DNA of 64,000 nt, taken from positions 187,581,276 through 187,645,275 of the forward strand of contig NC_134087.1 in the NCBI RefSeq assembly GCF_000715075.1, written 5' to 3'. Every line of letters starts with the position of its first letter. Position 1 is the first letter of the stretch. Positions 1 to 64,000 of this stretch are shown here, piece after piece. Under the pieces are notes generated by a model. It ran no database searches. It had not been told where the DNA came from and worked only from the letters and a program-made list of their open reading frames with translations. Source of the DNA: Nicotiana tabacum. Taxonomy: Eukaryota; Streptophyta; Magnoliopsida; Solanales; Solanaceae. Position numbers and translations under genes: made by a program.

Positions 1-216
1 TAGTTTCTTTGCCTTCTTTTATTTCCCTGCTTTGTCGGGAGTAGGAATTTTCTTAAGATCGTCTACCATTGTGTTCTTGTCAAAATCAAGTGTGCATATA
101 TGAGGGGAAAGAGAGAGGGAGGTGCACTCATCCTAGCAGAAATTTCTAAGATTTAGTTGTTGAATAGGTTTGCCCTCACATTTTTTACTTTACCTAAAGT
201 TTGAATCTTTGTGCAG

Positions 217-315
217 CATGAGCCAGAATTCAGACCACCAATGTCAGAAGTTGTTCAGGACCTCATTCAAATGATAAAAAGAGAACCTAACAATAGATTG
301 CATGGCGAATTATGA
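217..315 (+). CDS. Last exon of a STRUBBELIG-family receptor-like kinase (partial)
   Basis: After a TTTGTGCAG acceptor an open frame reads HEPEFRPPMSEVVQDLIQMI, then a short basic tail ending NNRLHGEL and TGA at 313-315. This is the conserved C-terminal end of the kinase domain (subdomain XI, with the E-F-R-P-P-M motif) of STRUBBELIG-RECEPTOR FAMILY leucine-rich-repeat kinases, membrane proteins that act in tissue patterning and cell-shape signalling. The rest of the gene lies upstream of the window. The wording of the motif fits SRF proteins better than other LRR kinases, but only 32 residues are visible, so the family is likely rather than certain. Confidence 0.7.
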   Translation, partial: HEPEFRPPMSEVVQDLIQMIKREPNNRLHGEL

Positions 316-1116
316 TTTGAATTAGACATTCATGCTAGAAATTCAGCTGGTTAGTTCCTAACAAGATTTGAAGATTATTTGTTTTGTGAAGTGAGCTCGG
401 ATACTCGGACCAAAGAAACGAGGTTGCAGGCTACCCTGCTAATACAACTTCATACTGAAACAAAAGGCAATCAGGAAGCGCGATTCTCGAAAGAAACAAC
501 ACAGGAAACTTAGTGCCCTGCTAACAACACAGCTTGCTCGTCCCAATCTTGTCAAATTTTTGCATCATATCATTTAGGATAAACATATCCCATTGTTTGA
601 CAACTATTATAATTTTGTTGTTAGTAAGTGTAGGAGTGTTTCCTGAGTTCTGAAGTAGTATATTTTGTTGTACATGTACAATATCATTTGGTTGTACATG
701 GATCTCTTCATTCTTTCTCATGCACTTGTTGCGGCGCATGCCAATAACGTAGATTCAGAATGAGTATGATCATATTATACATATTCATTTTAAACTTGTG
801 TATGTATACATAGTTCGAGTCGAATGCAGTAAGTTCAGTTGGACTCGTAGAACTCGCTGTAGATCGTCTTTACATAGAATGAGGAGCAAGAATGAACGTG
901 ACATTAAATGGTGAGACCTGTTTTTCTCAACCTAGCTGGACCTATTTAATGTGTCTTAAATTCTAACCTACTGTAGCTAGCTGCCAACCAAATGATTTTT
1001 AATAAGTTTTTTTTTTTTTTGCTTTTACATAAAGGGGAGCCTTGTCACTTATCACATATATTCATTCATCTGCTGTTCATTCTCCCAAAAAAGACAGAGC
1101 ATTTTTTCTCAGAAAT
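316..1116. other. Intergenic spacer between the kinase and dehydrogenase genes
   Basis: The first few hundred bases are probably the 3' UTR of the upstream kinase. The rest should hold the 5' UTR and promoter of the dehydrogenase. A poly(T) run lies at about 1007-1020. No further coding sequence or repeat was recognised, and no clear TATA box can be assigned. Confidence 0.4.
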
Positions 1117-4100
1117 ATGGCTCAAACAACACCAAATCACACACAAAGTGTTTCTGGTTGGGCAGCTCATGATTCTTCTGGCAAGATCACACCTTTTACC
1201 TTCAAGAGAAGGTAAATAATATTTACCCCTTTTTTGGGCATTTTCTTATCCTTTGTATGAATTGTTGGATTTAGGTTATGTTATGGAAAAATATAAACTG
1301 TATACCCGCTGTAAAAATAATAGCCGAAAAAGTGTATAATATTTGTATATTTTGTTTGTGTATATATATATACACATTCTGTATGTTATATACAAAAATT
1401 ATACAAATTTTATATACTTTTTCGGCTATCAGATATAAATAGTTTCTGACGGAGGCTAAAAGTGATAATACTCTTTATGTTATGCTGGCGGTGTAAATAT
1501 TTTCTACAATACTAATAGTATAATTTAACTTGTGATAGTAGTTACCAATCTTTTTTTTTTCGAGTTACTAATCTTTTTTTTTTTTTTTTGGGTGAAATTT
1601 ACCAGAGAAAATGGTGAGAATGATGTGAGCATTAGGATCTTGTATTGTGGCATGTGTCATACGGATCTTCATCATGTGAAGAACGATTGGGGCATTACTA
1701 TGTACCCTGTCGTGCCTGGGTAGTTATCTTATTTCTCGAGCTAATTCTATCTTTACCTATTCTGAAAATGATATCCTGCATGTTAATAGGACAATTATCA
1801 TACTTCGGAGATACAAAAATAAGAAATTCAATCGCCAAAAGAAAATAAATAAGAATTGGAGCTCTAAAATAATTCATTTGGACTCAATATTACGTACTAC
1901 TAGATTTCGCATGTTTTGTTGTGTGGTTGCATTGAGATATGTCATGTGACTTTATTTTCTTTCTCAGAATCTGCGCTCTAACCTTATAGGCTTATACTAC
2001 AATAAATGAAGCGGTTGCTTTAGGCCCCAAAAATAATACTTCCTTCAGTCCAAAATAAGTAATTTTTTGGCTTTTTTCTTGTGGTCCAAAATAAGTGATT
2101 TTTTCAAATTTCAAGAATTAATTATTTTTGGTATTAAAAAAAAAATGAGGCCCCCCAAATTTTGGGGCCTCAAGCATTTGCTTTAGACGCTTGACCCTAT
2201 AGTCGGCCTTGGTCCACTTTAATTGATTTTTTGGTTCTTTTCACATATATTAAGGAATTCATCTTTTAACATTAATTAACAATAAAATTGATCATATTAA
2301 CCTTAATTTACTCATTGAAAATATAACAAACTACTCCTACTCTTTTTACTCCGGGAGAAACTTTAGAAATAAGAAAGTTAATTCCTTCTTGATATTTGAA
2401 AAAATTAAATATTATGGGCCACAAAAAAAAGGCTAAAAAAATCATTTAAAGTGGACATGAGGGAGTAGAAAATATAAAAATAAAGCTTCTAAATTTGGCT
2501 CTTTGTTTTCTGGAGACGATAGAAAGAAAAAAAAACATAAACAAAAGAAAAGCTCTTTATTTTCTTAGCCTCTCATTCCTCTTCTATTTTTATTTTTTCT
2601 CCTCAACGTACTATCAAATTGTATTCAATTTTCAGAGTTTTTTTTGGGTATTCCTTGGATTTAGAGTTTAAACAATTCTTTAGCTAAATATTGACAATCA
2701 TTGAACGAGGTAATTAGAAACAAAAAGCTCTCTTATGAATTTATTTTGATTTTAAGTTACCAACTTCCATAATTTATCTGTTATCTTTCCTTAATCTGAA
2801 ATTATCAGTTTAAAATATATGCTTTAATGATATATACTTTTTTTTGTCATTTTTGGAATTTAAAATATTAACTAGAAAATGCGAATTTGATTACTCCAAA
2901 CTCAACAAAAAAAAAAGGAAAAATTTTATTACAAAAAAATAATTACTAATTTTTTATCTCAAAAAGTTAGAAGGATAAGTTTCAAATAAAAATATTTAGC
3001 TTTAATAATTAAATTGAAAGCCTCTCCTCAACATTTAGCTTTAGCCACGAAATACTTTGAATCGACCCGTAAATGAGTATGTTTTTTTATGAGCACAGAG
3101 CAATATCAAACAGATTACCCACAAAAAAAAATGACCTGCAATGGGATGAGCATTTGGGAAATGGAGCATTGGCGTAACTGGTAAAGTTGCTGCCATGTGA
3201 CCAGGAGGTCACAGGTTCGAGCCGTGAAAACAACCTCTTGCAGAAATGCAGTGTAAGGTTGCGTACAATAGACCTTTGCGGTCCAGCCCTTTCCCAAACC
3301 CCGCGTATAGTAAGAGCTTCGTGCACTGCGCTGCCCTTTAATGAGATGAGCATTAGTAACTATCAAATTCAAATAAAAATGTATTTTTTTCTTTTTCTTG
3401 AAGGCATGAGATAACTGGGATTATAACAAAAGTGGGAAGCAATGTGACAAAATTCAAGAATGGAGATAGAGTAGGGGTAGGTTGTTTGGCAGCAACATGT
3501 TTGAAGTGTGAGTATTGTAAGGACTCCCAAGAGAACTATTGTGACCAAGTCCAATTCACTTATAATGGCATTTTTTGGGATGGTACCATCACTTATGGTG
3601 GCTATTCCAATATGCTAGTTGCTGATCACAGGTAATATCATTCTTGTGCTGTTTATGAGTTTAAGTTATATATATTGATACAAGAGCGAAAGATCACGAG
3701 TTAACTAGCACATAATTATAAAGAAAATAAAGAAGAAAAAATAATTATGAAATCAATGAGGTTCAATTAGATATACATCCTTGGAGCAAAAGTAGAAAGC
3801 GTTTTTAAATAAGAATGAAGGAGAAGAATAATAGAAAAAACTCCCAATTTTAAATAACTCTTTGGAGTTTTTCAAATTCCAAAAAATTTCAAAACTTAAC
3901 ATTAAGTAAAATTTGGAATTTTTATGGCCAAACACTAATTTAAAAAAAAGTAAAAAAAAAAAATCGAAAAAAAGAAATATTTTTTATGGCCAAACTATCC
4001 CTAAGTCTATGAGATTATATAAGTAGATGTACGTCCCCCTACCCTTCATAGGTGGATTTAAAATTTTAAATTAGTGAGTACAGAGTATTACTACACTCCA

Positions 4101-5094
4101 CACTAGCAAATTTAGTGCACAAATACATATTATTAATTAACATTTTTTTTCTCGATAATGAAGCCGACATTGTAAATCTACCTGTGTAGGCTGTTACCTA
4201 CCTATCTTAATTATGAAACTAGTATTAGTACCCCGCGCAGATGCGCGGGCACTAATCATGTCAAATATTTAAGTCATTTTGATTGTATGTAAATAATCTT
4301 AAAATTTACACTTTTTCAATAAATATAAATAATCATTGGATATTAACTACATGAAAAAATTAATCATTTCTTCTATTTTTCTTTTTTTGATACCATTCTT
4401 GCCGGTGTCATTGAATCCTAAAAATAGTCAGAAAGCAAAATAATAACTCATATTTATGGTAAAACAATCAAATGTTAAGACAATGAATGACTCTTTGGAT
4501 AAGACTTAACTCTTTTACTACTACTTGTACTCTTATTTGGTGTATTGCTATCTCTTAAAAAATATTTCTTTCTTAAATTTTCAGTTTTTAAAACATTATT
4601 TTCAATAATAATCATTTTATAATAATGTAATTGAAAATATTATTCTTAATTCAAAACTCATTTTAGTTGGCTATCTAAAAATATAAAAAATTCTTTAGCT
4701 AGTGAATTTTTTTCTCCATTTTGATATTTGACATTAACCATATTAAATATCTGAGTTATTTGAATTATATGTAAATAACCTTAACATTTATACCTTCTAA
4801 ATAATTATAGATAACGTCAGATATTAATTAAGAAACACTACATGAAAAAGACTAACATTTTCTCAATTCTCGTAGTGATAATTTTATTTTTGCACTATTC
4901 TCATAGGTGTCATTGGAACCTAAAAATAGCCACCACGTGAAATAATAACTCATATTTATGGCAAAGCGCAAAAGTTGACACGATGTAAACTATTCTTTGA
5001 TTACGACGTGACTCTTATACTACGACTTGAACTCTTATTTGGTATGATTTTATCTTTCAAAAATTATTTCTATTTTGAAATTTCAATTTCTAAA

Positions 5095-5125
<31 letters not shown>

Positions 5126-7040
5126 TTCTATTTTGAAATTTTAATTTCTAAAACTTTATATATTTTAATAATGATTATCTTTATAATGATGCAAGTGAAG
5201 ATATTATCCTTAATTTAAAATTCACTTTAATCGGCTATCTAAAAATTTAAATGATTCTTTGGCTAGATTTATTTCAGTATGATTCCACTTTAAGTTTATC
5301 GATATCTCTAGCCCCAAAATTTGAATTTTTAATACCGTATATATACAAAAAATTTGTTCTTTGAACCATTAAATGTTAAATTAGTTGATTATTATTATAA
5401 AACATTGCATATATTGTCTTAAAATTGTCAAGTAGTTTATTTTTCGACACCATACTTGGGTTAACCTCAATGCAAACTACTCAAATTGCATTCCAATTCA
5501 AATTCGAATATCATATCAGTTTATTAGTAATAGTAATTTGTTAAAAATGACACATAATGTAAATTTAAAAAAATATTCTAAGATATCCTTATCTTATAAT
5601 CTATGTATTTGAGTTGAAAAAAATATATTTGAAATCGATGAGATTAACTTTCAAATTTTTTATACTCAATAAAGATGAAACATAAGAAGAAATAAATTGT
5701 CATCTTTTATTTCTTATTTTTAGATCTTTCTAACATTTTTTTCAATATTTATTTTCTTTTATCTTATTTTTATGTCATTATTTCTTTTGTTACAAAAAAT
5801 TAATTTATTTCACTATAAAAGGATGAGTTTTAATAAAAATTATCTACATATGAACTTTAATTATATTTTTAGTCTTTGGTTGAAATTATTTCATATTTTT
5901 CTTTTGGCTTTCTCTAATTAGCCTAAATAGGTGCTCACCCGACCACTTAAATTAAAAATTTAAATGATGTGTAATTTATATATAATCTTTATATAATATG
6001 TGTATAATTGTGTATTGTCGGTATATCATCTATTTATATTAGCTATAAAAAGTAAACAATACATATGGCCGGATATTATATAAATATTCCATAAGATTTC
6101 GGTTTTTTTAGTTTATCCATGATATAACTTCTATTATAATAATTTTAAAACTCTCTACTAATTATCTTATCTTTTTATTATCCTTGAATTAAAAATAGTA
6201 AAGAGCTTTTTTGAATAATTTATTTACAATTTAAAAAAAATATTCACGTCATACCAATTTTTTCTTTATATATATTCTTTGTTACACTTAAAAGTCGCTA
6301 TAGAAACTATCAATTAGAGACCAATTTCTCTCTTGTTGAGTTTGAAAAAAAGAACTTTCACATAATCTAATGATTCAAAACTAATATTCTTCAACGAAAA
6401 AAATATTATACCCTTACAATATTGGCTTGACTAGAGCTAAATGAAGGGGTTTCAACTTATATCCTTCAATTCCTTGAATGTGCTAAATTGAAATTAATGA
6501 TAGCAATTGTATAGCCAAAGTTTTGTTATTTGTTTGATGTCCATTTATGTAAATTGACTCTTCAAACAAATATTCTTCAAGAAGAAAAAAGAAACAACTT
6601 TTTTTTTATTTTTAATATTTTGTGATGTTTCTTTCTCCAGCATGTATGTTTACTTTATTATATATATAAGTAAACTTTTATTTGGTTTTGTAAACTCTTT
6701 TTTGTTATTTAGATAAACATACACGTGTACCCTAAATATTACATTTATTTTAAAAGAATTTCGTTTTATTCAAATCTAGTTACAGTGTTTCAAATATACT
6801 TATAGGATTTTAAACGTGAAAGTGTTTTATAGTTATATGGAGTAATTTTTTTTTGCTAGAGGCGAAGTAGTATTTAAATAATTCGAAAAAATAATAAAAG
6901 TTCATAATACGATTGCATATGAGCATTAACCAAATTAAGTATAATAACATGATAAAAAAATTATAAATTTTATTTTTAATTTAAATTAGAATTTTAGAAC
7001 TTTATCTATAAATTCAAAATTATCTTTTAATTCAAATTCC

Positions 7041-7105
<65 letters not shown>

Positions 7106-9648
7106 TTGTGTTTAACTAAAATAGTCAAATATAAAATAAAGTTACCATATATTATTGACATTTATTAGCTTGCCACTTCGTTTAACCATAATGTCAATTA
7201 TATATGATAACTTTCTTGCTTTAATATATAGAGAGAGATAGATAAATAATAAAAACTTTACAAAACAGAAGCAATAAATTTGGGATGATTGATTGTGTAA
7301 TGGCCGAAAAATCAGGCTATTACAACTTGAGGTTTTAATAAATTAAGTTGCCATGTGTATTTTTAATAGGTTGCCACTTGGCTAAATGAGAAGGCAAACT
7401 TTGTAGCTTTAATATATATATAGATTTAAGATTTTGTTGAAATAGTCAAATTTGGGGTATTATAAAATGAATATAATTTACATACAGTGTTATGCGTAAG
7501 AAAATTTGACACCATCATGTCATCTTGTTGTAGTAGGTAACTCTTCAATATTGCAAATCTCATATTTTAGAGAGCTGTATTAAGACATATTCCTCTCGAT
7601 TACTTGATACTATAAAAGTTCTAATTAAATACAAATGAAGGTACGTGGTACGTATACCAGATAATTTGGCAATGGATAGAGCAGCACCATTACTATGTGC
7701 AGGAATAACAGTTTATAGTCCATTGAAAGACAATAACTTGGTGAAAACACAAGGTAAAAGAATAGGGGTTATTGGTCTAGGTGGACTTGGACATGTTGCT
7801 GTGAAATTTGGGAAAGCATTTGGACATCATGTTACTGTCATTAGTACATCTCCATCCAAAGAACAAGAAGCTAAACACAACTTAGGTGCTGATGATTTTA
7901 TACTAAGCACTAATCCTAAACAAATCCAGGTTTGTGCTCTCCTTCCTACTGCAAGTTTTTGGTATTTTTTGTTCGGGAAAATGACATCGTATAGTCGCTC
8001 TCAAAATAATAGTCGAAAAATATTTTATATATATACACACACATTCTGTATGTTACATATAAAAAATTTATATACTTTTCGTTCACTGAATATAAATAGT
8101 TTCTGGCACGGGCTAAAAGTAAAACCCAACTCCCCCGATGTCGGTACTCGTATTGGGGTATTGATTAATTCGGATTTGTGCCGCGTAAGGCCTATGAAAG
8201 GGGGAAACGCTCTTTATTTAGGATTTTTTATACACTTGGGGTTCAAACTTGAGATCTTTGGTTAAAGGTGGAGGGATCCTATCTAACTCACCACAAACTC
8301 TTGATATTCGTTTTTTTGGTATAAGAAAATAGTAAGTTATTTTCTGGTATTCAATTGTAAGAAAATATTAATGGAGGAAAATCATTTCTCCCACTTTTAC
8401 ACTAAAGTCACTTCATAATTATCTCGACTTTAACTTCATATCACTCTCCAACTAATATTGACATAATACCTCAATCTATCTTGAAAAATTTCATCAAAAC
8501 TCTATTTGATTTTTGACATTATTATCACTCTTCATTAAATTTTTTTTTTTGAAGAATATTTTTCACCCTCTAACCAAATACAAAAGTACTTTTTTTCAAA
8601 AGATATTTCGAAAAAATAAAATCATTTCCTAGAATATTAATTTTTGTCATACTTAATGCTCATTGAAATAGTTAATTATTTTCTATTTTATTATTCAACA
8701 AAAAATATGTTTTTCTGTATTTAACATATAAATATTTAATGAAGGAATCAATAAAAGATTGAATGGGTTGTGAAGGTTTCTAACACTTCATTTGTTTGAT
8801 TGATAGCGCACAAAAATATTTTCAGTGAATAATCTTCATTGTCTCTACTTAATTCTGTTAGATAATAAAAATTTACAACTTCTAAAATTATATTTTGCAT
8901 TCATTCTGCTTAAATGCAGGAAAGGAAAAGGACTCTAGACTTTATTTTGGATACAGTGGCAGCCAATCACTCACTTGGGATTTACTTAGAGCTTCTAAAA
9001 GTAAATGGAACTCTAGTAATTGTTGGAGCACCAGAAAAGCCAATTGATTTGCCTGCTTTTCCTATGATTTTTGGTAAAATTTTATATCATCACAATCTCC
9101 ACTCAATTTTTCAATAAACATGCAATGCAACTATATGTGTGTAGTTTTTCCAACAATAATATTGAAATTTCTTCATGTTGGTTGCAGTAAATTTTTCAAA
9201 AGAAAAGTCATTTAAGCACAATTTCAAATTCTTTCGCTCGAAAAATTAAATAAAATTTTCTTGCATTTTTCTAATAATCGCTTTTCAAGATATTCAGTTT
9301 TTTTATATTTACTTGTTGTAAATATAAGTTGTTTTATTTTTAAGATTTCGTATTTAAAAAGGCTTATTCTTCTAATGGTGTAAAAATATAGGAGTAATTT
9401 ATTGACAAGTAAATTAAAGGAGGTTAATTGATTTTGCAGGGAAGAGAAATGTGAAAGGAAGCATGATAGGAAGCATAGAAGAGACACAAGAAATGATGGA
9501 TTTATGTGGAAAGTATAACATCTTGAGTGACATAGAGATTATCACCACTCATCAAATCGATGAAGGACTTGATAGACTTGCAAAAAATGATGTTAAGTAC
9601 CGTTTTGTCATTGACATTGCTGGTCAATCATCTAATCTTTACGTTTAG
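1117..9648 (+). CDS. Cinnamyl-alcohol/mannitol dehydrogenase-like zinc alcohol dehydrogenase, six exons
   Basis: Exons are 1117-1211, 1606-1719, 3404-3631, 7641-7929, 8920-9073 and 9440-9648. All have GT/AG borders and the phases join to 362 residues, the usual family length. The protein is an NADP(H)-linked medium-chain dehydrogenase that interconverts alcohols and aldehydes. The catalytic zinc ligands are Cys49 (GMCHTD), His71 (PGHE) and Cys165 (LLCAG). The structural zinc cysteines are 102, 105, 108 and 116. The Rossmann motif GLGGLG is at 191-196, followed by an STSPSK segment typical of NADPH preference. Wording near the C-terminus (VGAPEKP, GSMIGS) resembles the ELI3/mannitol dehydrogenase branch more than the true lignin CADs, so the substrate is uncertain. 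Introns 2 and 3 are swollen by transposons (1.7 and 4.0 kb), but no coding damage is seen. Confidence 0.93.
1321..1430. repeat. Short palindromic MITE-like repeat in dehydrogenase intron 1
   Basis: The stretch begins AGCCGAAAAAGTGTATA and ends TATACTTTTTCGGCT, an inverted repeat around an AT-rich core with a TATATATATA run. The sequence after it (ATATAAATAGTTTCTG) recurs after a degenerate second copy in intron 4 (about 8005-8110). A weaker third copy is near 49.5-49.7 kb. The class is unknown. Confidence 0.5.
2039..2465. mobile_element. Stowaway-like MITE in dehydrogenase intron 2
   Basis: The left end CTTCCTTCAGTCC and the right end (reverse complement CTCCCTCATGTCC) are imperfect inverted repeats of the Stowaway CTCCCTC type. 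They are flanked by TA at 2037-2038 and 2466-2467, the expected Tc1/mariner target duplication. Homology of the two arms continues inwards (AAGTAATTTTTTGGC against AAATGATTTTTTTAGC). A block mentioning GGGGCCTCAAGC near 2160-2210 may be a further insertion. There is no coding capacity. Confidence 0.55.
3141..3355 (+). mobile_element. tRNA-derived SINE (tobacco TS/SolS type) in dehydrogenase intron 2
   Basis: The body runs from about 3156 to 3340. It has a pol III box A-like stretch (GGCGTAACTGGTAAAGTTGC) and box B (GGTTCGAGCC), then the family's typical TGCAGAAATGCAG and GCGTACAATAGACC segments. It ends at CTGCCCTTT. The flanks ATGGGATGAGCATT (3141-3154) and ATGAGATGAGCATT (3341-3354) are a 14 bp target-site duplication with one mismatch. 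It lies in the same orientation as the host gene. Confidence 0.85.
4257..5270. repeat. Two diverged tandem copies of a roughly 480 bp unit inside the Helitron
   Basis: The stretch from about 4257 (TGTCAAATATTTAAGTCATT) to 4735 is repeated from about 4736 (ACCATATTAAATATCTGAG) to 5270. Shared landmarks in the same order are GTGTCATTG followed by ATCCTAAAAATAG or ACCTAAAAATAG, AATAATAACTCATATTTATGG, and a CTCTTATTTGGT segment. The copies are clearly diverged. Confidence 0.6.
5101..5125. repeat. TA microsatellite
   Basis: A run of TA dinucleotides lies inside the proposed Helitron, at the second copy of its internal duplication. Confidence 0.8.
7044..7100. repeat. Long AT microsatellite
   Basis: About 28 AT units lie in dehydrogenase intron 3. 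Its length is likely polymorphic and hard to assemble. Confidence 0.9.
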
Positions 9649-11305
9649 GGTCATTTAAGAAATGTTTTCACTAAATAATTACTCCACATCATTTTCTTAG
9701 TTTTTTAATCCGATCATTTTTTTTTACGTCTCATTTTAATCCAATTCCCTGAACTTGTATTTCAGAAGTATTACTTATTGATTTGGCCGAACATTTTTAT
9801 CACTTCTTGTGAGGGAAAAGTCTTGAGAAGAAACATACCTATCCTATCGAGCCATATAAATTGTTCGTAAATGATCAATTTAGAAACCATTGTCACATCT
9901 CCTTTTTCCGTCGCCGCGAGGGTACAAGGAGTTTTTTCCAATTAAAGGACAATCGAAACGGGATTTGTTTATTTATTTCAGAGTCGCCACTTGGGAGATT
10001 TAGGGTGTCCCAAGTCACCAATTTAATCCCGAATCGAGGAAAGAATGACTCCATATTACAGTCTGCGAACCAGAAATCCGGATAAGGAATTCTGTTAACC
10101 CGGGAGAAGGTGTTAGGCATTCCCGAATTCCGTGGTTCTAGCACGGTCGCTCAACTGTCATATTCGGCTTGTTTATCTGATTTTATACAATTATGCGCTC
10201 TTGTGCAAGTTTTAACTCTTTACCACTTTTATTATTATATTTTTTTTAAAAAAGAATGTGAACATTGTTTAAAAACATGTCTTTGGATTGCGTCACATGA
10301 AATGCACTCGTAATCCGGAACACATTTTTATTTCAATGTTTTGGGATTTGGATTTGGGTCGCATGAAATGCGCACCCGAGTTTAAGAAGGTAAGATTAAT
10401 TAAATCGCGCCTAAAGAGTCTAACGCGTTATTGTCTTTGGGGAAGGCAGTAAAATTCACTAAACAGTCCATCCCGAATTCTAAGTATTTATTATGACCAA
10501 TTATTTCTCATCACAAACACTAAGGTGTTTTTGTACTATATTGATCTCAATAATTATAACTTAGAATATAAGCAATAAAAGGAAATTGCAAAACAACTGA
10601 AGAAAGAAATATGAACGGAAATAAGGAATTAGACAGATTTAGAAGAGGAAGTGAGAATAACGGACATAATACGCATGCTTTCCTTTGCCTCATATCCTGC
10701 TATTTATAGATGTATTCTCCCCATAGGGGCAATTTCGTCCATTCAATTGATAATATACCATCACTAAACCATGTATACGGGTAAATCATGTAATTACTTA
10801 ACATACAATTCAATAGACTTGTAATATATCTAAGTTCTCGATGGGGAGTTAGATGAAAGAATGCACTTATCCGGTGGAATAATCCAATTGTGTGCAAACC
10901 AATTTTGAAACTATGTCATTGTTGTTGAAAGAAGAATTACTGAGAATGACTCAAGAACCCATCTTCACCCCCAAAAGTATTCTAATTTTGTAGCACCAAT
11001 TATCAACTAATCCTCCAAAACCTACATAAACACTCCCAAGATTTCTCTCTCTTCTATCCCATCGGGAATAACTTCTCACATGCCTTTTCTTTTCTATCAC
11101 ATGAATTTCCCCAAAGGGAAAGTAAAATTACAACTTGCTTTCACATAAAGGAACAAACAAATAAATCTGTTACAGCACATCAATTCATTGTGATAAATAC
11201 ATAATTGGATCTATCCTCCCCCAAAATCTAAACCCCTACATCTTCAAGATTTTACCTTCAAAACCCCATTTCTAGATCTCTCCACATTTGCACTTTTTTT
11301 TGGTG
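9649..11305. other. Spacer between dehydrogenase and SCAMP genes
   Basis: Apart from the dispersed repeat at 9889-10500 this holds the dehydrogenase 3' UTR, AT-rich spacer and, from about 11000, pyrimidine-rich sequence (TCTCTCTCTTCT near 11044) that is probably the SCAMP promoter and 5' UTR. No other gene was recognised. Confidence 0.4.
9889..10500. repeat. High-copy dispersed Solanaceae repeat (unclassified)
   Basis: The stretch carries AGAGTCGCCACTTGGGAGAT, GTCTGCGAACCAGAAATCCG, AACCCGGGAGAAGGTGTTAG and CGTGGTTCTAGCACGGTCGC in series. I recognise this as a very common dispersed sequence in Solanaceae genomes. It contains no long ORF. It could be part of an LTR or of the untranslated region of an LTR retrotransposon, but neither ends nor target duplications are visible here. 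Confidence 0.6.
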
Positions 11306-14300
11306 ATGGCTGGACGTTATTACAATGACAATCCCTTTGATGAAGAACAAGAAATGAACCCTTTTTCGGTAATTTCATAGATAAACTCTTTTCTGCTTCC
11401 TTTTTGTTTATGTATTTTCCCCTCTGTAATTTGGATGAATTCGTGTGGGTTTGATTTCTAGTTTTGAAGGAAAATGTGGGGTTTTGTTGGTGGGGGTTTT
11501 TCAGATTTTATTTGTTGGTGGGTTTTTGTTTTTTGTGTTAGAAACAGAAACGTATCAAAGATTTGGATTCGGGTTCGGGATTTGCCATATTATGGGTTCT
11601 AGTTCGGGGTTTTGCCACATTATGGGTTGGGGTTCGGGTTCGGGATTTTGTTTGGTGGGGTTTTCAGATTCTTTTTGTTGGTGTATCTTTTGTTTTTCGT
11701 GTTAGAAACAGAGACTGATCCAGGATTTGAATATTATGAGTTTGCGATTTTACCATAGCCCATTCGATTTATTAGGTTCAAAATTTATTATTTTTAATTT
11801 TTTAGTGAATTGTTAGACATATATACAGTACTCGAGCCAAAGCTAAGTCAGACTCTACATCCGCTCCCTGACTTAGAAACGATGTACTTGTTGAAGAGGA
11901 TATTGGGGTTGATTTCTGTTTATTTGTTTGGTCCAATTTCCGGATCTGTGAATGTTTTTGGTTTCCCTTTACAAATTCTTCTTGTTTAGCATTAATCAAC
12001 TGGAGAATATACTGAAAGATTCTGTGGGGGTTTTGTTCTTTAGGATTAGGAGCTAATTTAATTTCAATGAACTGGCTTGCTCTCAATTCATATTGTATAA
12101 TACATAATGTAGAATTGAGCTGTAACTTGATTTTGACTAAGAATTGCACGAGTCGGAGTGCATTGGCTAACTAAAATATTGGTGATAATTGGATTATTTT
12201 GTTACATTTTAGTGTATGGAATGATTTTGCTTGCGATATAAAGAGAATTTATATGTTATTGAGCTGCTTTGTTAAAGGCCAGGGAAAGAATCACAATTCT
12301 TATTCTGTTGAGTTTATATTTTGATTATTTGAATACTAAAGTCGTTAATGTGTTGCAGTCTCAGAAAGAACATATTTGGTGTAATGGTTCTCTAAAATTT
12401 TGGCATATGCTTATTAATGTGACCTACATGATTAGTTTTGTGCATTCTAGATAATTGTCTTCATAAGATAATCTCCCCCTTTTTCTTAAGGACGAAGGAG
12501 CTCGAGGAAAGAGTCAATCAAATTATGGTGGCGGTCCATTTTATATGATGGTAAGCTTATTCCTTGCTTCATAATTTTTATTTTCTCATTTTGAAACTAC
12601 GAGCTGCTCAAAACCAATACTCTCTCTGTCCCACTTTATATGGAGCCGTTTGATGAGGCAGTGAGTTTAACATGTTAATTTCATTTATATATTATATTTA
12701 GTGATAATTGAAGATATTAGGATAATGGTCGAAAAGTTAGTTAGAACTTAGACATAGTTTAGTGATTTTGAATTTTTAAAAGTTGTGAAAGATGTATAGA
12801 AATGAAGTGGTACAGAACATTTTTGTACACCCCAGAAAGGAAAGAACGTCAAAAAAAGTGAGAAAAAAGTAGTACCTGCAAATCTGAGAACTGTAAATGA
12901 ATAAAGATCTTGAAAATCATGAAAAGACATTAAGATCATTATCAAAAAGGCAGAGGCTAAGGGTTTTGTTTGGTGAACGGACCCCCATCACCTAGAAAGA
13001 AACAGTGGACCTAGAATATCAGAGCCAAGAATGTCCTCATCGTCCAATAGGAACTGTTTTCAAATATTTAAATTGATTTTATAGTAATAGTGAATGCCAC
13101 AATCAGTTAAGTGGTTCCAAATAGTGAATATCTACCCACACTACCTCAAGAAGAAGGCTGTTTTTTTGTCCTCCACATTGTCCTCTGCCCATAGCCTAAT
13201 TTTAGGACTGCAATGAGTTTCTGCTTACTGATTTAGTATAATTTGAACTCTGATAAAAATGGAACAAAATTCCATTAATCATGTTAAAGTTGGACTTGAG
13301 TCTTTATTTCCATTTCTTTCGTCATATTAATGCGATGCTTGATCTTTGATTCTTGAACTAGTGAGAATGTGGATGTGCACGTCCTCTTCTGATCTTCCGT
13401 ACCAATCATGTATTATCTTGCTTATGCATTATTTTACTCGCTAAATCTCCAGAATCCTGTAAGTGTTGCCCCTGCTACAAACTCAAGGCTTTCACCTCTT
13501 CCTCATGAACCTGCTGACTATGATCGTGGTGCAACTGTTGACATCCCTCTTGATAATTCAAAGGTGAAAGAGAATAGTTAACTTTAACATTTATACAATT
13601 TTTTTTGCTTGACCACAGTACTGGTGTTTTCTCGAGCACTAAGTACTTTTTATAACATCTCAGGATCTGAAGAATAAAGAGAAAGAACTTCAAGCTAAAG
13701 AAGCTGAACTGAGGAAAAAAGAACAGGTAGGCTTGTTTACACTCTATTGTGGTTACTTATATCATGCTTTTGCTTAGGCTACATATGAAACAAGTTGACT
13801 TTTTTTTTTGTCATTATATAGAGAAATGTTTTGTTATAGTTTATAAGATTCCTTGTATTAGTTTTTTTTAAAAATGAATGGTGTTGACTGTTGACTATAT
13901 TTGTCTTTCGGCATTTTATACACTATATTAATTGTCAGTTTTTTTGGTCTCATTTAGGAACTGAAAAGGAGGGAAGATGCTATAGCAAGAGGTAGTTCTT
14001 GACTGTATCATATACCTTCTTTTTTTTTTGTAAATATGAACTAAATTAAGCATCTGTTTGCTGCTTTCTTTACGTGTGAGCTGATTTTGTTTCTGTTTTA
14101 CCCTACAGCTGGGATTGTCATAGAGGAAAAGAATTGGCCACCTTTCTTCCCCATCATTCATCATGATATCGCAAATGAAATTCCAATCCATCTACAAAAT
14201 TTGCAGTATGTTGCGTTCACTACATTGTTGGGTATGTTTAATCTAATCCCTATCTGATATTTCTGCAAATATTCTTCAACGTTTTACTTTACATAGCTAT

Positions 14301-15888
14301 TGGAGGTTGAGATGCATGCTAATAACTCTTCCTACTTATTCTAGTAGGTTGGGTTTATTTTAAACAAAACATTGTATACGGTTTTAGTGCATTTCCATTT
14401 TAGATTTCTAAATCTCAAAACCAATTTCAGGCAACAAATTTGTTAGTGCATATTACCAAAATGACGCTTGATTGTGGCTCTAAAATATCCCAAAAATGCA
14501 AGTAATTTTTCTAAAAGAATCTGTATCTTAAAACTGCCACTCCAATTGGAGATACTAGAGAATGGGGGAACATTGCTACATAATTTATTAGAAATGTTTT
14601 AGGACATGGTATATGATTTTTAATTGTTAAATCAGACGATTTTCTTTTAATTTGTCTCTCTAGTTAATGCACTTATTCATTTAATTTGAGTATGTTGAGT
14701 TGCAGGTTTGGCAGCCTGTCTTCTATGGAACCTTATAGCAGTCACTGTAGCCTGGATCAAAGGACAAGGTTGCTGCTGAACTCGTCCTTCTACAATTAAT
14801 TCTTTTATCCTTAAAGTGAAAATTAACCAGCTAACTTTCTTTTTTGTCATTGTAGGTATAACTATCTGGCTTCTTGCTATTATCTACTTAATATCGGGTG
14901 TCCCAGGAGCCTATGTGTTGTGGTATCGTCCTCTTTATCGTGCAATGAGGTACTCTTTTGTGTTCCCTCATTGTGGGAAATAACTTTTACATTACCTATC
15001 TATTTATTTGATAATGCTCTTCTACCTCGCAAGAAGTCTACTTCATTATTTCCATTCTGTTTGCAGGACGGATAGTGCACTGAAGTTTGGGTGGTTCTTC
15101 TTATGTTATCTCGTAATGTTACATCACCCTTTTTAGTTTTTTTCATCCTTTTTAGAGCTGATTTTTGAGAACAATACTGATTGTTTATATTCATCTTGTA
15201 GTTTCACATCGGATTCTGCATCATTGCTGCTGTGGCACCTCCAATCTTCTTCAAGGGGAAATCTTTAGCGTAAGTTGCTTTGTCATATAGGGACAGTCAG
15301 TGGTGCTGGTACAATGAAATTCCTGGCTGATCTCATGCTTTGAGTTATATGTATAAGTTTTAGCTATATCTTTGTACTGAATATTATATGACTAATTCTT
15401 TTTCATTCCCTTGTTTAACAGTGGTATCTTGCCTGCAATTGATCTTTTAGGCTGGAATGGTTTGGTTGGGGTAAGCTTCTTTGCTGTCTAAAATTTTGCT
15501 TGAACTGGAATTTAGTCGCATGGTTGTCTTCTTAAGTTCTTGACTTCTTAACAAATTCTTTTAGACGTTTCATTGACTTGTTACTGACTTTCAGAGAATC
15601 TGATGAGTAATTCTTTTCCCGCCATAAATGGAAATCTTCTTTTTACTTGCAGGTATTCTACTTCATCGGGTTTGCATTCTTCTGTCTTGAATCACTAATC
15701 AGCATATGGGTTATTCAGGTTGAAACATCTGCCCTTCTATCTCATTGCTTTTGCTGTTTTCTCTTACCTGAACATCTTTCCGCGTGTTGTGCAATGTGCA
15801 GCAAGTCTACATGTATTTCCGAGGAAGTGGAAAAGCTGCTGAAATGAAGAAAGAGGCTGCAAGATCAACGATGATGGCAGCACTATGA
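11306..15888 (+). CDS. Secretory carrier-associated membrane protein (SCAMP), 13 exons
   Basis: Exons: 11306-11368, 12491-12550, 13453-13563, 13664-13726, 13958-13991, 14109-14231, 14706-14768, 14856-14949, 15067-15112, 15202-15269, 15422-15470, 15653-15718 and 15802-15888. All borders are GT/AG and the phases join to 308 residues, the normal family size. SCAMPs are four-pass proteins of the trans-Golgi network, plasma membrane and cell plate that act in endo- and exocytosis. The N-terminus has two NPF motifs (residues 9-11 and 18-20), which bind EH-domain proteins. A charged coiled coil spans about 79-112, with [19 protein letters not shown]. Four hydrophobic segments follow (about 140-165, 173-195, 210-237 and 255-280), then a basic tail. 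The conserved WPPFFP and [19 protein letters not shown] segments are intact. Exon 2 ends in an unusual FYMM and its boundaries deserve a transcript check. Confidence 0.95.
11481..11745 (+). repeat. Imperfect tandem duplication in SCAMP intron 1
   Basis: A segment with TTGGTGGGGGTTTTTCAGAT followed by TGTTAGAAACAGA (from about 11487) recurs about 163 bp later as TTGGTGGGGTTTTCAGAT and GTGTTAGAAACAGA. Between them lie GGTTCGGG motifs. The open frame across it (11445-11705) is low-complexity and lies within an intron. Confidence 0.6.
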
Positions 15889-16384
15889 CACCATAGGAGC
15901 AAAAGCAGGAAGTTTTTTGAGCTTTGGACTGTTGAATTCTTTGATTGCGTTCTTCTCACACCATATATCATACTTGAGCGCTGGAAATGTGATTTCTGAA
16001 GTACATAGTGAAGTCAGTGCCGGCTATACTGAAGATGTATTTGTACGTATAATCACGAGCATTTTGAGAAATTTGATGTTAAATTGGAAACATTTCCTAT
16101 CTGTCTCTGGGGATCTTCTTACTCTTAGAACATTATCACCTTATGCTAAGTATACAAAATCATTGAACTGCTCTACTGTGAGTTTTTGTTGTCTGTTGGT
16201 TTGCTGCTCATTGTGCTTGGAGGAGCAGGGACATTTCTTGTCGAGCAACGGCATGCAGTAGAGGAAGAGTAGATGATGTTCATACGCGTAATACGGTGCA
16301 CTGAATTCCCACTATATTGCAGTGTCCGGAAAAGGACAGGAATACATTGGATCTATCGTTCTTACCTTGTATTTTTTGCTAGAG
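15889..16384 (+). other. Probable 3' UTR of the SCAMP gene
   Basis: The sequence after the SCAMP stop is unique in appearance and non-repetitive, with short chance ORFs such as 15917-16261. No polyadenylation site can be fixed by eye. The end is arbitrary and set by the start of the SINE fragment. Confidence 0.4.
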
Positions 16385-16455
16385 GTGAACTCCTGATCTC
16401 GTGACCTTATGATCCTATGGCGGCAACTTCTACATTGCGCTAAGGGAGATGGTCT
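16385..16455 (-). mobile_element. Degenerate tRNA-derived SINE fragment
   Basis: On the minus strand the order TTAGCGCAATGTAGAAGTTG, CCGCCATAGGATCATAAGGT, CACGAGATCAGGAGTTC resembles the head of the SINEs at 3156 and 20661 (ACTGGTAAAGTTGCTGCCATGTGA, then GAGGTCACAGGTTCGAG). Only the tRNA-like head is recognisable. Confidence 0.4.
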
Positions 16456-16813
16456 CATGACTGTAATTTTTTCCATTGGGCTATGGCTCCCTTCAAGTAG
16501 ATGGTGTTCTTACATTATGGTAAAATTATCAAAAGTGAAAATTCTGAAGAAAACAAGGAAAAAAAAGAGTAGAAAATTATTTTAAAAAAAATTGCGATCC
16601 GGTTGGGGACCTACGTGAACATCTTTTAATTAATTGTTGATAATTTATCAATTAACAATTCAAATAATCCAGTGACAATTTCCCCTAGCAGATCTTGTTT
16701 CCCTTTTCTTTCTTTTTTTTTTTTTCCTTTTTAAATGAGAAAGAAATATAAATTCTAACGACAGTTTCTCAATAAGAGAGTTTTAAGTGAAAGAAAAAGA
16801 GACGGAGTTTAAT

Positions 16814-18562
16814 TGTAATACCCCATAATTTAATCTGAGGACAAATTGGTCATTTAGCGAACAATTAAAAAAAGAAAGAAATAAAGCAACTTATGAGGCC
16901 AAAGCCCATCAGAACAAGACGCACCCGTTGTTTTTCTTGAATAAAAAGTGCTCTATTTGGCATCAAAGAGTTGTAACAAGAAACTAGCAACGTGAATTTT
17001 AGTTTTATATTGTTTAACTCTTCCATTATAATATTGGGATTTAGTTTGGTCTTTAATTATAGGGAGTAGTATTAGATACGGGCTTTTATGATAAAATTGA
17101 TTAGTTGTTGAATTGGTGATACGAAGGAATTACAGAGAATTAGTTTAATAGGGACATAATTGAGGTTATTTCAAGTGGAATAAGGAGGAATTTGACAGAA
17201 TAATACCCGATTATGTTGGTAGTTCATGAAGTTGATACTTAACTAGTGTTTGTGATAATATAGATTGATCGAAAGAAGTTGTACGAAGTTGCGCGCTTGG
17301 TATTTCGGCACGAGTATAGTGAGTAGTAATCTTACCGCAATTTGTGCTTTCATAACTTGCACGATTTACACATGATTTTTAATATGAATATGTTACCGAT
17401 TATTTTGAGTTACATGTGGGACAAGTCTTTTACTCGATATGATACCGAAATAGTTATTTGAGATGATTACCGTTATTTTAAATATTCTTGTTGTCACTAG
17501 ATATGTTCTACCGTTACTTGAATTTACTGTTATTGAAATGAAATTAGTATATGATTTGATAAGAACCGAAATGTCCTATATTGTTTTAAAATATTTTCCT
17601 ATGAGTATATACAGATACAAAGACAAGTATAAATGGGAGGAGACTTTGAAGGATCTCGTAGCTAATGGTGGGTTCGTTAGACCTGGTGCACCTTGTATTA
17701 CCGATTACAGAGTACAGTTATAGCCCTCGCTAGTGGGAAGGTAGAACTAGCATACTGTTATCGATTTCCCTCGAGTAGGGACTACCGTTATATATGACTT
17801 CTTGCAAAGAAGTCCACAGTTATACCGATTAGATGATCCGTTCCTTGAAACCTCCCAAAATATGAATACTGATATTATACAGTGGTTACCGAGCTTATTA
17901 CTGAATTGTTAATAATATTTTACTACAAGAAAAGCGTGATGAGACTGAAAATTATTTATTGTTTCTGAAAGGACATTCTTATGCTATTTTCTGTTTGAGA
18001 TACTAGCATGTTTTCTGAGTTATCCCCAATAAAAACGGTTGTGGTTAAGTGTTATTACTCACTGAGCTAGCTACTCATTCCCCGCTAATTTTTTTTCCAG
18101 AGACAACAGTTGACGCATGCGAGAATTTCGTTAATTAGAGCGCACAGATTGATATTTCTCGGCGAGCCTCGCACTTGTTCGCGTGTTATTTATTGTTATG
18201 GTCTTTTCATTGAACTCTTAGAGTCGCTCCATAGTCATTATTTTAGTGTCATGAGTATTCTTTTGTTATTATAGTCTGATGTTGAGTATCGTTCTCATTT
18301 ATCAAAGTTGGAGATAAATTAGTATTTCTAGTGGTTAGTTGGTGGTTTAGTTATGATGGAGACTTGTATTGGTTTATTGACAAGTTGTGAATTGTTTGGT
18401 ATGATATTAGGATGTTTGGTTGTTGATTTGAGACAGGAAATTTTTGGGATGGTCCAAAAATAGGGAAAACTCCGTCCGAATTTTTTGTAAAATTTCAGAT
18501 AAAGCTTACTTGGGAGCATTTGCTCCTAAGCGTCGGTCACAATCCTAAATTGGGTCGTGACA
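16814..18562 (+). repeat. LTR-like block (TGTAATACCCC...GGGTCGTGACA), possible solo LTR
   Basis: The block starts TGTAATACCCCAT and ends TTGGGTCGTGACA, giving TG...CA ends. It contains no gag-pol. The ends resemble those of the solo LTR at 31100-33792 read on its minus strand (TGTTACACCCC...GGGTCGTGACA), so a related gypsy LTR is likely. No matching 5 bp duplication was found (TTAAT against TTCTA), so it may be truncated or old. Confidence 0.5.
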
Positions 18563-19490
18563 TTCTACAAACAAACTAAAATATAGTAGTAATATTTACT
18601 GGTCAATGCTCCCTGGATAATAAGGAAGACAAAGACTGCAATTATTTTCGTCAGTAGTAATGTAAAGAAGTTCTAGCAAAGAGCTTAATAAAAGGATTAT
18701 TGGTTCCTCATTTTGTTCAACTCAAGATTCATAAAGTGCATTTAAAATTTTATTTATTGGTATTGTTTTTTCATGAACTAATTTATTTCATAATATACTT
18801 GAGTATTTTCATAATTTATAAACAAAGCAACAAAAGAAAACTAGCTAGAAATCAAGAAGAAATGGTAGAAAGCACAAATGCATGCTATTTAAAACAAGAA
18901 TCTTGACTAAAGGTCAAATTGGCTAAATTATTAGCTATATCCTTATACTGAATATTATATGACTATTTGTTGGACTAATTAAGAGTTTAACATTACACTC
19001 CTAAAGAGGAAGAAAAGTAGGAAGATTATTCATAAATTATGCGTTCCTCCAAGTGTAATCGACCTCAGTGAGTGATTTTTTAATAGTGTTTGATAAACAC
19101 GAATTAGAAGCTAAGTTTCCAGCACGAAGTTATGAACAACTAAATTAGGAAAACACTAACTTCCGATTAAAATAAATAAATATATAATTCTAATTTCTAA
19201 GTAGAGCTGGTCACCATACTCCATTTTTATATGTTACTTTTTAAAATATATCTAATTTGGTAACTATTTAATCTTATTATTGTTTTCATTTTACCACTAA
19301 TAACATAATTTGTTAGATCCACTTCATATAAAATTTATTTTTTAAGAGAAGAAAAATATGAAAGGACATGTAGAACTCTTGCCATCACCCCTTTAACATT
19401 GGAGGTAAGAACAATTCGGATACATTATAATCACATCAAATGAGACGAACATAACACTCTTTTTCGGGAAGAGTCATATTATGTAAGAAC

Positions 19491-20349
19491 CTGTCAAACC
19501 GTACCAAATCGATAATTCGAGTCAAATCGAAAAAAAAATTCGATTATGATTTGGTGTTATAAAAAAAACAATCATAATTGGTTTGGTTTGATTTTAACTA
19601 AAAAAGTCAAACCGAAACCAAACCAACCCGACATTACACGTATAGTTTTAATATTATTTTATACATAAAAATAATAATTATAATGTAATTCATAAATATT
19701 TTTTTAAACTTTTCTATAGTTCTATCTATGAATGTATTATTTCAAGTTTGGACTTAGAACTTTTGAATGAGCAAATATGTTTTATAGTCCATAAAAGTTA
19801 GTAACTCAAATAAATTCCAAAAAAAAATAATAATAATCAAATCAATACTAATGCTAACAAAAAAATTCAATCAATACTAGGAATGACAATTGTATTGGAT
19901 ATTTATTTTTTTAGTTTTGCATTAGTTTAGAGAGTGAAAATGCCTAACTTACTTTTAATATTATTTAGTCATGTAATTACTACTTAGTACTTATTCGTCG
20001 TACTTATTTTGACATGACTTAGTACTTTTAGATGATAGTATTTATTTCTATTATGGATTATTAATTAGTAATATTTATTTTATGCGATATGTTGAGTATT
20101 TTAGTATAATCATGATTCAACTCACATTATTTTGTATTATTTTATTGGATAACATGTTATATAGTTTTATCCTACTAGGACCTAAGAAATATTAGAGCAC
20201 AAATTATATTTTTATGCTATGAAGATTTTGTCGGAAGAAAACCTGAAAAACCCGATTTTTGTTGATTTGGTTTATAGATTTGAAAATCCGAGACAATTAG
20301 TTTAATTTGGTAAATTAGAAACCCGAACCAATCCGGCATGTACCCATAA
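19491..20349. mobile_element. Possible hAT-like non-autonomous element
   Basis: A block starting CTGTCAAACCGTACC, with repeated AACCGAAACCAAACCAACCC, and ending AACCCGAACCAATCCGG then CATGTACCCATA is flanked by TAAGAAC at 19484-19490 and 20350-20356. One base further out differs, giving 7 of 8. The ends are only weakly inverted, so the class is tentative. Confidence 0.4.
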
Positions 20350-20650
20350 TAAGAACTAGTAAAAGAGATTCAAACGCTAGTGTTAGCATGAATCCTAGAT
20401 TTTTAACTTAAAATAAATGCTCAAGTGCTACAAAATGACATTCAATATGCATATGTTGATTAGTGTTTTTACTATCACGCCGTACACCTTTGATTTTTTG
20501 ACTTGCTAGGATATAGTTTATACTAATACACCGTCAGGTTTTTCAAACTCCAAACAAGAAAAAGGTTTTGCATGCACAAAAAGATTTTGCAACTCTGCAT
20601 TATGATTTTAATGATGAGATGCTATCTAGATGTGCATTAATCTGTCACCG

Positions 20651-20844
20651 TACTGACAAGAAGGAAGGAAGCCTAACTGGTAAAGTTACTGCCATGTGAT
20701 CAGTATGTCATTAGTTCAAGTCGTGGAAACAACCTCTTGTAGAAATGCAGGATAAGACTGCGTATGATAGACCCTTATTGTCCGGCCCTTCCCCGATCCA
20801 GCTCATAGCAGGAGCTTAGTGCATCGGACTGCGCTACTGACAAG
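20651..20844 (+). mobile_element. tRNA-derived SINE (TS/SolS type), older copy
   Basis: The body spans 20661-20834: CCTAACTGGTAAAGTTACTG (box A region), a mutated box B (AGTTCAAGTC), TGTAGAAATGCAGG, and GCGTATGATAGACC. It is flanked by a perfect TACTGACAAG duplication (20651-20660 and 20835-20844). It is the same family as the copy at 3156, with more substitutions. Confidence 0.85.
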
Positions 20845-21836
20845 CAGCTTCACTGATGAGTATCTGCTTCTGTTTCCAGCTAGATTTAGTGTTTCATCTA
20901 CTAGAAGCGGAAAATGAAAATTAATCTAAATAGCCGCTCACCCAATTGCTTAAACTTAAAATAACTGGTAGATATATCATATATGTATCATCCATGTATG
21001 CTATATATATAACCATGTATAATTATTGTATAATCAACGTATACCGGCTAAAAAAATTAAACAATAAATCCGACCGATTATTTGTGTACAAATCCCAAAG
21101 GAATAACTGGTGGCCCCCTGGCACGCTGATCTTCAAGTACATTAAAGAACTTGTAGTACTACTAGACAACGTAATCTCCAAACATGACAACTGATAGATA
21201 TTTAAAATCCTCTTGACAAGAGCTGGGGTGATGGTATCAGTAATATTTTGCAACATCAGGATGAGCTGGTGAAGAAAAGTCATTATCTAATTACACTAAA
21301 GTTTTATTCTTTTATATTTCAATTATTTAATAAAGACCTCATGTAGGGCCTAACTAGAGGCTTAGTCAAGTAGTGTATAAGGAGTATACAGTATTTTGTC
21401 TTTCAAAAGTGCCCTCTTATAAGAGAGTAAAGAATTGTACTGTTTTCTCTATGCTTGATCTTCTAATGAAATAGGATACCGTCTCATATAGAGTTCAAGC
21501 GTAAAAAATATCGTATAAAGTTTTGCAAATTATCAAATTATATTGTCTTGAGTAAATTAGGAGAATTGATCAGCATAGAGGGATATATATAAAGATTGGA
21601 ATAATTAATTTTTTCTCTTAAAGAGAGAATAATTATGTACTCTTTTCATGCGGTTTGTTAAAGAATAGAAATTACATGACTAACGCTAATATCACGTATG
21701 AGCAAAACAAACGCACGACTACCTAGTAACGCTTTACAATTCTTATTTCGTTGTGACTGATAACAACACCAAAGTCACAAACACTGTAAGAGCAAAGCAT
21801 GCGCCAAATATTCACAATGCATAAGGATGCTTCGAT

Positions 21837-21926
21837 TACAACAACATATCATGTAATGGGGCCTAGGGAGGATAGAGTGTACGAAAATTTTACCCCTGCT
21901 CTTAAAAAGGTAGAGAGACTGTTTCC
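21837..21926 (-). repeat. SINE-like Solanaceae repeat fragment
   Basis: TACAACAACA, GTAATGGGGCCTAGGGAGGA, TAGAGTGTACG, then AAGGTAGAGAGACTGTTTCC match the order of the copy at 45949-46070. On the minus strand it would end in a (TTG)n tail. The Tat retrotransposon inserted directly beside its other end (GGTAT, 21927-21931). Confidence 0.5.
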
Positions 21927-21931
21927 GGTAT

Positions 21932-22491
21932 TGTTTAACCAAAAAATCTGAGTCTTTGATCAAAGCTAAAAAGAAATTCGGGTTACTGATAATCAGGAGA
22001 CAAAAATAAAATATTTTTGTGAATGATGGTAAAGCAATAAAAAATTTTGTATTTCAGTAAGATTCCAATAGTATTCCTTGTCCCTACAGATGGTGAGTTC
22101 TTCTCCTTTTATAGCTAATCCTAGGAGAAGATGTAATGTCTTTGTCTTAATGAGGCAATTATGAGCAATAAATGACATTAAAAGAAACGTTACACAATCA
22201 TTTCTTTTTAAATCAAATATTCTAACGTATTTGATATTTAATGCTGTATTTAAACTCTTTTACGTCATCAGATTCGTATCTTCAACTTCTTCCGATCTTC
22301 GGTCTTTAGATGACTTGGATAGGTACGAGACTCGTACCTATTTTAGTAACGGTCCGCACCAATGTTGCTTTCTTTTTCCCTTATCTGTTGTCACCCGTGC
22401 CTCTTGGCTATTTATTGTGTTTTGACCGTTTGACCAGTCCACGTGTCATGCCACGTCACCTACAATGTAAATTCAGTTTTTTCCCAATACA
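21932..22491 (-). repeat. 3' LTR of the Tat element
   Basis: The 560 bp direct repeat reads TGTTTAACC...CCCAATACA on the plus strand and matches 35130-35689. It contains GGTACGAGACTCGTACC, a 17 bp inverted repeat, at 22322-22338. Most differences from the other LTR are transitions. Confidence 0.95.
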
Positions 22492-22496
22492 GATAG

Positions 22497-22510
22497 TCCC
22501 CCCACTTTCC
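22497..22510 (-). other. Polypurine tract of the Tat element
   Basis: The minus-strand sequence GGAAAGTGGGGGGA lies five bases inside the 3' LTR, the normal place for plus-strand priming of an LTR retrotransposon. Confidence 0.75.
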
Positions 22511-22873
22511 ATTTATTTATCAAGTAAATAATTGGGAAGTGGATCTTCGTAAAAAGGGAATTTTTGCCGTAATTAATATTATGACAAATACTGACGCTTC
22601 AATTGTCCCTTCCATTTAATGTTTTACATACGTGTCACCTTCTGATTGATTCTGCAATTCTACCCCTTTTTTTGAGACTTCTTCATTCACACTATTCACG
22701 AAATGATAGTTGCCTTTATTATAGGCTTTCCTTCATTGCACTTCTAAGTTTGACGGTTGTCATTATAAGCATTTTTAACCCTCTTTCGTTTACCTCCTTC
22801 TTCATAGATCTTCAACAATCAATTTCTTACTTACTTGTATTTTCTCTCCCTTTTGGTACATCCTTCTTCAACA

Positions 22874-25731
22874 ATGTCATCTCCAAACCCCAACCCTAGA
22901 AAAGTTTCAATTCTCGATCACTTCCCCAATTCCCCCACAAGACATAGGAGAGGCAGAGGAGGTAGGCTTCGGAGCTTGGGCCTAGGGTCCGCTCGTGATG
23001 GTTTATCTGGTCCTGCTTCTTCTTCTCTTAGTATCGGGAGTTCTATTCCGAAGACCCCTTCTTCTAAAGGTAAAGAAATCATTGATTCTTCGCAAGAACC
23101 TTTAGTCGATGAAATTGTTCCGAGTGATTTGTCTTTTGGGAGTGATAGAACGTCTCTTCAAAGGCAAATTGTAAATTTAGAAAAAGCTGACACTTATCCT
23201 TCATTAGTACCCGAGCTTACAATTCCTACCATCAGAAGGGATTGTAACTTGAGCAATAGTCTTCGAATGTCAATTCCTTCCCCAAATCAGAGAATTTCTT
23301 CCTTTAGAAATGGTTACTCTTTTGTTTATACTTACCCATTTACTTTGGGTTTTAATCCTCCGGTTGACCCAGTCATTATTAGTTTTTGCCATTTCTTTAA
23401 AATCTGTTTGGTCCAAGTCGGTCCCCTAGTGTGGAGAGCAGTGGCTTGTCTGAGGTACTTATATGCCAAAGCCAATGTCGACTTCACCCTTTCTCACCTT
23501 ATTCATTTATACCATCCCAATTTAATGCGCCATGGGGTTTTTACCTTAACTGCAAGAAGCAAAAAGGTTTTGGTAAGCCCTGAAGATGACAGGGATCGTG
23601 GATGGTACACCCGTTACGTTGTTGTACGTACGGTGGACTTGCTTGGTGAAATAAATATTCCCTTCCCTGAGAAGTGGAATTTTGCACGTAAGTTTCCTTT
23701 TATTTACCGCACCTATTTTTGAGAATTCTGATTCTTTTTCTCACTTCGTCTCTTTTTTGGTTTTTTATAGCAACCATGGGAGATGTGGAACTTATTCCTG
23801 ACTTCCGTGGTTGGGTAGATTCAATTTTGAAGATTGCTCCTAAGGATCAAAGAACCTGGGAATCAACTTCATCTTTACATGGCTGGAAGGTGAAAACACA
23901 TGGTATGTCTCTTTTTATATGTTTTTTTTCCTTTTTACATGTTAAGCACCTTTTTCTCAGTGTTGATTATGTATCCTTCTTTTGATCAGGATTTGGTGTT
24001 AGAGGAATGACAGCTGAAGTAGCTATGGCCATTCGCATGTCTGCTAATGCTGCACTTGATTTGAACAAGGCTCGAGCTTCGCTTCCCAAAAGGAAAGCTA
24101 TAGGAGAAAGTTCTGAGAATGAGGAAGAGGAAGATACCTCTTTAATTACCAGGCCAAGAGTTAGGAGACGAGTCATTAATAATGATAAAATTGAAGATAC
24201 CCCTGCTCAAACTTCATCCACCGAGCCTGTTTTGATTCATTCTGACGAGGACACCGTGCTAAAAGATACTAATGAATTAATTCAACGTCTTTTTGATAGT
24301 GGTTTTGAGAGTGGCAAGCTCGGCCCTGTTTTTGATGAAGCTCCTTTCTCCTCATTCGTTCCTATTTCCTCCATTCCTTTGCCAGTTTCAACTGCACATG
24401 TTTCCGTTCCTGTATTGGTTTCTTCATCTTCTCCTTCCATCCCTTCTTTGACTCCTATGGATCCTGCTGTTGTGTTTACCTTTTCTACTACTCCTCCTTC
24501 CATGGCTCCTCCTCCCTTCGTTCAACATACAGAGGCGGGTTCTAGCAGTAGAACCATGGCTACGAGAAGTGTTACTCTTGAGATTCCTGCCAACCATAGC
24601 CTTTTGAGAAAGACTGGTAGAGCTGATGTTTGGCTCGAGCCTCTAATCGGTGATATTGAAAAGAAGAAGATGGAGAGCCACAACTGCCTGACTCTGATGA
24701 ATGACATAGTTCATTCTACTTTGAAGGTATTTTTCCTTTACCAACAAGTTTTTTGTTTTTAATCTACAAATCCTCATTTCTATGAGTTGTCTCTGTAGGC
24801 TAACCTCATTGGTACCGAATTGATGGGAAGAATTTCTCTTTTGGAAAGAAAAACCCGTGAGTCTGAAAAATCCATCCATGAGGCCGAGGAAATAGCCAGT
24901 GGAGCCCAGCTTGAAGCAGCTAATTGGAAAGAACAGTTTGAGAATGCTCATGGGACCATAGAGGAGTTGTAAGAAAGTAGAAATCTCCTAGAGCAGCAAA
25001 AACGTGGTTTGACTTCTGAACTAGCTACTGCCAAGGCTTCTTCAAGCCAATTTAAAAGAGATAAAGAGCTTTTGGAGTGCTCATTGTCAAAACAACTATC
25101 AAAGGCTAGTGAAGAAGTCAGGGAGCTTAAGGCACTTTTAGCCAAGAAAGAAGAATATGCAGGAGAATTAGTGCAAAGCTTGACTCAAGCTCAAGCTGAC
25201 TTACAGACCTCCTCTGACGAGATTCGAGCTTTGAAGAGTTCTCATGCCTCCCTTGAAGCTTCCCTTGATTCCCATTTAGCTGAACATCAAATATTGAAGA
25301 ATGATCTTGCTATGTGGGAAAGGGAGTATGGACTTCTGGAGGAGAACTTCAACATAGAGGTGAGTTGGGCTTTCCTGAAATCTCGCCGTGATGCTTTGAT
25401 GGAAGCTGCTCAGGAAAGCTTCGATTTGCAATCTGAATTAGCCAAAGTCTTAGACACTATCGAGAAAAGTCAACAACCTGTTGATACTCCTTCTCCTGCA
25501 CTTGAAGCTCCTGGAACGGAAGAGCTTTTAAATGAAGAAGTGGCTACTGCAGCAATTGAGGTTGCAATTCCGGCTCCCGAGGGTGAAACTTCTATGACAC
25601 ATTCCATGGAAGCTGAAGCTCCTGTGATTCTTGCTCCCCTCGGTGATTTCAACATTACAAGCCCAATTAAAATTGCTCTTGAAAATGAAATTGCAACTTC
25701 TGATGTTCCAACCTCTTCAGTGACTAGCTAA
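22874..25731 (+). pseudogene. Four-exon ORF antisense to gag-pol inside the Tat element
   Basis: Exons are 22874-23687, 23771-23902, 23990-24726 and 24799-25731. All have GT/AG borders and compatible phases, totalling 872 codons. It runs opposite to gag-pol and lies between integrase and the 3' LTR. The N-terminal third (about 140-310, with YPFTLGFNPPVDPV, VGPLVWRAVACLRYLY, HGVFTLTARSKKVLVSPEDD, GWYTRYVVV and FPEKWNFAPTMGDVE) resembles the 'putative gypsy-type transposon' domain of plant retroelement proteins. The middle is acidic and Ser/Pro-rich with a basic patch (RPRVRRR). The C-terminal 240 residues form a predicted coiled coil. A TAA at 24970-24972 breaks exon 4 in frame, so I call this copy a pseudogene. 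Function is unknown. Extra ORFs here, sense or antisense, are known in Tat elements. Confidence 0.8.
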
Positions 25732-26788
25732 AAATGAAATATTTTTATTAATTGGTGGTGTTATCCCTTGGCAACTTTAAGGGATCTTTTGACGAAGTCT
25801 CCAGTTATCATAATGGGGCATTTGTAAAAAACAAATATTTTGCTGACTAAGTTTGTACTTAGTCTTTTATATTAAGAAGTTTTTATTGGTACTTCCGTAT
25901 ATTTTATTCTTGCCCATTTATCTAGAACTTATAGAATAGCTTAGCATTTTTATCCTTTTAAAATGCTTTATGATTCTTCTCATGGATTATCAACATGAGG
26001 CTTATAAAAGAGGGCCCTTTTATTTTATCGACACTTAATGAAAAAGACGTCTCAACTTCATAATGGTGTTATAATACGATGAAAGAAATAGGAATACACA
26101 CGTTTTGTATGAAACAACTTTGGCAAGTTTCTATTCATGAACTTTAACAAGTGTTTGACTATTACATGTATTACAATACATCTACAACTTTCTCGTAACT
26201 ATTTTTTTTTGTAACAGATTTGTACATAACATAGAATAAACAAGGTTTTTCTTCATAATCTGTTTCAGTACATAGTCATGACCCTATCTTTATATATTAA
26301 GAAGGGTTTGAGAGGTGACTTTGTTTATGAGTTTGAGAGATGACTCTGTTGTTCTCATGAATGCTGAAGACTTCGTAACTTTTTCTCAACACTTGTCTCT
26401 TTGTGGCCGACTTTTGTTCGATATTCGTATCTGCACTTCTACACATATCTGTTTACAATATGTAGTCCCCCAAGTGTTTGAGCGGTGAAGTATGAAGCCT
26501 CGAGCACTTGTTTATTTCTTTTACTTTTGCCCTTTTCCTGAAACAGAAAAATATACGGGACTCGGAGGTGCGATTATAGATGAAGACCGCCTAACTCGTG
26601 TGTATTTCCATCAGATTAATTGTAACCCTGGGCTGGGAATTTAAGAATACTCCATTTTGCCTTGCAGGTTGTGACTCATCATTTGGCACGAGTTAGGGTA
26701 TTTTGCCTAGCATCTAAAATCGTTAGTAAAACATTAATAATTCAAGAGAGAAATTTTAACATGGTGATACCTGACCGTAGGTACTTTC
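25732..26788. other. Non-coding part of the Tat element
   Basis: This lies between the end of the antisense ORF and the end of integrase, where transcripts from the two strands would converge. It contains no long ORF. The stretch TATCTTTATATATTAAGAAG (26287-26306) is AT-rich, but no terminator can be assigned. Confidence 0.5.
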
Positions 26789-27931
26789 TCAAAAGTAATA
26801 TCTTTTTAAATGAACGGCATTCCAATGTGAGGGTAAAACTTTGCCGTCCATTGTCTCCAACTGGTATGCTCCTTTTCCCGCAATGTCACGGACTTTGTAC
26901 GATCCTTCCCATGTTGGACTTAGCTTTCTTGAGTTAGCAGCCTTTGCAGATTGGAACACCTTTTTAAGCACGAAGTCCCCAATTTTGAAAAATCTGAGGC
27001 GTGCTTTCCTATTGTAATATAGTTCAATTACTTGCTTTTGTACTGCCATTCTTATCAATACAGCTTCTCTTCTTCCTTCAAGTAAATCAAGGTTGACCCA
27101 AATCTCTTCATCATTAGATTCCTCCGTTGCATGATCGTACCGTGTGCTTGGCTCACCTATTTCAACTGGAATTAAGGCTTCCGCACCATAAACCATTGAA
27201 AATGGTGTTTCTCCAGTGCCTGTTTTGGTCGTTGTACGATAAGCCCATAATACTCCAGGTAACACCTCAGGCCAATTACCTTTTGAATCCTGTAACCTCT
27301 TCTTCAAGTTGTTGATAATGACTTTGTTAGTAGATTCCGCTTGTCCATTACCTACTGGATGGTATGGCGTAGACGTTATCCTTTTGATCTGCCAACTTCG
27401 AAGAAATTCTGTGATTTGAGCTCCAATGAATTGTTGTCCATTGTCACACACGATCTCCTTTGGTGTTCCAAAGTGGCATATTATATTTCGCCATATGAAG
27501 TCTTTAACTTCCTTCTCTCGTACCTGTTTAAATGCCCCTTCTTCTACCCATTTAGTGAAATAATCTGTAAGTACAAGTAGAAACTTTACCTGACCTTTTG
27601 CTTGTGGAAGTGGACCTACGATATCCATTCCCCATTTCATAAAGGGCCACGGGGCTATAATAGGATGTAGTAACTCAGCTGGTCTGTGCATATTGTTGTC
27701 GTACCTTTGACATTTATCATATTTGGACACGAAACTGGTTGCTTCTTCTTCCATCTTAGGCCAATAATATCCTGTGCGAATTAATGTTCTTACCAGTGAC
27801 CGTCCCCTGCGTGATTCCCACAATGTCCTTCGTGCACTTCTCTCATCACATATTCTGTTTGAGAGGGTCCGAGACACCTTGCTAGTGGTCCACCGAACAT
27901 CTTTCGATAAAGATTTCCTTGATATAAACAA
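26789..27931 (-). pseudogene. Tat integrase region
   Basis: The zinc-binding N-terminus spans the frameshift near 27810: HEGHCGNH is upstream in the other frame and CDKCQR is at the start of this one. The catalytic core has MDIVGPL (D), IVCDNGQQF (D) and GNGQAEST (E), the D-D-E triad that joins element DNA to the target. The C-terminal part includes AYRTTTKTGTGETPFSMVYG and ends WNAVHLKRYYF. The core is open, but the ORF start shown is out of frame with the preceding RNase H frame by one missing base in a G run. Confidence 0.9.
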
Positions 27932-28290
27932 TATCGAGCAGCTTTTTTGCGAAGCGCGTGAGCCTTTCCTTTGTCATTAGGCACGGTACCGTGCTGTAAA
28001 AAGGCAACAATTTCGTTTCTCCAATCCCATGTTAAATGATTAAAATTTACCTCGTTTTTATCAGATTTGAGAACGGAATGAAATAAATGTATGACTGAAG
28101 CACTTGTATCGTTTTCTACGTCTGCTGCAGATGCGAGATTAGCTAAAGCATCTGCCTCTACATTCTCATCTCTTGGGATCTGCACTACTTTCCAAGTTTG
28201 GAATTGCTTTATTAACTCCCGTACCTTTGCGAGGTATTCTTGCATTCGCATCTCCCTGGCTGTATAAGTCCCCAGCATTTGATTGACCAC
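27790..28290 (-). pseudogene. Tat second RNase H (C-terminal part) and integrase leader
   Basis: The frame carries VVQIPRDENVEADALANLAS, which ends the second RNase H-like domain with its last conserved Asp. Next comes the linker KKAARYCLYQGNLYRKMFGG and the first half of the integrase zinc finger. It is in the same frame as the domain upstream but separated by TAG at 28318-28320. It ends early at TAA after a one-base loss. Confidence 0.85.
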
Positions 28291-28317
28291 GAGTTGAGAA
28301 TCACTCTTGATTATAAT

Positions 28318-29094
28318 CTATGTTATACCGAGTTCTCGTGCCAATTCTAAACCTGCAATTACAGCCTCATACTCTGCTTCATTGTTAGTTATAGAATGAC
28401 ATTTTATAGCCTGTCTAATAGTCTCACCCGCAGGTGGTACGAGGACTATCCCTAGGCCTGCCCCTTTTACATTAGATGAACCATCAGTGAATAAAACCCA
28501 AGTCCCCGGGTTTGCACCATTAAAAACTAGTAATTCTTTTTCTGCTTCTAAATGCATCCCCTGGCTAAAATCAGCCACGAAATCAGCTAGTACTTGAGAT
28601 TTTATAGCGGTCCTGGGTTGATAAACAACTTCGTATTCACTTAGTTCTATATCCCATTTTGCTAATCTTCCTGAAAGTTCGTGTTTATGCAAAATATTTC
28701 GAAGCGGAAAAGCAGTAATTACATTAATGGGATGACATTGAAAATAAGGTCTTAATTTTCTAGATGCCATGATCAAAGCTAATGCTAATTTTTCTAGCTG
28801 TGGGTATCGTGTCTCAGCATCCAATAAGGACTTACTTACATAATAAATAGGAGATTGTTTACCTTGGTACTCGCGGACTAAAACAGCACTCACCGTGACT
28901 TCAGATACGGCCAGATAGATGAGAAATTTTTCCCCCACCTTTGGTTTTGCCAATAACGGTGGTTTTGACAAATAAGCTTTCAAATTTCTAAGGGCTTGTT
29001 GACAATCTTCATTCCATTCAAAATGATCTTGCTTTTTGAGTGCAAAGAAAAACTTAAAACACTTTTCTGAGGATTTGGAAATAAATCTCCCCAA
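28318..29094 (-). pseudogene. Tat RNase H and start of a second RNase H domain
   Basis: The first part (FLIYLAVSEVTVSAVLVRE, SPIYYVSKSL, YPQLEKLALALIMASRKLRPYF) is the degenerate RNase H next to reverse transcriptase. It is followed by a second, archaeal-type RNase H with LFTDGSSNVKGAGLGIVLV and TNNEAEYEAVIAGLELA. Doubling of RNase H is the mark of the Tat lineage. The frame joins reverse transcriptase only through a one-base frameshift near 29120 and ends at an in-frame TAG. Confidence 0.88.
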
Positions 29095-29111
29095 AGCTGC
29101 AATTCTTCCTG

Positions 29112-30086
29112 TTAATCTTTGTACTTCCTTTTATTAGTAAGGATATCAGGGATTTCTTCTATTGCTTTGATCTGAGAAGGATTGACTTCAATACCACGGT
29201 TAGAAACAAGAAAACCCAAAAACTTACCTGATGCAACTCCAAAAGCACATTTTTCTGGGTTGAGTTTCATATTAAATTTTCGCAAAATTTCAAATGTAAC
29301 AGATAGATGAGAAATATGATCATGAGACTGCTGGGTTTTGACGAGCATATCGTCTATATATACCTCCATTGTTTTCCCTAAATGTTCTTGGAACATTTTG
29401 GTGACCAACCTTTGATAGGTTGCCCCAACATTTTTGAGACCAAAGGGCATTACTTTATAACAGTAAGTTCCCCTGTCTGTGATGAAAGAAGTTTTTTCTT
29501 CATCACCAGGATCCATTTTAATTTGATTATATCCCGAGTATGCATCTAAAAAACTTAAAAGTTCATGACCTGCGGTTGCATCAATTAGTTGGTCTCTATG
29601 CGGTAAAGGAAAAGAATCTTTTAGACAAGCTTTGTTTAGATCGGTATAATCCACACAAACGCGCCACTTATCATTTTTCTTGGGTACGACCACCGTGTTA
29701 GCTAGCCAATTAGGATACTTTACCTCACGGATCGATCCGATTTTTAATAATTTTTGGACCTCATCCTGAATCACCTGGTTCTTGAAAGCACCTTGCTTTC
29801 TTTTCTTTTGCTTTATTGATGTGAAAGAAGGGTACTCATTGAGTTTGTGAGTCATCACATCCGGTGGTATCCCTGTCATATCAGCGTGGGACCAAGCAAA
29901 GCAGTCTAAGTTAGCTTTTAAAAATTCGATTATCATACCTCGCATGTCTAAGCTTAAATTGGCTCCGACATAAACCTTCCGTTCAGGCCATTGCTCAAAT
30001 AATATCACTGCCTCGAGCTCTTCAATTGTAGTTTTGATGCTTTCATTTTCTTCAGGTTCCTGAATTGTGTCAGGCCTTGAGTCCAA
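29112..30086 (-). pseudogene. Tat reverse transcriptase
   Basis: Motifs in order: WRVCVDYTDLNKACLKDSFPLP, LSFLDAYSGYNQI, YKVMPFGLKNVGATYQRL, and the catalytic MEVYIDDMLVK, then KCAFGVASGKFLGFLVSNRG. This enzyme copies the element RNA into DNA. The catalytic aspartates are present. The frame continues in phase from protease across a TAG at 30150-30152 and breaks at a frameshift near 29120. Confidence 0.93.
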
Positions 30087-30149
30087 ATCTGTCTTTTCTT
30101 GTTCAGCTGAAGTTTGATCTTTTTTACCTTCAACTGTTTCCTGTAATTG

Positions 30150-30602
30150 CTATTTTTCTTTATTTACGGTGCTCGAACTTGTTACAGCGTTGATACTTCT
30201 ATCCATCTGCTGATCCCCACGAATTTGGCAAATTCCCCATGGTGATGGGAATTTAATAACTTGATGTAGAGTTGATGGGACAACATCCATATCGTGTATC
30301 CATGGTCTCCCCATGATCATATCGTAGGCTATTTCCATATCAACTACCTGAAATTTAGTTTCTTTAACAACACCCGTAGCAAAAGTTGTTAGAATTACCT
30401 CTCCTTTTGTTACCACACTTGAATTGTCGAAGCCTAACAAGGTGTGCGCCTTGGGTATCATTTTGTCTTCAGCTTGCATTTCACGTAATACCCTTAGTAG
30501 TATAATATTTACGGAACTCCCTGGATCAATCAAAACTTGTTTTACATTAGTATCATGTACAAGTAAAGATATTACCAGTGCGTCATTATGTGGAGTTGTC
30601 AC
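30150..30602 (-). pseudogene. Tat protease (retropepsin-like)
   Basis: The sequence VKQVLIDPGSSVNIILLRVL holds the D-x-G-S active-site motif of aspartic proteases, with Pro in the middle position as is common in plant Tat elements. AYDMIMGRPWIHDMDVVPST closes the domain. It would cut the gag-pol polyprotein. It is preceded in the same frame by gag and a TAA at 30642-30644. Confidence 0.85.
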
Positions 30603-30641
30603 TCCTTCGGTATTTGCGTCATCGAACGAAATACTTTCATT

Positions 30642-31099
30642 TTATAAGACCTGCCGCACCCGTTTCCCGTGTGTAATTGTTACCTTAGAGACCTTGTTGG
30701 AGGCTGTGTAGGTTATGCCGTAAATATCTTCTCCCCCACTTATCACATTCACTGTCCTCTTGGGTGAAGGAGGTTGTGGTGGCTCTTGCCTAGTTTTCAT
30801 ATAAGCTTGTTTTCCTTTCTCGCTAAATAACTCAGTGAGGTACCCTTGCTTCAATAGATGATCCACTTCACTCTGCAAGAATCTACATTCTGAAGTTTTG
30901 TGCCCGTGATTATTGTGGAATTCGCACCAATGATCTGGATTGCGTCTATTTGGATTTGACCGCATCTCTTTTGGCCACCGTACCTTATCTCCCATGCTTC
31001 TTAAAACAGCCACGAGCTCGGAGGTAGAGATATTAAAATTATATCCGCCGAATTGTGCCTTTAAACTTCTGTCATCATCTCGTGATTCTTGTCTGTTCC
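30642..31099 (-). pseudogene. Tat gag, C-terminal part (after the nested insertion)
   Basis: From RQESRDDDRSL onward it includes the Cys/His motif CEFHNNHGHKTSEC and PKRTVNVISGGEDIYG. If the nested LTR is removed, the frame joins exactly with the upstream gag part at RNDRN|RQESRDDD. The first residues of the open frame, up to 31112, lie inside the nested LTR and do not belong to gag. Confidence 0.85.
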
Positions 31100-33792
31100 T
31101 GTCACGACCCAAACCGAAGGGCCGCGACGGGCACCCGGTGCCTTACTCAACCGAGTACCAACGTAACATATCTTTCTTATCATGTTATCATGAGTAAATG
31201 AGCTAGAAAACTCGTCCTGAGATAACAAGAATAAAACATAAGGGAATAGTCAACATATGAAGACCCAACATGATATACAAACTAATATATGTGACATACG
31301 GGCCTATAAGGCCGACATGACCATTAGTAAACTCGAAACATAGGCCGACAAGGCCATACAATTATCCATACACCTGACATATGTCTACAAGCCTCTAAGA
31401 GTACATAAAATCATAAAGGTCGGGACAGGACCCCGCCATATCAATCAATACATATCCAAAGCATACTGACCAAATAGGCAACTCCAGAGCAAGTGGAGTG
31501 CACCAACACCTTCGCTGAGCTGATAGCCTACTAGGAGGACTGTCAACCTATCAATCGGGACCTGCGGGCATGAAATGCAGCGTCCCCAGGCAAAAGGGAC
31601 GTCAGTACGAATAAAGTACCGAGTATGTTAGGCAGGAAAGCATAAACAAGAACAGTAATGTAAAGAGAGAGATAAAGGAGATACAACCTGTAACATCAGA
31701 GTGCCTCTGGGGGTTACTGATATGAAATGCATAATACATATATATACATAAACTTTTTAAAACATTCGCCTATGTGGGCATCATCATCATATCGTACCCG
31801 GCCTCAAAGAGGACTCGGTAAAAGCGTACCCGACCATCATAAGGTTCGGTAGAATCGTACCCGGCCACGTGGAGCTCGGTAAACCCAACTGATCAGTGGT
31901 TGCACAATAGGTGCCGTACCCGGCCGACTATAGCGCGGCTCGGTAGAGTAAAATAGATACTATATATAATGCATGCTAGACTCATGGAATCATCTTCTAA
32001 ACCTTTTGGAGTGACTTAAGAACATTATGGACATCCCTACCATCAATATGAACCTTAGTAGGATTTAAGGATCATACACACTTGTTTAGAATAATTTTAT
32101 AAGGAAAGAACAACATGGACAACCTTAGTTGCTAGGAGTAGAGTCATTATGAAATAGCGTATCGTTTATGTTCATTTCATTTTAGACCATGCCAAAAGAA
32201 AGAAGAAAGTGCCTTAACATACCTTAAACCCGTTGAGTCCTTAATCCCTTCCAAGCAACTCTTCAAACAAGTCAACTCAATCTATCATAGTATAAGGAGA
32301 TTCAAAATCAGTGCTGAGCAAAGGCTAAGTCTATAACTTAAGCTAGTAGCTCGTTTACGTAAATTTGGGCAGCATCTCCATTGTAACAAGGGCCTCCTCC
32401 AATACCATATACCAACAACAATGACCAGAGCAATCCATCAATACATAATTATCAATATCAAGACACCATATAACCACAACAAGTCACAACTACATTACGA
32501 CGAGCGGCAAACTCCGATTGGAATCCGTATACCCCTTATCAATCCTTATAGACTTCTTACTTCAACATAAAAGTATCATTAACTTGATAATGAAGTCATT
32601 AATCAATGATTCCAGCCTTATACCATATATTTATAACAACGAAAATAATCCACAACTTCAACTATCCCCAACTAGCAACTTTATTCACTAGTTCAGGTCT
32701 AGCCCATCCATTTAACTTAATCAATATCAAAATAACCTTAGACACAAGCAAGAACACAATATACATACCTCCTACAGTAACTTCAAGTCAAAATCCAAGT
32801 TATATTCATTTTACAACAACCCTTAATAGCAATACAACACCATAGAAGTGACTTAAGCTAGTCCAAGTATTATCTTATAGTTTATCATCCTAACAACTTA
32901 ACCAACATACAAGCAAGCTTAAGCACAATTAGTAGGTTGTTATACTCACCTTATACAGCAGCAACAACTTGGAATTTCATCCAAATACAGCCCACAACAA
33001 TCCTCAATGACAACACAACCTCAAAGAGGTGTTGTTCTTCACTAGAACTAAGTTTTGATGTTGAAATATGGTGTAATCACTTTGGAATCACTTCAAACCC
33101 TTGTGATATATGTTTAGGAGGGTTAGGAGAAGTTTGGAGATGAACTTTAGTTGAAAAATGAGCAAAAATAGGCGTCCAAATCGTTTATAAATTGAAGTAG
33201 GTCAACCACCGCCTAAGTGGGTCCCATTGGGAGCTGCTTGCGCGGTCTCGCGAAAATGCGAATATCTCTCTACTCCGATGTCGTATTGACAAACGGTTTA
33301 ATGAGTTAGAAACTAGACTCGTAGACCTTCAATTTGGTAGGTAGAACACCCCATTATTCCAAGTATATTTGGAGAAATTCTCAGATACATTTGACCTAAA
33401 TTTCAGCAAATTTATGAATGTAACTTGTGATGACCTTTGCCAACTCTTGTTCCACAACTTGCTTGCCTTCAAAATGTAGAAAATGAATATCATACGACTA
33501 AAATAACTCATAGAATAACCTCCTTATCATGTTAATAACCCTAGTCTCACCCCAAAGTACATGTTATAACATTCGAAACTTGTCGACTTTCGACGAAACT
33601 TATTTTCTTCAATTGGTTTAGCTTCTAAGATTTCCAACCCTCTTGGTAATCGTTATTCATGATCTTAAATATTTGTAACCTCCAAGGTAACATTATTAAC
33701 TTACTTTATTTGCTTCCAAATAGAATCTCATTTTCGAGCTTACATCAATGACTTACGATGTACTCTCACATATGAAAACTTGGGGTGTAACA
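31100..33792 (-). mobile_element. Solo LTR of another gypsy element nested in Tat gag
   Basis: The 2693 bp block has TG...CA ends (TGTCACGACCC and GGGGTGTAACA on the plus strand). It is flanked by a perfect GTTCC duplication (31095-31099 and 33793-33797). It has no gag-pol and no internal copy of its own ends, so it is one LTR left by recombination. On its minus strand it contains TAGGCTATCAGCTCAGCGAA and GTGTTGGTGCACTCCACTTG, familiar from high-copy Solanaceae gypsy LTRs, probably of the Tekay/Del type. A cluster of GTACCCGGCC...CTCGGTA subrepeats lies at 31793-31946. Confidence 0.9.
31793..31946. repeat. Short GC-rich subrepeats inside the nested LTR
   Basis: Four imperfect copies of a 30-50 bp unit built on CGTACCCGGCC...GCTCGGTA lie in tandem. 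Such arrays within LTRs often lie near regulatory sequence, but no function can be shown here. Confidence 0.65.
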
Positions 33793-33797
33793 GTTCC

Positions 33798-35061
33798 GAT
33801 CATTCCTGAATTTTGAAGAAGAACCAGAGTCCCTGTTCCTCGATTTTTGATCATATTGCTGGCTATCTTGTTTCGACCGTGGGTCTTTTCCTGCAGGTCC
33901 CATATATGGATCGTACCTGTTTTTACCTGATCTTTTTTCGGTTTCTGATCTTCGGGGACCACCCCTTTCTTCATGATGAAACTTAGGTACGGTATCTTCT
34001 TCAATTCGCAGCTTCGTACTATACCTATTGTAAACATCATTCCACGTGGTTGCAGGAAATTCTCGAAGGCTTTCTTTGAGTCGTCTCGTGGCTTCAGAAC
34101 TTTTGTCATTTAAATTACTTGCAAAGGCTATTGCAGCCCAGTTGTCAGGCACACGGGGTAGAGTCATTCTTTCACGCTGGAATCTATCAACAAAATATCT
34201 AAGCAACTCTGAATCCCCTTGTTTGATTTTGAAAATATCTTCCATTCTTTTCTAAACCTTTTGTGCTCCCGAATGTGCTTTAATAAAAGAATCTGCAAGC
34301 TCAGCAAAAGAATTAATAGAATTTTCAGATAAAAGAGAATACCAGGTTAATGCACCCTTGGTGAGTGTTTCTCCAAATTTCTTGACCAGTACTGATTCAA
34401 TTTCTTGTTTGGTCAAGTCGTTGCCTTTCACGCCTGTTGTAAATGCAGTCACGTGGTCACGTGGGTCTGTAGTACCATCATATTTCGGGATGTCAGGCAT
34501 TTTAAACTTTTTCGGAATTGGAAGGGGAGCAGCACTTGGCTTCCATGGTTGTTGTGAGTATTTGTCCATGTCTACTCCTTTTATTACAGGCGGAACTCCA
34601 GGGATTTGCTCAATACGCTCATTTTGTTCCTTAATCTGTTTCTGCAAGGTTAGTACTAAATTTTGCAAATATGAATTATTTGAATTACCTGGTCCCCCTT
34701 CCTGTGGTTCACTGGGGGTTGCTCCGTTTCCAGAATTATCAAGACCAGAACGGGGATTCTCCAATGTATTATTATTAGGAGTTGGTGTGGGTGGTGCAGC
34801 AGGCAATCGACTAACTAGAGCCTGAAGAGCTTTGCCGACCTGTGCATCAATTAGCTTTTATAAAGCTTCAGTTGTAACTCCTTCAAAGTGTTCAGATTGT
34901 TCTTGTTGATCAGCACGGGATTCAGTAACAGGAATGCCTTCACGAGATTGACGTGGTGAATCTGGAGGAGAGGGAACTACGTCACCTTGATTTTGATGGA
35001 TTTGATTTTCATGGTTTCCCAATGTGTTATTACTGTTATTGTCGGTGTTGTTGTTTGACAT
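33798..35061 (-). pseudogene. Tat gag, N-terminal part
   Basis: It starts at ATG 35061 (MSNNNTDNNSN), shortly after the primer-binding site. A Pro/Gln-rich head is followed by the gag core: FKMPDIPKYDGTTDPRDHVT, FADRFQRERMTL-like text reading YFVDRFQRERMTLPRVPDNW, and SSEATRRLKESLREFPATTW. In-frame stops lie at 34858-34860 (TAA) and 34252-34254 (TAG). The gene is split by the nested LTR after FRNDRN. Confidence 0.85.
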
Positions 35062-35106
35062 GGTGACGACAATGGACAAGATATAGCTTAAAAGAAAAGA
35101 TTATCA

Positions 35107-35126
35107 GATTCCCGGTAACGGAACCA
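35107..35126 (-). other. Primer-binding site of the Tat element
   Basis: On the minus strand TGGTTCCGTTACCGGGAATC begins three bases inside the 5' LTR. It starts with TGG as expected for pairing with a tRNA 3' CCA end. It is close in form to the tRNA-Asp type sites used by Tat and Athila elements, but I cannot fix the tRNA. Confidence 0.75.
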
Positions 35127-35129
35127 ATT

Positions 35130-35689
35130 TGTTTAACCAAAAAATCTGAGCCTTTGATCAAAGCTAAAAAGAAATTCGGGTTACTGATAATCAGGAGACA
35201 AAAATAAAATATTTTTGTGAATGATGGTAAAGCAATAAAAAAAAATTGTATTTCAGTAAGATTCCAATAGTATTCCTTGTCCTTACAGATGGTGAGTTCT
35301 TCTCCTTTTATAGCTAATCCTAGGAGAAGATGTAATGCCTTTGTCTTAATGAGGCAATTATAAGCAATAAATAACATTAAAAGAAACGTTACACAATCAT
35401 TTCTTTTTAAATCAAATATTCTAACGTATTTGATATTTAATGCTGTATTTAAACTCTTTTACGTCATCAGATTCGTATCTTCAACTTCTTCCGATCTTCG
35501 GTCTTTAGATGACTTGGATAGGTACGAGACTCGTACCTATTTTAGTAACGGTCCGCACCAATGTTGCTTTCTTTTTCCCTTATCTGTTGTCACCCGTGCC
35601 TCTTGGCTATTTATTATGTTTTGACCGTTTGACCAGTCCACGTGTCATGCCACATCACCTATAATGTAAATTCAGTTTTTCCCAATACA
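35130..35689 (-). repeat. 5' LTR of the Tat element
   Basis: This is the 560 bp partner of 21932-22491, about 98% identical. It would hold the promoter for gag-pol. Relative to the other LTR it shows several A or T in place of G or C, as expected from decay of methylated cytosines. Confidence 0.95.
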
Positions 35690-35694
35690 GGTAT

Positions 35695-38044
35695 ATCCTC
35701 GACTCAAGAAGGAAAAAAGGGAGGGACACTAACAAGCAAACCAATCTGACAACTGAAGCAAAAATACAAAACTAATACTAAATTCTCCAATAAAATATAA
35801 GCAAAAGCAACGATAAGTACTAACAAAAGTTTAGGAATATGAAAATACAAATACTTATAACACGAAGGACACTAAAATAAGGAGTCAGGAACCCAATTGT
35901 GGTATTTTGGACAAGTATGACATAAATATGTGTAAAAAAAAAGAGTGATCATTTTTGGACTTTAACGGTATTTTAACCATTAAAATATAGCGCGGTTACT
36001 GGTGTTAGCATGTTCACGCATAACACTTTAAATTACTGCGCTCTATATAGGGCCAATCTTTCTAATAACCCGCCACTTTTTCTTGCACCTTAAAACCCGC
36101 CACTTTACAAATGGAAATTTTTCAAGTCATTTCGCGGTACAATCTCACACCGGCGTGTGTTCACACTACCCTTTGCTACTTTTGTTGAGTCACTGGACGT
36201 GAAGAAATCTCATTGGTTGGATTGATAATGAGAAAGAAATTTATGGATCTTCGAACATCTGTCTTCCTATGTCCCAATTTCTTTATGAGATTTTTCTCTT
36301 TAATTTTGTACAAAAAAAAGATATCTTTTTATATTTAAAATACTTTGATTTGAAGATTTCTTATTTATTTATAGTGACATTTTCTTACAGATATAAAAAT
36401 GTTGTAGTAATATATTTTGGTCAAGCTTTTTAAAAGTATTTCTAAGTTCCATTTTTCTCAAAAATGCTTTTAATTAAGAGTTAAAAGTGTTTATGTTAGC
36501 ATCCATGTATGTGATATGTATACATTTATGGATGGAGTAATTGATATACTTGGCCCTTTTTCATTTTATGTGAATAAAAAGAAAAAGAACATGTGTGGTT
36601 GCCTTGTTGGCATTCCCAATGTATGTAGGCGGCGGATTTTTAAGAGTGATAGTGCACAGATTTCAGGCACTAAACTAGTATATCGCAGTAAATTTGTGCG
36701 TTATATCTTAACGATAAAAGTTACCGTTAAGATATAGTGCGAAGAATTTCGACGTTATATATAGTAAAATAACTTCTTTCTTTTTTAAGGTAACATTTGT
36801 CCAAAAAGATAATAAAAAAGTTAGGACTCCTAAAATGAGGAATGCTTCGATTAGAAAGGAATAAAGATGCACATGCTGCTGCGGGAACCAGAACCAGCTG
36901 CCAATTAAAATACAACTCATGACAGTGTAAAAGTGAGTGTTGAGCAGTAAAGACTACTCCGTAAAAGCCTTCACGAGAATAGTGTCTAAACTGCTTGAAC
37001 AGTTAAACAAGCTTTAAAAGTAGCAGTGCTAGTTACTCAAATAGCCGATTTGGCCAAGCTTATTTTAAGTAATATCTTTTTTAAAATATTTTTGGCGAGA
37101 AACAATTTGTGTTTGACTAATTAATTTGAAAAACACTTTTGAACAGCAATTAATGTTCGGCCAAACTTATAAAAACTAATTTTAATTGTATTTTTCTCAA
37201 AAGTGTTTTTGGAGAGACAATATTTTTTTCTGCTTCCCCAAAACTACTTTTGTTTCTCCTCAAAAACACTTTTTTTTCTTCCAAAAACTTGGTCAAACAC
37301 TTTAATTTTGAAAAAAAAGGCAAAGTGCCTTTTGAATTGGAAATGCTTGACGAAAACACGCTAAAAGTCTAATTCTAAAAACCTCCTTCCATTTCCCATG
37401 TGAAGGATTTTTCTTCCCCTTTCTTCCTAAGCCCCCAAGAGACCAATATCTATCCTTCCATGAAACACACAATGAAAAATAATAACAACAACAATAATAA
37501 TAACAACAACAAAAATTTAGTGTAATCCTATAAGGTGAGATCTGTGGTTGTTTCCGATAAACTCTTGAAAAAGAAGCAGAAACTAACAAGCAATACCAAC
37601 AACAAGAAAATATGATAAAATATTCATGGCAAAACTAGAATACAATTTTTGAATTATTTTTACCATTGCCTCCCCCCTCCCCACCCCAAGCCTGACTCTT
37701 TGAACACACACACACTCTCTTTCTCTCTATAAAACCCCCAAAGATCCTCCTTTTTCGAAGCTTAGGACACCAGATCTCTTAAAGATGCCTACTTGCTGAG
37801 GTGATTTCTCTCATCAGATACCCAAACGGTTTCTCGGTTCTTCCCCTTTTGTCTCTCTCCAATGCATTTTTACGTATAAACTCTATCGACAAAGTCACAC
37901 AACGAACACTCGCATATTTGTCGTATTCGATCCCTTTTTTTTTTTTTTTTTTTTGATTTCTTATACGAAAAAAGGTTCGATTTTTATGTAAAAACTAAAA
38001 GTCTTTGTTTTATTGCAATAACACAGAGAGAGTTAGGGGACGAT
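35695..38044. other. Spacer upstream of the ULTRAPETALA-type gene
   Basis: AT-rich spacer with a SINE-like remnant at about 37470-37555 (ACAACAACAA, TAGTGTAATCC, GAGATCTG, GTTGTTTCCG). The last 400 bases are pyrimidine-rich, with CTCTCTTTCTCTCTATAAAA and a long T run (37937-37953), and are taken as promoter and 5' UTR. No gene was recognised. Confidence 0.45.
37728..37734 (+). promoter_or_regulatory. TATA box of the ULTRAPETALA-type gene
   Basis: TATAAAA follows a CT-rich stretch about 310 bases before the start codon, leaving a long leader. This is the best TATA match in the region; transcription start is not known. Confidence 0.45.
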
Positions 38045-41000
38045 ATGTTCAGTGAAGAAGAGTTGAGAGAGATAAGTGGAGTGAAGAGAGGAGATGATTA
38101 CGTGGAAGTCATGTGTGGATGCACCAGCCACCGTTACGGTGATGCTGTTGCTAAACTTAGGGTTTTCTCCTCTGGTGAACTTGTAATCTCCTGCGATTGC
38201 ACCCCTGGCTGCCCTGAAGGTTTTTACGTCGCCAATATTTTTTGTTTCTTCTTAAGAAATGTGTTTGCGTTAAATGCATGTTCTTGATTCTACTATGGGC
38301 TTACGATGGAATGTTGTTTTTGTGTTTTTTGAATTGACGCGTTGTTGTTTTTTTTTAATAAAAAAACAATATTTCATGTATATGATAATTTTCTTGAGTG
38401 TGGGATGTTCTTTGTGATATACTCAACAATGACTACAATGACTTTTAGCAGTTCCATATTAATCGGTTTTATTCTATCGATCATTCGAGATGGTTAGCGC
38501 TAATGGTATTTTTATTTTAGAATACCTGCCTACAATAATATTGTACGTTTGATATGTGACTCTTCTGTAGATGATTTGGTTGGTAAAAAGTGTGATCTTT
38601 GATGATGAGTTCTGTTTATATGGCTTTGATGAAGTGATGTTTATCACTTCAACTCTTCGTACTTGAAGGAAAATATTTTATTATTAGTTTCTGAAAGCTC
38701 TCTACAAATCTTTATTTCCTCCTCAAATAAAAGAAGCTATCAATACCCTTATTTATAGTAGTATGAAACCTATTTTAACTAGTAACACGAAAGCCTATTT
38801 CTATATTTATTCTAACTTCAAATCATATTTAGACATGAATTAAATAAATCAAATCCTAAATAACTAGGTTTCCTACTACAACTTTGAATTAGTTTTCCAA
38901 CAATACTGCGTGCACTTTTAGTATTTCTGATTGATGATATGTTCTATTTAGGTGGCAGCAATCTCATAAAGTTATCATGCGATATTGGCTTAAGAAATAA
39001 CCATCCGCAAAAAAAATTCCTTTGACCTTTGCTAATTACTTTCTGGAAGGAGCGTTTACAGTGTGTACTAGTTTAGTTGAACACATGCCTGTAGCATGTG
39101 GCAAGAGAGGATTGCTCAAGTGGTAAGCAAAATGGGGGAGCTCCTAGGGAGGGGTTTAAAAAAAGAAGCCTGCAGCATGCGCATTCCCGAGCAAGTTGGG
39201 ATGGCGGGATGGATCTTCCTTATCCATGTGGCTCCATTTAAAACCGTCTAAGTGCATTTATGAATTCTGAGGATTATTACAAGTTAATTGCCGCTTAAGA
39301 AGCGACACGATATGAACTAATGTACACTTACTTCTTAATAGAGGCACTGTCTCTGTCTGGGAACAAGATACTTAGTTTCTTGAGTAATTTTGAACTTCTA
39401 TTAAGTGCTAGCCGTAGAAGGGCTTTCAAGTTAACAATTAAGCTGGCATTCTTCACTCTAAATGTGGAATTTGTTTTTCCTGCATATAAACTAGGTTGTC
39501 AGATTAGAAAGTTTGAAGTTCTTGGTAGATATATAAGATCAATAATATTGTAGCTTCTTGTGACGCATGTATATTTCTGTATGTCACTTGATCATTGTTC
39601 ATTAGTACGTTCTTACATATTGGAATGAATTTAATATTCTACCCCCTTTTTTTTTATCATCACTGAGTCATTTAGCAATGGTATAATTTGTTCTAATTCT
39701 TACCTCTTTGATTTTTATGAAACAGAAAATTATACTGTTTTTATTACCTTATTTGATAGATATTTTCCCATGTGTTGCTTCTAGTAAAAGTTGCTCTTTT
39801 GTGATTAGACAAGCTGACTCCTGCTGCATTTGAGAAACATTCTGGAAGAGAGACATCTAGGAAATGGAAGAATAATATTTGGATCATTGTTGATGGTGAG
39901 AAAGTTCCAGTGGTAAAGACTGCACTACTCAAATATTATAACCAATCTTCAAATAGATCTCAAAATGGGCGAGCTTGTCATCGCGATGAGTTTATCAGAT
40001 GTACTGATTGCAACAAAGAACGCAGATTTCGTCTCCGCACAAATGAAGAATGCAGGAGCTACCATGATGCTTTGGCTAATCCGCACTGGAAGTGCTTTGA
40101 CATTCCTTATGACAAGTAGGTTTCCTTCTCATGCTTAATCTCTTCAATAGTATCTTTTATATATGCAGGCTGTTATTTTCAATTTATTTTTCACATTCAA
40201 AAAAAGATCTCTTCTAATTGATCAATATCCTGTTAAATTAATTTTGATGTCTTTAGCTCGTACACAAATTAAGTACCTATTTCAATCATCCGATAACTAA
40301 TTAATTTTGTGTTCAGCTTGATGAAAGACCATCCAATAGTTAAAAATCACTACATGAATACAACACTCATTCGAGATTGCTAGTTGGAAGTTATATCATT
40401 CCACTCAATGTATTCAAGACATTGCTTTAAACAAGTATTGTCCGGCATGCTTTGTGACAAAAGGTTTCTGATAGAAATGTAAGTTCTGAATAATGAGAGA
40501 CAAAATGTATGAATGTGAATTCTGAGTGTGCTGTGGAATTCGTTCTTGGAAAAGTAGCTGCAAGCATATAAAAAATGTTGGTATCAGAAAAGTGTGCACA
40601 AAATACAGAAGTATAATTTATCTGAAAGGTGTTGTGCAATGAGTGAGACAACTTGCAAGGTTTATTAGAATTACGTTGGATTAATAATACTCTGGCAGAA
40701 ACAGAGATTTTTGTGCAATCAGAAGACTACAATTAGCATTGTGCTTGCTCTCAAGATGTATGGTCGGATCCATGATCAAGGCTTAAATGGTGTAAAGCGT
40801 TGGAGTTTAGTTATGTATGTGATGCTCCAAATATGGAATGAGTAGCTAATTCACAGAAAGATGTCGCATATAGGAAAATGTCATAGTACTTTCTTTGATA
40901 CTAGGAGATATCAAATAATTTCTTACACGCCCCCCCCCCCCAAACTTTGATGGAAAGGAAGTCCTTCCCCCTATCTCCAAGAGAAGATGTGTTGATGGCA

Positions 41001-42108
41001 TACACTATCAGAAGTTAAGGTTGACCAGACTATGTTTTTACTTGAGTAGAACAGATAATAAGTTATTCCGGAAGTGATGTCTAGAATTTATCAAATTATT
41101 ACCATTGTTGTGATTATGTGCTCATGATATCTGTGATATTCACGGTTCAGGAAGTTTAGATTGAGCTCCATTCTATCAAAAGTTTCAAGTTAATGGACAT
41201 GGTATAGACAAGGAAATAATACTGTTTCCTATGTGACTTGGAAATTCGAAATGCAATATTATGAACATGGTTGTAATTCTATCATTCAATTGGACCTACT
41301 CTGCCGGAGGTGCCATGCTATCTGTTTTTGTTCGTTTATACTAATGAATCCTATCCACGCTGCTGAATAGGCGAGGAACATCTCGTTGATATGTCCAATC
41401 TGCTTGGTTATCATTCTTTTTAGTCTGATTTCTTGCTTTTGTTGCTGACTTTGTTTTGGACTGAGTGGGCAGAATGTTTTCTCTAATACTTAACATGCCA
41501 TTTTTGGTGATACTGTGTAGTTGTTGAACCACCAAATAAGTTTCTGTTTTCTCCAGGAAGAGATTATATTTACCACTTAGTTTTACTTGATGCATCATTC
41601 AATTTTCCAAGTTAGTAATGTGCAGTTTGATTTGAGAATTGGAGCCTTTCCCGCTTCTTCTATCATTTTCCCCTTTTCTTTTGGAGTTAGCAGTTTTGGG
41701 AAGGGTAATTCTATCCCAGGCCAATTACCAAAATCTGTACGCTGTCCAATTAACAGTAAAGTTTCTATAACGTGGCTATATTTAGCGAAGACAGACTCTA
41801 CCTTCCTGGTTTTCCTTTATGATGTGTACTATATTTATCATCCCTTTAACAATACCATGTCCATGATCAATATTTTATGTTTTTGTAACTTGTATTCATT
41901 CTGGACATATTTGCTTGCTGTCTTCTTGTGTTTTAGAGTTTCATGTGATGATGATGACGAACGAGCAAGCCGTAGGGTGTACAGAGGATGTTCGCGTTCT
42001 CCAACGTGTAGAGGTTGCACTTCGTGTGTGTGTTTTGGATGTGAAATATGCCGTTTCTCAGACTGCAGTTGCCAGACTTGCATTGATTTCACAAGGAATC
42101 ACCCTTAA
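38045..42108 (+). CDS. ULT1: ULTRAPETALA-type SAND-domain regulator, three exons
   Basis: Exons are 38045-38219, 39809-40115 and 41937-42108; phases join to 217 residues. The start MFSEEELREISGVKRGDDYV and the text CGCTSHRYGDAVAKLRVFSS, KHSGRETSRKWKNNIWV, CHRDEFIRCTDCNKERRFRL and GCTSCVCFGCEICRFSDCSC match ULTRAPETALA proteins. These trithorax-group factors work in the nucleus to control shoot and floral meristem size and help relieve Polycomb silencing. The SAND domain covers about residues 25-125 and a Cys-rich B-box-like motif lies at the C-terminus. At 217 residues it is somewhat shorter than Arabidopsis ULT1, mainly through a shorter linker before CHRDEF. Introns are large (1.6 and 1.8 kb). 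The symbol follows the family; ULT1 and ULT2 cannot be separated here. Confidence 0.92.
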
Positions 42109-43008
42109 TTACTTCTTTTGTCACACCTGAATATTTCTTTCAATTTAGATGGCCATGTTTTTCCCCATCATTAATTCATTTTAACCCCCTTTACATGTTT
42201 ACACCATGTTTTTGCTGACATTCTCTTTCAGGGATTTAACCAAATTTACAATTACAGTCAAAGGCTTTATCTTTTCCTATCTAGTTTTTCGTTTTTATGG
42301 TTCAGACTTCAGACTGGTCCTTTAATTCTCCATACTTTACAACATAATTAGCTGCTGTGAGACACAATGTGTATTTGGTATGACGGAAAACATTGTTCAT
42401 GGAAAATCCTTTTTCATGTTTTGATGAGCAAAAGATATTTTCTGAAAAATATATGAATATTAAAGATAATAACATTAGCAAATTCGAGAAGGAATGCTAG
42501 ACGTTTCTCTCAAATAAAAACCTCATTGGCACCAAGCGTGAGGTAATGCTAGACGTTTGGTAATTTCTCCTCTGACCAGGATAAAAGATCCCATTAAAGC
42601 ATCTAATCCCATGCATAAAATTGCATAGTATCACAAATAGCCACCCCAGGTATTACCCAACCCCCAGGAGAGTTATAAACAAATACACATCTTTCTCATC
42701 CACGATACAGAGATATACCATAAGACCAATAAGTTGATTCTAAATCTAGCATTTTGATGATTAAACCAATCCCTTAGTCCTAAGAGCAAAACAGGAAGAA
42801 CAAATTACCTAAAGAAAGGGTCGTATAAGCAGACATTTGGAACTTTGGGAAAAAAATAAAAAACCTATAATGCAAACTAAAACAGTAACTAGCACTATAC
42901 ACACCCAGACCTACGAGGGAATGGGGAAAAAAATCTGGAAATTAGCTGCTATATGTAGAACCAAAGTTAAAAGTAATTTTCTCCACGGGAAGCACTTTGT
43001 TTTCACCT
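42109..43008. other. Convergent 3' region between ULTRAPETALA-type gene and NAF1
   Basis: The 3' UTRs of two genes facing each other should lie here. A direct repeat of about 45 bp is seen at 42496-42565 (AATGCTAGACGTTT..., twice). No gene was recognised. Confidence 0.4.
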
Positions 43009-46000
43009 TCAATAACGTTGCGCCCTCCCTCTCCCTCTCCCACGGCCAAACCGGCCACCATCACCCCGACCATTTCCTCTCCGGCCACCACCAAAATGAT
43101 TGCCTTGATTGAAGTTCAGACAACCATTAGTATTGCCTGGAACAATAGCAGGTGGATGTGAATTGTTGTCTCCTGTTTCTGGTCCATTCACAGGAACTGC
43201 AGCAGGTTGTTGTGAATTGCTGCTGTCTCCTGTTTGTGGTCCAAAACCACCACTACCCTGAAAATTCGCATTCCAGCCACCAACAAAATGATTGCTTTGA
43301 TTGAAGTTCAGAGAACCGTTAATAGCAGGAACTGCAGCAGGTTGTTGTGAATTGCTGTTGTCTCCTGTTTGTGGTCCAAAACTACCACCAGCCTGAAAAT
43401 TTGCATTCCAGCCACCACCAAAATGATTGCCTTGATTGAAGTTTAGAGAACCGTTAATAGCAGGAACTGCAGCGGGTGGATGTGAATTGTTGTTGGCTAC
43501 CGCTTGTGGTACGTTAACTGGTATCTGACCTCCCAAGTTGAAAGGTAAATGTGCCAGTTGGCCTGGTAAGCCCCCCAAAGCAAATGGTGGTTGATTGAAA
43601 CCATTTTGTCCGAATGCCGGCCAAGGTGCAAACGCTTGCCCTGTGCCAAAATCTGGCTGTAAAAACGGCAAGATAAAGTTATGAGGAGGTCCTGGATTGA
43701 ATTGCTGTTGTAAAGGTACTCCACTAGGCAAAGGCATTTGAAACATTTGCTGAGGATGACATTGTTGTTGCCATGGCATGCCAATTGTTGGCAAAGTATT
43801 AGGTAAGCCCATATTCCCGGGCTGCTGATTTGGGATTATATTAGTCCAAACTCCACTTGAAGGAGCTGCAAAAGCAGGGGCCTGTTGCGGATGATGAAAT
43901 GAAGGAACTAAGTCAGTCCTATTGCCTGACCTCTGTCCTTGGGAAGAACCAGTAACAGGTGGGACAAGATTTTGACTTTGCTCGACTGGTGGCTTCATAG
44001 CTTGCTCACATTTCGAGTTCTGAGATCGATTTCTGAATTTCTTTTTGTCCTTCTTCTTGTTTCCAACTTTCTCGTCATTTGTGCCCCTCTTTTTCATTTT
44101 CAGTATTCTCTTGTACTCAACCTCCTTCTCATCATCTGAAAATTCTTCATCCGTGGGCACCTCTTCATCATTTTCACCAGATGCATCATACCCTTTCTTG
44201 TAAAGACTTCCATCGATAAGGACATGATTAGCAAATTCTGGGACAAGAGAGATCAAAGTGCCTTGGTTGATTTCAGCGGGGACTTCGCTCTCACTATTGT
44301 ATCTTACAATGTAGTAGGGGTTCTTGACAGGCCCAAAAATCTCGTCCACTATACCCAGTGGGGATCTGCTTTCTGTTATCCAAAGAATAGAACCATCACT
44401 AAGAGGATTATGCTTCTCCACCCCTTCTACAACAACTTGGGCACCAAGAATCTGTATTGCACCACATAGAGATCAAATAAACATTTGAATTAAGAATCTA
44501 AAATAATATACAAGCAGGCAGTGTCTGTTCTTGGCCCATCTGCCGAATATAATTACGACGCTAGCCCAAATACACAAAACATATACACTGATTATGTATA
44601 TTATATGTATATTTATACTTAATATATAAAACATAGCTATTATTTTTTAGGGCGGCCCCTCTTTTTTTTTTTTTTGTTGTTGCTTTAAAATAAAATGATC
44701 AAATGCAGTGAGAAATACAATGTGATTTGCTTTTTTGTTTTGTTTTGTCTTACCGCTGAAACAACTCCAACAGGCAGGGTCTGGTGATGCGGTAGCAAAG
44801 TTGCATTCACTATCGGAACCGGGGGAAGAACCTGCAAATGCATGATTAACAAATGACTTAATATTTGCATGCCAAAATGATCATTTGTGAAACAAACCCA
44901 TATTAGTATTCTTAGCTGCCTCGTTTTTTTGTTTGGAAGACACATTTCTTTAAGACTGTTATTATGTCTTCAACTGGATGACCAAGTGAGGAAACATAGA
45001 GAGCAATATTATAGTGTCAATAACATGCAAAACACTAAACAAGTCTACCAGACGATGACAATTAAGTCGACGGATGCAAGTCAGAGTTTACTGAAATGAT
45101 TTATTCAGTACTTACACTTAAAAAAACTGACTTTACCAACCCCCCACCCCAAGCTCTTTCTCCCTAGTTCCTATCTTCTGTCTCCTCTCCTCATTTTTCA
45201 TTTGCTGTCTCTGATATTCTTCATACCTAGGTTCTTTCTTTCTATCTGGATCTATAATGTATGCGCAGAATCCTCTAAATATCACAACTTATACCAGGGG
45301 GAACTGAAGGATGCAGCTTATGCACAAAAGATCTATCACCATTGAACAAGTCTAAGCACTATCAAAATTCTATATGTAAAAGTAGAAGGAAAATTATAAT
45401 CAGACAAACAATTGCAGTCAGCAATAAGTCACAAGCTAACCTCCAGGTCAAAGTACACTACACTGTAAATGAAACATACTTACGTCAATACCACCAAAAG
45501 GAAACTATAACTTGATGATGATAACCACTAGATAAGCCTAAAAACTACTCATTTAAGCCATTCTCCACTTTCTGTATAGCCAAATACTGGGACTTGCCTA
45601 ATGCAGAACATATGTTAACCTCTCAATACGACGAAATGCAAAAACTAGTCAGTCAAGCCCTTTGCCACTTTCTTTATAGGCAAAAAAGTCGGACTGATAT
45701 GCCTAATCCGGAACATATGGGACTGACGAAATGGGTTCAAATGAAACAAAATAGATATTGGGGATTCATTATCCAACCCCAAAATAGATCTGCAGCATGT
45801 ATCCATGGACTGAGGACTTTGTTTTTGCTTCTTTTTTGTTTCCGGTTTTTCCCCCTTTTTGTTGTTTCTGTAAATATAAACCTCAAAGGGCTGAAGACTA
45901 TAACCAAGTAAAGAGTGTCTAGAACAGAGTTATTAGCTTAGCGGCTTACAACAACAACAAACCCAGTGTAATCCCACTAGTGGGATCTGGGGAGGGTAGA

Positions 46001-47247
46001 GTGTACGCAGACCTTACCTCTACCTTAAGAAGGTTTACCCCTATCTTAAGAAGGTAGAGATGCTGTTTCTGGTCAAAAAAATTGTTTAGCCGAGATTCGA
46101 TAAACCACTTTTTATCACTTAAATGTCCAACATGGTAGATATTGTATAGAAACAGCATAATGCAACATTATAATCCATATGCATATGATGTTAGAGATGT
46201 AATCGTTACCGGAAGCTCGTTCTTAGACCTGATGGGTCCTTTAACACCTGAATCCTCCTCCTCATCTTCGCTCCAAGCAACCATCTCATCTATATCTACA
46301 TCTACATCAGATGTTTGTATCTCACCTTCTTCCAATTCCATCTCCCCTTTGATTCCCCATCCCTTTCTATCCTCTCTTCTTTTTCCTCCCTCATCACTAC
46401 TCGTGAACTCGGACAACGATGAACAAGATGAACTCTCTATATCAGACTCAGTATCACTATCACCACCTTGTGACACATCACTCGTTCCTGTGTTTTTCTT
46501 CTCACTTGTCACATTTTTTTCCTCATCCCTACTAATATTTTCACTCTCCCTAACAATATCACTACCACTACTATTTATACTAACTTTACCCATCTTCTCA
46601 ATAACACCCATTTTACTCTTTTCAAGATTCAAATAACTCAATTTTTCACAACCCTCTACATCCCCTTCCTTTTCAACTTCAATTTTCCCATAAATCCCAT
46701 CTATACCCACATCACCATCTCCGTCAACAGCGTCAAAAACTTCAACTTCCTTACAAATTCCACTAAAACCCACCTCATTATCCCTGTCAACAGTGTCAAA
46801 AATGTCAGTTTTCTCACAATTTCCACCAATACCCACCTCATTATCCCTTACAACGGCGCCAGAAACTTTGACTTTCTCAGAAATTCCACCAATACCCACC
46901 TTATCATTTCTGTCAAAAACTTCAACTTTCTCACAAATCCCACCAATACCCACCTCATTACATCCATTAACAGTGCCAAAAACAGCTTCTTCATTACAAA
47001 CCTCAAATGGGTCTTGTTTCACATCAGCCATACTATCTACTGTGGGGCTCTCAGCAAGAAAATCCTTTAAGGAATCAAAATCAAGAAACGAATCAGCAAA
47101 AGAGCAAGAGAACTCGTCTAGGTCAGGGGTAAATATGTCAAATGGGTCAGTTTCTTGCTTAAGCTCTGAAGAGGTTTGATTCTTGATGTCTTGTTCAAGC
47201 TCATTATTACTACCTATTATGGGATCATCATGCAAAAAACCCACCAT
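43009..47247 (-). CDS. NAF1: H/ACA snoRNP assembly factor NAF1, three exons
   Basis: Read on the minus strand, exons are 47247-46210, 44831-44754 and 44451-43009, all with GT/AG borders; phases join to 852 residues. NAF1 is a nuclear factor that holds dyskerin during assembly of H/ACA box RNPs and is later replaced by GAR1. The GAR1-like core starts at the exon 2 boundary (VLPPVPIVNATLLPHHQTLP, VGVVSAILGAQVVVEGVEKH, GSILWITESRSPLGIVDEIF, PYYIVRYNSESEVP), about residues 347-450. The long N-terminal exon is acidic with degenerate GIGGI-type repeats. The C-terminal half is a low-complexity Gln/Pro/Asn/Gly region with repeated GNHFGGGWNANFQ units, ending in a GRGRGRG box that probably binds RNA. 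Intron 1 (1.4 kb) carries a SINE-like repeat. Confidence 0.92.
43083..43480 (-). repeat. In-frame coding repeats in NAF1
   Basis: About three copies of a 130-150 bp unit encode NFNQGNHFGGGWNANFQ, GGFGPQTGD and NSQQPAAVPAINGSL text. Copy number and spacer length differ, suggesting expansion by slippage or unequal crossing-over. They stay in frame. Confidence 0.75.
45949..46070 (-). mobile_element. SINE-like Solanaceae repeat in NAF1 intron 1
   Basis: The plus strand reads ACAACAACAACAAACCCAGT, GTAATCCCACTAGTGGGATC, GGGGAGGGTAGAGTGTACGC, then a doubled AAGAAGGT segment. On the minus strand this ends in a GTTGTTGTTG tail, as in plant tRNA-derived SINEs. It is the best copy in the window; others are at 21837 and 37470. 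No target duplication was resolved. Confidence 0.6.
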
Positions 47248-47314
47248 GTTTAAGGAATATAATTAGGGTTCTTAAAAGAGATTTCATAATAGTTTTAGGG
47301 TGAGAAAATGTGGG

Positions 47315-47324
47315 TTTATATATA
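47315..47324 (-). promoter_or_regulatory. TATA box of NAF1
   Basis: TATATATAAA on the minus strand lies about 70 bases before the NAF1 start codon and downstream of the telo-box, a consistent core promoter layout. Confidence 0.6.
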
Positions 47325-47388
47325 CGGATATGTAGAGTAACGTACGGATTTTGAACTGAGGCATTGCTCGCGGCAAAAGCCGGTTCTT

Positions 47389-47402
47389 AAACCCTAGGGT
47401 TT
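47389..47402 (-). promoter_or_regulatory. Telo-box palindrome upstream of NAF1
   Basis: AAACCCTAGGGTTT holds the AAACCCTA telo-box on both strands, about 65 bases upstream of the TATA box. Telo-boxes are typical of plant ribosomal-protein and ribosome-biogenesis promoters, which fits a snoRNP assembly gene. Confidence 0.75.
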
Positions 47403-47507
47403 AAGGGTTCAGAATATTTTACAAGGCTAAAAGTTTCTTTCTGAAAAATAAAAGAAGAAAAGGCCACAGTATAACCAGAAGGGACTCTGCCTAGGTACAT
47501 CGGGCTT

Positions 47508-47631
47508 TGGGCTTATAATCTCTTCAGTCAATAACATAAAAGACGTCTCAAATCCGAGCTTTAATAAAAAAAAAAAAAAGAGAACTTCATTTATAGCCCA
47601 TCGGGCAAAACAAATTTCATCTGATAGCCCA
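47508..47631. promoter_or_regulatory. Cluster of site II-like TGGGCT motifs upstream of NAF1
   Basis: TGGGCT at 47508-47513 and AGCCCA at 47595-47600 and 47626-47631 match the TGGGCY site II element bound by TCP factors. These often occur together with telo-boxes in growth-linked promoters. Confidence 0.45.
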
Positions 47632-48419
47632 CAAATTGACCCATACAAATTATAGCCTAAAAATAATGATAAGTACTAGCCGGAAACTTCACTGATCGAA
47701 TTCCCTCGCTGGAAAATTCTAGATCTAAGAAGATCTGGACTTTTACCCGTCACCACAAAACTCAAAATCAAAAAATTAAAAAAGAAATTCCGCTACTACT
47801 CTTATTGGTGTCATTGATTCTGCACTTTGAATCGAGAAAAGAAACTCATGCCTGGGTTTGGAACTTTTGTTAATGTTTGTTTGTTACTGAAAAGTGAGAT
47901 TTGGAATTGTTCCGTTGAATTGAAATACTATTAATTTAGTGATTTGATGAATTGGGCGAAGCGAATTGACGAGTAAAATTCAAAATCCACTTACTTTGAG
48001 CTTGTGACTTTTGCATCTGTTGGTGAAATTTGTTTCAATGATTAAATCATTGCTTGGAAAATTGATGTGAACTAATACCGTCGCCAGCCAGTGGTCAATT
48101 CCGGCGGTGACTAGTAAAAATCAGTAGCAGCAACCTATAGGGAATAAGAGGAAAGCGAGAGGAGCAGTCATAGTCATAGTTGGCTGGCTGGATTTCGGCA
48201 GTGGTGTGGCATAAGGCAACGAGAGAGACAACCTTGTCTTCTTCTCAGATTTTCTCTTATAGTTTCTATGAATATGTAGATAATATTTTGAAGATCTTTG
48301 GCAAAAAGTTTAAAACTCCGGCGATCTTGTTACCATTTTTGGCGACTGTGAGGCCATGGATTCTGGTGGTTGGTTTCTCAATGAGAGGAAGAACAGAGGA
48401 GATGATTATGCATAAAGTT

Positions 48420-48960
48420 GAAATATCTACAAAACAGACTGTTATTATACAAAAATTATACAAAATAGACTGTCAATATACAATTTATATACAAATAGAC
48501 TGTGACTGTACAATTTATATACAAATAGAGTGTCACTATACAAAATATATACAAAAATAGAATGTCATTATACAAAAAATATACTAAATAGACTGTCATT
48601 ATATAAAATATGCACAAAATAGACTATCACTATATAAAAATATATTAAATAGACTGCCACTATACAATTTATGTATAATTAGCTCTCACTATACAAAATA
48701 TATACAAAATAGACTGTTACTATACAAAAAATATACAAAATAGATTGTTACTATACAAAAAATATACAAATAGACTGTTACTATACAAAAAATATACAAA
48801 ATAGACTGTCACTATACAAATAGACTGTTACTATACAAAAAATATACAAAATAGAATGTCACTATGCAAAAAATATACAAAAATAGTCTGTTAATATACA
48901 AATAATATACAAAAATAGATTGGTATTATACAAAAAATAGGCTGTTATTACACAAAAAAT
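48420..48960. repeat. AT-rich minisatellite, unit about 30-36 bp
   Basis: Repeats of AATAGACTGTCACTATACAA followed by AAAATATACA run for over 500 bp with irregular unit length and scattered substitutions (about 15 units). Confidence 0.85.
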
Positions 48961-48973
48961 AGACATTTCGCAA

Positions 48974-49230
48974 CGACGGATCCATCCGGCCCAAGGCGGA
49001 AGGCATGGGCGCACACAAAAATTTGGTACTCGCACGGATTTGCCGTTTTATGGCTGTAAAATGCCAAAAAATATGATGTGGTCATTTCGAGTGGGTGGAA
49101 ATTGTTTCTTATGCCGTATTTGATGTCCGGGACAAATATTAGGCGATTCCACGACGGATCCATCCGGGCCCAAGGCGGAAGGCATGGGCTATAGCACACA
49201 AAAATTTGGGACTCGCGCGGATTTGCATTT
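48974..49230. repeat. One and a half copies of a 178 bp satellite-like unit
   Basis: CGACGGATCCATCCGG...AAGGCGGAAGGCATGGGC...ACACAAAAATTTGG...CGGATTTGC starts at 48974 and again at 49152, exactly 178 bases apart. The unit contains GGATCC and the segment GGCTGTAAAATGCCAAAAAA. The length and style resemble plant subtelomeric satellite monomers. Confidence 0.65.
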
Positions 49231-49307
49231 ACATATTTCATTCAATTGTTAGCTAATTCTTATCAGATCCAGAAGTACATTTAAAAGGTAAAAAAAGGTT
49301 GCTCTAT

Positions 49308-49380
49308 CGCGCCAGGTGAGGGTCGAACCTGCAACCTTCAGCTTAGGAAACAGGCACCCTAACCACTAAGCTACAAGCGC
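49308..49380 (-). mobile_element. tRNA-derived SINE head or degenerate tRNA relic
   Basis: On the minus strand GCGCTTGTAGCTTAGTGGTT (box A) and GCAGGTTCGACCCTCACC (box B, GGTTCGACCC at 49320-49329) have tRNA spacing. The T-stem and acceptor stem pair poorly, so this is not a working tRNA gene. Confidence 0.5.
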
Positions 49381-49564
49381 TTGTGTAGTCATGCTTATTC
49401 CTTTCGGCTACTATATGCAATACGTTTGGGCCGAAGGGCCATTTTTGTAAGTAAGACAAAATATGGGCTATTAAAATTTTGAGGGGCTATAGCGGGTAGT
49501 TTGCTCATAAAAAAAGAAAGTAAAATTGTATAGCCGTTTTTTAAAATAATGATAAAAAATATAC

Positions 49565-49566
<2 letters not shown>

Positions 49567-49647
<81 letters not shown>
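49567..49647. repeat. Compound AT/TG microsatellite
   Basis: About 33 TA units are followed by six to seven TG units. It lies in the core of a degenerate copy of the palindromic repeat seen in dehydrogenase introns. Confidence 0.9.
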
Positions 49648-50338
49648 TCGAAATTTCAGATAAATTTTATACACTTTTGCGACTAACGATATAAATAGTT
49701 TTGATCGTAGGCTAGGTCCACATAGTTTTCATAGTTTCTTTCCTTTTGTATAAGCTATTTAATAAATGGTTCTCTTTTTATTCTTTTTATTCCTCTTACA
49801 ACTTGTGAATCTTTCGAACAACGGTCTAGAAATTCTTTTTGAGCAAATTATAAATTGTATGAGAAAATATTAGACTCGAATTTAAAATTGTAATTGCAAA
49901 TATTAGCCCACAGTTTAATATTTTGTCTATAAGGTTGAGCAAATTAAAAATTATATGAGCAAACATTAGACCCGAGTTTGACGTTGATCGGAAGGGCCTA
50001 AGGGGTAATTTTCTCAAGATTATGTTTTCACAACTTTTTGAATAGGGACAAAATCTAAAAATTGCCTAATACATGAACATTTGCGTAAATTAGCCAAAAA
50101 TTACTGGTAGAAAGCACTTCCTCCTTTAATGGGCCTTACTTAGTGCGAGTTCTAATGAGACAATGCCCAATGAGTTATCGCACACCGGGTATTAAATATA
50201 AAAGAAAAACGAAATATGAAGCATGAGATCTCCATCAAATATTTGAAAAACTTTTATTATTGTTATATTTAACGGGATTTATGAAAGAATTAAGGAGTAG
50301 TATTTTATTGACGCAATTACGTCATTCATAATGTCTCT

Positions 50339-50791
50339 TTACAGCTTGTTTGGATGGTTGTTACCCATTGTATCGTATCGTATTGTTACTTTAAATACAA
50401 TGTTTGTTTTGATTGTTACTTATATTTTATTGTATCGTATCGTTAAATCCGTCGTTACATAACGACGAAATGTGCCACTTTATGTAACGACCGATTTGGT
50501 GTGGTCGCATCGTTACCTTGTCTTTTTCTCTCAATCTCACCCTCTATTATTATTAAATTATTTTATCATTTATTCTACATTTTTATATAGTAATTTTACG
50601 TTGTATCATAATTTTTCTTTATAATATTGCAAGTGTATTTTTCATATTGCTGGTGCGTGATATCATGAAACGATGACAAACGACACAATGTATTCAAACA
50701 TTGTATTTATCAAACGATACAGTATAATACAATACAGTACGATACAATACATTATGAAATGATGCGTAACAACCATCCAAACAAGCTGTTA
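50339..50791. mobile_element. Harbinger-like (Tourist-type) MITE in duplication copy A
   Basis: The element 50342-50788 has inverted ends CAGCTTGTTTGGATGGTTGT and ACAACCATCCAAACAAGCTG, flanked by TTA at 50339-50341 and 50789-50791. A 3 bp TTA duplication is typical of PIF/Harbinger. Copy B at 52270-52295 keeps the unfilled site. Internal ATCGTATCGTAT repeats fill the subterminal regions. There is no coding capacity. Confidence 0.85.
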
Positions 50792-51487
50792 GTTGTTTCT
50801 TTTGTTTAAAGTTGATAATATAATACATAGTTTGTTTGTATGAACATTACTAGTTGAATATATAGTACTAGCATGATTGATTTTTCTGTTGGGAGAACAA
50901 ACAGAAATCTATAACTTCTCCTTGGCAGCATAATAAAAAAATACCTTCTATTGCTTCTGCTTGGCTGCATAAATAAAACATTAATTTTTCAAAAAACAAT
51001 TCTTGTAAAAAAATATATGTCTCTCAAATATAAATACAATTGCATAAGACGTATATATTTCCCAACCTAACCACCATTAACACATACATAATAATTTATT
51101 TTAATATATTTAAATCATCATATAACGATTAAGTAATTAGATAAGATGTCTAATATTATTACTTACCTATATTAATATTGATTAAAAATTTAATGTGTTT
51201 TGTGATTTTTTATATTTTAAGTAAATTAAATTGAAAAGCTTAATATTAATTTCGTGGTAAGTATTTGAATCATTTTATCTCGTTCGTTTAACTAAATCCT
51301 ACTCCTAAAGAAACAAGAATTTTAGGAAACAAAAATTCCCAAATCCTATTCCCTATCAAATTCGGTAATACTTCCTTTGTCCTATAAATACAATAGATTA
51401 TTAACGTATATCATTACACTCCCAAATTTCTTTGTATTCCTTTTCTCAAAACCTAACAAAACTTGTGAGAATTATTTTCCAAGAAAT

Positions 51488-51950
51488 ATGTCTCAAGATC
51501 ACCAACGTCCCTACTACGCTACTCGTACATTACCAATAAATGATGCATTTCACTTGCAAAGAATGAAGCAAGAACAGCCTGATATTGGAATAATATGTAA
51601 TGATACCAACATGTTTGAATATTGGGAAATAACAACTTACTCTGAGAAGGCGGAGGAATGATTGTCCGTTTTGTAGTGCCCACACACGAAGAAATAGTAG
51701 AAGAAGACGAGGAGGAGGAAGAAGAGGAGTTCGAGGTTGAAACAAGAACTTACTATGCTACTGTAATGGATATAGAGGATGAGGAGGAACAAGAAATCTG
51801 AGGAACAAGAAACATGTGCGATATGTTTATGTGAGTATGAAGATGAAGATACCATTGGCACACTTCAATGTGGCCATGAGTTTCATGTTGGCTGCAGCAA
51901 AAGAATGCATGTCCGTTCTGTAGAGCTCTAGTGTTGCCCACACATGACTG
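51488..51950 (+). pseudogene. Decayed copy of the double-RING gene
   Basis: It starts MSQDHQRPYYATRTLPINDA and keeps MFEYWEITTY, then loses about 160 bp covering the first RING compared with 53297-53983. It shifts frame and stops at 51659-51661. Further on, the second RING region (ACATGTGCGATATGTTTATG, CAATGTGGCCATGAGTTTCA) is recognisable but lacks the GTCAACAAGTGGCTG segment, and there is an in-frame stop before it. It shares the TATA box of the intact copy (TATAAATA near 51383). It could at most give a truncated 58-residue peptide. Confidence 0.88.
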
Positions 51951-52339
51951 GTTACATTCTTAATCTTGTAATTAAATTCAATGAGAATAGTATTATTGTT
52001 ACAATATTCTTTTTGTAAATTAGCCAAAAATTTACTATAGAGAGCATTTACTCCTTTAATGGGTCTTATATGGCGCCCGTTCAAATGAGACGGCCCCACT
52101 GAATTACCGAACACTGGGTAACACATCAAAAAAAGAAAAAAGAAAATATGAAGCATGAAATCTCCGTCAAATATTTTGGAAAAACTTTAATTGTTATTAT
52201 ATTTGACGGATTTTATGGAAAAAATAAAATAAGGGTTGTATTTTATTGATGCAATTACATCATTCATAATGTCTGTATAGTTGTTTCTTTTGATTAAAGT
52301 TGATCATATAATACTTAGTTTGTATGCACATTACTAATA

Positions 52340-52630
52340 GTTCGTAGGTCAAGTTAATAGAAACTAGATGTACTGTAGTCGCCCTGTCCGCCGGTGATAT
52401 TGTCCGATTTGGGCCTAGACCTTACGAGTTTAAAATGCGTCACTAGGATCTAAAGCTTGTTAACTTATATACCCATAATCCCTCTTGTGTTTTGCCGATG
52501 TGAGAATCTGTCTAAAGTCCGGGGTGTTACATACACCCCCCTTATGGACTCGGCGCCCTCGTTGAGGTTTGCCCTACAGCATGGGGTTTGCGTAGACTAA
52601 ACATTGAGGTTTGCCCTCCCTCAATTACTT
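52340..52630. repeat. Dispersed repeat block related to the TRIM-like element at 54759
   Basis: GATATTGTCCGATTTGGGCC and TTACGAGTTTAAAATGCGTC resemble the start of the repeat at 54759. It is followed by the reverse complement of the later part of that repeat (ACTAGGATCTAAAGCTTGTT, TTGTGTTTTGCCGATGTGAG). A rearranged copy of the same family is the simplest reading. Confidence 0.45.
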
Positions 52631-52638
52631 AACTATAT

Positions 52639-52914
52639 TACTCCCTCTGTTTCATATTATATGAGGTAGTTTGACTCGACACGAAGTTTAAGAAAAAAGA
52701 AGAAGATTTTTGAAACTTGTGGTCTTAAAAGCTTAAGGGGTAAAAAGTTTGTGGGGCCATGACATTTGTGTGACTATAAAAGCTTCTCATTAAGGGTAAA
52801 TGAGTAAAATGAAAGAGTTTAAAGTTGCATTATTTCTAAATTTAGAAATGTGTCATTTGTTTTGGAACAGACTAAAAAGGAAAGTACCTCATTTAATATG
52901 AAACGGAGGGAGTA
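52639..52914. mobile_element. Stowaway MITE in duplication copy B
   Basis: The element 52641-52912 starts CTCCCTCTGTTTCATATTAT and ends with the inverse (TAATATGAAACGGAGGGAG), flanked by TA at 52639-52640 and 52913-52914. Copy A at 51165-51180 (CCTATATTAATATTG) shows the uninterrupted site. Confidence 0.9.
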
Positions 52915-53180
52915 ATATTCATTAAAATTTTAATGTTTTGTGATTTTTTATATTTTAATTAAATTAAATTGAAAAGTTTAATATTAATCTTTCGTGGTAA
53001 ATATTTGAATCATTTTGTCTATTTCTTTTAACTAATAAATCCTAGTCCTAGCATGTTGGGGAAAGGAAGCGTGTGGGGAAAGCTAGAAAAAAACAAAAAA
53101 TTCAGGAAACAAGAATTTTAGGAAACAAAAGTTCCCAAATCCTATTCCCTATCAAATTCGGTAATACTTCCTTTATTTGT

Positions 53181-53190
53181 CCTATAAATA
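53181..53190 (+). promoter_or_regulatory. TATA box of the double-RING gene
   Basis: CCTATAAATA lies 107-116 bases before the start codon and is conserved in the decayed copy (TCCTATAAATACA near 51381), so both copies inherited the promoter. Confidence 0.7.
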
Positions 53191-53296
53191 AAATAGATTA
53201 ACGTTGTGTATCATTACACTCCCATCTTTCTAAAATTCCTTTGTATTCTTTTCTCAAAACCTAACAAAACTTTTGAGAATTTTCCCCCCAATAAAT

Positions 53297-53983
53297 ATGT
53301 CTCAAGATCATCACCAACATCCCCACTTCGCTACTCATACATTACCAAATAATGATTTTCACTTGCGAAGAATGAACCAACTACAACAACCTGATATTCC
53401 ACATGATCAAACAAGTGGAATATCTAATGATAGTACTCCAAACATGTTTGAATATTGGGAAATAACAACTTATTGTGATCTTGATATGGATATAGATGAT
53501 AGCGAGGAACGAGCTGCTTGTTTCATCTGCTGCTTGGAATTTCAGAATGGAGATACATTAGTCACACTTCCATGTAACGATGTGTTTCATTTAGATTGCT
53601 TCAATCAGCGGCTGAGGAGGAGGAGGAATGATTGTCCGTTTTGTAGTACTGAAGTTTTACCCACACACGAAGAAATAATAATAATAGAAGAAGAAGAAGA
53701 AGAAGAAGAGGAGGAGGAGGAGGAGTTCGAGGATGAAGAAATAGAAGAGGAAGAAGAGAAGTTCGAGGTTGAAACAAGAACTTATTATGCTTCTGTAATG
53801 GATATAGATGACGACGAGGAACAAGAAACATGTGCGATATGTTTATGTGTGTATCAAGGTGAAGATACTATTGGCAAACTTCAATGTGGCCATGAGTTTC
53901 ATGTTGGCTGCGTCAACAAGTGGCTGCAGCAAAAGAATGCATGTCCGTTTTGTAGAGCTGAAGTTTTGCCCACACATGACTAG
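53297..53983 (+). CDS. Double RING-finger protein (probable E3 ubiquitin ligase)
   Basis: A single exon gives 228 residues from ATG 53297 (MSQDHHQHPHFATHTLPNND); an upstream in-frame extension lacks its own start codon. RING1 has Cys75, Cys78, Cys93, His98, Cys101, Cys113 and Cys116, but the fourth metal position holds Asp95 where RING-H2 domains have His. RING2 is a canonical RING-H2: Cys179, Cys182, Cys197, His199, His202, Cys205, Cys216 and Cys219. Between them is a run of glutamates (about 131-165). RING domains bring ubiquitin-loaded E2 enzymes to substrates, so an E3 ligase role is likely; the target is unknown. No signal peptide or membrane segment is seen. Two tandem RINGs in so short a protein is unusual, and the halves share TEVLPTHE/AEVLPTHD, pointing to internal duplication. 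Confidence 0.88.
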   Translation: MSQDHHQHPHFATHTLPNNDFHLRRMNQLQQPDIPHDQTSGISNDSTPNMFEYWEITTYCDLDMDIDDSEERAACFICCLEFQNGDTLVTLPCNDVFHLDCFNQRLRRRRNDCPFCSTEVLPTHEEIIIIEEEEEEEEEEEEEFEDEEIEEEEEKFEVETRTYYASVMDIDDDEEQETCAICLCVYQGEDTIGKLQCGHEFHVGCVNKWLQQKNACPFCRAEVLPTHD

Positions 53984-54758
53984 TTACATTCTTAATCAAG
54001 GGCGAAGGTAGTGTTAGATACGGGTTCGACGAACCTGGTAGCTTTAGCTTTTGCTTAGATTCTGTATTTGTATTAAAAATTTATTAAATATACAGGGGTC
54101 ATGGCTTCTCTGCAATAGTTTATAACTTCAGACTTGTAGCTTCTCTATACAAATTTTATGAAACATGCTTTACTTTATGATATTTGGTTATGTTTCATAT
54201 CTGTGTTACATAAAGTAGAAACATTAATTTTTACTAGGTATTTTTCTCTTCTTGCAGTCTTACTCGCAATAAAGAAGATAAGTATATTTAAATTGACAGT
54301 TCTGCAATTCGAATTGTGACCTTTTAACAATTAAATTGTTATGTTCAAAACATGTTCTTATTAGAGGCTTTTGGATAAGGTCTTCTGTTTTAAGTTTACA
54401 CTTATCTACGTATACCTAGGTCTGGTACATGATATCCGATAAATTGGCACATTTGTTAGGTTAAATTTGTAAAGTTATTCAACATTTGAGGGTAATATAG
54501 TTTTAAAGATAATTTAAATATAATATATTTTTTTTTATGTAAAAGAATCAAAATCCCACATCTTGATTAATTCAATATTAAATGTACTTCGTGAACTTTT
54601 ATAAAGACAAAGTTCTTGTTTTACTTTGTCTTGCACAATTTTTTATTAATATATTCCCAAAAAGAATGATACATTCTTATATTTTATTAATGAGAAGCCA
54701 TATAGATATTATAATATGCTTAAAATAATAAGTTTTAAAAATCTTATAGTCATATACA

Positions 54759-55079
54759 TGTAACAACCCAGCCCTTAATGATATTGTCTGCTTTAGACCT
54801 AAGCCTTCACGGGTTTAAAACGCGTCAGGGTTTAGGCCCAGAGCGCACAATATCACTAGCGGGCTGGACTGTTACAGATGGTATCAGAGCCACTCTTGTA
54901 TTAGCCTTGCCGATGGTGGCCGGCCAGAGTTAAACTGAGTTTAGGAAAATCCCGGCTTTACATAGAGTCTCACATCGACAAAACACAAGAGAATGCTGGG
55001 ATATAAATTAACAAGCCTAAGATCCTAGTGACGGAAGACTAATGCCTAAAGCGGACAATATCACTAGTGGACTATTACA
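54759..55079 (+). mobile_element. Possible TRIM (miniature LTR retrotransposon)
   Basis: A 118 bp LTR-like unit, TGTAACAACCC...GGACTGTTACA (54759-54876), is followed two bases later by TGGTATCAGAGC (54879-54890), the primer-binding site for initiator methionine tRNA. A second, shortened end with ACAATATCACTAGTGGACTA and TTACA closes at 55079. Flanks ATACA and TTACA match at four of five bases. There is no coding sequence. The second LTR is only partly recognisable. Confidence 0.5.
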
Positions 55080-55696
55080 TTACAAATGCTATAGCAATAT
55101 AGATCATTAATTTTAAAAGTTTTTCTATCTTTCTTAAATTTCAGCAGAGTCAAACTATGACAAACAAACTTATAATTAAGGTCTAATATTTGAAACCGGA
55201 ATACCATGATTAGTTAATGGAATGAAAAATTATTCTAATGTGGGGCAAGAAAATGACAGATGAAGCTTCTCAGTTATATATGAAGATGACTTGGCGTCAA
55301 CGCGTAGCTGGCCTTGACTTTCATTATCTGAATGAATTACAGGGCATGTATCTTCATATATATTCACACTCTTTAAACATATTGTCATATTGATATTTTT
55401 GCTTCAATAAACTCAGTTTGAATCAAAGTCTTCTCAAATTTGTCACTTCAGGTTAGTAGCTATATATACAATATCTCTCAGTATATTTTCATTCCTGCTG
55501 AAAGTTGCATATCCTTTATGTTAAATTCAACTTTAAGTGAAATTGAAATTTCTATATAGCCAAACACTAATTCCGAAAAAAGGTAGATCTTTTTTATGGC
55601 CAAATGAAATTCACTCTTACCTCAAATACGGTCCATCTTATGAATGTTGAGTTGATGGGTACTTGCTGTTTGTCAACACGAATATCTGCTACTTTT

Positions 55697-55877
55697 GCTG
55701 TGACCAAAGGCGGATCCAGGGTTTTAACTCAATGGCTTGATCTTTATAATTTTACCATTGAACCCATTGCGCTTATAGAGTTATGAATCTTTTACATATA
55801 TGTCTATGTTCTGTATTATAATTAATGGGTTCGGTTGAACCCCTAACTTGTTACCTGCATCCGTCACTGGCTGTGGT
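55697..55877. mobile_element. Short hAT-like MITE
   Basis: The 165 bp core (55705-55869) has imperfect inverted ends CAAAGGCGGATCCAGG and CAGTGACGGATGCAGG. It is flanked by GCTGTGAC and GCTGTGGT, an 8 bp duplication with two mismatches. It resembles a repeat common in Solanaceae that carries GGGTTCGGTTGAACCC. Confidence 0.55.
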
Positions 55878-56904
55878 GAATTCGATCTGAATTGATGTTG
55901 GATAGTGATTAAAATTAGTTCTTGAGGAGACAACCATGAAAGTGGAAAGAATTTGGTTTTATATACACTGATGGTGTGAAGAATGTTTATACCATTTGTG
56001 TAGTTTGATTAGTTCCAATAGGTTAGCTGCTTCCATTTCTTTTTCTGCATTACCCAACTATACTCAGTATTACCCATCTGCAATTGACTTTTAAGTAACT
56101 TTTATTTTCATTTTTAGTGGATAGAAATTAAACTTAACAGGAAATGTTAAACTTGGCAGTCAATTTGATGGTTTTAGTATAGACGGTTACTATCTGGTTT
56201 GCAGCTTAAACCTTATTAGTTGTGATTATAGAGTGTCAGAGTCTCACATTAGTTGAGGATTTAAGTTGTAATATCTTTATATATTCTTGAACGATTCTAA
56301 CCCCGTATGCTAACTTTTGGAGCTGAGGATTGTTCAAGACTGTATAAAGAGAATACAACTCATAGCCTCAACCAATGTGGGGCCTTGACACCTCCGGTGG
56401 TTTTAGAGCCAGACCCGTCCTTGATGTTGGGTTATCCATTGTTATAGCTAAATGTTATGTTATCCACACTTCAAATATGTAAATGTGGGCGTGCTGGGAA
56501 AGGGTTTTGGGGGGAAGGTGGGAGAGCTGGGCAGGGCGGAGCTAGCATGCGAGATACGGGTTCGGCCCGACTCAATAGCTTTGGTCCAAACATTGTATTT
56601 GTCTTAAGAAATCCATTAAATTTATACAAATTATTAGTTTAGAACCGAATAACTTAAAACGGACTACAATCCTCAACCCATAAACTTCAATTCCCGGCTC
56701 CTCCTCTGGTGCTAGACTCGGACTTTAGCTGAGGGTATGAGTCATAGTCTCTTGGTCCTTAACATTCTTAACCTCATAGACTATCTTTTAGACTTGGGTT
56801 AGGTTCAATGTCTTTTTCTTAGCAGTCTGCTTACATGAGCCACCTTATAGTTGGTTTTGTGTCTCTTTATCTTTGCCTTCTGTTGGTTTGCAGACATACT
56901 GGCC

Positions 56905-59900
56905 ATGGAAATTGTTGGTGCAGTGATAAGCATGATACAATGTTTTTGTGGAGAGACCTGCTCGCATCAATCCATTTCCGAAAAATGTATGTATATGAGA
57001 AAGCCTCATGCATTAGCAAATAGAATTGAAGAAAAGATGGAATTGCTTAAAGCTCGGGAGGAGGATGTTAGAAGAAAGTTACAAGTGGAAAAAGTATGGC
57101 GCGGAATGGAGCCAAAAGCTGAGGTAAATATGTGGCTTACTAATGTAGGAAAGATCAAAAGTTCTGTAGCTTGCTTGCAAGAAGAAATTACTAAAAACAA
57201 GAGTTGTTTAAATGGATGTTGTCCAAATTATACGTCTCGATTGAAGCTGGGGAAACACTTTAATAAGAAAATTAAAGAAGCCGACAGGCTGTTGGCGCAG
57301 AGCATATATCCAGATGCTTCATTAGTTGACATGATGCCTCAGAGAGGAAACATATTACCAGCAACTTCATTAGTGGGAGAAACTGCTCAAAGAAGTTTAA
57401 AATTAGTGTGGGAGTATTTGAATGATGGACACACTGGGATAATTGGTATTTATGGAATGGGGGGAGTGGGTAAGACATCCATCTTGGTAGCAATTAATAA
57501 TCGACTTTTGAGAGAGAGCACAGCTTTTGATAATGTCATTTGGGTCACGGCATCCAAGGATTCAAATGTCCAAAAGTTACAAAAGGATATTGCTAGAGCT
57601 GTATGTTTATCTTTTGATGAGGAAGACGATGAAATGGCAAGAGCAGCTCAATTACTTGAAGCCTTGATGCGAAGAAGAAGATTTCTTTTAATTATAGATG
57701 ATTTATGGGAAGCATTTTCGTTGGAGGTTGTAGGAATCCCATCCCCAGGTTATGGGCATGAGTGCAAGTTGATAATAACTACCAGATCTATGATGGTTTG
57801 TCGTGGCATGGAAACAATGAGAGACGTTGAAGTTAGTGTGCTTTCTAAGGAAGAAGCATATGACCTCTTTAAACAAAAGGTCGGTGACGAGGTGCTAGCA
57901 TCTCCAAGATTACAAGCTGTTGCCGAGGATGTCGCGATGGAGTGTGGAGGTCTTCCACTAGCTCTTGTAACAGTTGGTCGGGCTTTAAGAAGAGAAAATG
58001 ATATGAGGCAATGGGAAAATGCATTAAGCCAGCTGAAAAGTGCAATGGGAAGAATAGAAGGAATGGAGAATCGAGTCTTTACACGTCTGAGATTTAGCTA
58101 TGAAAGACTGAAGGACAATGTGACTCGGTCATGCTTTCTTTATTGTGCATTGTACCCAGAGGATCATCATATTGAGACTGAAGAACTGATTAAATATTGG
58201 ATATGGGAAGGCATGTTGGATAATCTCGGGTATGGAGAATCCAAGATGCTGCAGGGAAAGATGATATTAGATGAACTGAAAAACGCGTGTCTGTTAGAGA
58301 TCGGCTGTCAAGAAGGTAGTTTGAATGAATTTGTCAAAATGCATGACCTCATTAGGGATATGGCAATAGCTGTTACAAGAGTGAATCCACTGTTTATGAT
58401 CCGAGCAGGAAGTGGAATTCGTGTCCCACCAGTTGAGAATGAATGGCTTGTAGGCCTTGAAAGAATCTCCTTAATGAGAAATGATTTGAGCACTTTGAGT
58501 TTTGAACCGAGATGCCCTCAGCTAACTACCTTGCTCTTGCAGTATAATTCATTGTCCAAGGGCATACTTCCTTCTTTCTTTAACCATCTAGGAAGTCTCA
58601 AAGTTCTGGACTTATCTTACACAGGCATCGCTAGGTTACCCGAGTCACTTTCGAATCTGGAAAACCTCCATGCTCTGCTACTACGCAGTTGTTGGAACTT
58701 GCGTTACGTGCCAACAATGGAAAGGCTCAAGGAGCTGAGGGTTTTGGATCTCTCTTCTACATCAATCGAGTGTACGCCACAGGGAATGGAAATGTTACTC
58801 AATCTGAAGCATCTGGATCTCTCCTACACTACTGTTGATGGATTTGATATTCGAATTTTAGGAACATTCAGGTTTTTGGAAGACCTCTTAACGATTGGTT
58901 TATGGCAACCTCTAATGTTCGGTTTGGATTTTGTTAATGTCGTGGCAAGCTGCACCAACTTGGCAAACCTTGAAGCCAATTTCAGCACTTTGCACGACTT
59001 CAATCGTTATGTCTTGTCAGGTCACTGGAGCATGCTTGAGAGTTTCAAATTTTGTTTAGGCTATCCTCAATCTTCTAAATTACCTGGAAAAAATAGTGTA
59101 GGATTTTTCGGGATTCACATCGTTGAAATGGAAGCCCCTTCTTGGTTGCCAACGATACTTGAATTGGCCGTTCATGAATGCTCTGGTATCACTCACTTAC
59201 CAATGTTTATTATGAACGCCTCTTCCCACCTAAAACATTGCAAAATAAAGTATTGCGACGAGATGGAATGGATTATAACTTCCGAGTGGGGCACATTTCC
59301 CGAATTAGAGTTGCTAGAGATCGAGGGTCTGAGCAGACTGCAAAATATATGCAAGGGGATTCCACCAGCGGGCACTCTTTCAACACTTAAAGTGTTGAAT
59401 GTTACTGCCTGTGATAATCTCACTACTCTGCTGCCACTTGAGTTAGTGCAGCAACTCAACAACCTTGAAGAGATTGAATTGCGAAGCTGTCTAATGCTGG
59501 AGGAGATTGTTACAGAAGCAGAAAGTGAAGAGGTCATTCAAGAGAACGACAATGAAGTGGTCCTCCCAAGTTTGCAAAAATTAAGATTAGTTTCTATACC
59601 AAGACTGAGAAGCATATGCAGAGGTCCGATGATTTGTGATTCCTTAACGACTATTGAAGTCATAGATTGTCCGGAGCTGGAAATAATTCCCTTCTTTCTG
59701 GAAATAAGGCAGCAACTAGCTGACTCTCTCAAACAGATAAAAGGAAGCAGAAGGTGGTGGTGGACATTAGAGCGGAACCACCCTATTGCCACGTCTCTCC
59801 TTGCTCCACTCTTTAAACCTGAATCTGCTCCTAATGAAGACATTAGGGTTGATTCCAACACCATAAACAGTTATGGTGGCAGCTCGGGGAGTTCTTCTTT

Positions 59901-59913
59901 TGGGCCGCGATAA
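56905..59913 (+). CDS. CC-NB-LRR disease-resistance-type protein
   Basis: One uninterrupted exon encodes 1002 residues from ATG 56905 (MEIVGAVISMIQCFCGETCS). An upstream in-frame ATG at 56851 is less likely because a splice acceptor lies between the two. Order: coiled-coil N-terminus of the RPS2/RPS5 type (to about 165), P-loop GMGGVGKTS (184-192), kinase 2 LLIIDDLWE (about 260), RNBS-B LIITTRS, GLPLAL (about 350), RNBS-D CFLYCALYPEDH, MHD at 479-481, then leucine-rich repeats from about 520 to 930. The tail ends in GGSSGSSSFGPR. Such proteins detect pathogen effectors in the cytoplasm and trigger immune responses; the recognised effector cannot be told. All nucleotide-binding motifs are intact, so it could be functional. 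Confidence 0.95.
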   Translation: MEIVGAVISMIQCFCGETCSHQSISEKCMYMRKPHALANRIEEKMELLKAREEDVRRKLQVEKVWRGMEPKAEVNMWLTNVGKIKSSVACLQEEITKNKSCLNGCCPNYTSRLKLGKHFNKKIKEADRLLAQSIYPDASLVDMMPQRGNILPATSLVGETAQRSLKLVWEYLNDGHTGIIGIYGMGGVGKTSILVAINNRLLRESTAFDNVIWVTASKDSNVQKLQKDIARAVCLSFDEEDDEMARAAQLLEALMRRRRFLLIIDDLWEAFSLEVVGIPSPGYGHECKLIITTRSMMVCRGMETMRDVEVSVLSKEEAYDLFKQKVGDEVLASPRLQAVAEDVAMECGGLPLALVTVGRALRRENDMRQWENALSQLKSAMGRIEGMENRVFTRLRFSYERLKDNVTRSCFLYCALYPEDHHIETEELIKYWIWEGMLDNLGYGESKMLQGKMILDELKNACLLEIGCQEGSLNEFVKMHDLIRDMAIAVTRVNPLFMIRAGSGIRVPPVENEWLVGLERISLMRNDLSTLSFEPRCPQLTTLLLQYNSLSKGILPSFFNHLGSLKVLDLSYTGIARLPESLSNLENLHALLLRSCWNLRYVPTMERLKELRVLDLSSTSIECTPQGMEMLLNLKHLDLSYTTVDGFDIRILGTFRFLEDLLTIGLWQPLMFGLDFVNVVASCTNLANLEANFSTLHDFNRYVLSGHWSMLESFKFCLGYPQSSKLPGKNSVGFFGIHIVEMEAPSWLPTILELAVHECSGITHLPMFIMNASSHLKHCKIKYCDEMEWIITSEWGTFPELELLEIEGLSRLQNICKGIPPAGTLSTLKVLNVTACDNLTTLLPLELVQQLNNLEEIELRSCLMLEEIVTEAESEEVIQENDNEVVLPSLQKLRLVSIPRLRSICRGPMICDSLTTIEVIDCPELEIIPFFLEIRQQLADSLKQIKGSRRWWWTLERNHPIATSLLAPLFKPESAPNEDIRVDSNTINSYGGSSGSSSFGPR

Positions 59914-60540
59914 TATTCTTACTGTAAGTAATAAGCTTGCACTCTCTTAAAGACTCTCTCAGGGATTTTGAACTGTTATTTAATCAGAATTGATTTGAAG
60001 TCAAAAGTTTTTAATTTTGTGAATCATGTTTCTTATTCAACACAATAGGAGAACGGATATAGAGCGTTGACTGAGTAGGCAAATATCTGAATAGGAGAAC
60101 GGATATGGCTATTTCTGGCAGGAAACCTCAAGAACCATTTAATATTGTAATAGATGCACTTATGCGTTGTTTTGGTTACAGTTTTATTGTCCTGGATTAT
60201 CTCCCTATTACAGTCACGCTACAAGCTCTGGTAGTTCTTCTTTCGGGCCACAATAACTTTCTCATGGTAAGAAACAAGCTTACACTCTCTTAAAGACTCT
60301 TTAGGGATTTCAAATTGTTATATGATCAACATTGATTTGAAGTCACAAGTACTGAATATTTTTGAATCAATTTTTTTTGTTCACCTCTAAGATAGTGGAC
60401 ATATTGTGTTGAGTGAGTAGGCCAATTATCTGAAAAATTGTGTTATGCCTAATGGCTAATCCTGGCAGGAACTTTAGAAAAAACAAAAAAAAGGGATTGT
60501 AATGGAACGACTTATGCCTTGTTTACTTTGCAGTTTATCC
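59870..60540 (+). repeat. Tandem duplication of the NLR 3' flank
   Basis: The end of the NLR gene (AGCTCGGGGAGTTCTTCTTT, TGGGCCGCGATAATATTCTT, then AAGCTTGCACTCTCTTAAAG) recurs at 60221-60300 (AGCTCTGGTAGTTCTTCTTT, CGGGCCACAATAACTTTCTC, AAGCTTACACTCTCTTAAAG), about 340 bp later. Following sequence (GACTGAGTAGGCAAATATCT against GAGTGAGTAGGCCAATTATC) also repeats. Copy 2 is a remnant of a duplicated NLR tail. Confidence 0.75.
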
Positions 60541-60839
60541 CGACTTGTTTCCTACTAAGCTATTATGCGTTTCTTTCTTCTATTTTATTAAATAAAGAAC
60601 AGTGCTGTCGCCTATATCATATCAAACTTTTGTCGTCGTGTTTAATATTTTGGTTGTTTTTGAGTCCTCGTAACGAAAATGAAGAGGGGATTATTAGGTG
60701 AGTTTTTCTTATTGTCATAGAAACCCATGATTTCAAGAAGTGATTTTTCATTATTTTAGCTGCATGCACATTTTTAGTGATGAATCAGTCCAAATTAGCA
60801 GAGATTATTTTTATGCATCTTTCAATTATCATTTCAGGA

Positions 60840-61690
60840 GAAAATTCAGTAAAATACCCTTTTTCTAAGTCCAGACCTTGCCAGTGTCTCAACATGGTTC
60901 TGGACACGATCAGCTCCAGTTTGGTTTGGCTCCAGCAGGTGCAGTCTATCTCGGCTGATTCCTCTCCATGAAACAGGCCTAGAGTTTGCACAATCAGTAG
61001 GTCTTCGCCTCAGGCGCTCACCTTCTGTACAATCTGTCGTGCAGCTGAGAGATCCGTAGACACGATTGGAATGTTGTATATAGCTACTCATAGACAAGCT
61101 CCCATCATCACTCTTTCTCTGGCTTGAGACACCTTTTCTGGACCTTCATCAGATTTCAGGGGAACGTGGTTGGGTCGACCCCATCCTTCCCACTGGATGC
61201 CCCTGAAATTGGGCCGGTCATAGCCCACATCCCGCCTGATGGTGCCCAGACCTTTCCCATTCGGGTGATCAGCAGCAGCATACAGATAAAGGATACTGTT
61301 TTCATTTGCACTGTTAATGTAAATGTTCTGATCATTTGTTAAAGTCAAGGCCATTTCAAGTAGCAAAATCTGCAACTTCTTTAGCGAGTCAGCAGCTTCA
61401 TCAAGTGAAGGCCTTTCCAGCGGATGAATGACAATGCATCCACAACACCAGGACGAGGATGAGCACTCGAGTGCTGCTCTCAAGGTTTATGCCTTCATAG
61501 GCTGCAGCAGCCATGGCTAGCACGTACAGTTTGGTGCGAAGGGCTATAAAATGAAACAACTTGTGTTATCATGAGCAACATCTATGATGCAATTGTGTAG
61601 TTAACTCTGTTGTAATCGCGAGCTTGAAATATGTTCACGATGACAGTTTCTGCATCGATCTTGGCAGCACTTTCAATGGATTCAAGAGCT
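60840..61690 (-). pseudogene. Unidentified gene fragments on the minus strand
   Basis: The GC content rises and minus-strand frames look protein-like. One contains CIVIHPLERPSLDEAADSLKKL (within 61088-61483), reminiscent of the C-terminal end of receptor kinases. Another reads MRQIKQALESIESAAKIDAE and TVIVNIFQARDYNRVN near 61590-61710. They are short, in different frames and have no clear splice structure, so I cannot join them into a gene. They may be debris of one or more genes or a region of captured fragments. Confidence 0.3.
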
Positions 61691-61775
61691 TGTTTAATTT
61701 GTCGCATGATTTAGATATGTAGACTTTGCAACATATAGCAACAATTGTATTACAGTTTTCTTCTTGTCCTTGCAC

Positions 61776-62689
61776 AGTCGAAATAGAGCCGTCAAAATGG
61801 GCTTGGCCCGTGAGGCCAGTCCAACCCAACCCGCTACTTGGGTAGGGTTGGGCTAGGATTTTTTGAGCCCATTTAAAACCGAGGCTTATAGGCCCGCCCA
61901 AGTCAACCCACTAGCCCTTGAGGCTTGACCGAGGTTGGGCCTGGGCCGGCCCGTGGGCCAAAAATTAATTAAATTCAAATTAATTAACTATTAAATATTT
62001 AAAAAAAGTAAAAACTAAGAATACCATTAACTATAATCCTAATTCCCCAACCCTAGATTGCTCATTTACCCTTCCATATCAATTAGAATTTAGATTTTTG
62101 ACATGCATATAATATGACAAAATTACAATTTCTTTTGCTTAATTAATAACGAACTCGAAAAGTTTTAGGTGGCCAATAATAATCTTTTTTCAAAAGAAAA
62201 TATTACTTTAAGTGGCCAATGATCAGTTTGGATTACTTTAATATATTATTAATATTTAAACTGCTCTTTATTATAGAAAAAGATCAATTTTAAACACAAA
62301 AAAAAGAGAGCTAGAGATAGATGAAAGAAAAGTGTTAAGAAAATATTCATGTAACATTAAAAAAGAAGAGCTAGAGATATAGATAATTTGCATTTCAATT
62401 ATGAGATTCCTCGTCAAATATCAAGTTTTTTGTTTGCCCTAACCAAACAGAAGTTGTTTACATGATTAATCGACTACGTCACAAAAAAATATTTAAGGAT
62501 TTAAGAATTTTTTTTTTCTAAAAAAAATTGAAGGGTCGGCCCGCCCTAGCCCACGGCCCTCTTAGGGCTGGGTTGGGCTGGCCATTTTAAGGCCTATTCA
62601 TATGGCGGCCCGGCTCGTCCTAACCCACCAAATTTAAAAGCCCACGAGGCTTGGGCTGGGCTGGTCCATTTTGACAGTTATAGTCGAAA
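61776..62689. mobile_element. hAT-like non-autonomous element
   Basis: The element 61784-62681 is flanked by a perfect 8 bp AGTCGAAA duplication (61776-61783 and 62682-62689), the hAT hallmark. Its ends carry inverted GTCAAAATGG sequence (GAGCCGTCAAAATGGGC and, reverse complemented, AACTGTCAAAATGGACC). Both subterminal regions are GC-rich and full of GGGCTTGGCCC-type repeats, while the core is AT-rich. No transposase is present. Confidence 0.8.
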
Positions 62690-64000
62690 GACGAAGATTC
62701 TAACATCAATTAAAGGTGATGTTGAGCTTTATACATATTTGAGATACAACTTTTTTATATGCCATTTTGCACAATAACATGCAAAATGGTAGGCCAATTT
62801 AAAGTCTAATTACCGTATCGTATCGACCGACAAACACCCCTAATTACAGAGATACTTAGTAGCATTTCGACATAAATTTGGTTGAAACTTGAAAAAAGAA
62901 TTTTGAAAATAAATTTTGGAAGTTGAAGTTGTATTTGAACATGTATTTTATTTGAGTGGAAAAAGAATTTTCTCCAAAAACTACGCTAAACTAGATTTTG
63001 AGAAGTTGAAAAAAAAAATCAATTTTTTTTTTTCAAAAACTGATCAAATTACATGACAAACAATATTTTCAAAAAATAAAAAATTGGAACTTTTTTGCTA
63101 AAATCTTTAACAAAACGGGAGCTTAATAGTTACTAACATCTAAAAATTCAATTGACAAATATACATCATAATTGCATGTATAGATACCCTTGGTTTATTT
63201 CTAACTTATGAGTCTTTTCATCTGTAAATTTAACACAATAATATTAGTTGATTGTATATATACAAGTGAAACTAATATGTATCACTCTGCTATTACTTAC
63301 AATTAGAATAACCTCTAAATATAAAATTGTATGCGTCCACCGAAAGTTGGTAACCTTCGTCGCCGGCAGCATTTGGTACTCTCTTGATAACTTCAATAGT
63401 TCACTAAGTTTTATCAATTTCGTGATACATTAATCCAGGTATTTATTTATAAAGAAATATTAACATTAATACCTAATGACGCCAACAGCAAAAGAATGCT
63501 CAAACGCCAACAGCAAAAGGAAGCTCCTCCTACTGACCCCTTTTTAATCCCTTCTCCCCCGTCTTCTTAATCAACTTTCAACATAATTAAGAGAGCTAAT
63601 GACTAATATAATTAGCCATACTGTGGAACAAGCTGCATGCTTCTCCTTCCATTCTTCTACACATGTAACGAATTAGTATTAACAAATAAGATCAATGCTT
63701 CTAATCTCTTAACTTTAAGCTATTTATAAAGAAATGAAGCTTCAGAATGCTTCTAATCCCTTATCATTGACTGTGGCTCTTTCATGGGTTTAAATCGAAC
63801 AAATACTAAATTTCAGGATGCTTTTGTTAATATATTAGCGATAAAAGTAGAATAGAGAAGCACAAATCTATTAAATTATTCAAAAGCAATGGCTTAAGAC
63901 CAGTGGTGGATCAATCTAATACAATCAAACTTCTCTATAACAGTATCGTTGATCACACCCAACTCTGGTCCTAAAAAGATAAGCGGTCGCTGCAAATATA
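62690..64000. other. AT-rich spacer at the end of the window
   Basis: No gene recognised. A short direct repeat (CGCCAACAGCAAAAG, at 63481 and 63503) and a pyrimidine-rich stretch (63525-63565) are present. Promoter sequence of a gene beyond the window is possible but not shown. Confidence 0.4.

Follow-up and report, generated by a model that had tools for sequence, protein, structure and literature searches.

Antisense open reading frames (ORFs) that lie between pol and the 3' long terminal repeat (LTR) and carry a Transposase_28 region (TRP28, PF04195) occur in 97% of Retand clusters, where their function is unknown, and some clusters contain SMC-like ORFs at the corresponding place (Vicient 2025, PMC11963269). 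The accessible text of this survey counts conserved ORFs of at least 600 bp singly, lists several plant orders that do not include Solanales, contains neither the word "intron" nor the word "selection", and has "spliced" in a reference title only. Gene23 of the maize retrotransposon Grande encodes a nuclear-localised protein and has its own promoter; antisense transcription of such regions has been reported for both Grande and Retand, and a search for antisense and spliced transcripts has been advised (PMC7264820, accessible part). The order reverse transcriptase (RT), RNase H (RH), second RNase H (aRH) and integrase (INT) is that of the Ogre and Retand elements of the Tat clade, and a plant mobile domain is encoded by 57% of Ogre elements and hence provides no strict criterion (Neumann 2019, PMC6317226, accessible part). 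The same paper asks if additional ORFs in plant LTR retrotransposons have any role. For one abundant family in tobacco the answer at the level of sequence is clear: the protein has been selected and the splice sites have been kept.

The window, a stretch of 64,000 nucleotides of tobacco DNA, contains a Tat/Retand-type LTR retrotransposon of 13.8 kb on the minus strand (21932-35689), flanked by a GGTAT target-site duplication (21927-21931 and 35690-35694). Both LTRs are 560 bp long with TG..CA ends (3' LTR, 21932-22491; 5' LTR, 35130-35689; both minus strand). A polypurine tract lies immediately inside the 3' LTR, and a primer binding site starting with TGG, which we take to be tRNA-Glu-like, is found in the sequence three bases inside the 5' LTR (35107-35126, minus strand). 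The two LTRs are identical in 551 of 563 aligned columns and show 10 differences, which corresponds to an insertion age of 0.7-1.4 million years at rates between 6.5e-9 and 1.3e-8 substitutions per site per year. Domain matches on the minus strand locate the RT (29112-30086) and the RNase H with the start of a second, Tat-type RNase H (28318-29094), followed by the remainder of the second RNase H and the integrase with a frameshift near 27803 (26789-28290). The domain order is therefore RT, RH, aRH, INT, with RH, aRH and INT contained within 29094-26789. On one and the same piece of the polyprotein RT_RNaseH matches residues 55-154 and RVT_3/RNase_H residues 199-257; RVT_3 scores 22.8 bits, above its cut-off of 21.6, and RNase_H 24.4 bits, under its cut-off of 25.8. 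This second RNase H bears out the assignment to Tat made in a first-pass annotation of the window, its place between RH and INT is that of the Ogre/Retand group, and an antisense ORF between pol and the 3' LTR is a feature of the Retand lineage. Gag-pol itself has decayed by two frameshifts, one near 27803 and one near 29128, and by five stops (those beyond frameshifts left out), and is split by a 2.7-kb insertion with TG..CA ends and a GTTCC duplication (31100-33792, unstranded). This insertion is missing in all five related copies checked, and we found no terminal repeats inside it; from its sequence it looks like a solo LTR.

The antisense ORF lies on the plus strand, opposite to gag-pol, between the end of the integrase (26789) and the 3' LTR. 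It comprises 871 codons and a final stop in four exons with GT/AG borders and matching phases, which reproduces the model of the first-pass annotation. A leader between the 3' LTR and the ORF (22492-22873, +) presumably contains the promoter and 5' untranslated region; no TATA[AT]A motif was found in it. Exon 1 (22874-23687, +) encodes a basic N-terminus and the TRP28 match, exon 2 (23771-23902, +) the end of the conserved N-terminal region, exon 3 (23990-24726, +) a KRK...EEEE...RPRxRRR segment, a low-complexity middle and the start of a coil, and exon 4 (24799-25731, +) the coiled coil and an acidic tail. They are separated by introns at 23688-23770, 23903-23989 and 24727-24798 (all +). In the KRK...EEEE...RPRxRRR segment basic clusters flank an acidic run, and the basic pattern KRK..R.R[RC] recurs in 44 of 81 homologous proteins, many of which are partial. 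A single in-frame TAA at 24970-24972 truncates the window copy's own protein at codon 619. The earlier counts of about 870 codons, one TAA, five stops and two frameshifts were right, but the insertion at 31100-33792 had gone unmentioned. The predicted architecture, a retroelement-specific N-terminal region, an acidic/basic middle and a long C-terminal coiled coil, could be recovered as well, the coil from family matches.

At E up to 0.1, 18 of 39 homologues match TRP28, more than any other family, and 21 do not; the matches sit over the conserved N-terminal region. These matches are weak: the window ORF reaches 15.4 bits against a curated cut-off of 26.2, and among 10 copies six have a match (best 21.7 bits, profile positions 6-66 of 69) and four have none, all scores being under the cut-off. 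The coil gives a weak SMC-like match in two homologues (P0016 and P0042). Weak as they are, these matches, together with position, orientation and sizes, agree with the Retand antisense ORFs as described in PMC11963269: the tobacco ORF is antisense between pol and the 3' LTR and contains a putative TRP28 region, its weakly SMC-like coil has counterparts in the SMC-like ORFs of some clusters, and the LTR of 560 bp and the pol-3' LTR distance of about 4.3 kb are within the reported range. Based on these sequence features we consider it highly probable that the tobacco ORF is of the TRP28/Retand type. It differs in that the coil and TRP28 belong, as exons, to a single gene rather than being ORFs counted singly, and in coming from Solanales, an order outside those listed in the accessible text. 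Grande gene23, compared by description only, is likewise an accessory gene in antisense orientation, which occupies a long internal region on the 3' side and has a nuclear protein and its own promoter (PMC7264820, accessible part). Ogre elements share the Tat clade and the second RNase H between RH and INT but differ by the plant mobile domain in their ORFs (PMC6317226, accessible part), since we saw no match to this domain (PF10536) in the window ORF or among the 25 families, of 26 in all, listed for the 39 homologues. The structure predictions were weak (mean pLDDT 44.7 and 59.2, with the coil outside any model), and no fold model gave a convincing match to a solved structure. The profile search and structure prediction proposed with the first-pass annotation yielded TRP28, under its cut-off, and no informative fold. 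Judged by sequence, the tobacco ORF is most likely one more case of a known but poorly understood kind of antisense ORF, consistent with the initial remark that extra ORFs are known in Tat elements without an established function (PMC11963269 and PMC7264820, accessible parts).

A first homologue search with the ORF returned 42 proteins, 40 of them named Nicotiana and one potato; taken together, the searches reached Nicotiana, two Solanum proteins and some contig-derived proteins, and no relatives were found among viral contigs. By regular expression, 28, 32 and 16 of the 81 proteins, many of them partial, cross the first, second and third exon junction (J1, J2 and J3), which is weak evidence for splicing since most are gene predictions. 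Stronger evidence is provided by P0069, a protein from short contigs with "lgn" as its only source label, in which J1 and J2 are both crossed with no intron; of the other proteins with this label, P0050 and P0064 continue into intron 1 and P0080 into intron 2. If the "lgn" proteins come from unspliced gene calling, P0069 would derive from spliced RNA. In P0011, P0046 and P0047 the first intron is partly or fully open in frame, so that a retained-intron protein from some copies is possible. The first part of P0079 resembles the ORF and its second part, as judged by eye, the opposite-strand gag-pol piece at 30642-31112; this protein may reflect an inversion, a strand switch or a misassembly. P0018, P0039, P0045 and P0055 are deposited under host-like names (flocculation protein FLO11-like, NETWORKED 1B-like, CROWDED NUCLEI 2-like), a warning that such retrotransposon proteins sit in public databases as apparent host proteins.

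To follow the gene model through the genome we used a 21-base exon-1 pattern, which with up to 3 mismatches matched 2,034 sites in 4.0 Gb, compared to 33 for the reversed pattern. Twenty other copies were fetched from the top of this listing, 15 of them from a single contig, and each was aligned to the window; the presence of exon 1 was thus a selection criterion. Eight further identifiers (L001-L008) duplicate the places of L009-L016 and served for the first BLAST only. The copies form groups A (window, L014 and L018), B (six copies), C (two) and D (seven, with a poorly aligned C-terminal tail), plus three partial copies. All four exons could be aligned in 17 of the 20; L020 and L027 align over the first exons only, and L021 does not align in exon 4. 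These three were left out of group means and trees, and L009, L010 and L012 also out of the trees, which contain 14 copies and the window. L019 was left out of segment means; only part of its pol was obtained. Domain values and bootstraps derive from nine of the 20 copies and the frame control from six.

GT..AG was retained at all three introns in 17 of 20 copies, and of the individual splice-site bases 202 of 204 were kept in the 17 copies of groups A-D and 27 of 36 in the partial copies. The other intron bases were kept at 94% in A, 72% in B, 54% in C and 46% in D, the most distant group, and introns are more diverged than exons among the copies. With these data at hand, it is very probable that the antisense ORF is spliced as drawn, in four exons.

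The first-pass annotation had suggested that the ORF matters to the element, and its dN/dS among related copies points the same way. Between subfamilies the ORF gave dN/dS values of 0.16-0.25 (Nei-Gojobori, 113 pairs) and pol 0.04-0.20; ratios that involve group D are rough, because dS there approaches saturation (1.9-2.0), while those for A-B and A-C (dS 0.5) are sound. Bootstrap intervals were, for example, 0.18-0.27 for L028 and 0.19-0.30 for L013, and L028 differs from the window at 110, 90 and 222 first, second and third codon positions. Comparisons inside a group gave higher ratios for A, B and C (0.35-0.81) and a wide spread for D (0.17 to 1.20), as expected because copies decay after insertion. 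Across the protein the coiled coil is the lowest region with 0.06-0.15 (five copies; group D gave no estimate); against seven copies of B, C and D the TRP28 region gave 0.13-0.20, the N-terminus 0.20-0.39, the middle 0.36-0.44 and the tail 0.31-0.59. Four of the five wrong frames of the exons gave 0.76-1.39; the fifth, a minus frame whose third positions coincide with those of the ORF, gave 0.30-0.35, and a noncoding control stretch in arbitrary frames gave 0.36-1.92 with few differences, some values being well below 1; values near 0.2 were limited to the annotated frame (six copies for each control). The ratios between subfamilies, the frame test and the regional constraint together argue that the ORF is protein-coding and that its product was of importance to the source elements. 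We regard it as almost certain, as far as sequence comparison can tell, that this is a selected protein-coding gene; purifying selection has acted along the line of source elements, most strongly on the coiled coil and the TRP28 region.

The openness of the window copy carries less information. It had been argued that the frame stayed open while gag-pol decayed, but this contrast is not significant. In 10 relatives of groups A-C, we counted 19 stops or frameshifts in 25.7 kb of ORF versus 43 in 34.2 kb of pol (p=0.054), and for stops adjusted for opportunity the p-value was 0.44. Based on the 10 LTR differences, neutral decay since insertion predicts 0.7-1.0 stops in the window ORF, and one is observed. 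The open frame is thus a legacy of the source element and tells little about the window copy itself. The idea that pol breaks were inherited by several copies and ORF breaks were not (four shared break events in pol and none in the ORF in groups A-C) was dropped, as the contrast stands at p=0.054 with the pol frame adjusted for the frameshifts of the window. In group D shared break events occur in both ORF and pol, partly due to bad alignment, and there the pol frame is uncorrected.

For groups A and B, silent sites have diverged by 0.51 in the ORF versus 0.20 in pol, with a step at about 25.7-26.0 kb. Noncoding sites follow the same pattern, the groups being far more dissimilar on the 3' LTR side, up to about 25.9 kb, than past 26.0 kb. 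The spacer beyond the step (25961-26788) is 94% identical in both B and C, compared to 77 and 59% for the introns, 70 and 88% for the leader, and 77 and 91% for the spacer adjoining the ORF in B and C, respectively, before the step. Four trees gave the same group order, with the difference that in the pol tree L014 leaves group A and group B nests among A. These patterns suggest a module swap between element families, and the ORF and the 3' LTR may have moved together, in part independently of pol. Extended to Retand at large, the antisense TRP28 and SMC-like ORFs could be exons of one ancient spliced gene, whose best-conserved functional part is the coil and not TRP28, and which shares with the 3' LTR a history partly separate from pol; we offer this generalisation tentatively, at somewhat short of an even chance.

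How this protein may work can be proposed from its parts. Basic clusters flanking an acidic run, the coil as the most constrained region, and the nuclear location of Grande gene23 (PMC7264820, accessible part) point to a nuclear oligomer on DNA or chromatin. Transcription would start at a promoter of the gene itself, close to the 3' LTR; the protein would enter the nucleus by way of the basic clusters, the TRP28 region is predicted to bind DNA or chromatin, and the coil would drive oligomerisation. By these means the protein would regulate expression of the element itself, most likely keeping it active. As a whole, the explanation that a Retand-type retrotransposon here carries an accessory gene that is spliced, runs antisense to gag-pol and encodes a nuclear oligomeric regulator of the element is the one we favour with some confidence; that regulation of the element's expression is the nuclear task is a possibility to which we give a little less than half of our credence.

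The strongest competitor, still an unlikely one, is a role after reverse transcription, discussed in the accessible part of PMC7264820, in which the protein enters the nucleus with the cDNA-integrase complex and aids import, chromatin choice or integration. The basic clusters, the weak SMC-like match of the coil and the constraint on coil and TRP28 region would fit equally well. A product of the opposite strand, however, would need its own promoter and would not be made along with Gag-Pol, and no partner is known. The first-pass annotation had offered a coat, a regulator or an anti-silencing factor. The latter two are possible roles; nothing was found in favour of a coat: the position between pol and the 3' LTR and a long coiled coil could suit a coat or envelope-like structural protein, yet the antisense orientation, the low-complexity acidic/basic middle and the absence of any envelope or coat family from the Pfam matches seen for the window ORF and the 39 homologues make it very improbable. 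A role of the antisense transcript itself, as double-stranded RNA or by transcriptional interference, would accord with the antisense transcription of Grande and Retand (PMC7264820, accessible part) but leaves frame-specific constraint, conserved splice sites and the greater divergence of introns than exons unexplained, and we consider it more doubtful again. Least probable of all is that the gene is a mere passenger or was captured from the host and does nothing for the element, since the host-like names of several deposited proteins are outweighed by the excess of exon-1 pattern sites over the reversed pattern, by the four exons in 17 of 20 fetched copies, and by dN/dS well below 1 between subfamilies. 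For the nuclear regulator as we propose it, a full gene model is now at hand for expression, localisation and testing.

Outside the element the window contains several host-type ORFs. Near it lie ORFs with an ULTRAPETALA1 zinc finger (41587-42108, +), a Gar1/Naf1 domain (43009-44421, -) and a RING finger (53273-53983, +); the Gar1/Naf1 ORF includes a tandem repeat of 135 bp (43191-43510). An open ORF of 1020 codons with NB-ARC and leucine-rich-repeat domains (56851-59913, +) represents a disease-resistance-type gene. A tandem array with a 31/61-base unit occupies 48421-48939, and its short unit is present in about 13 copies within 48421-48820.
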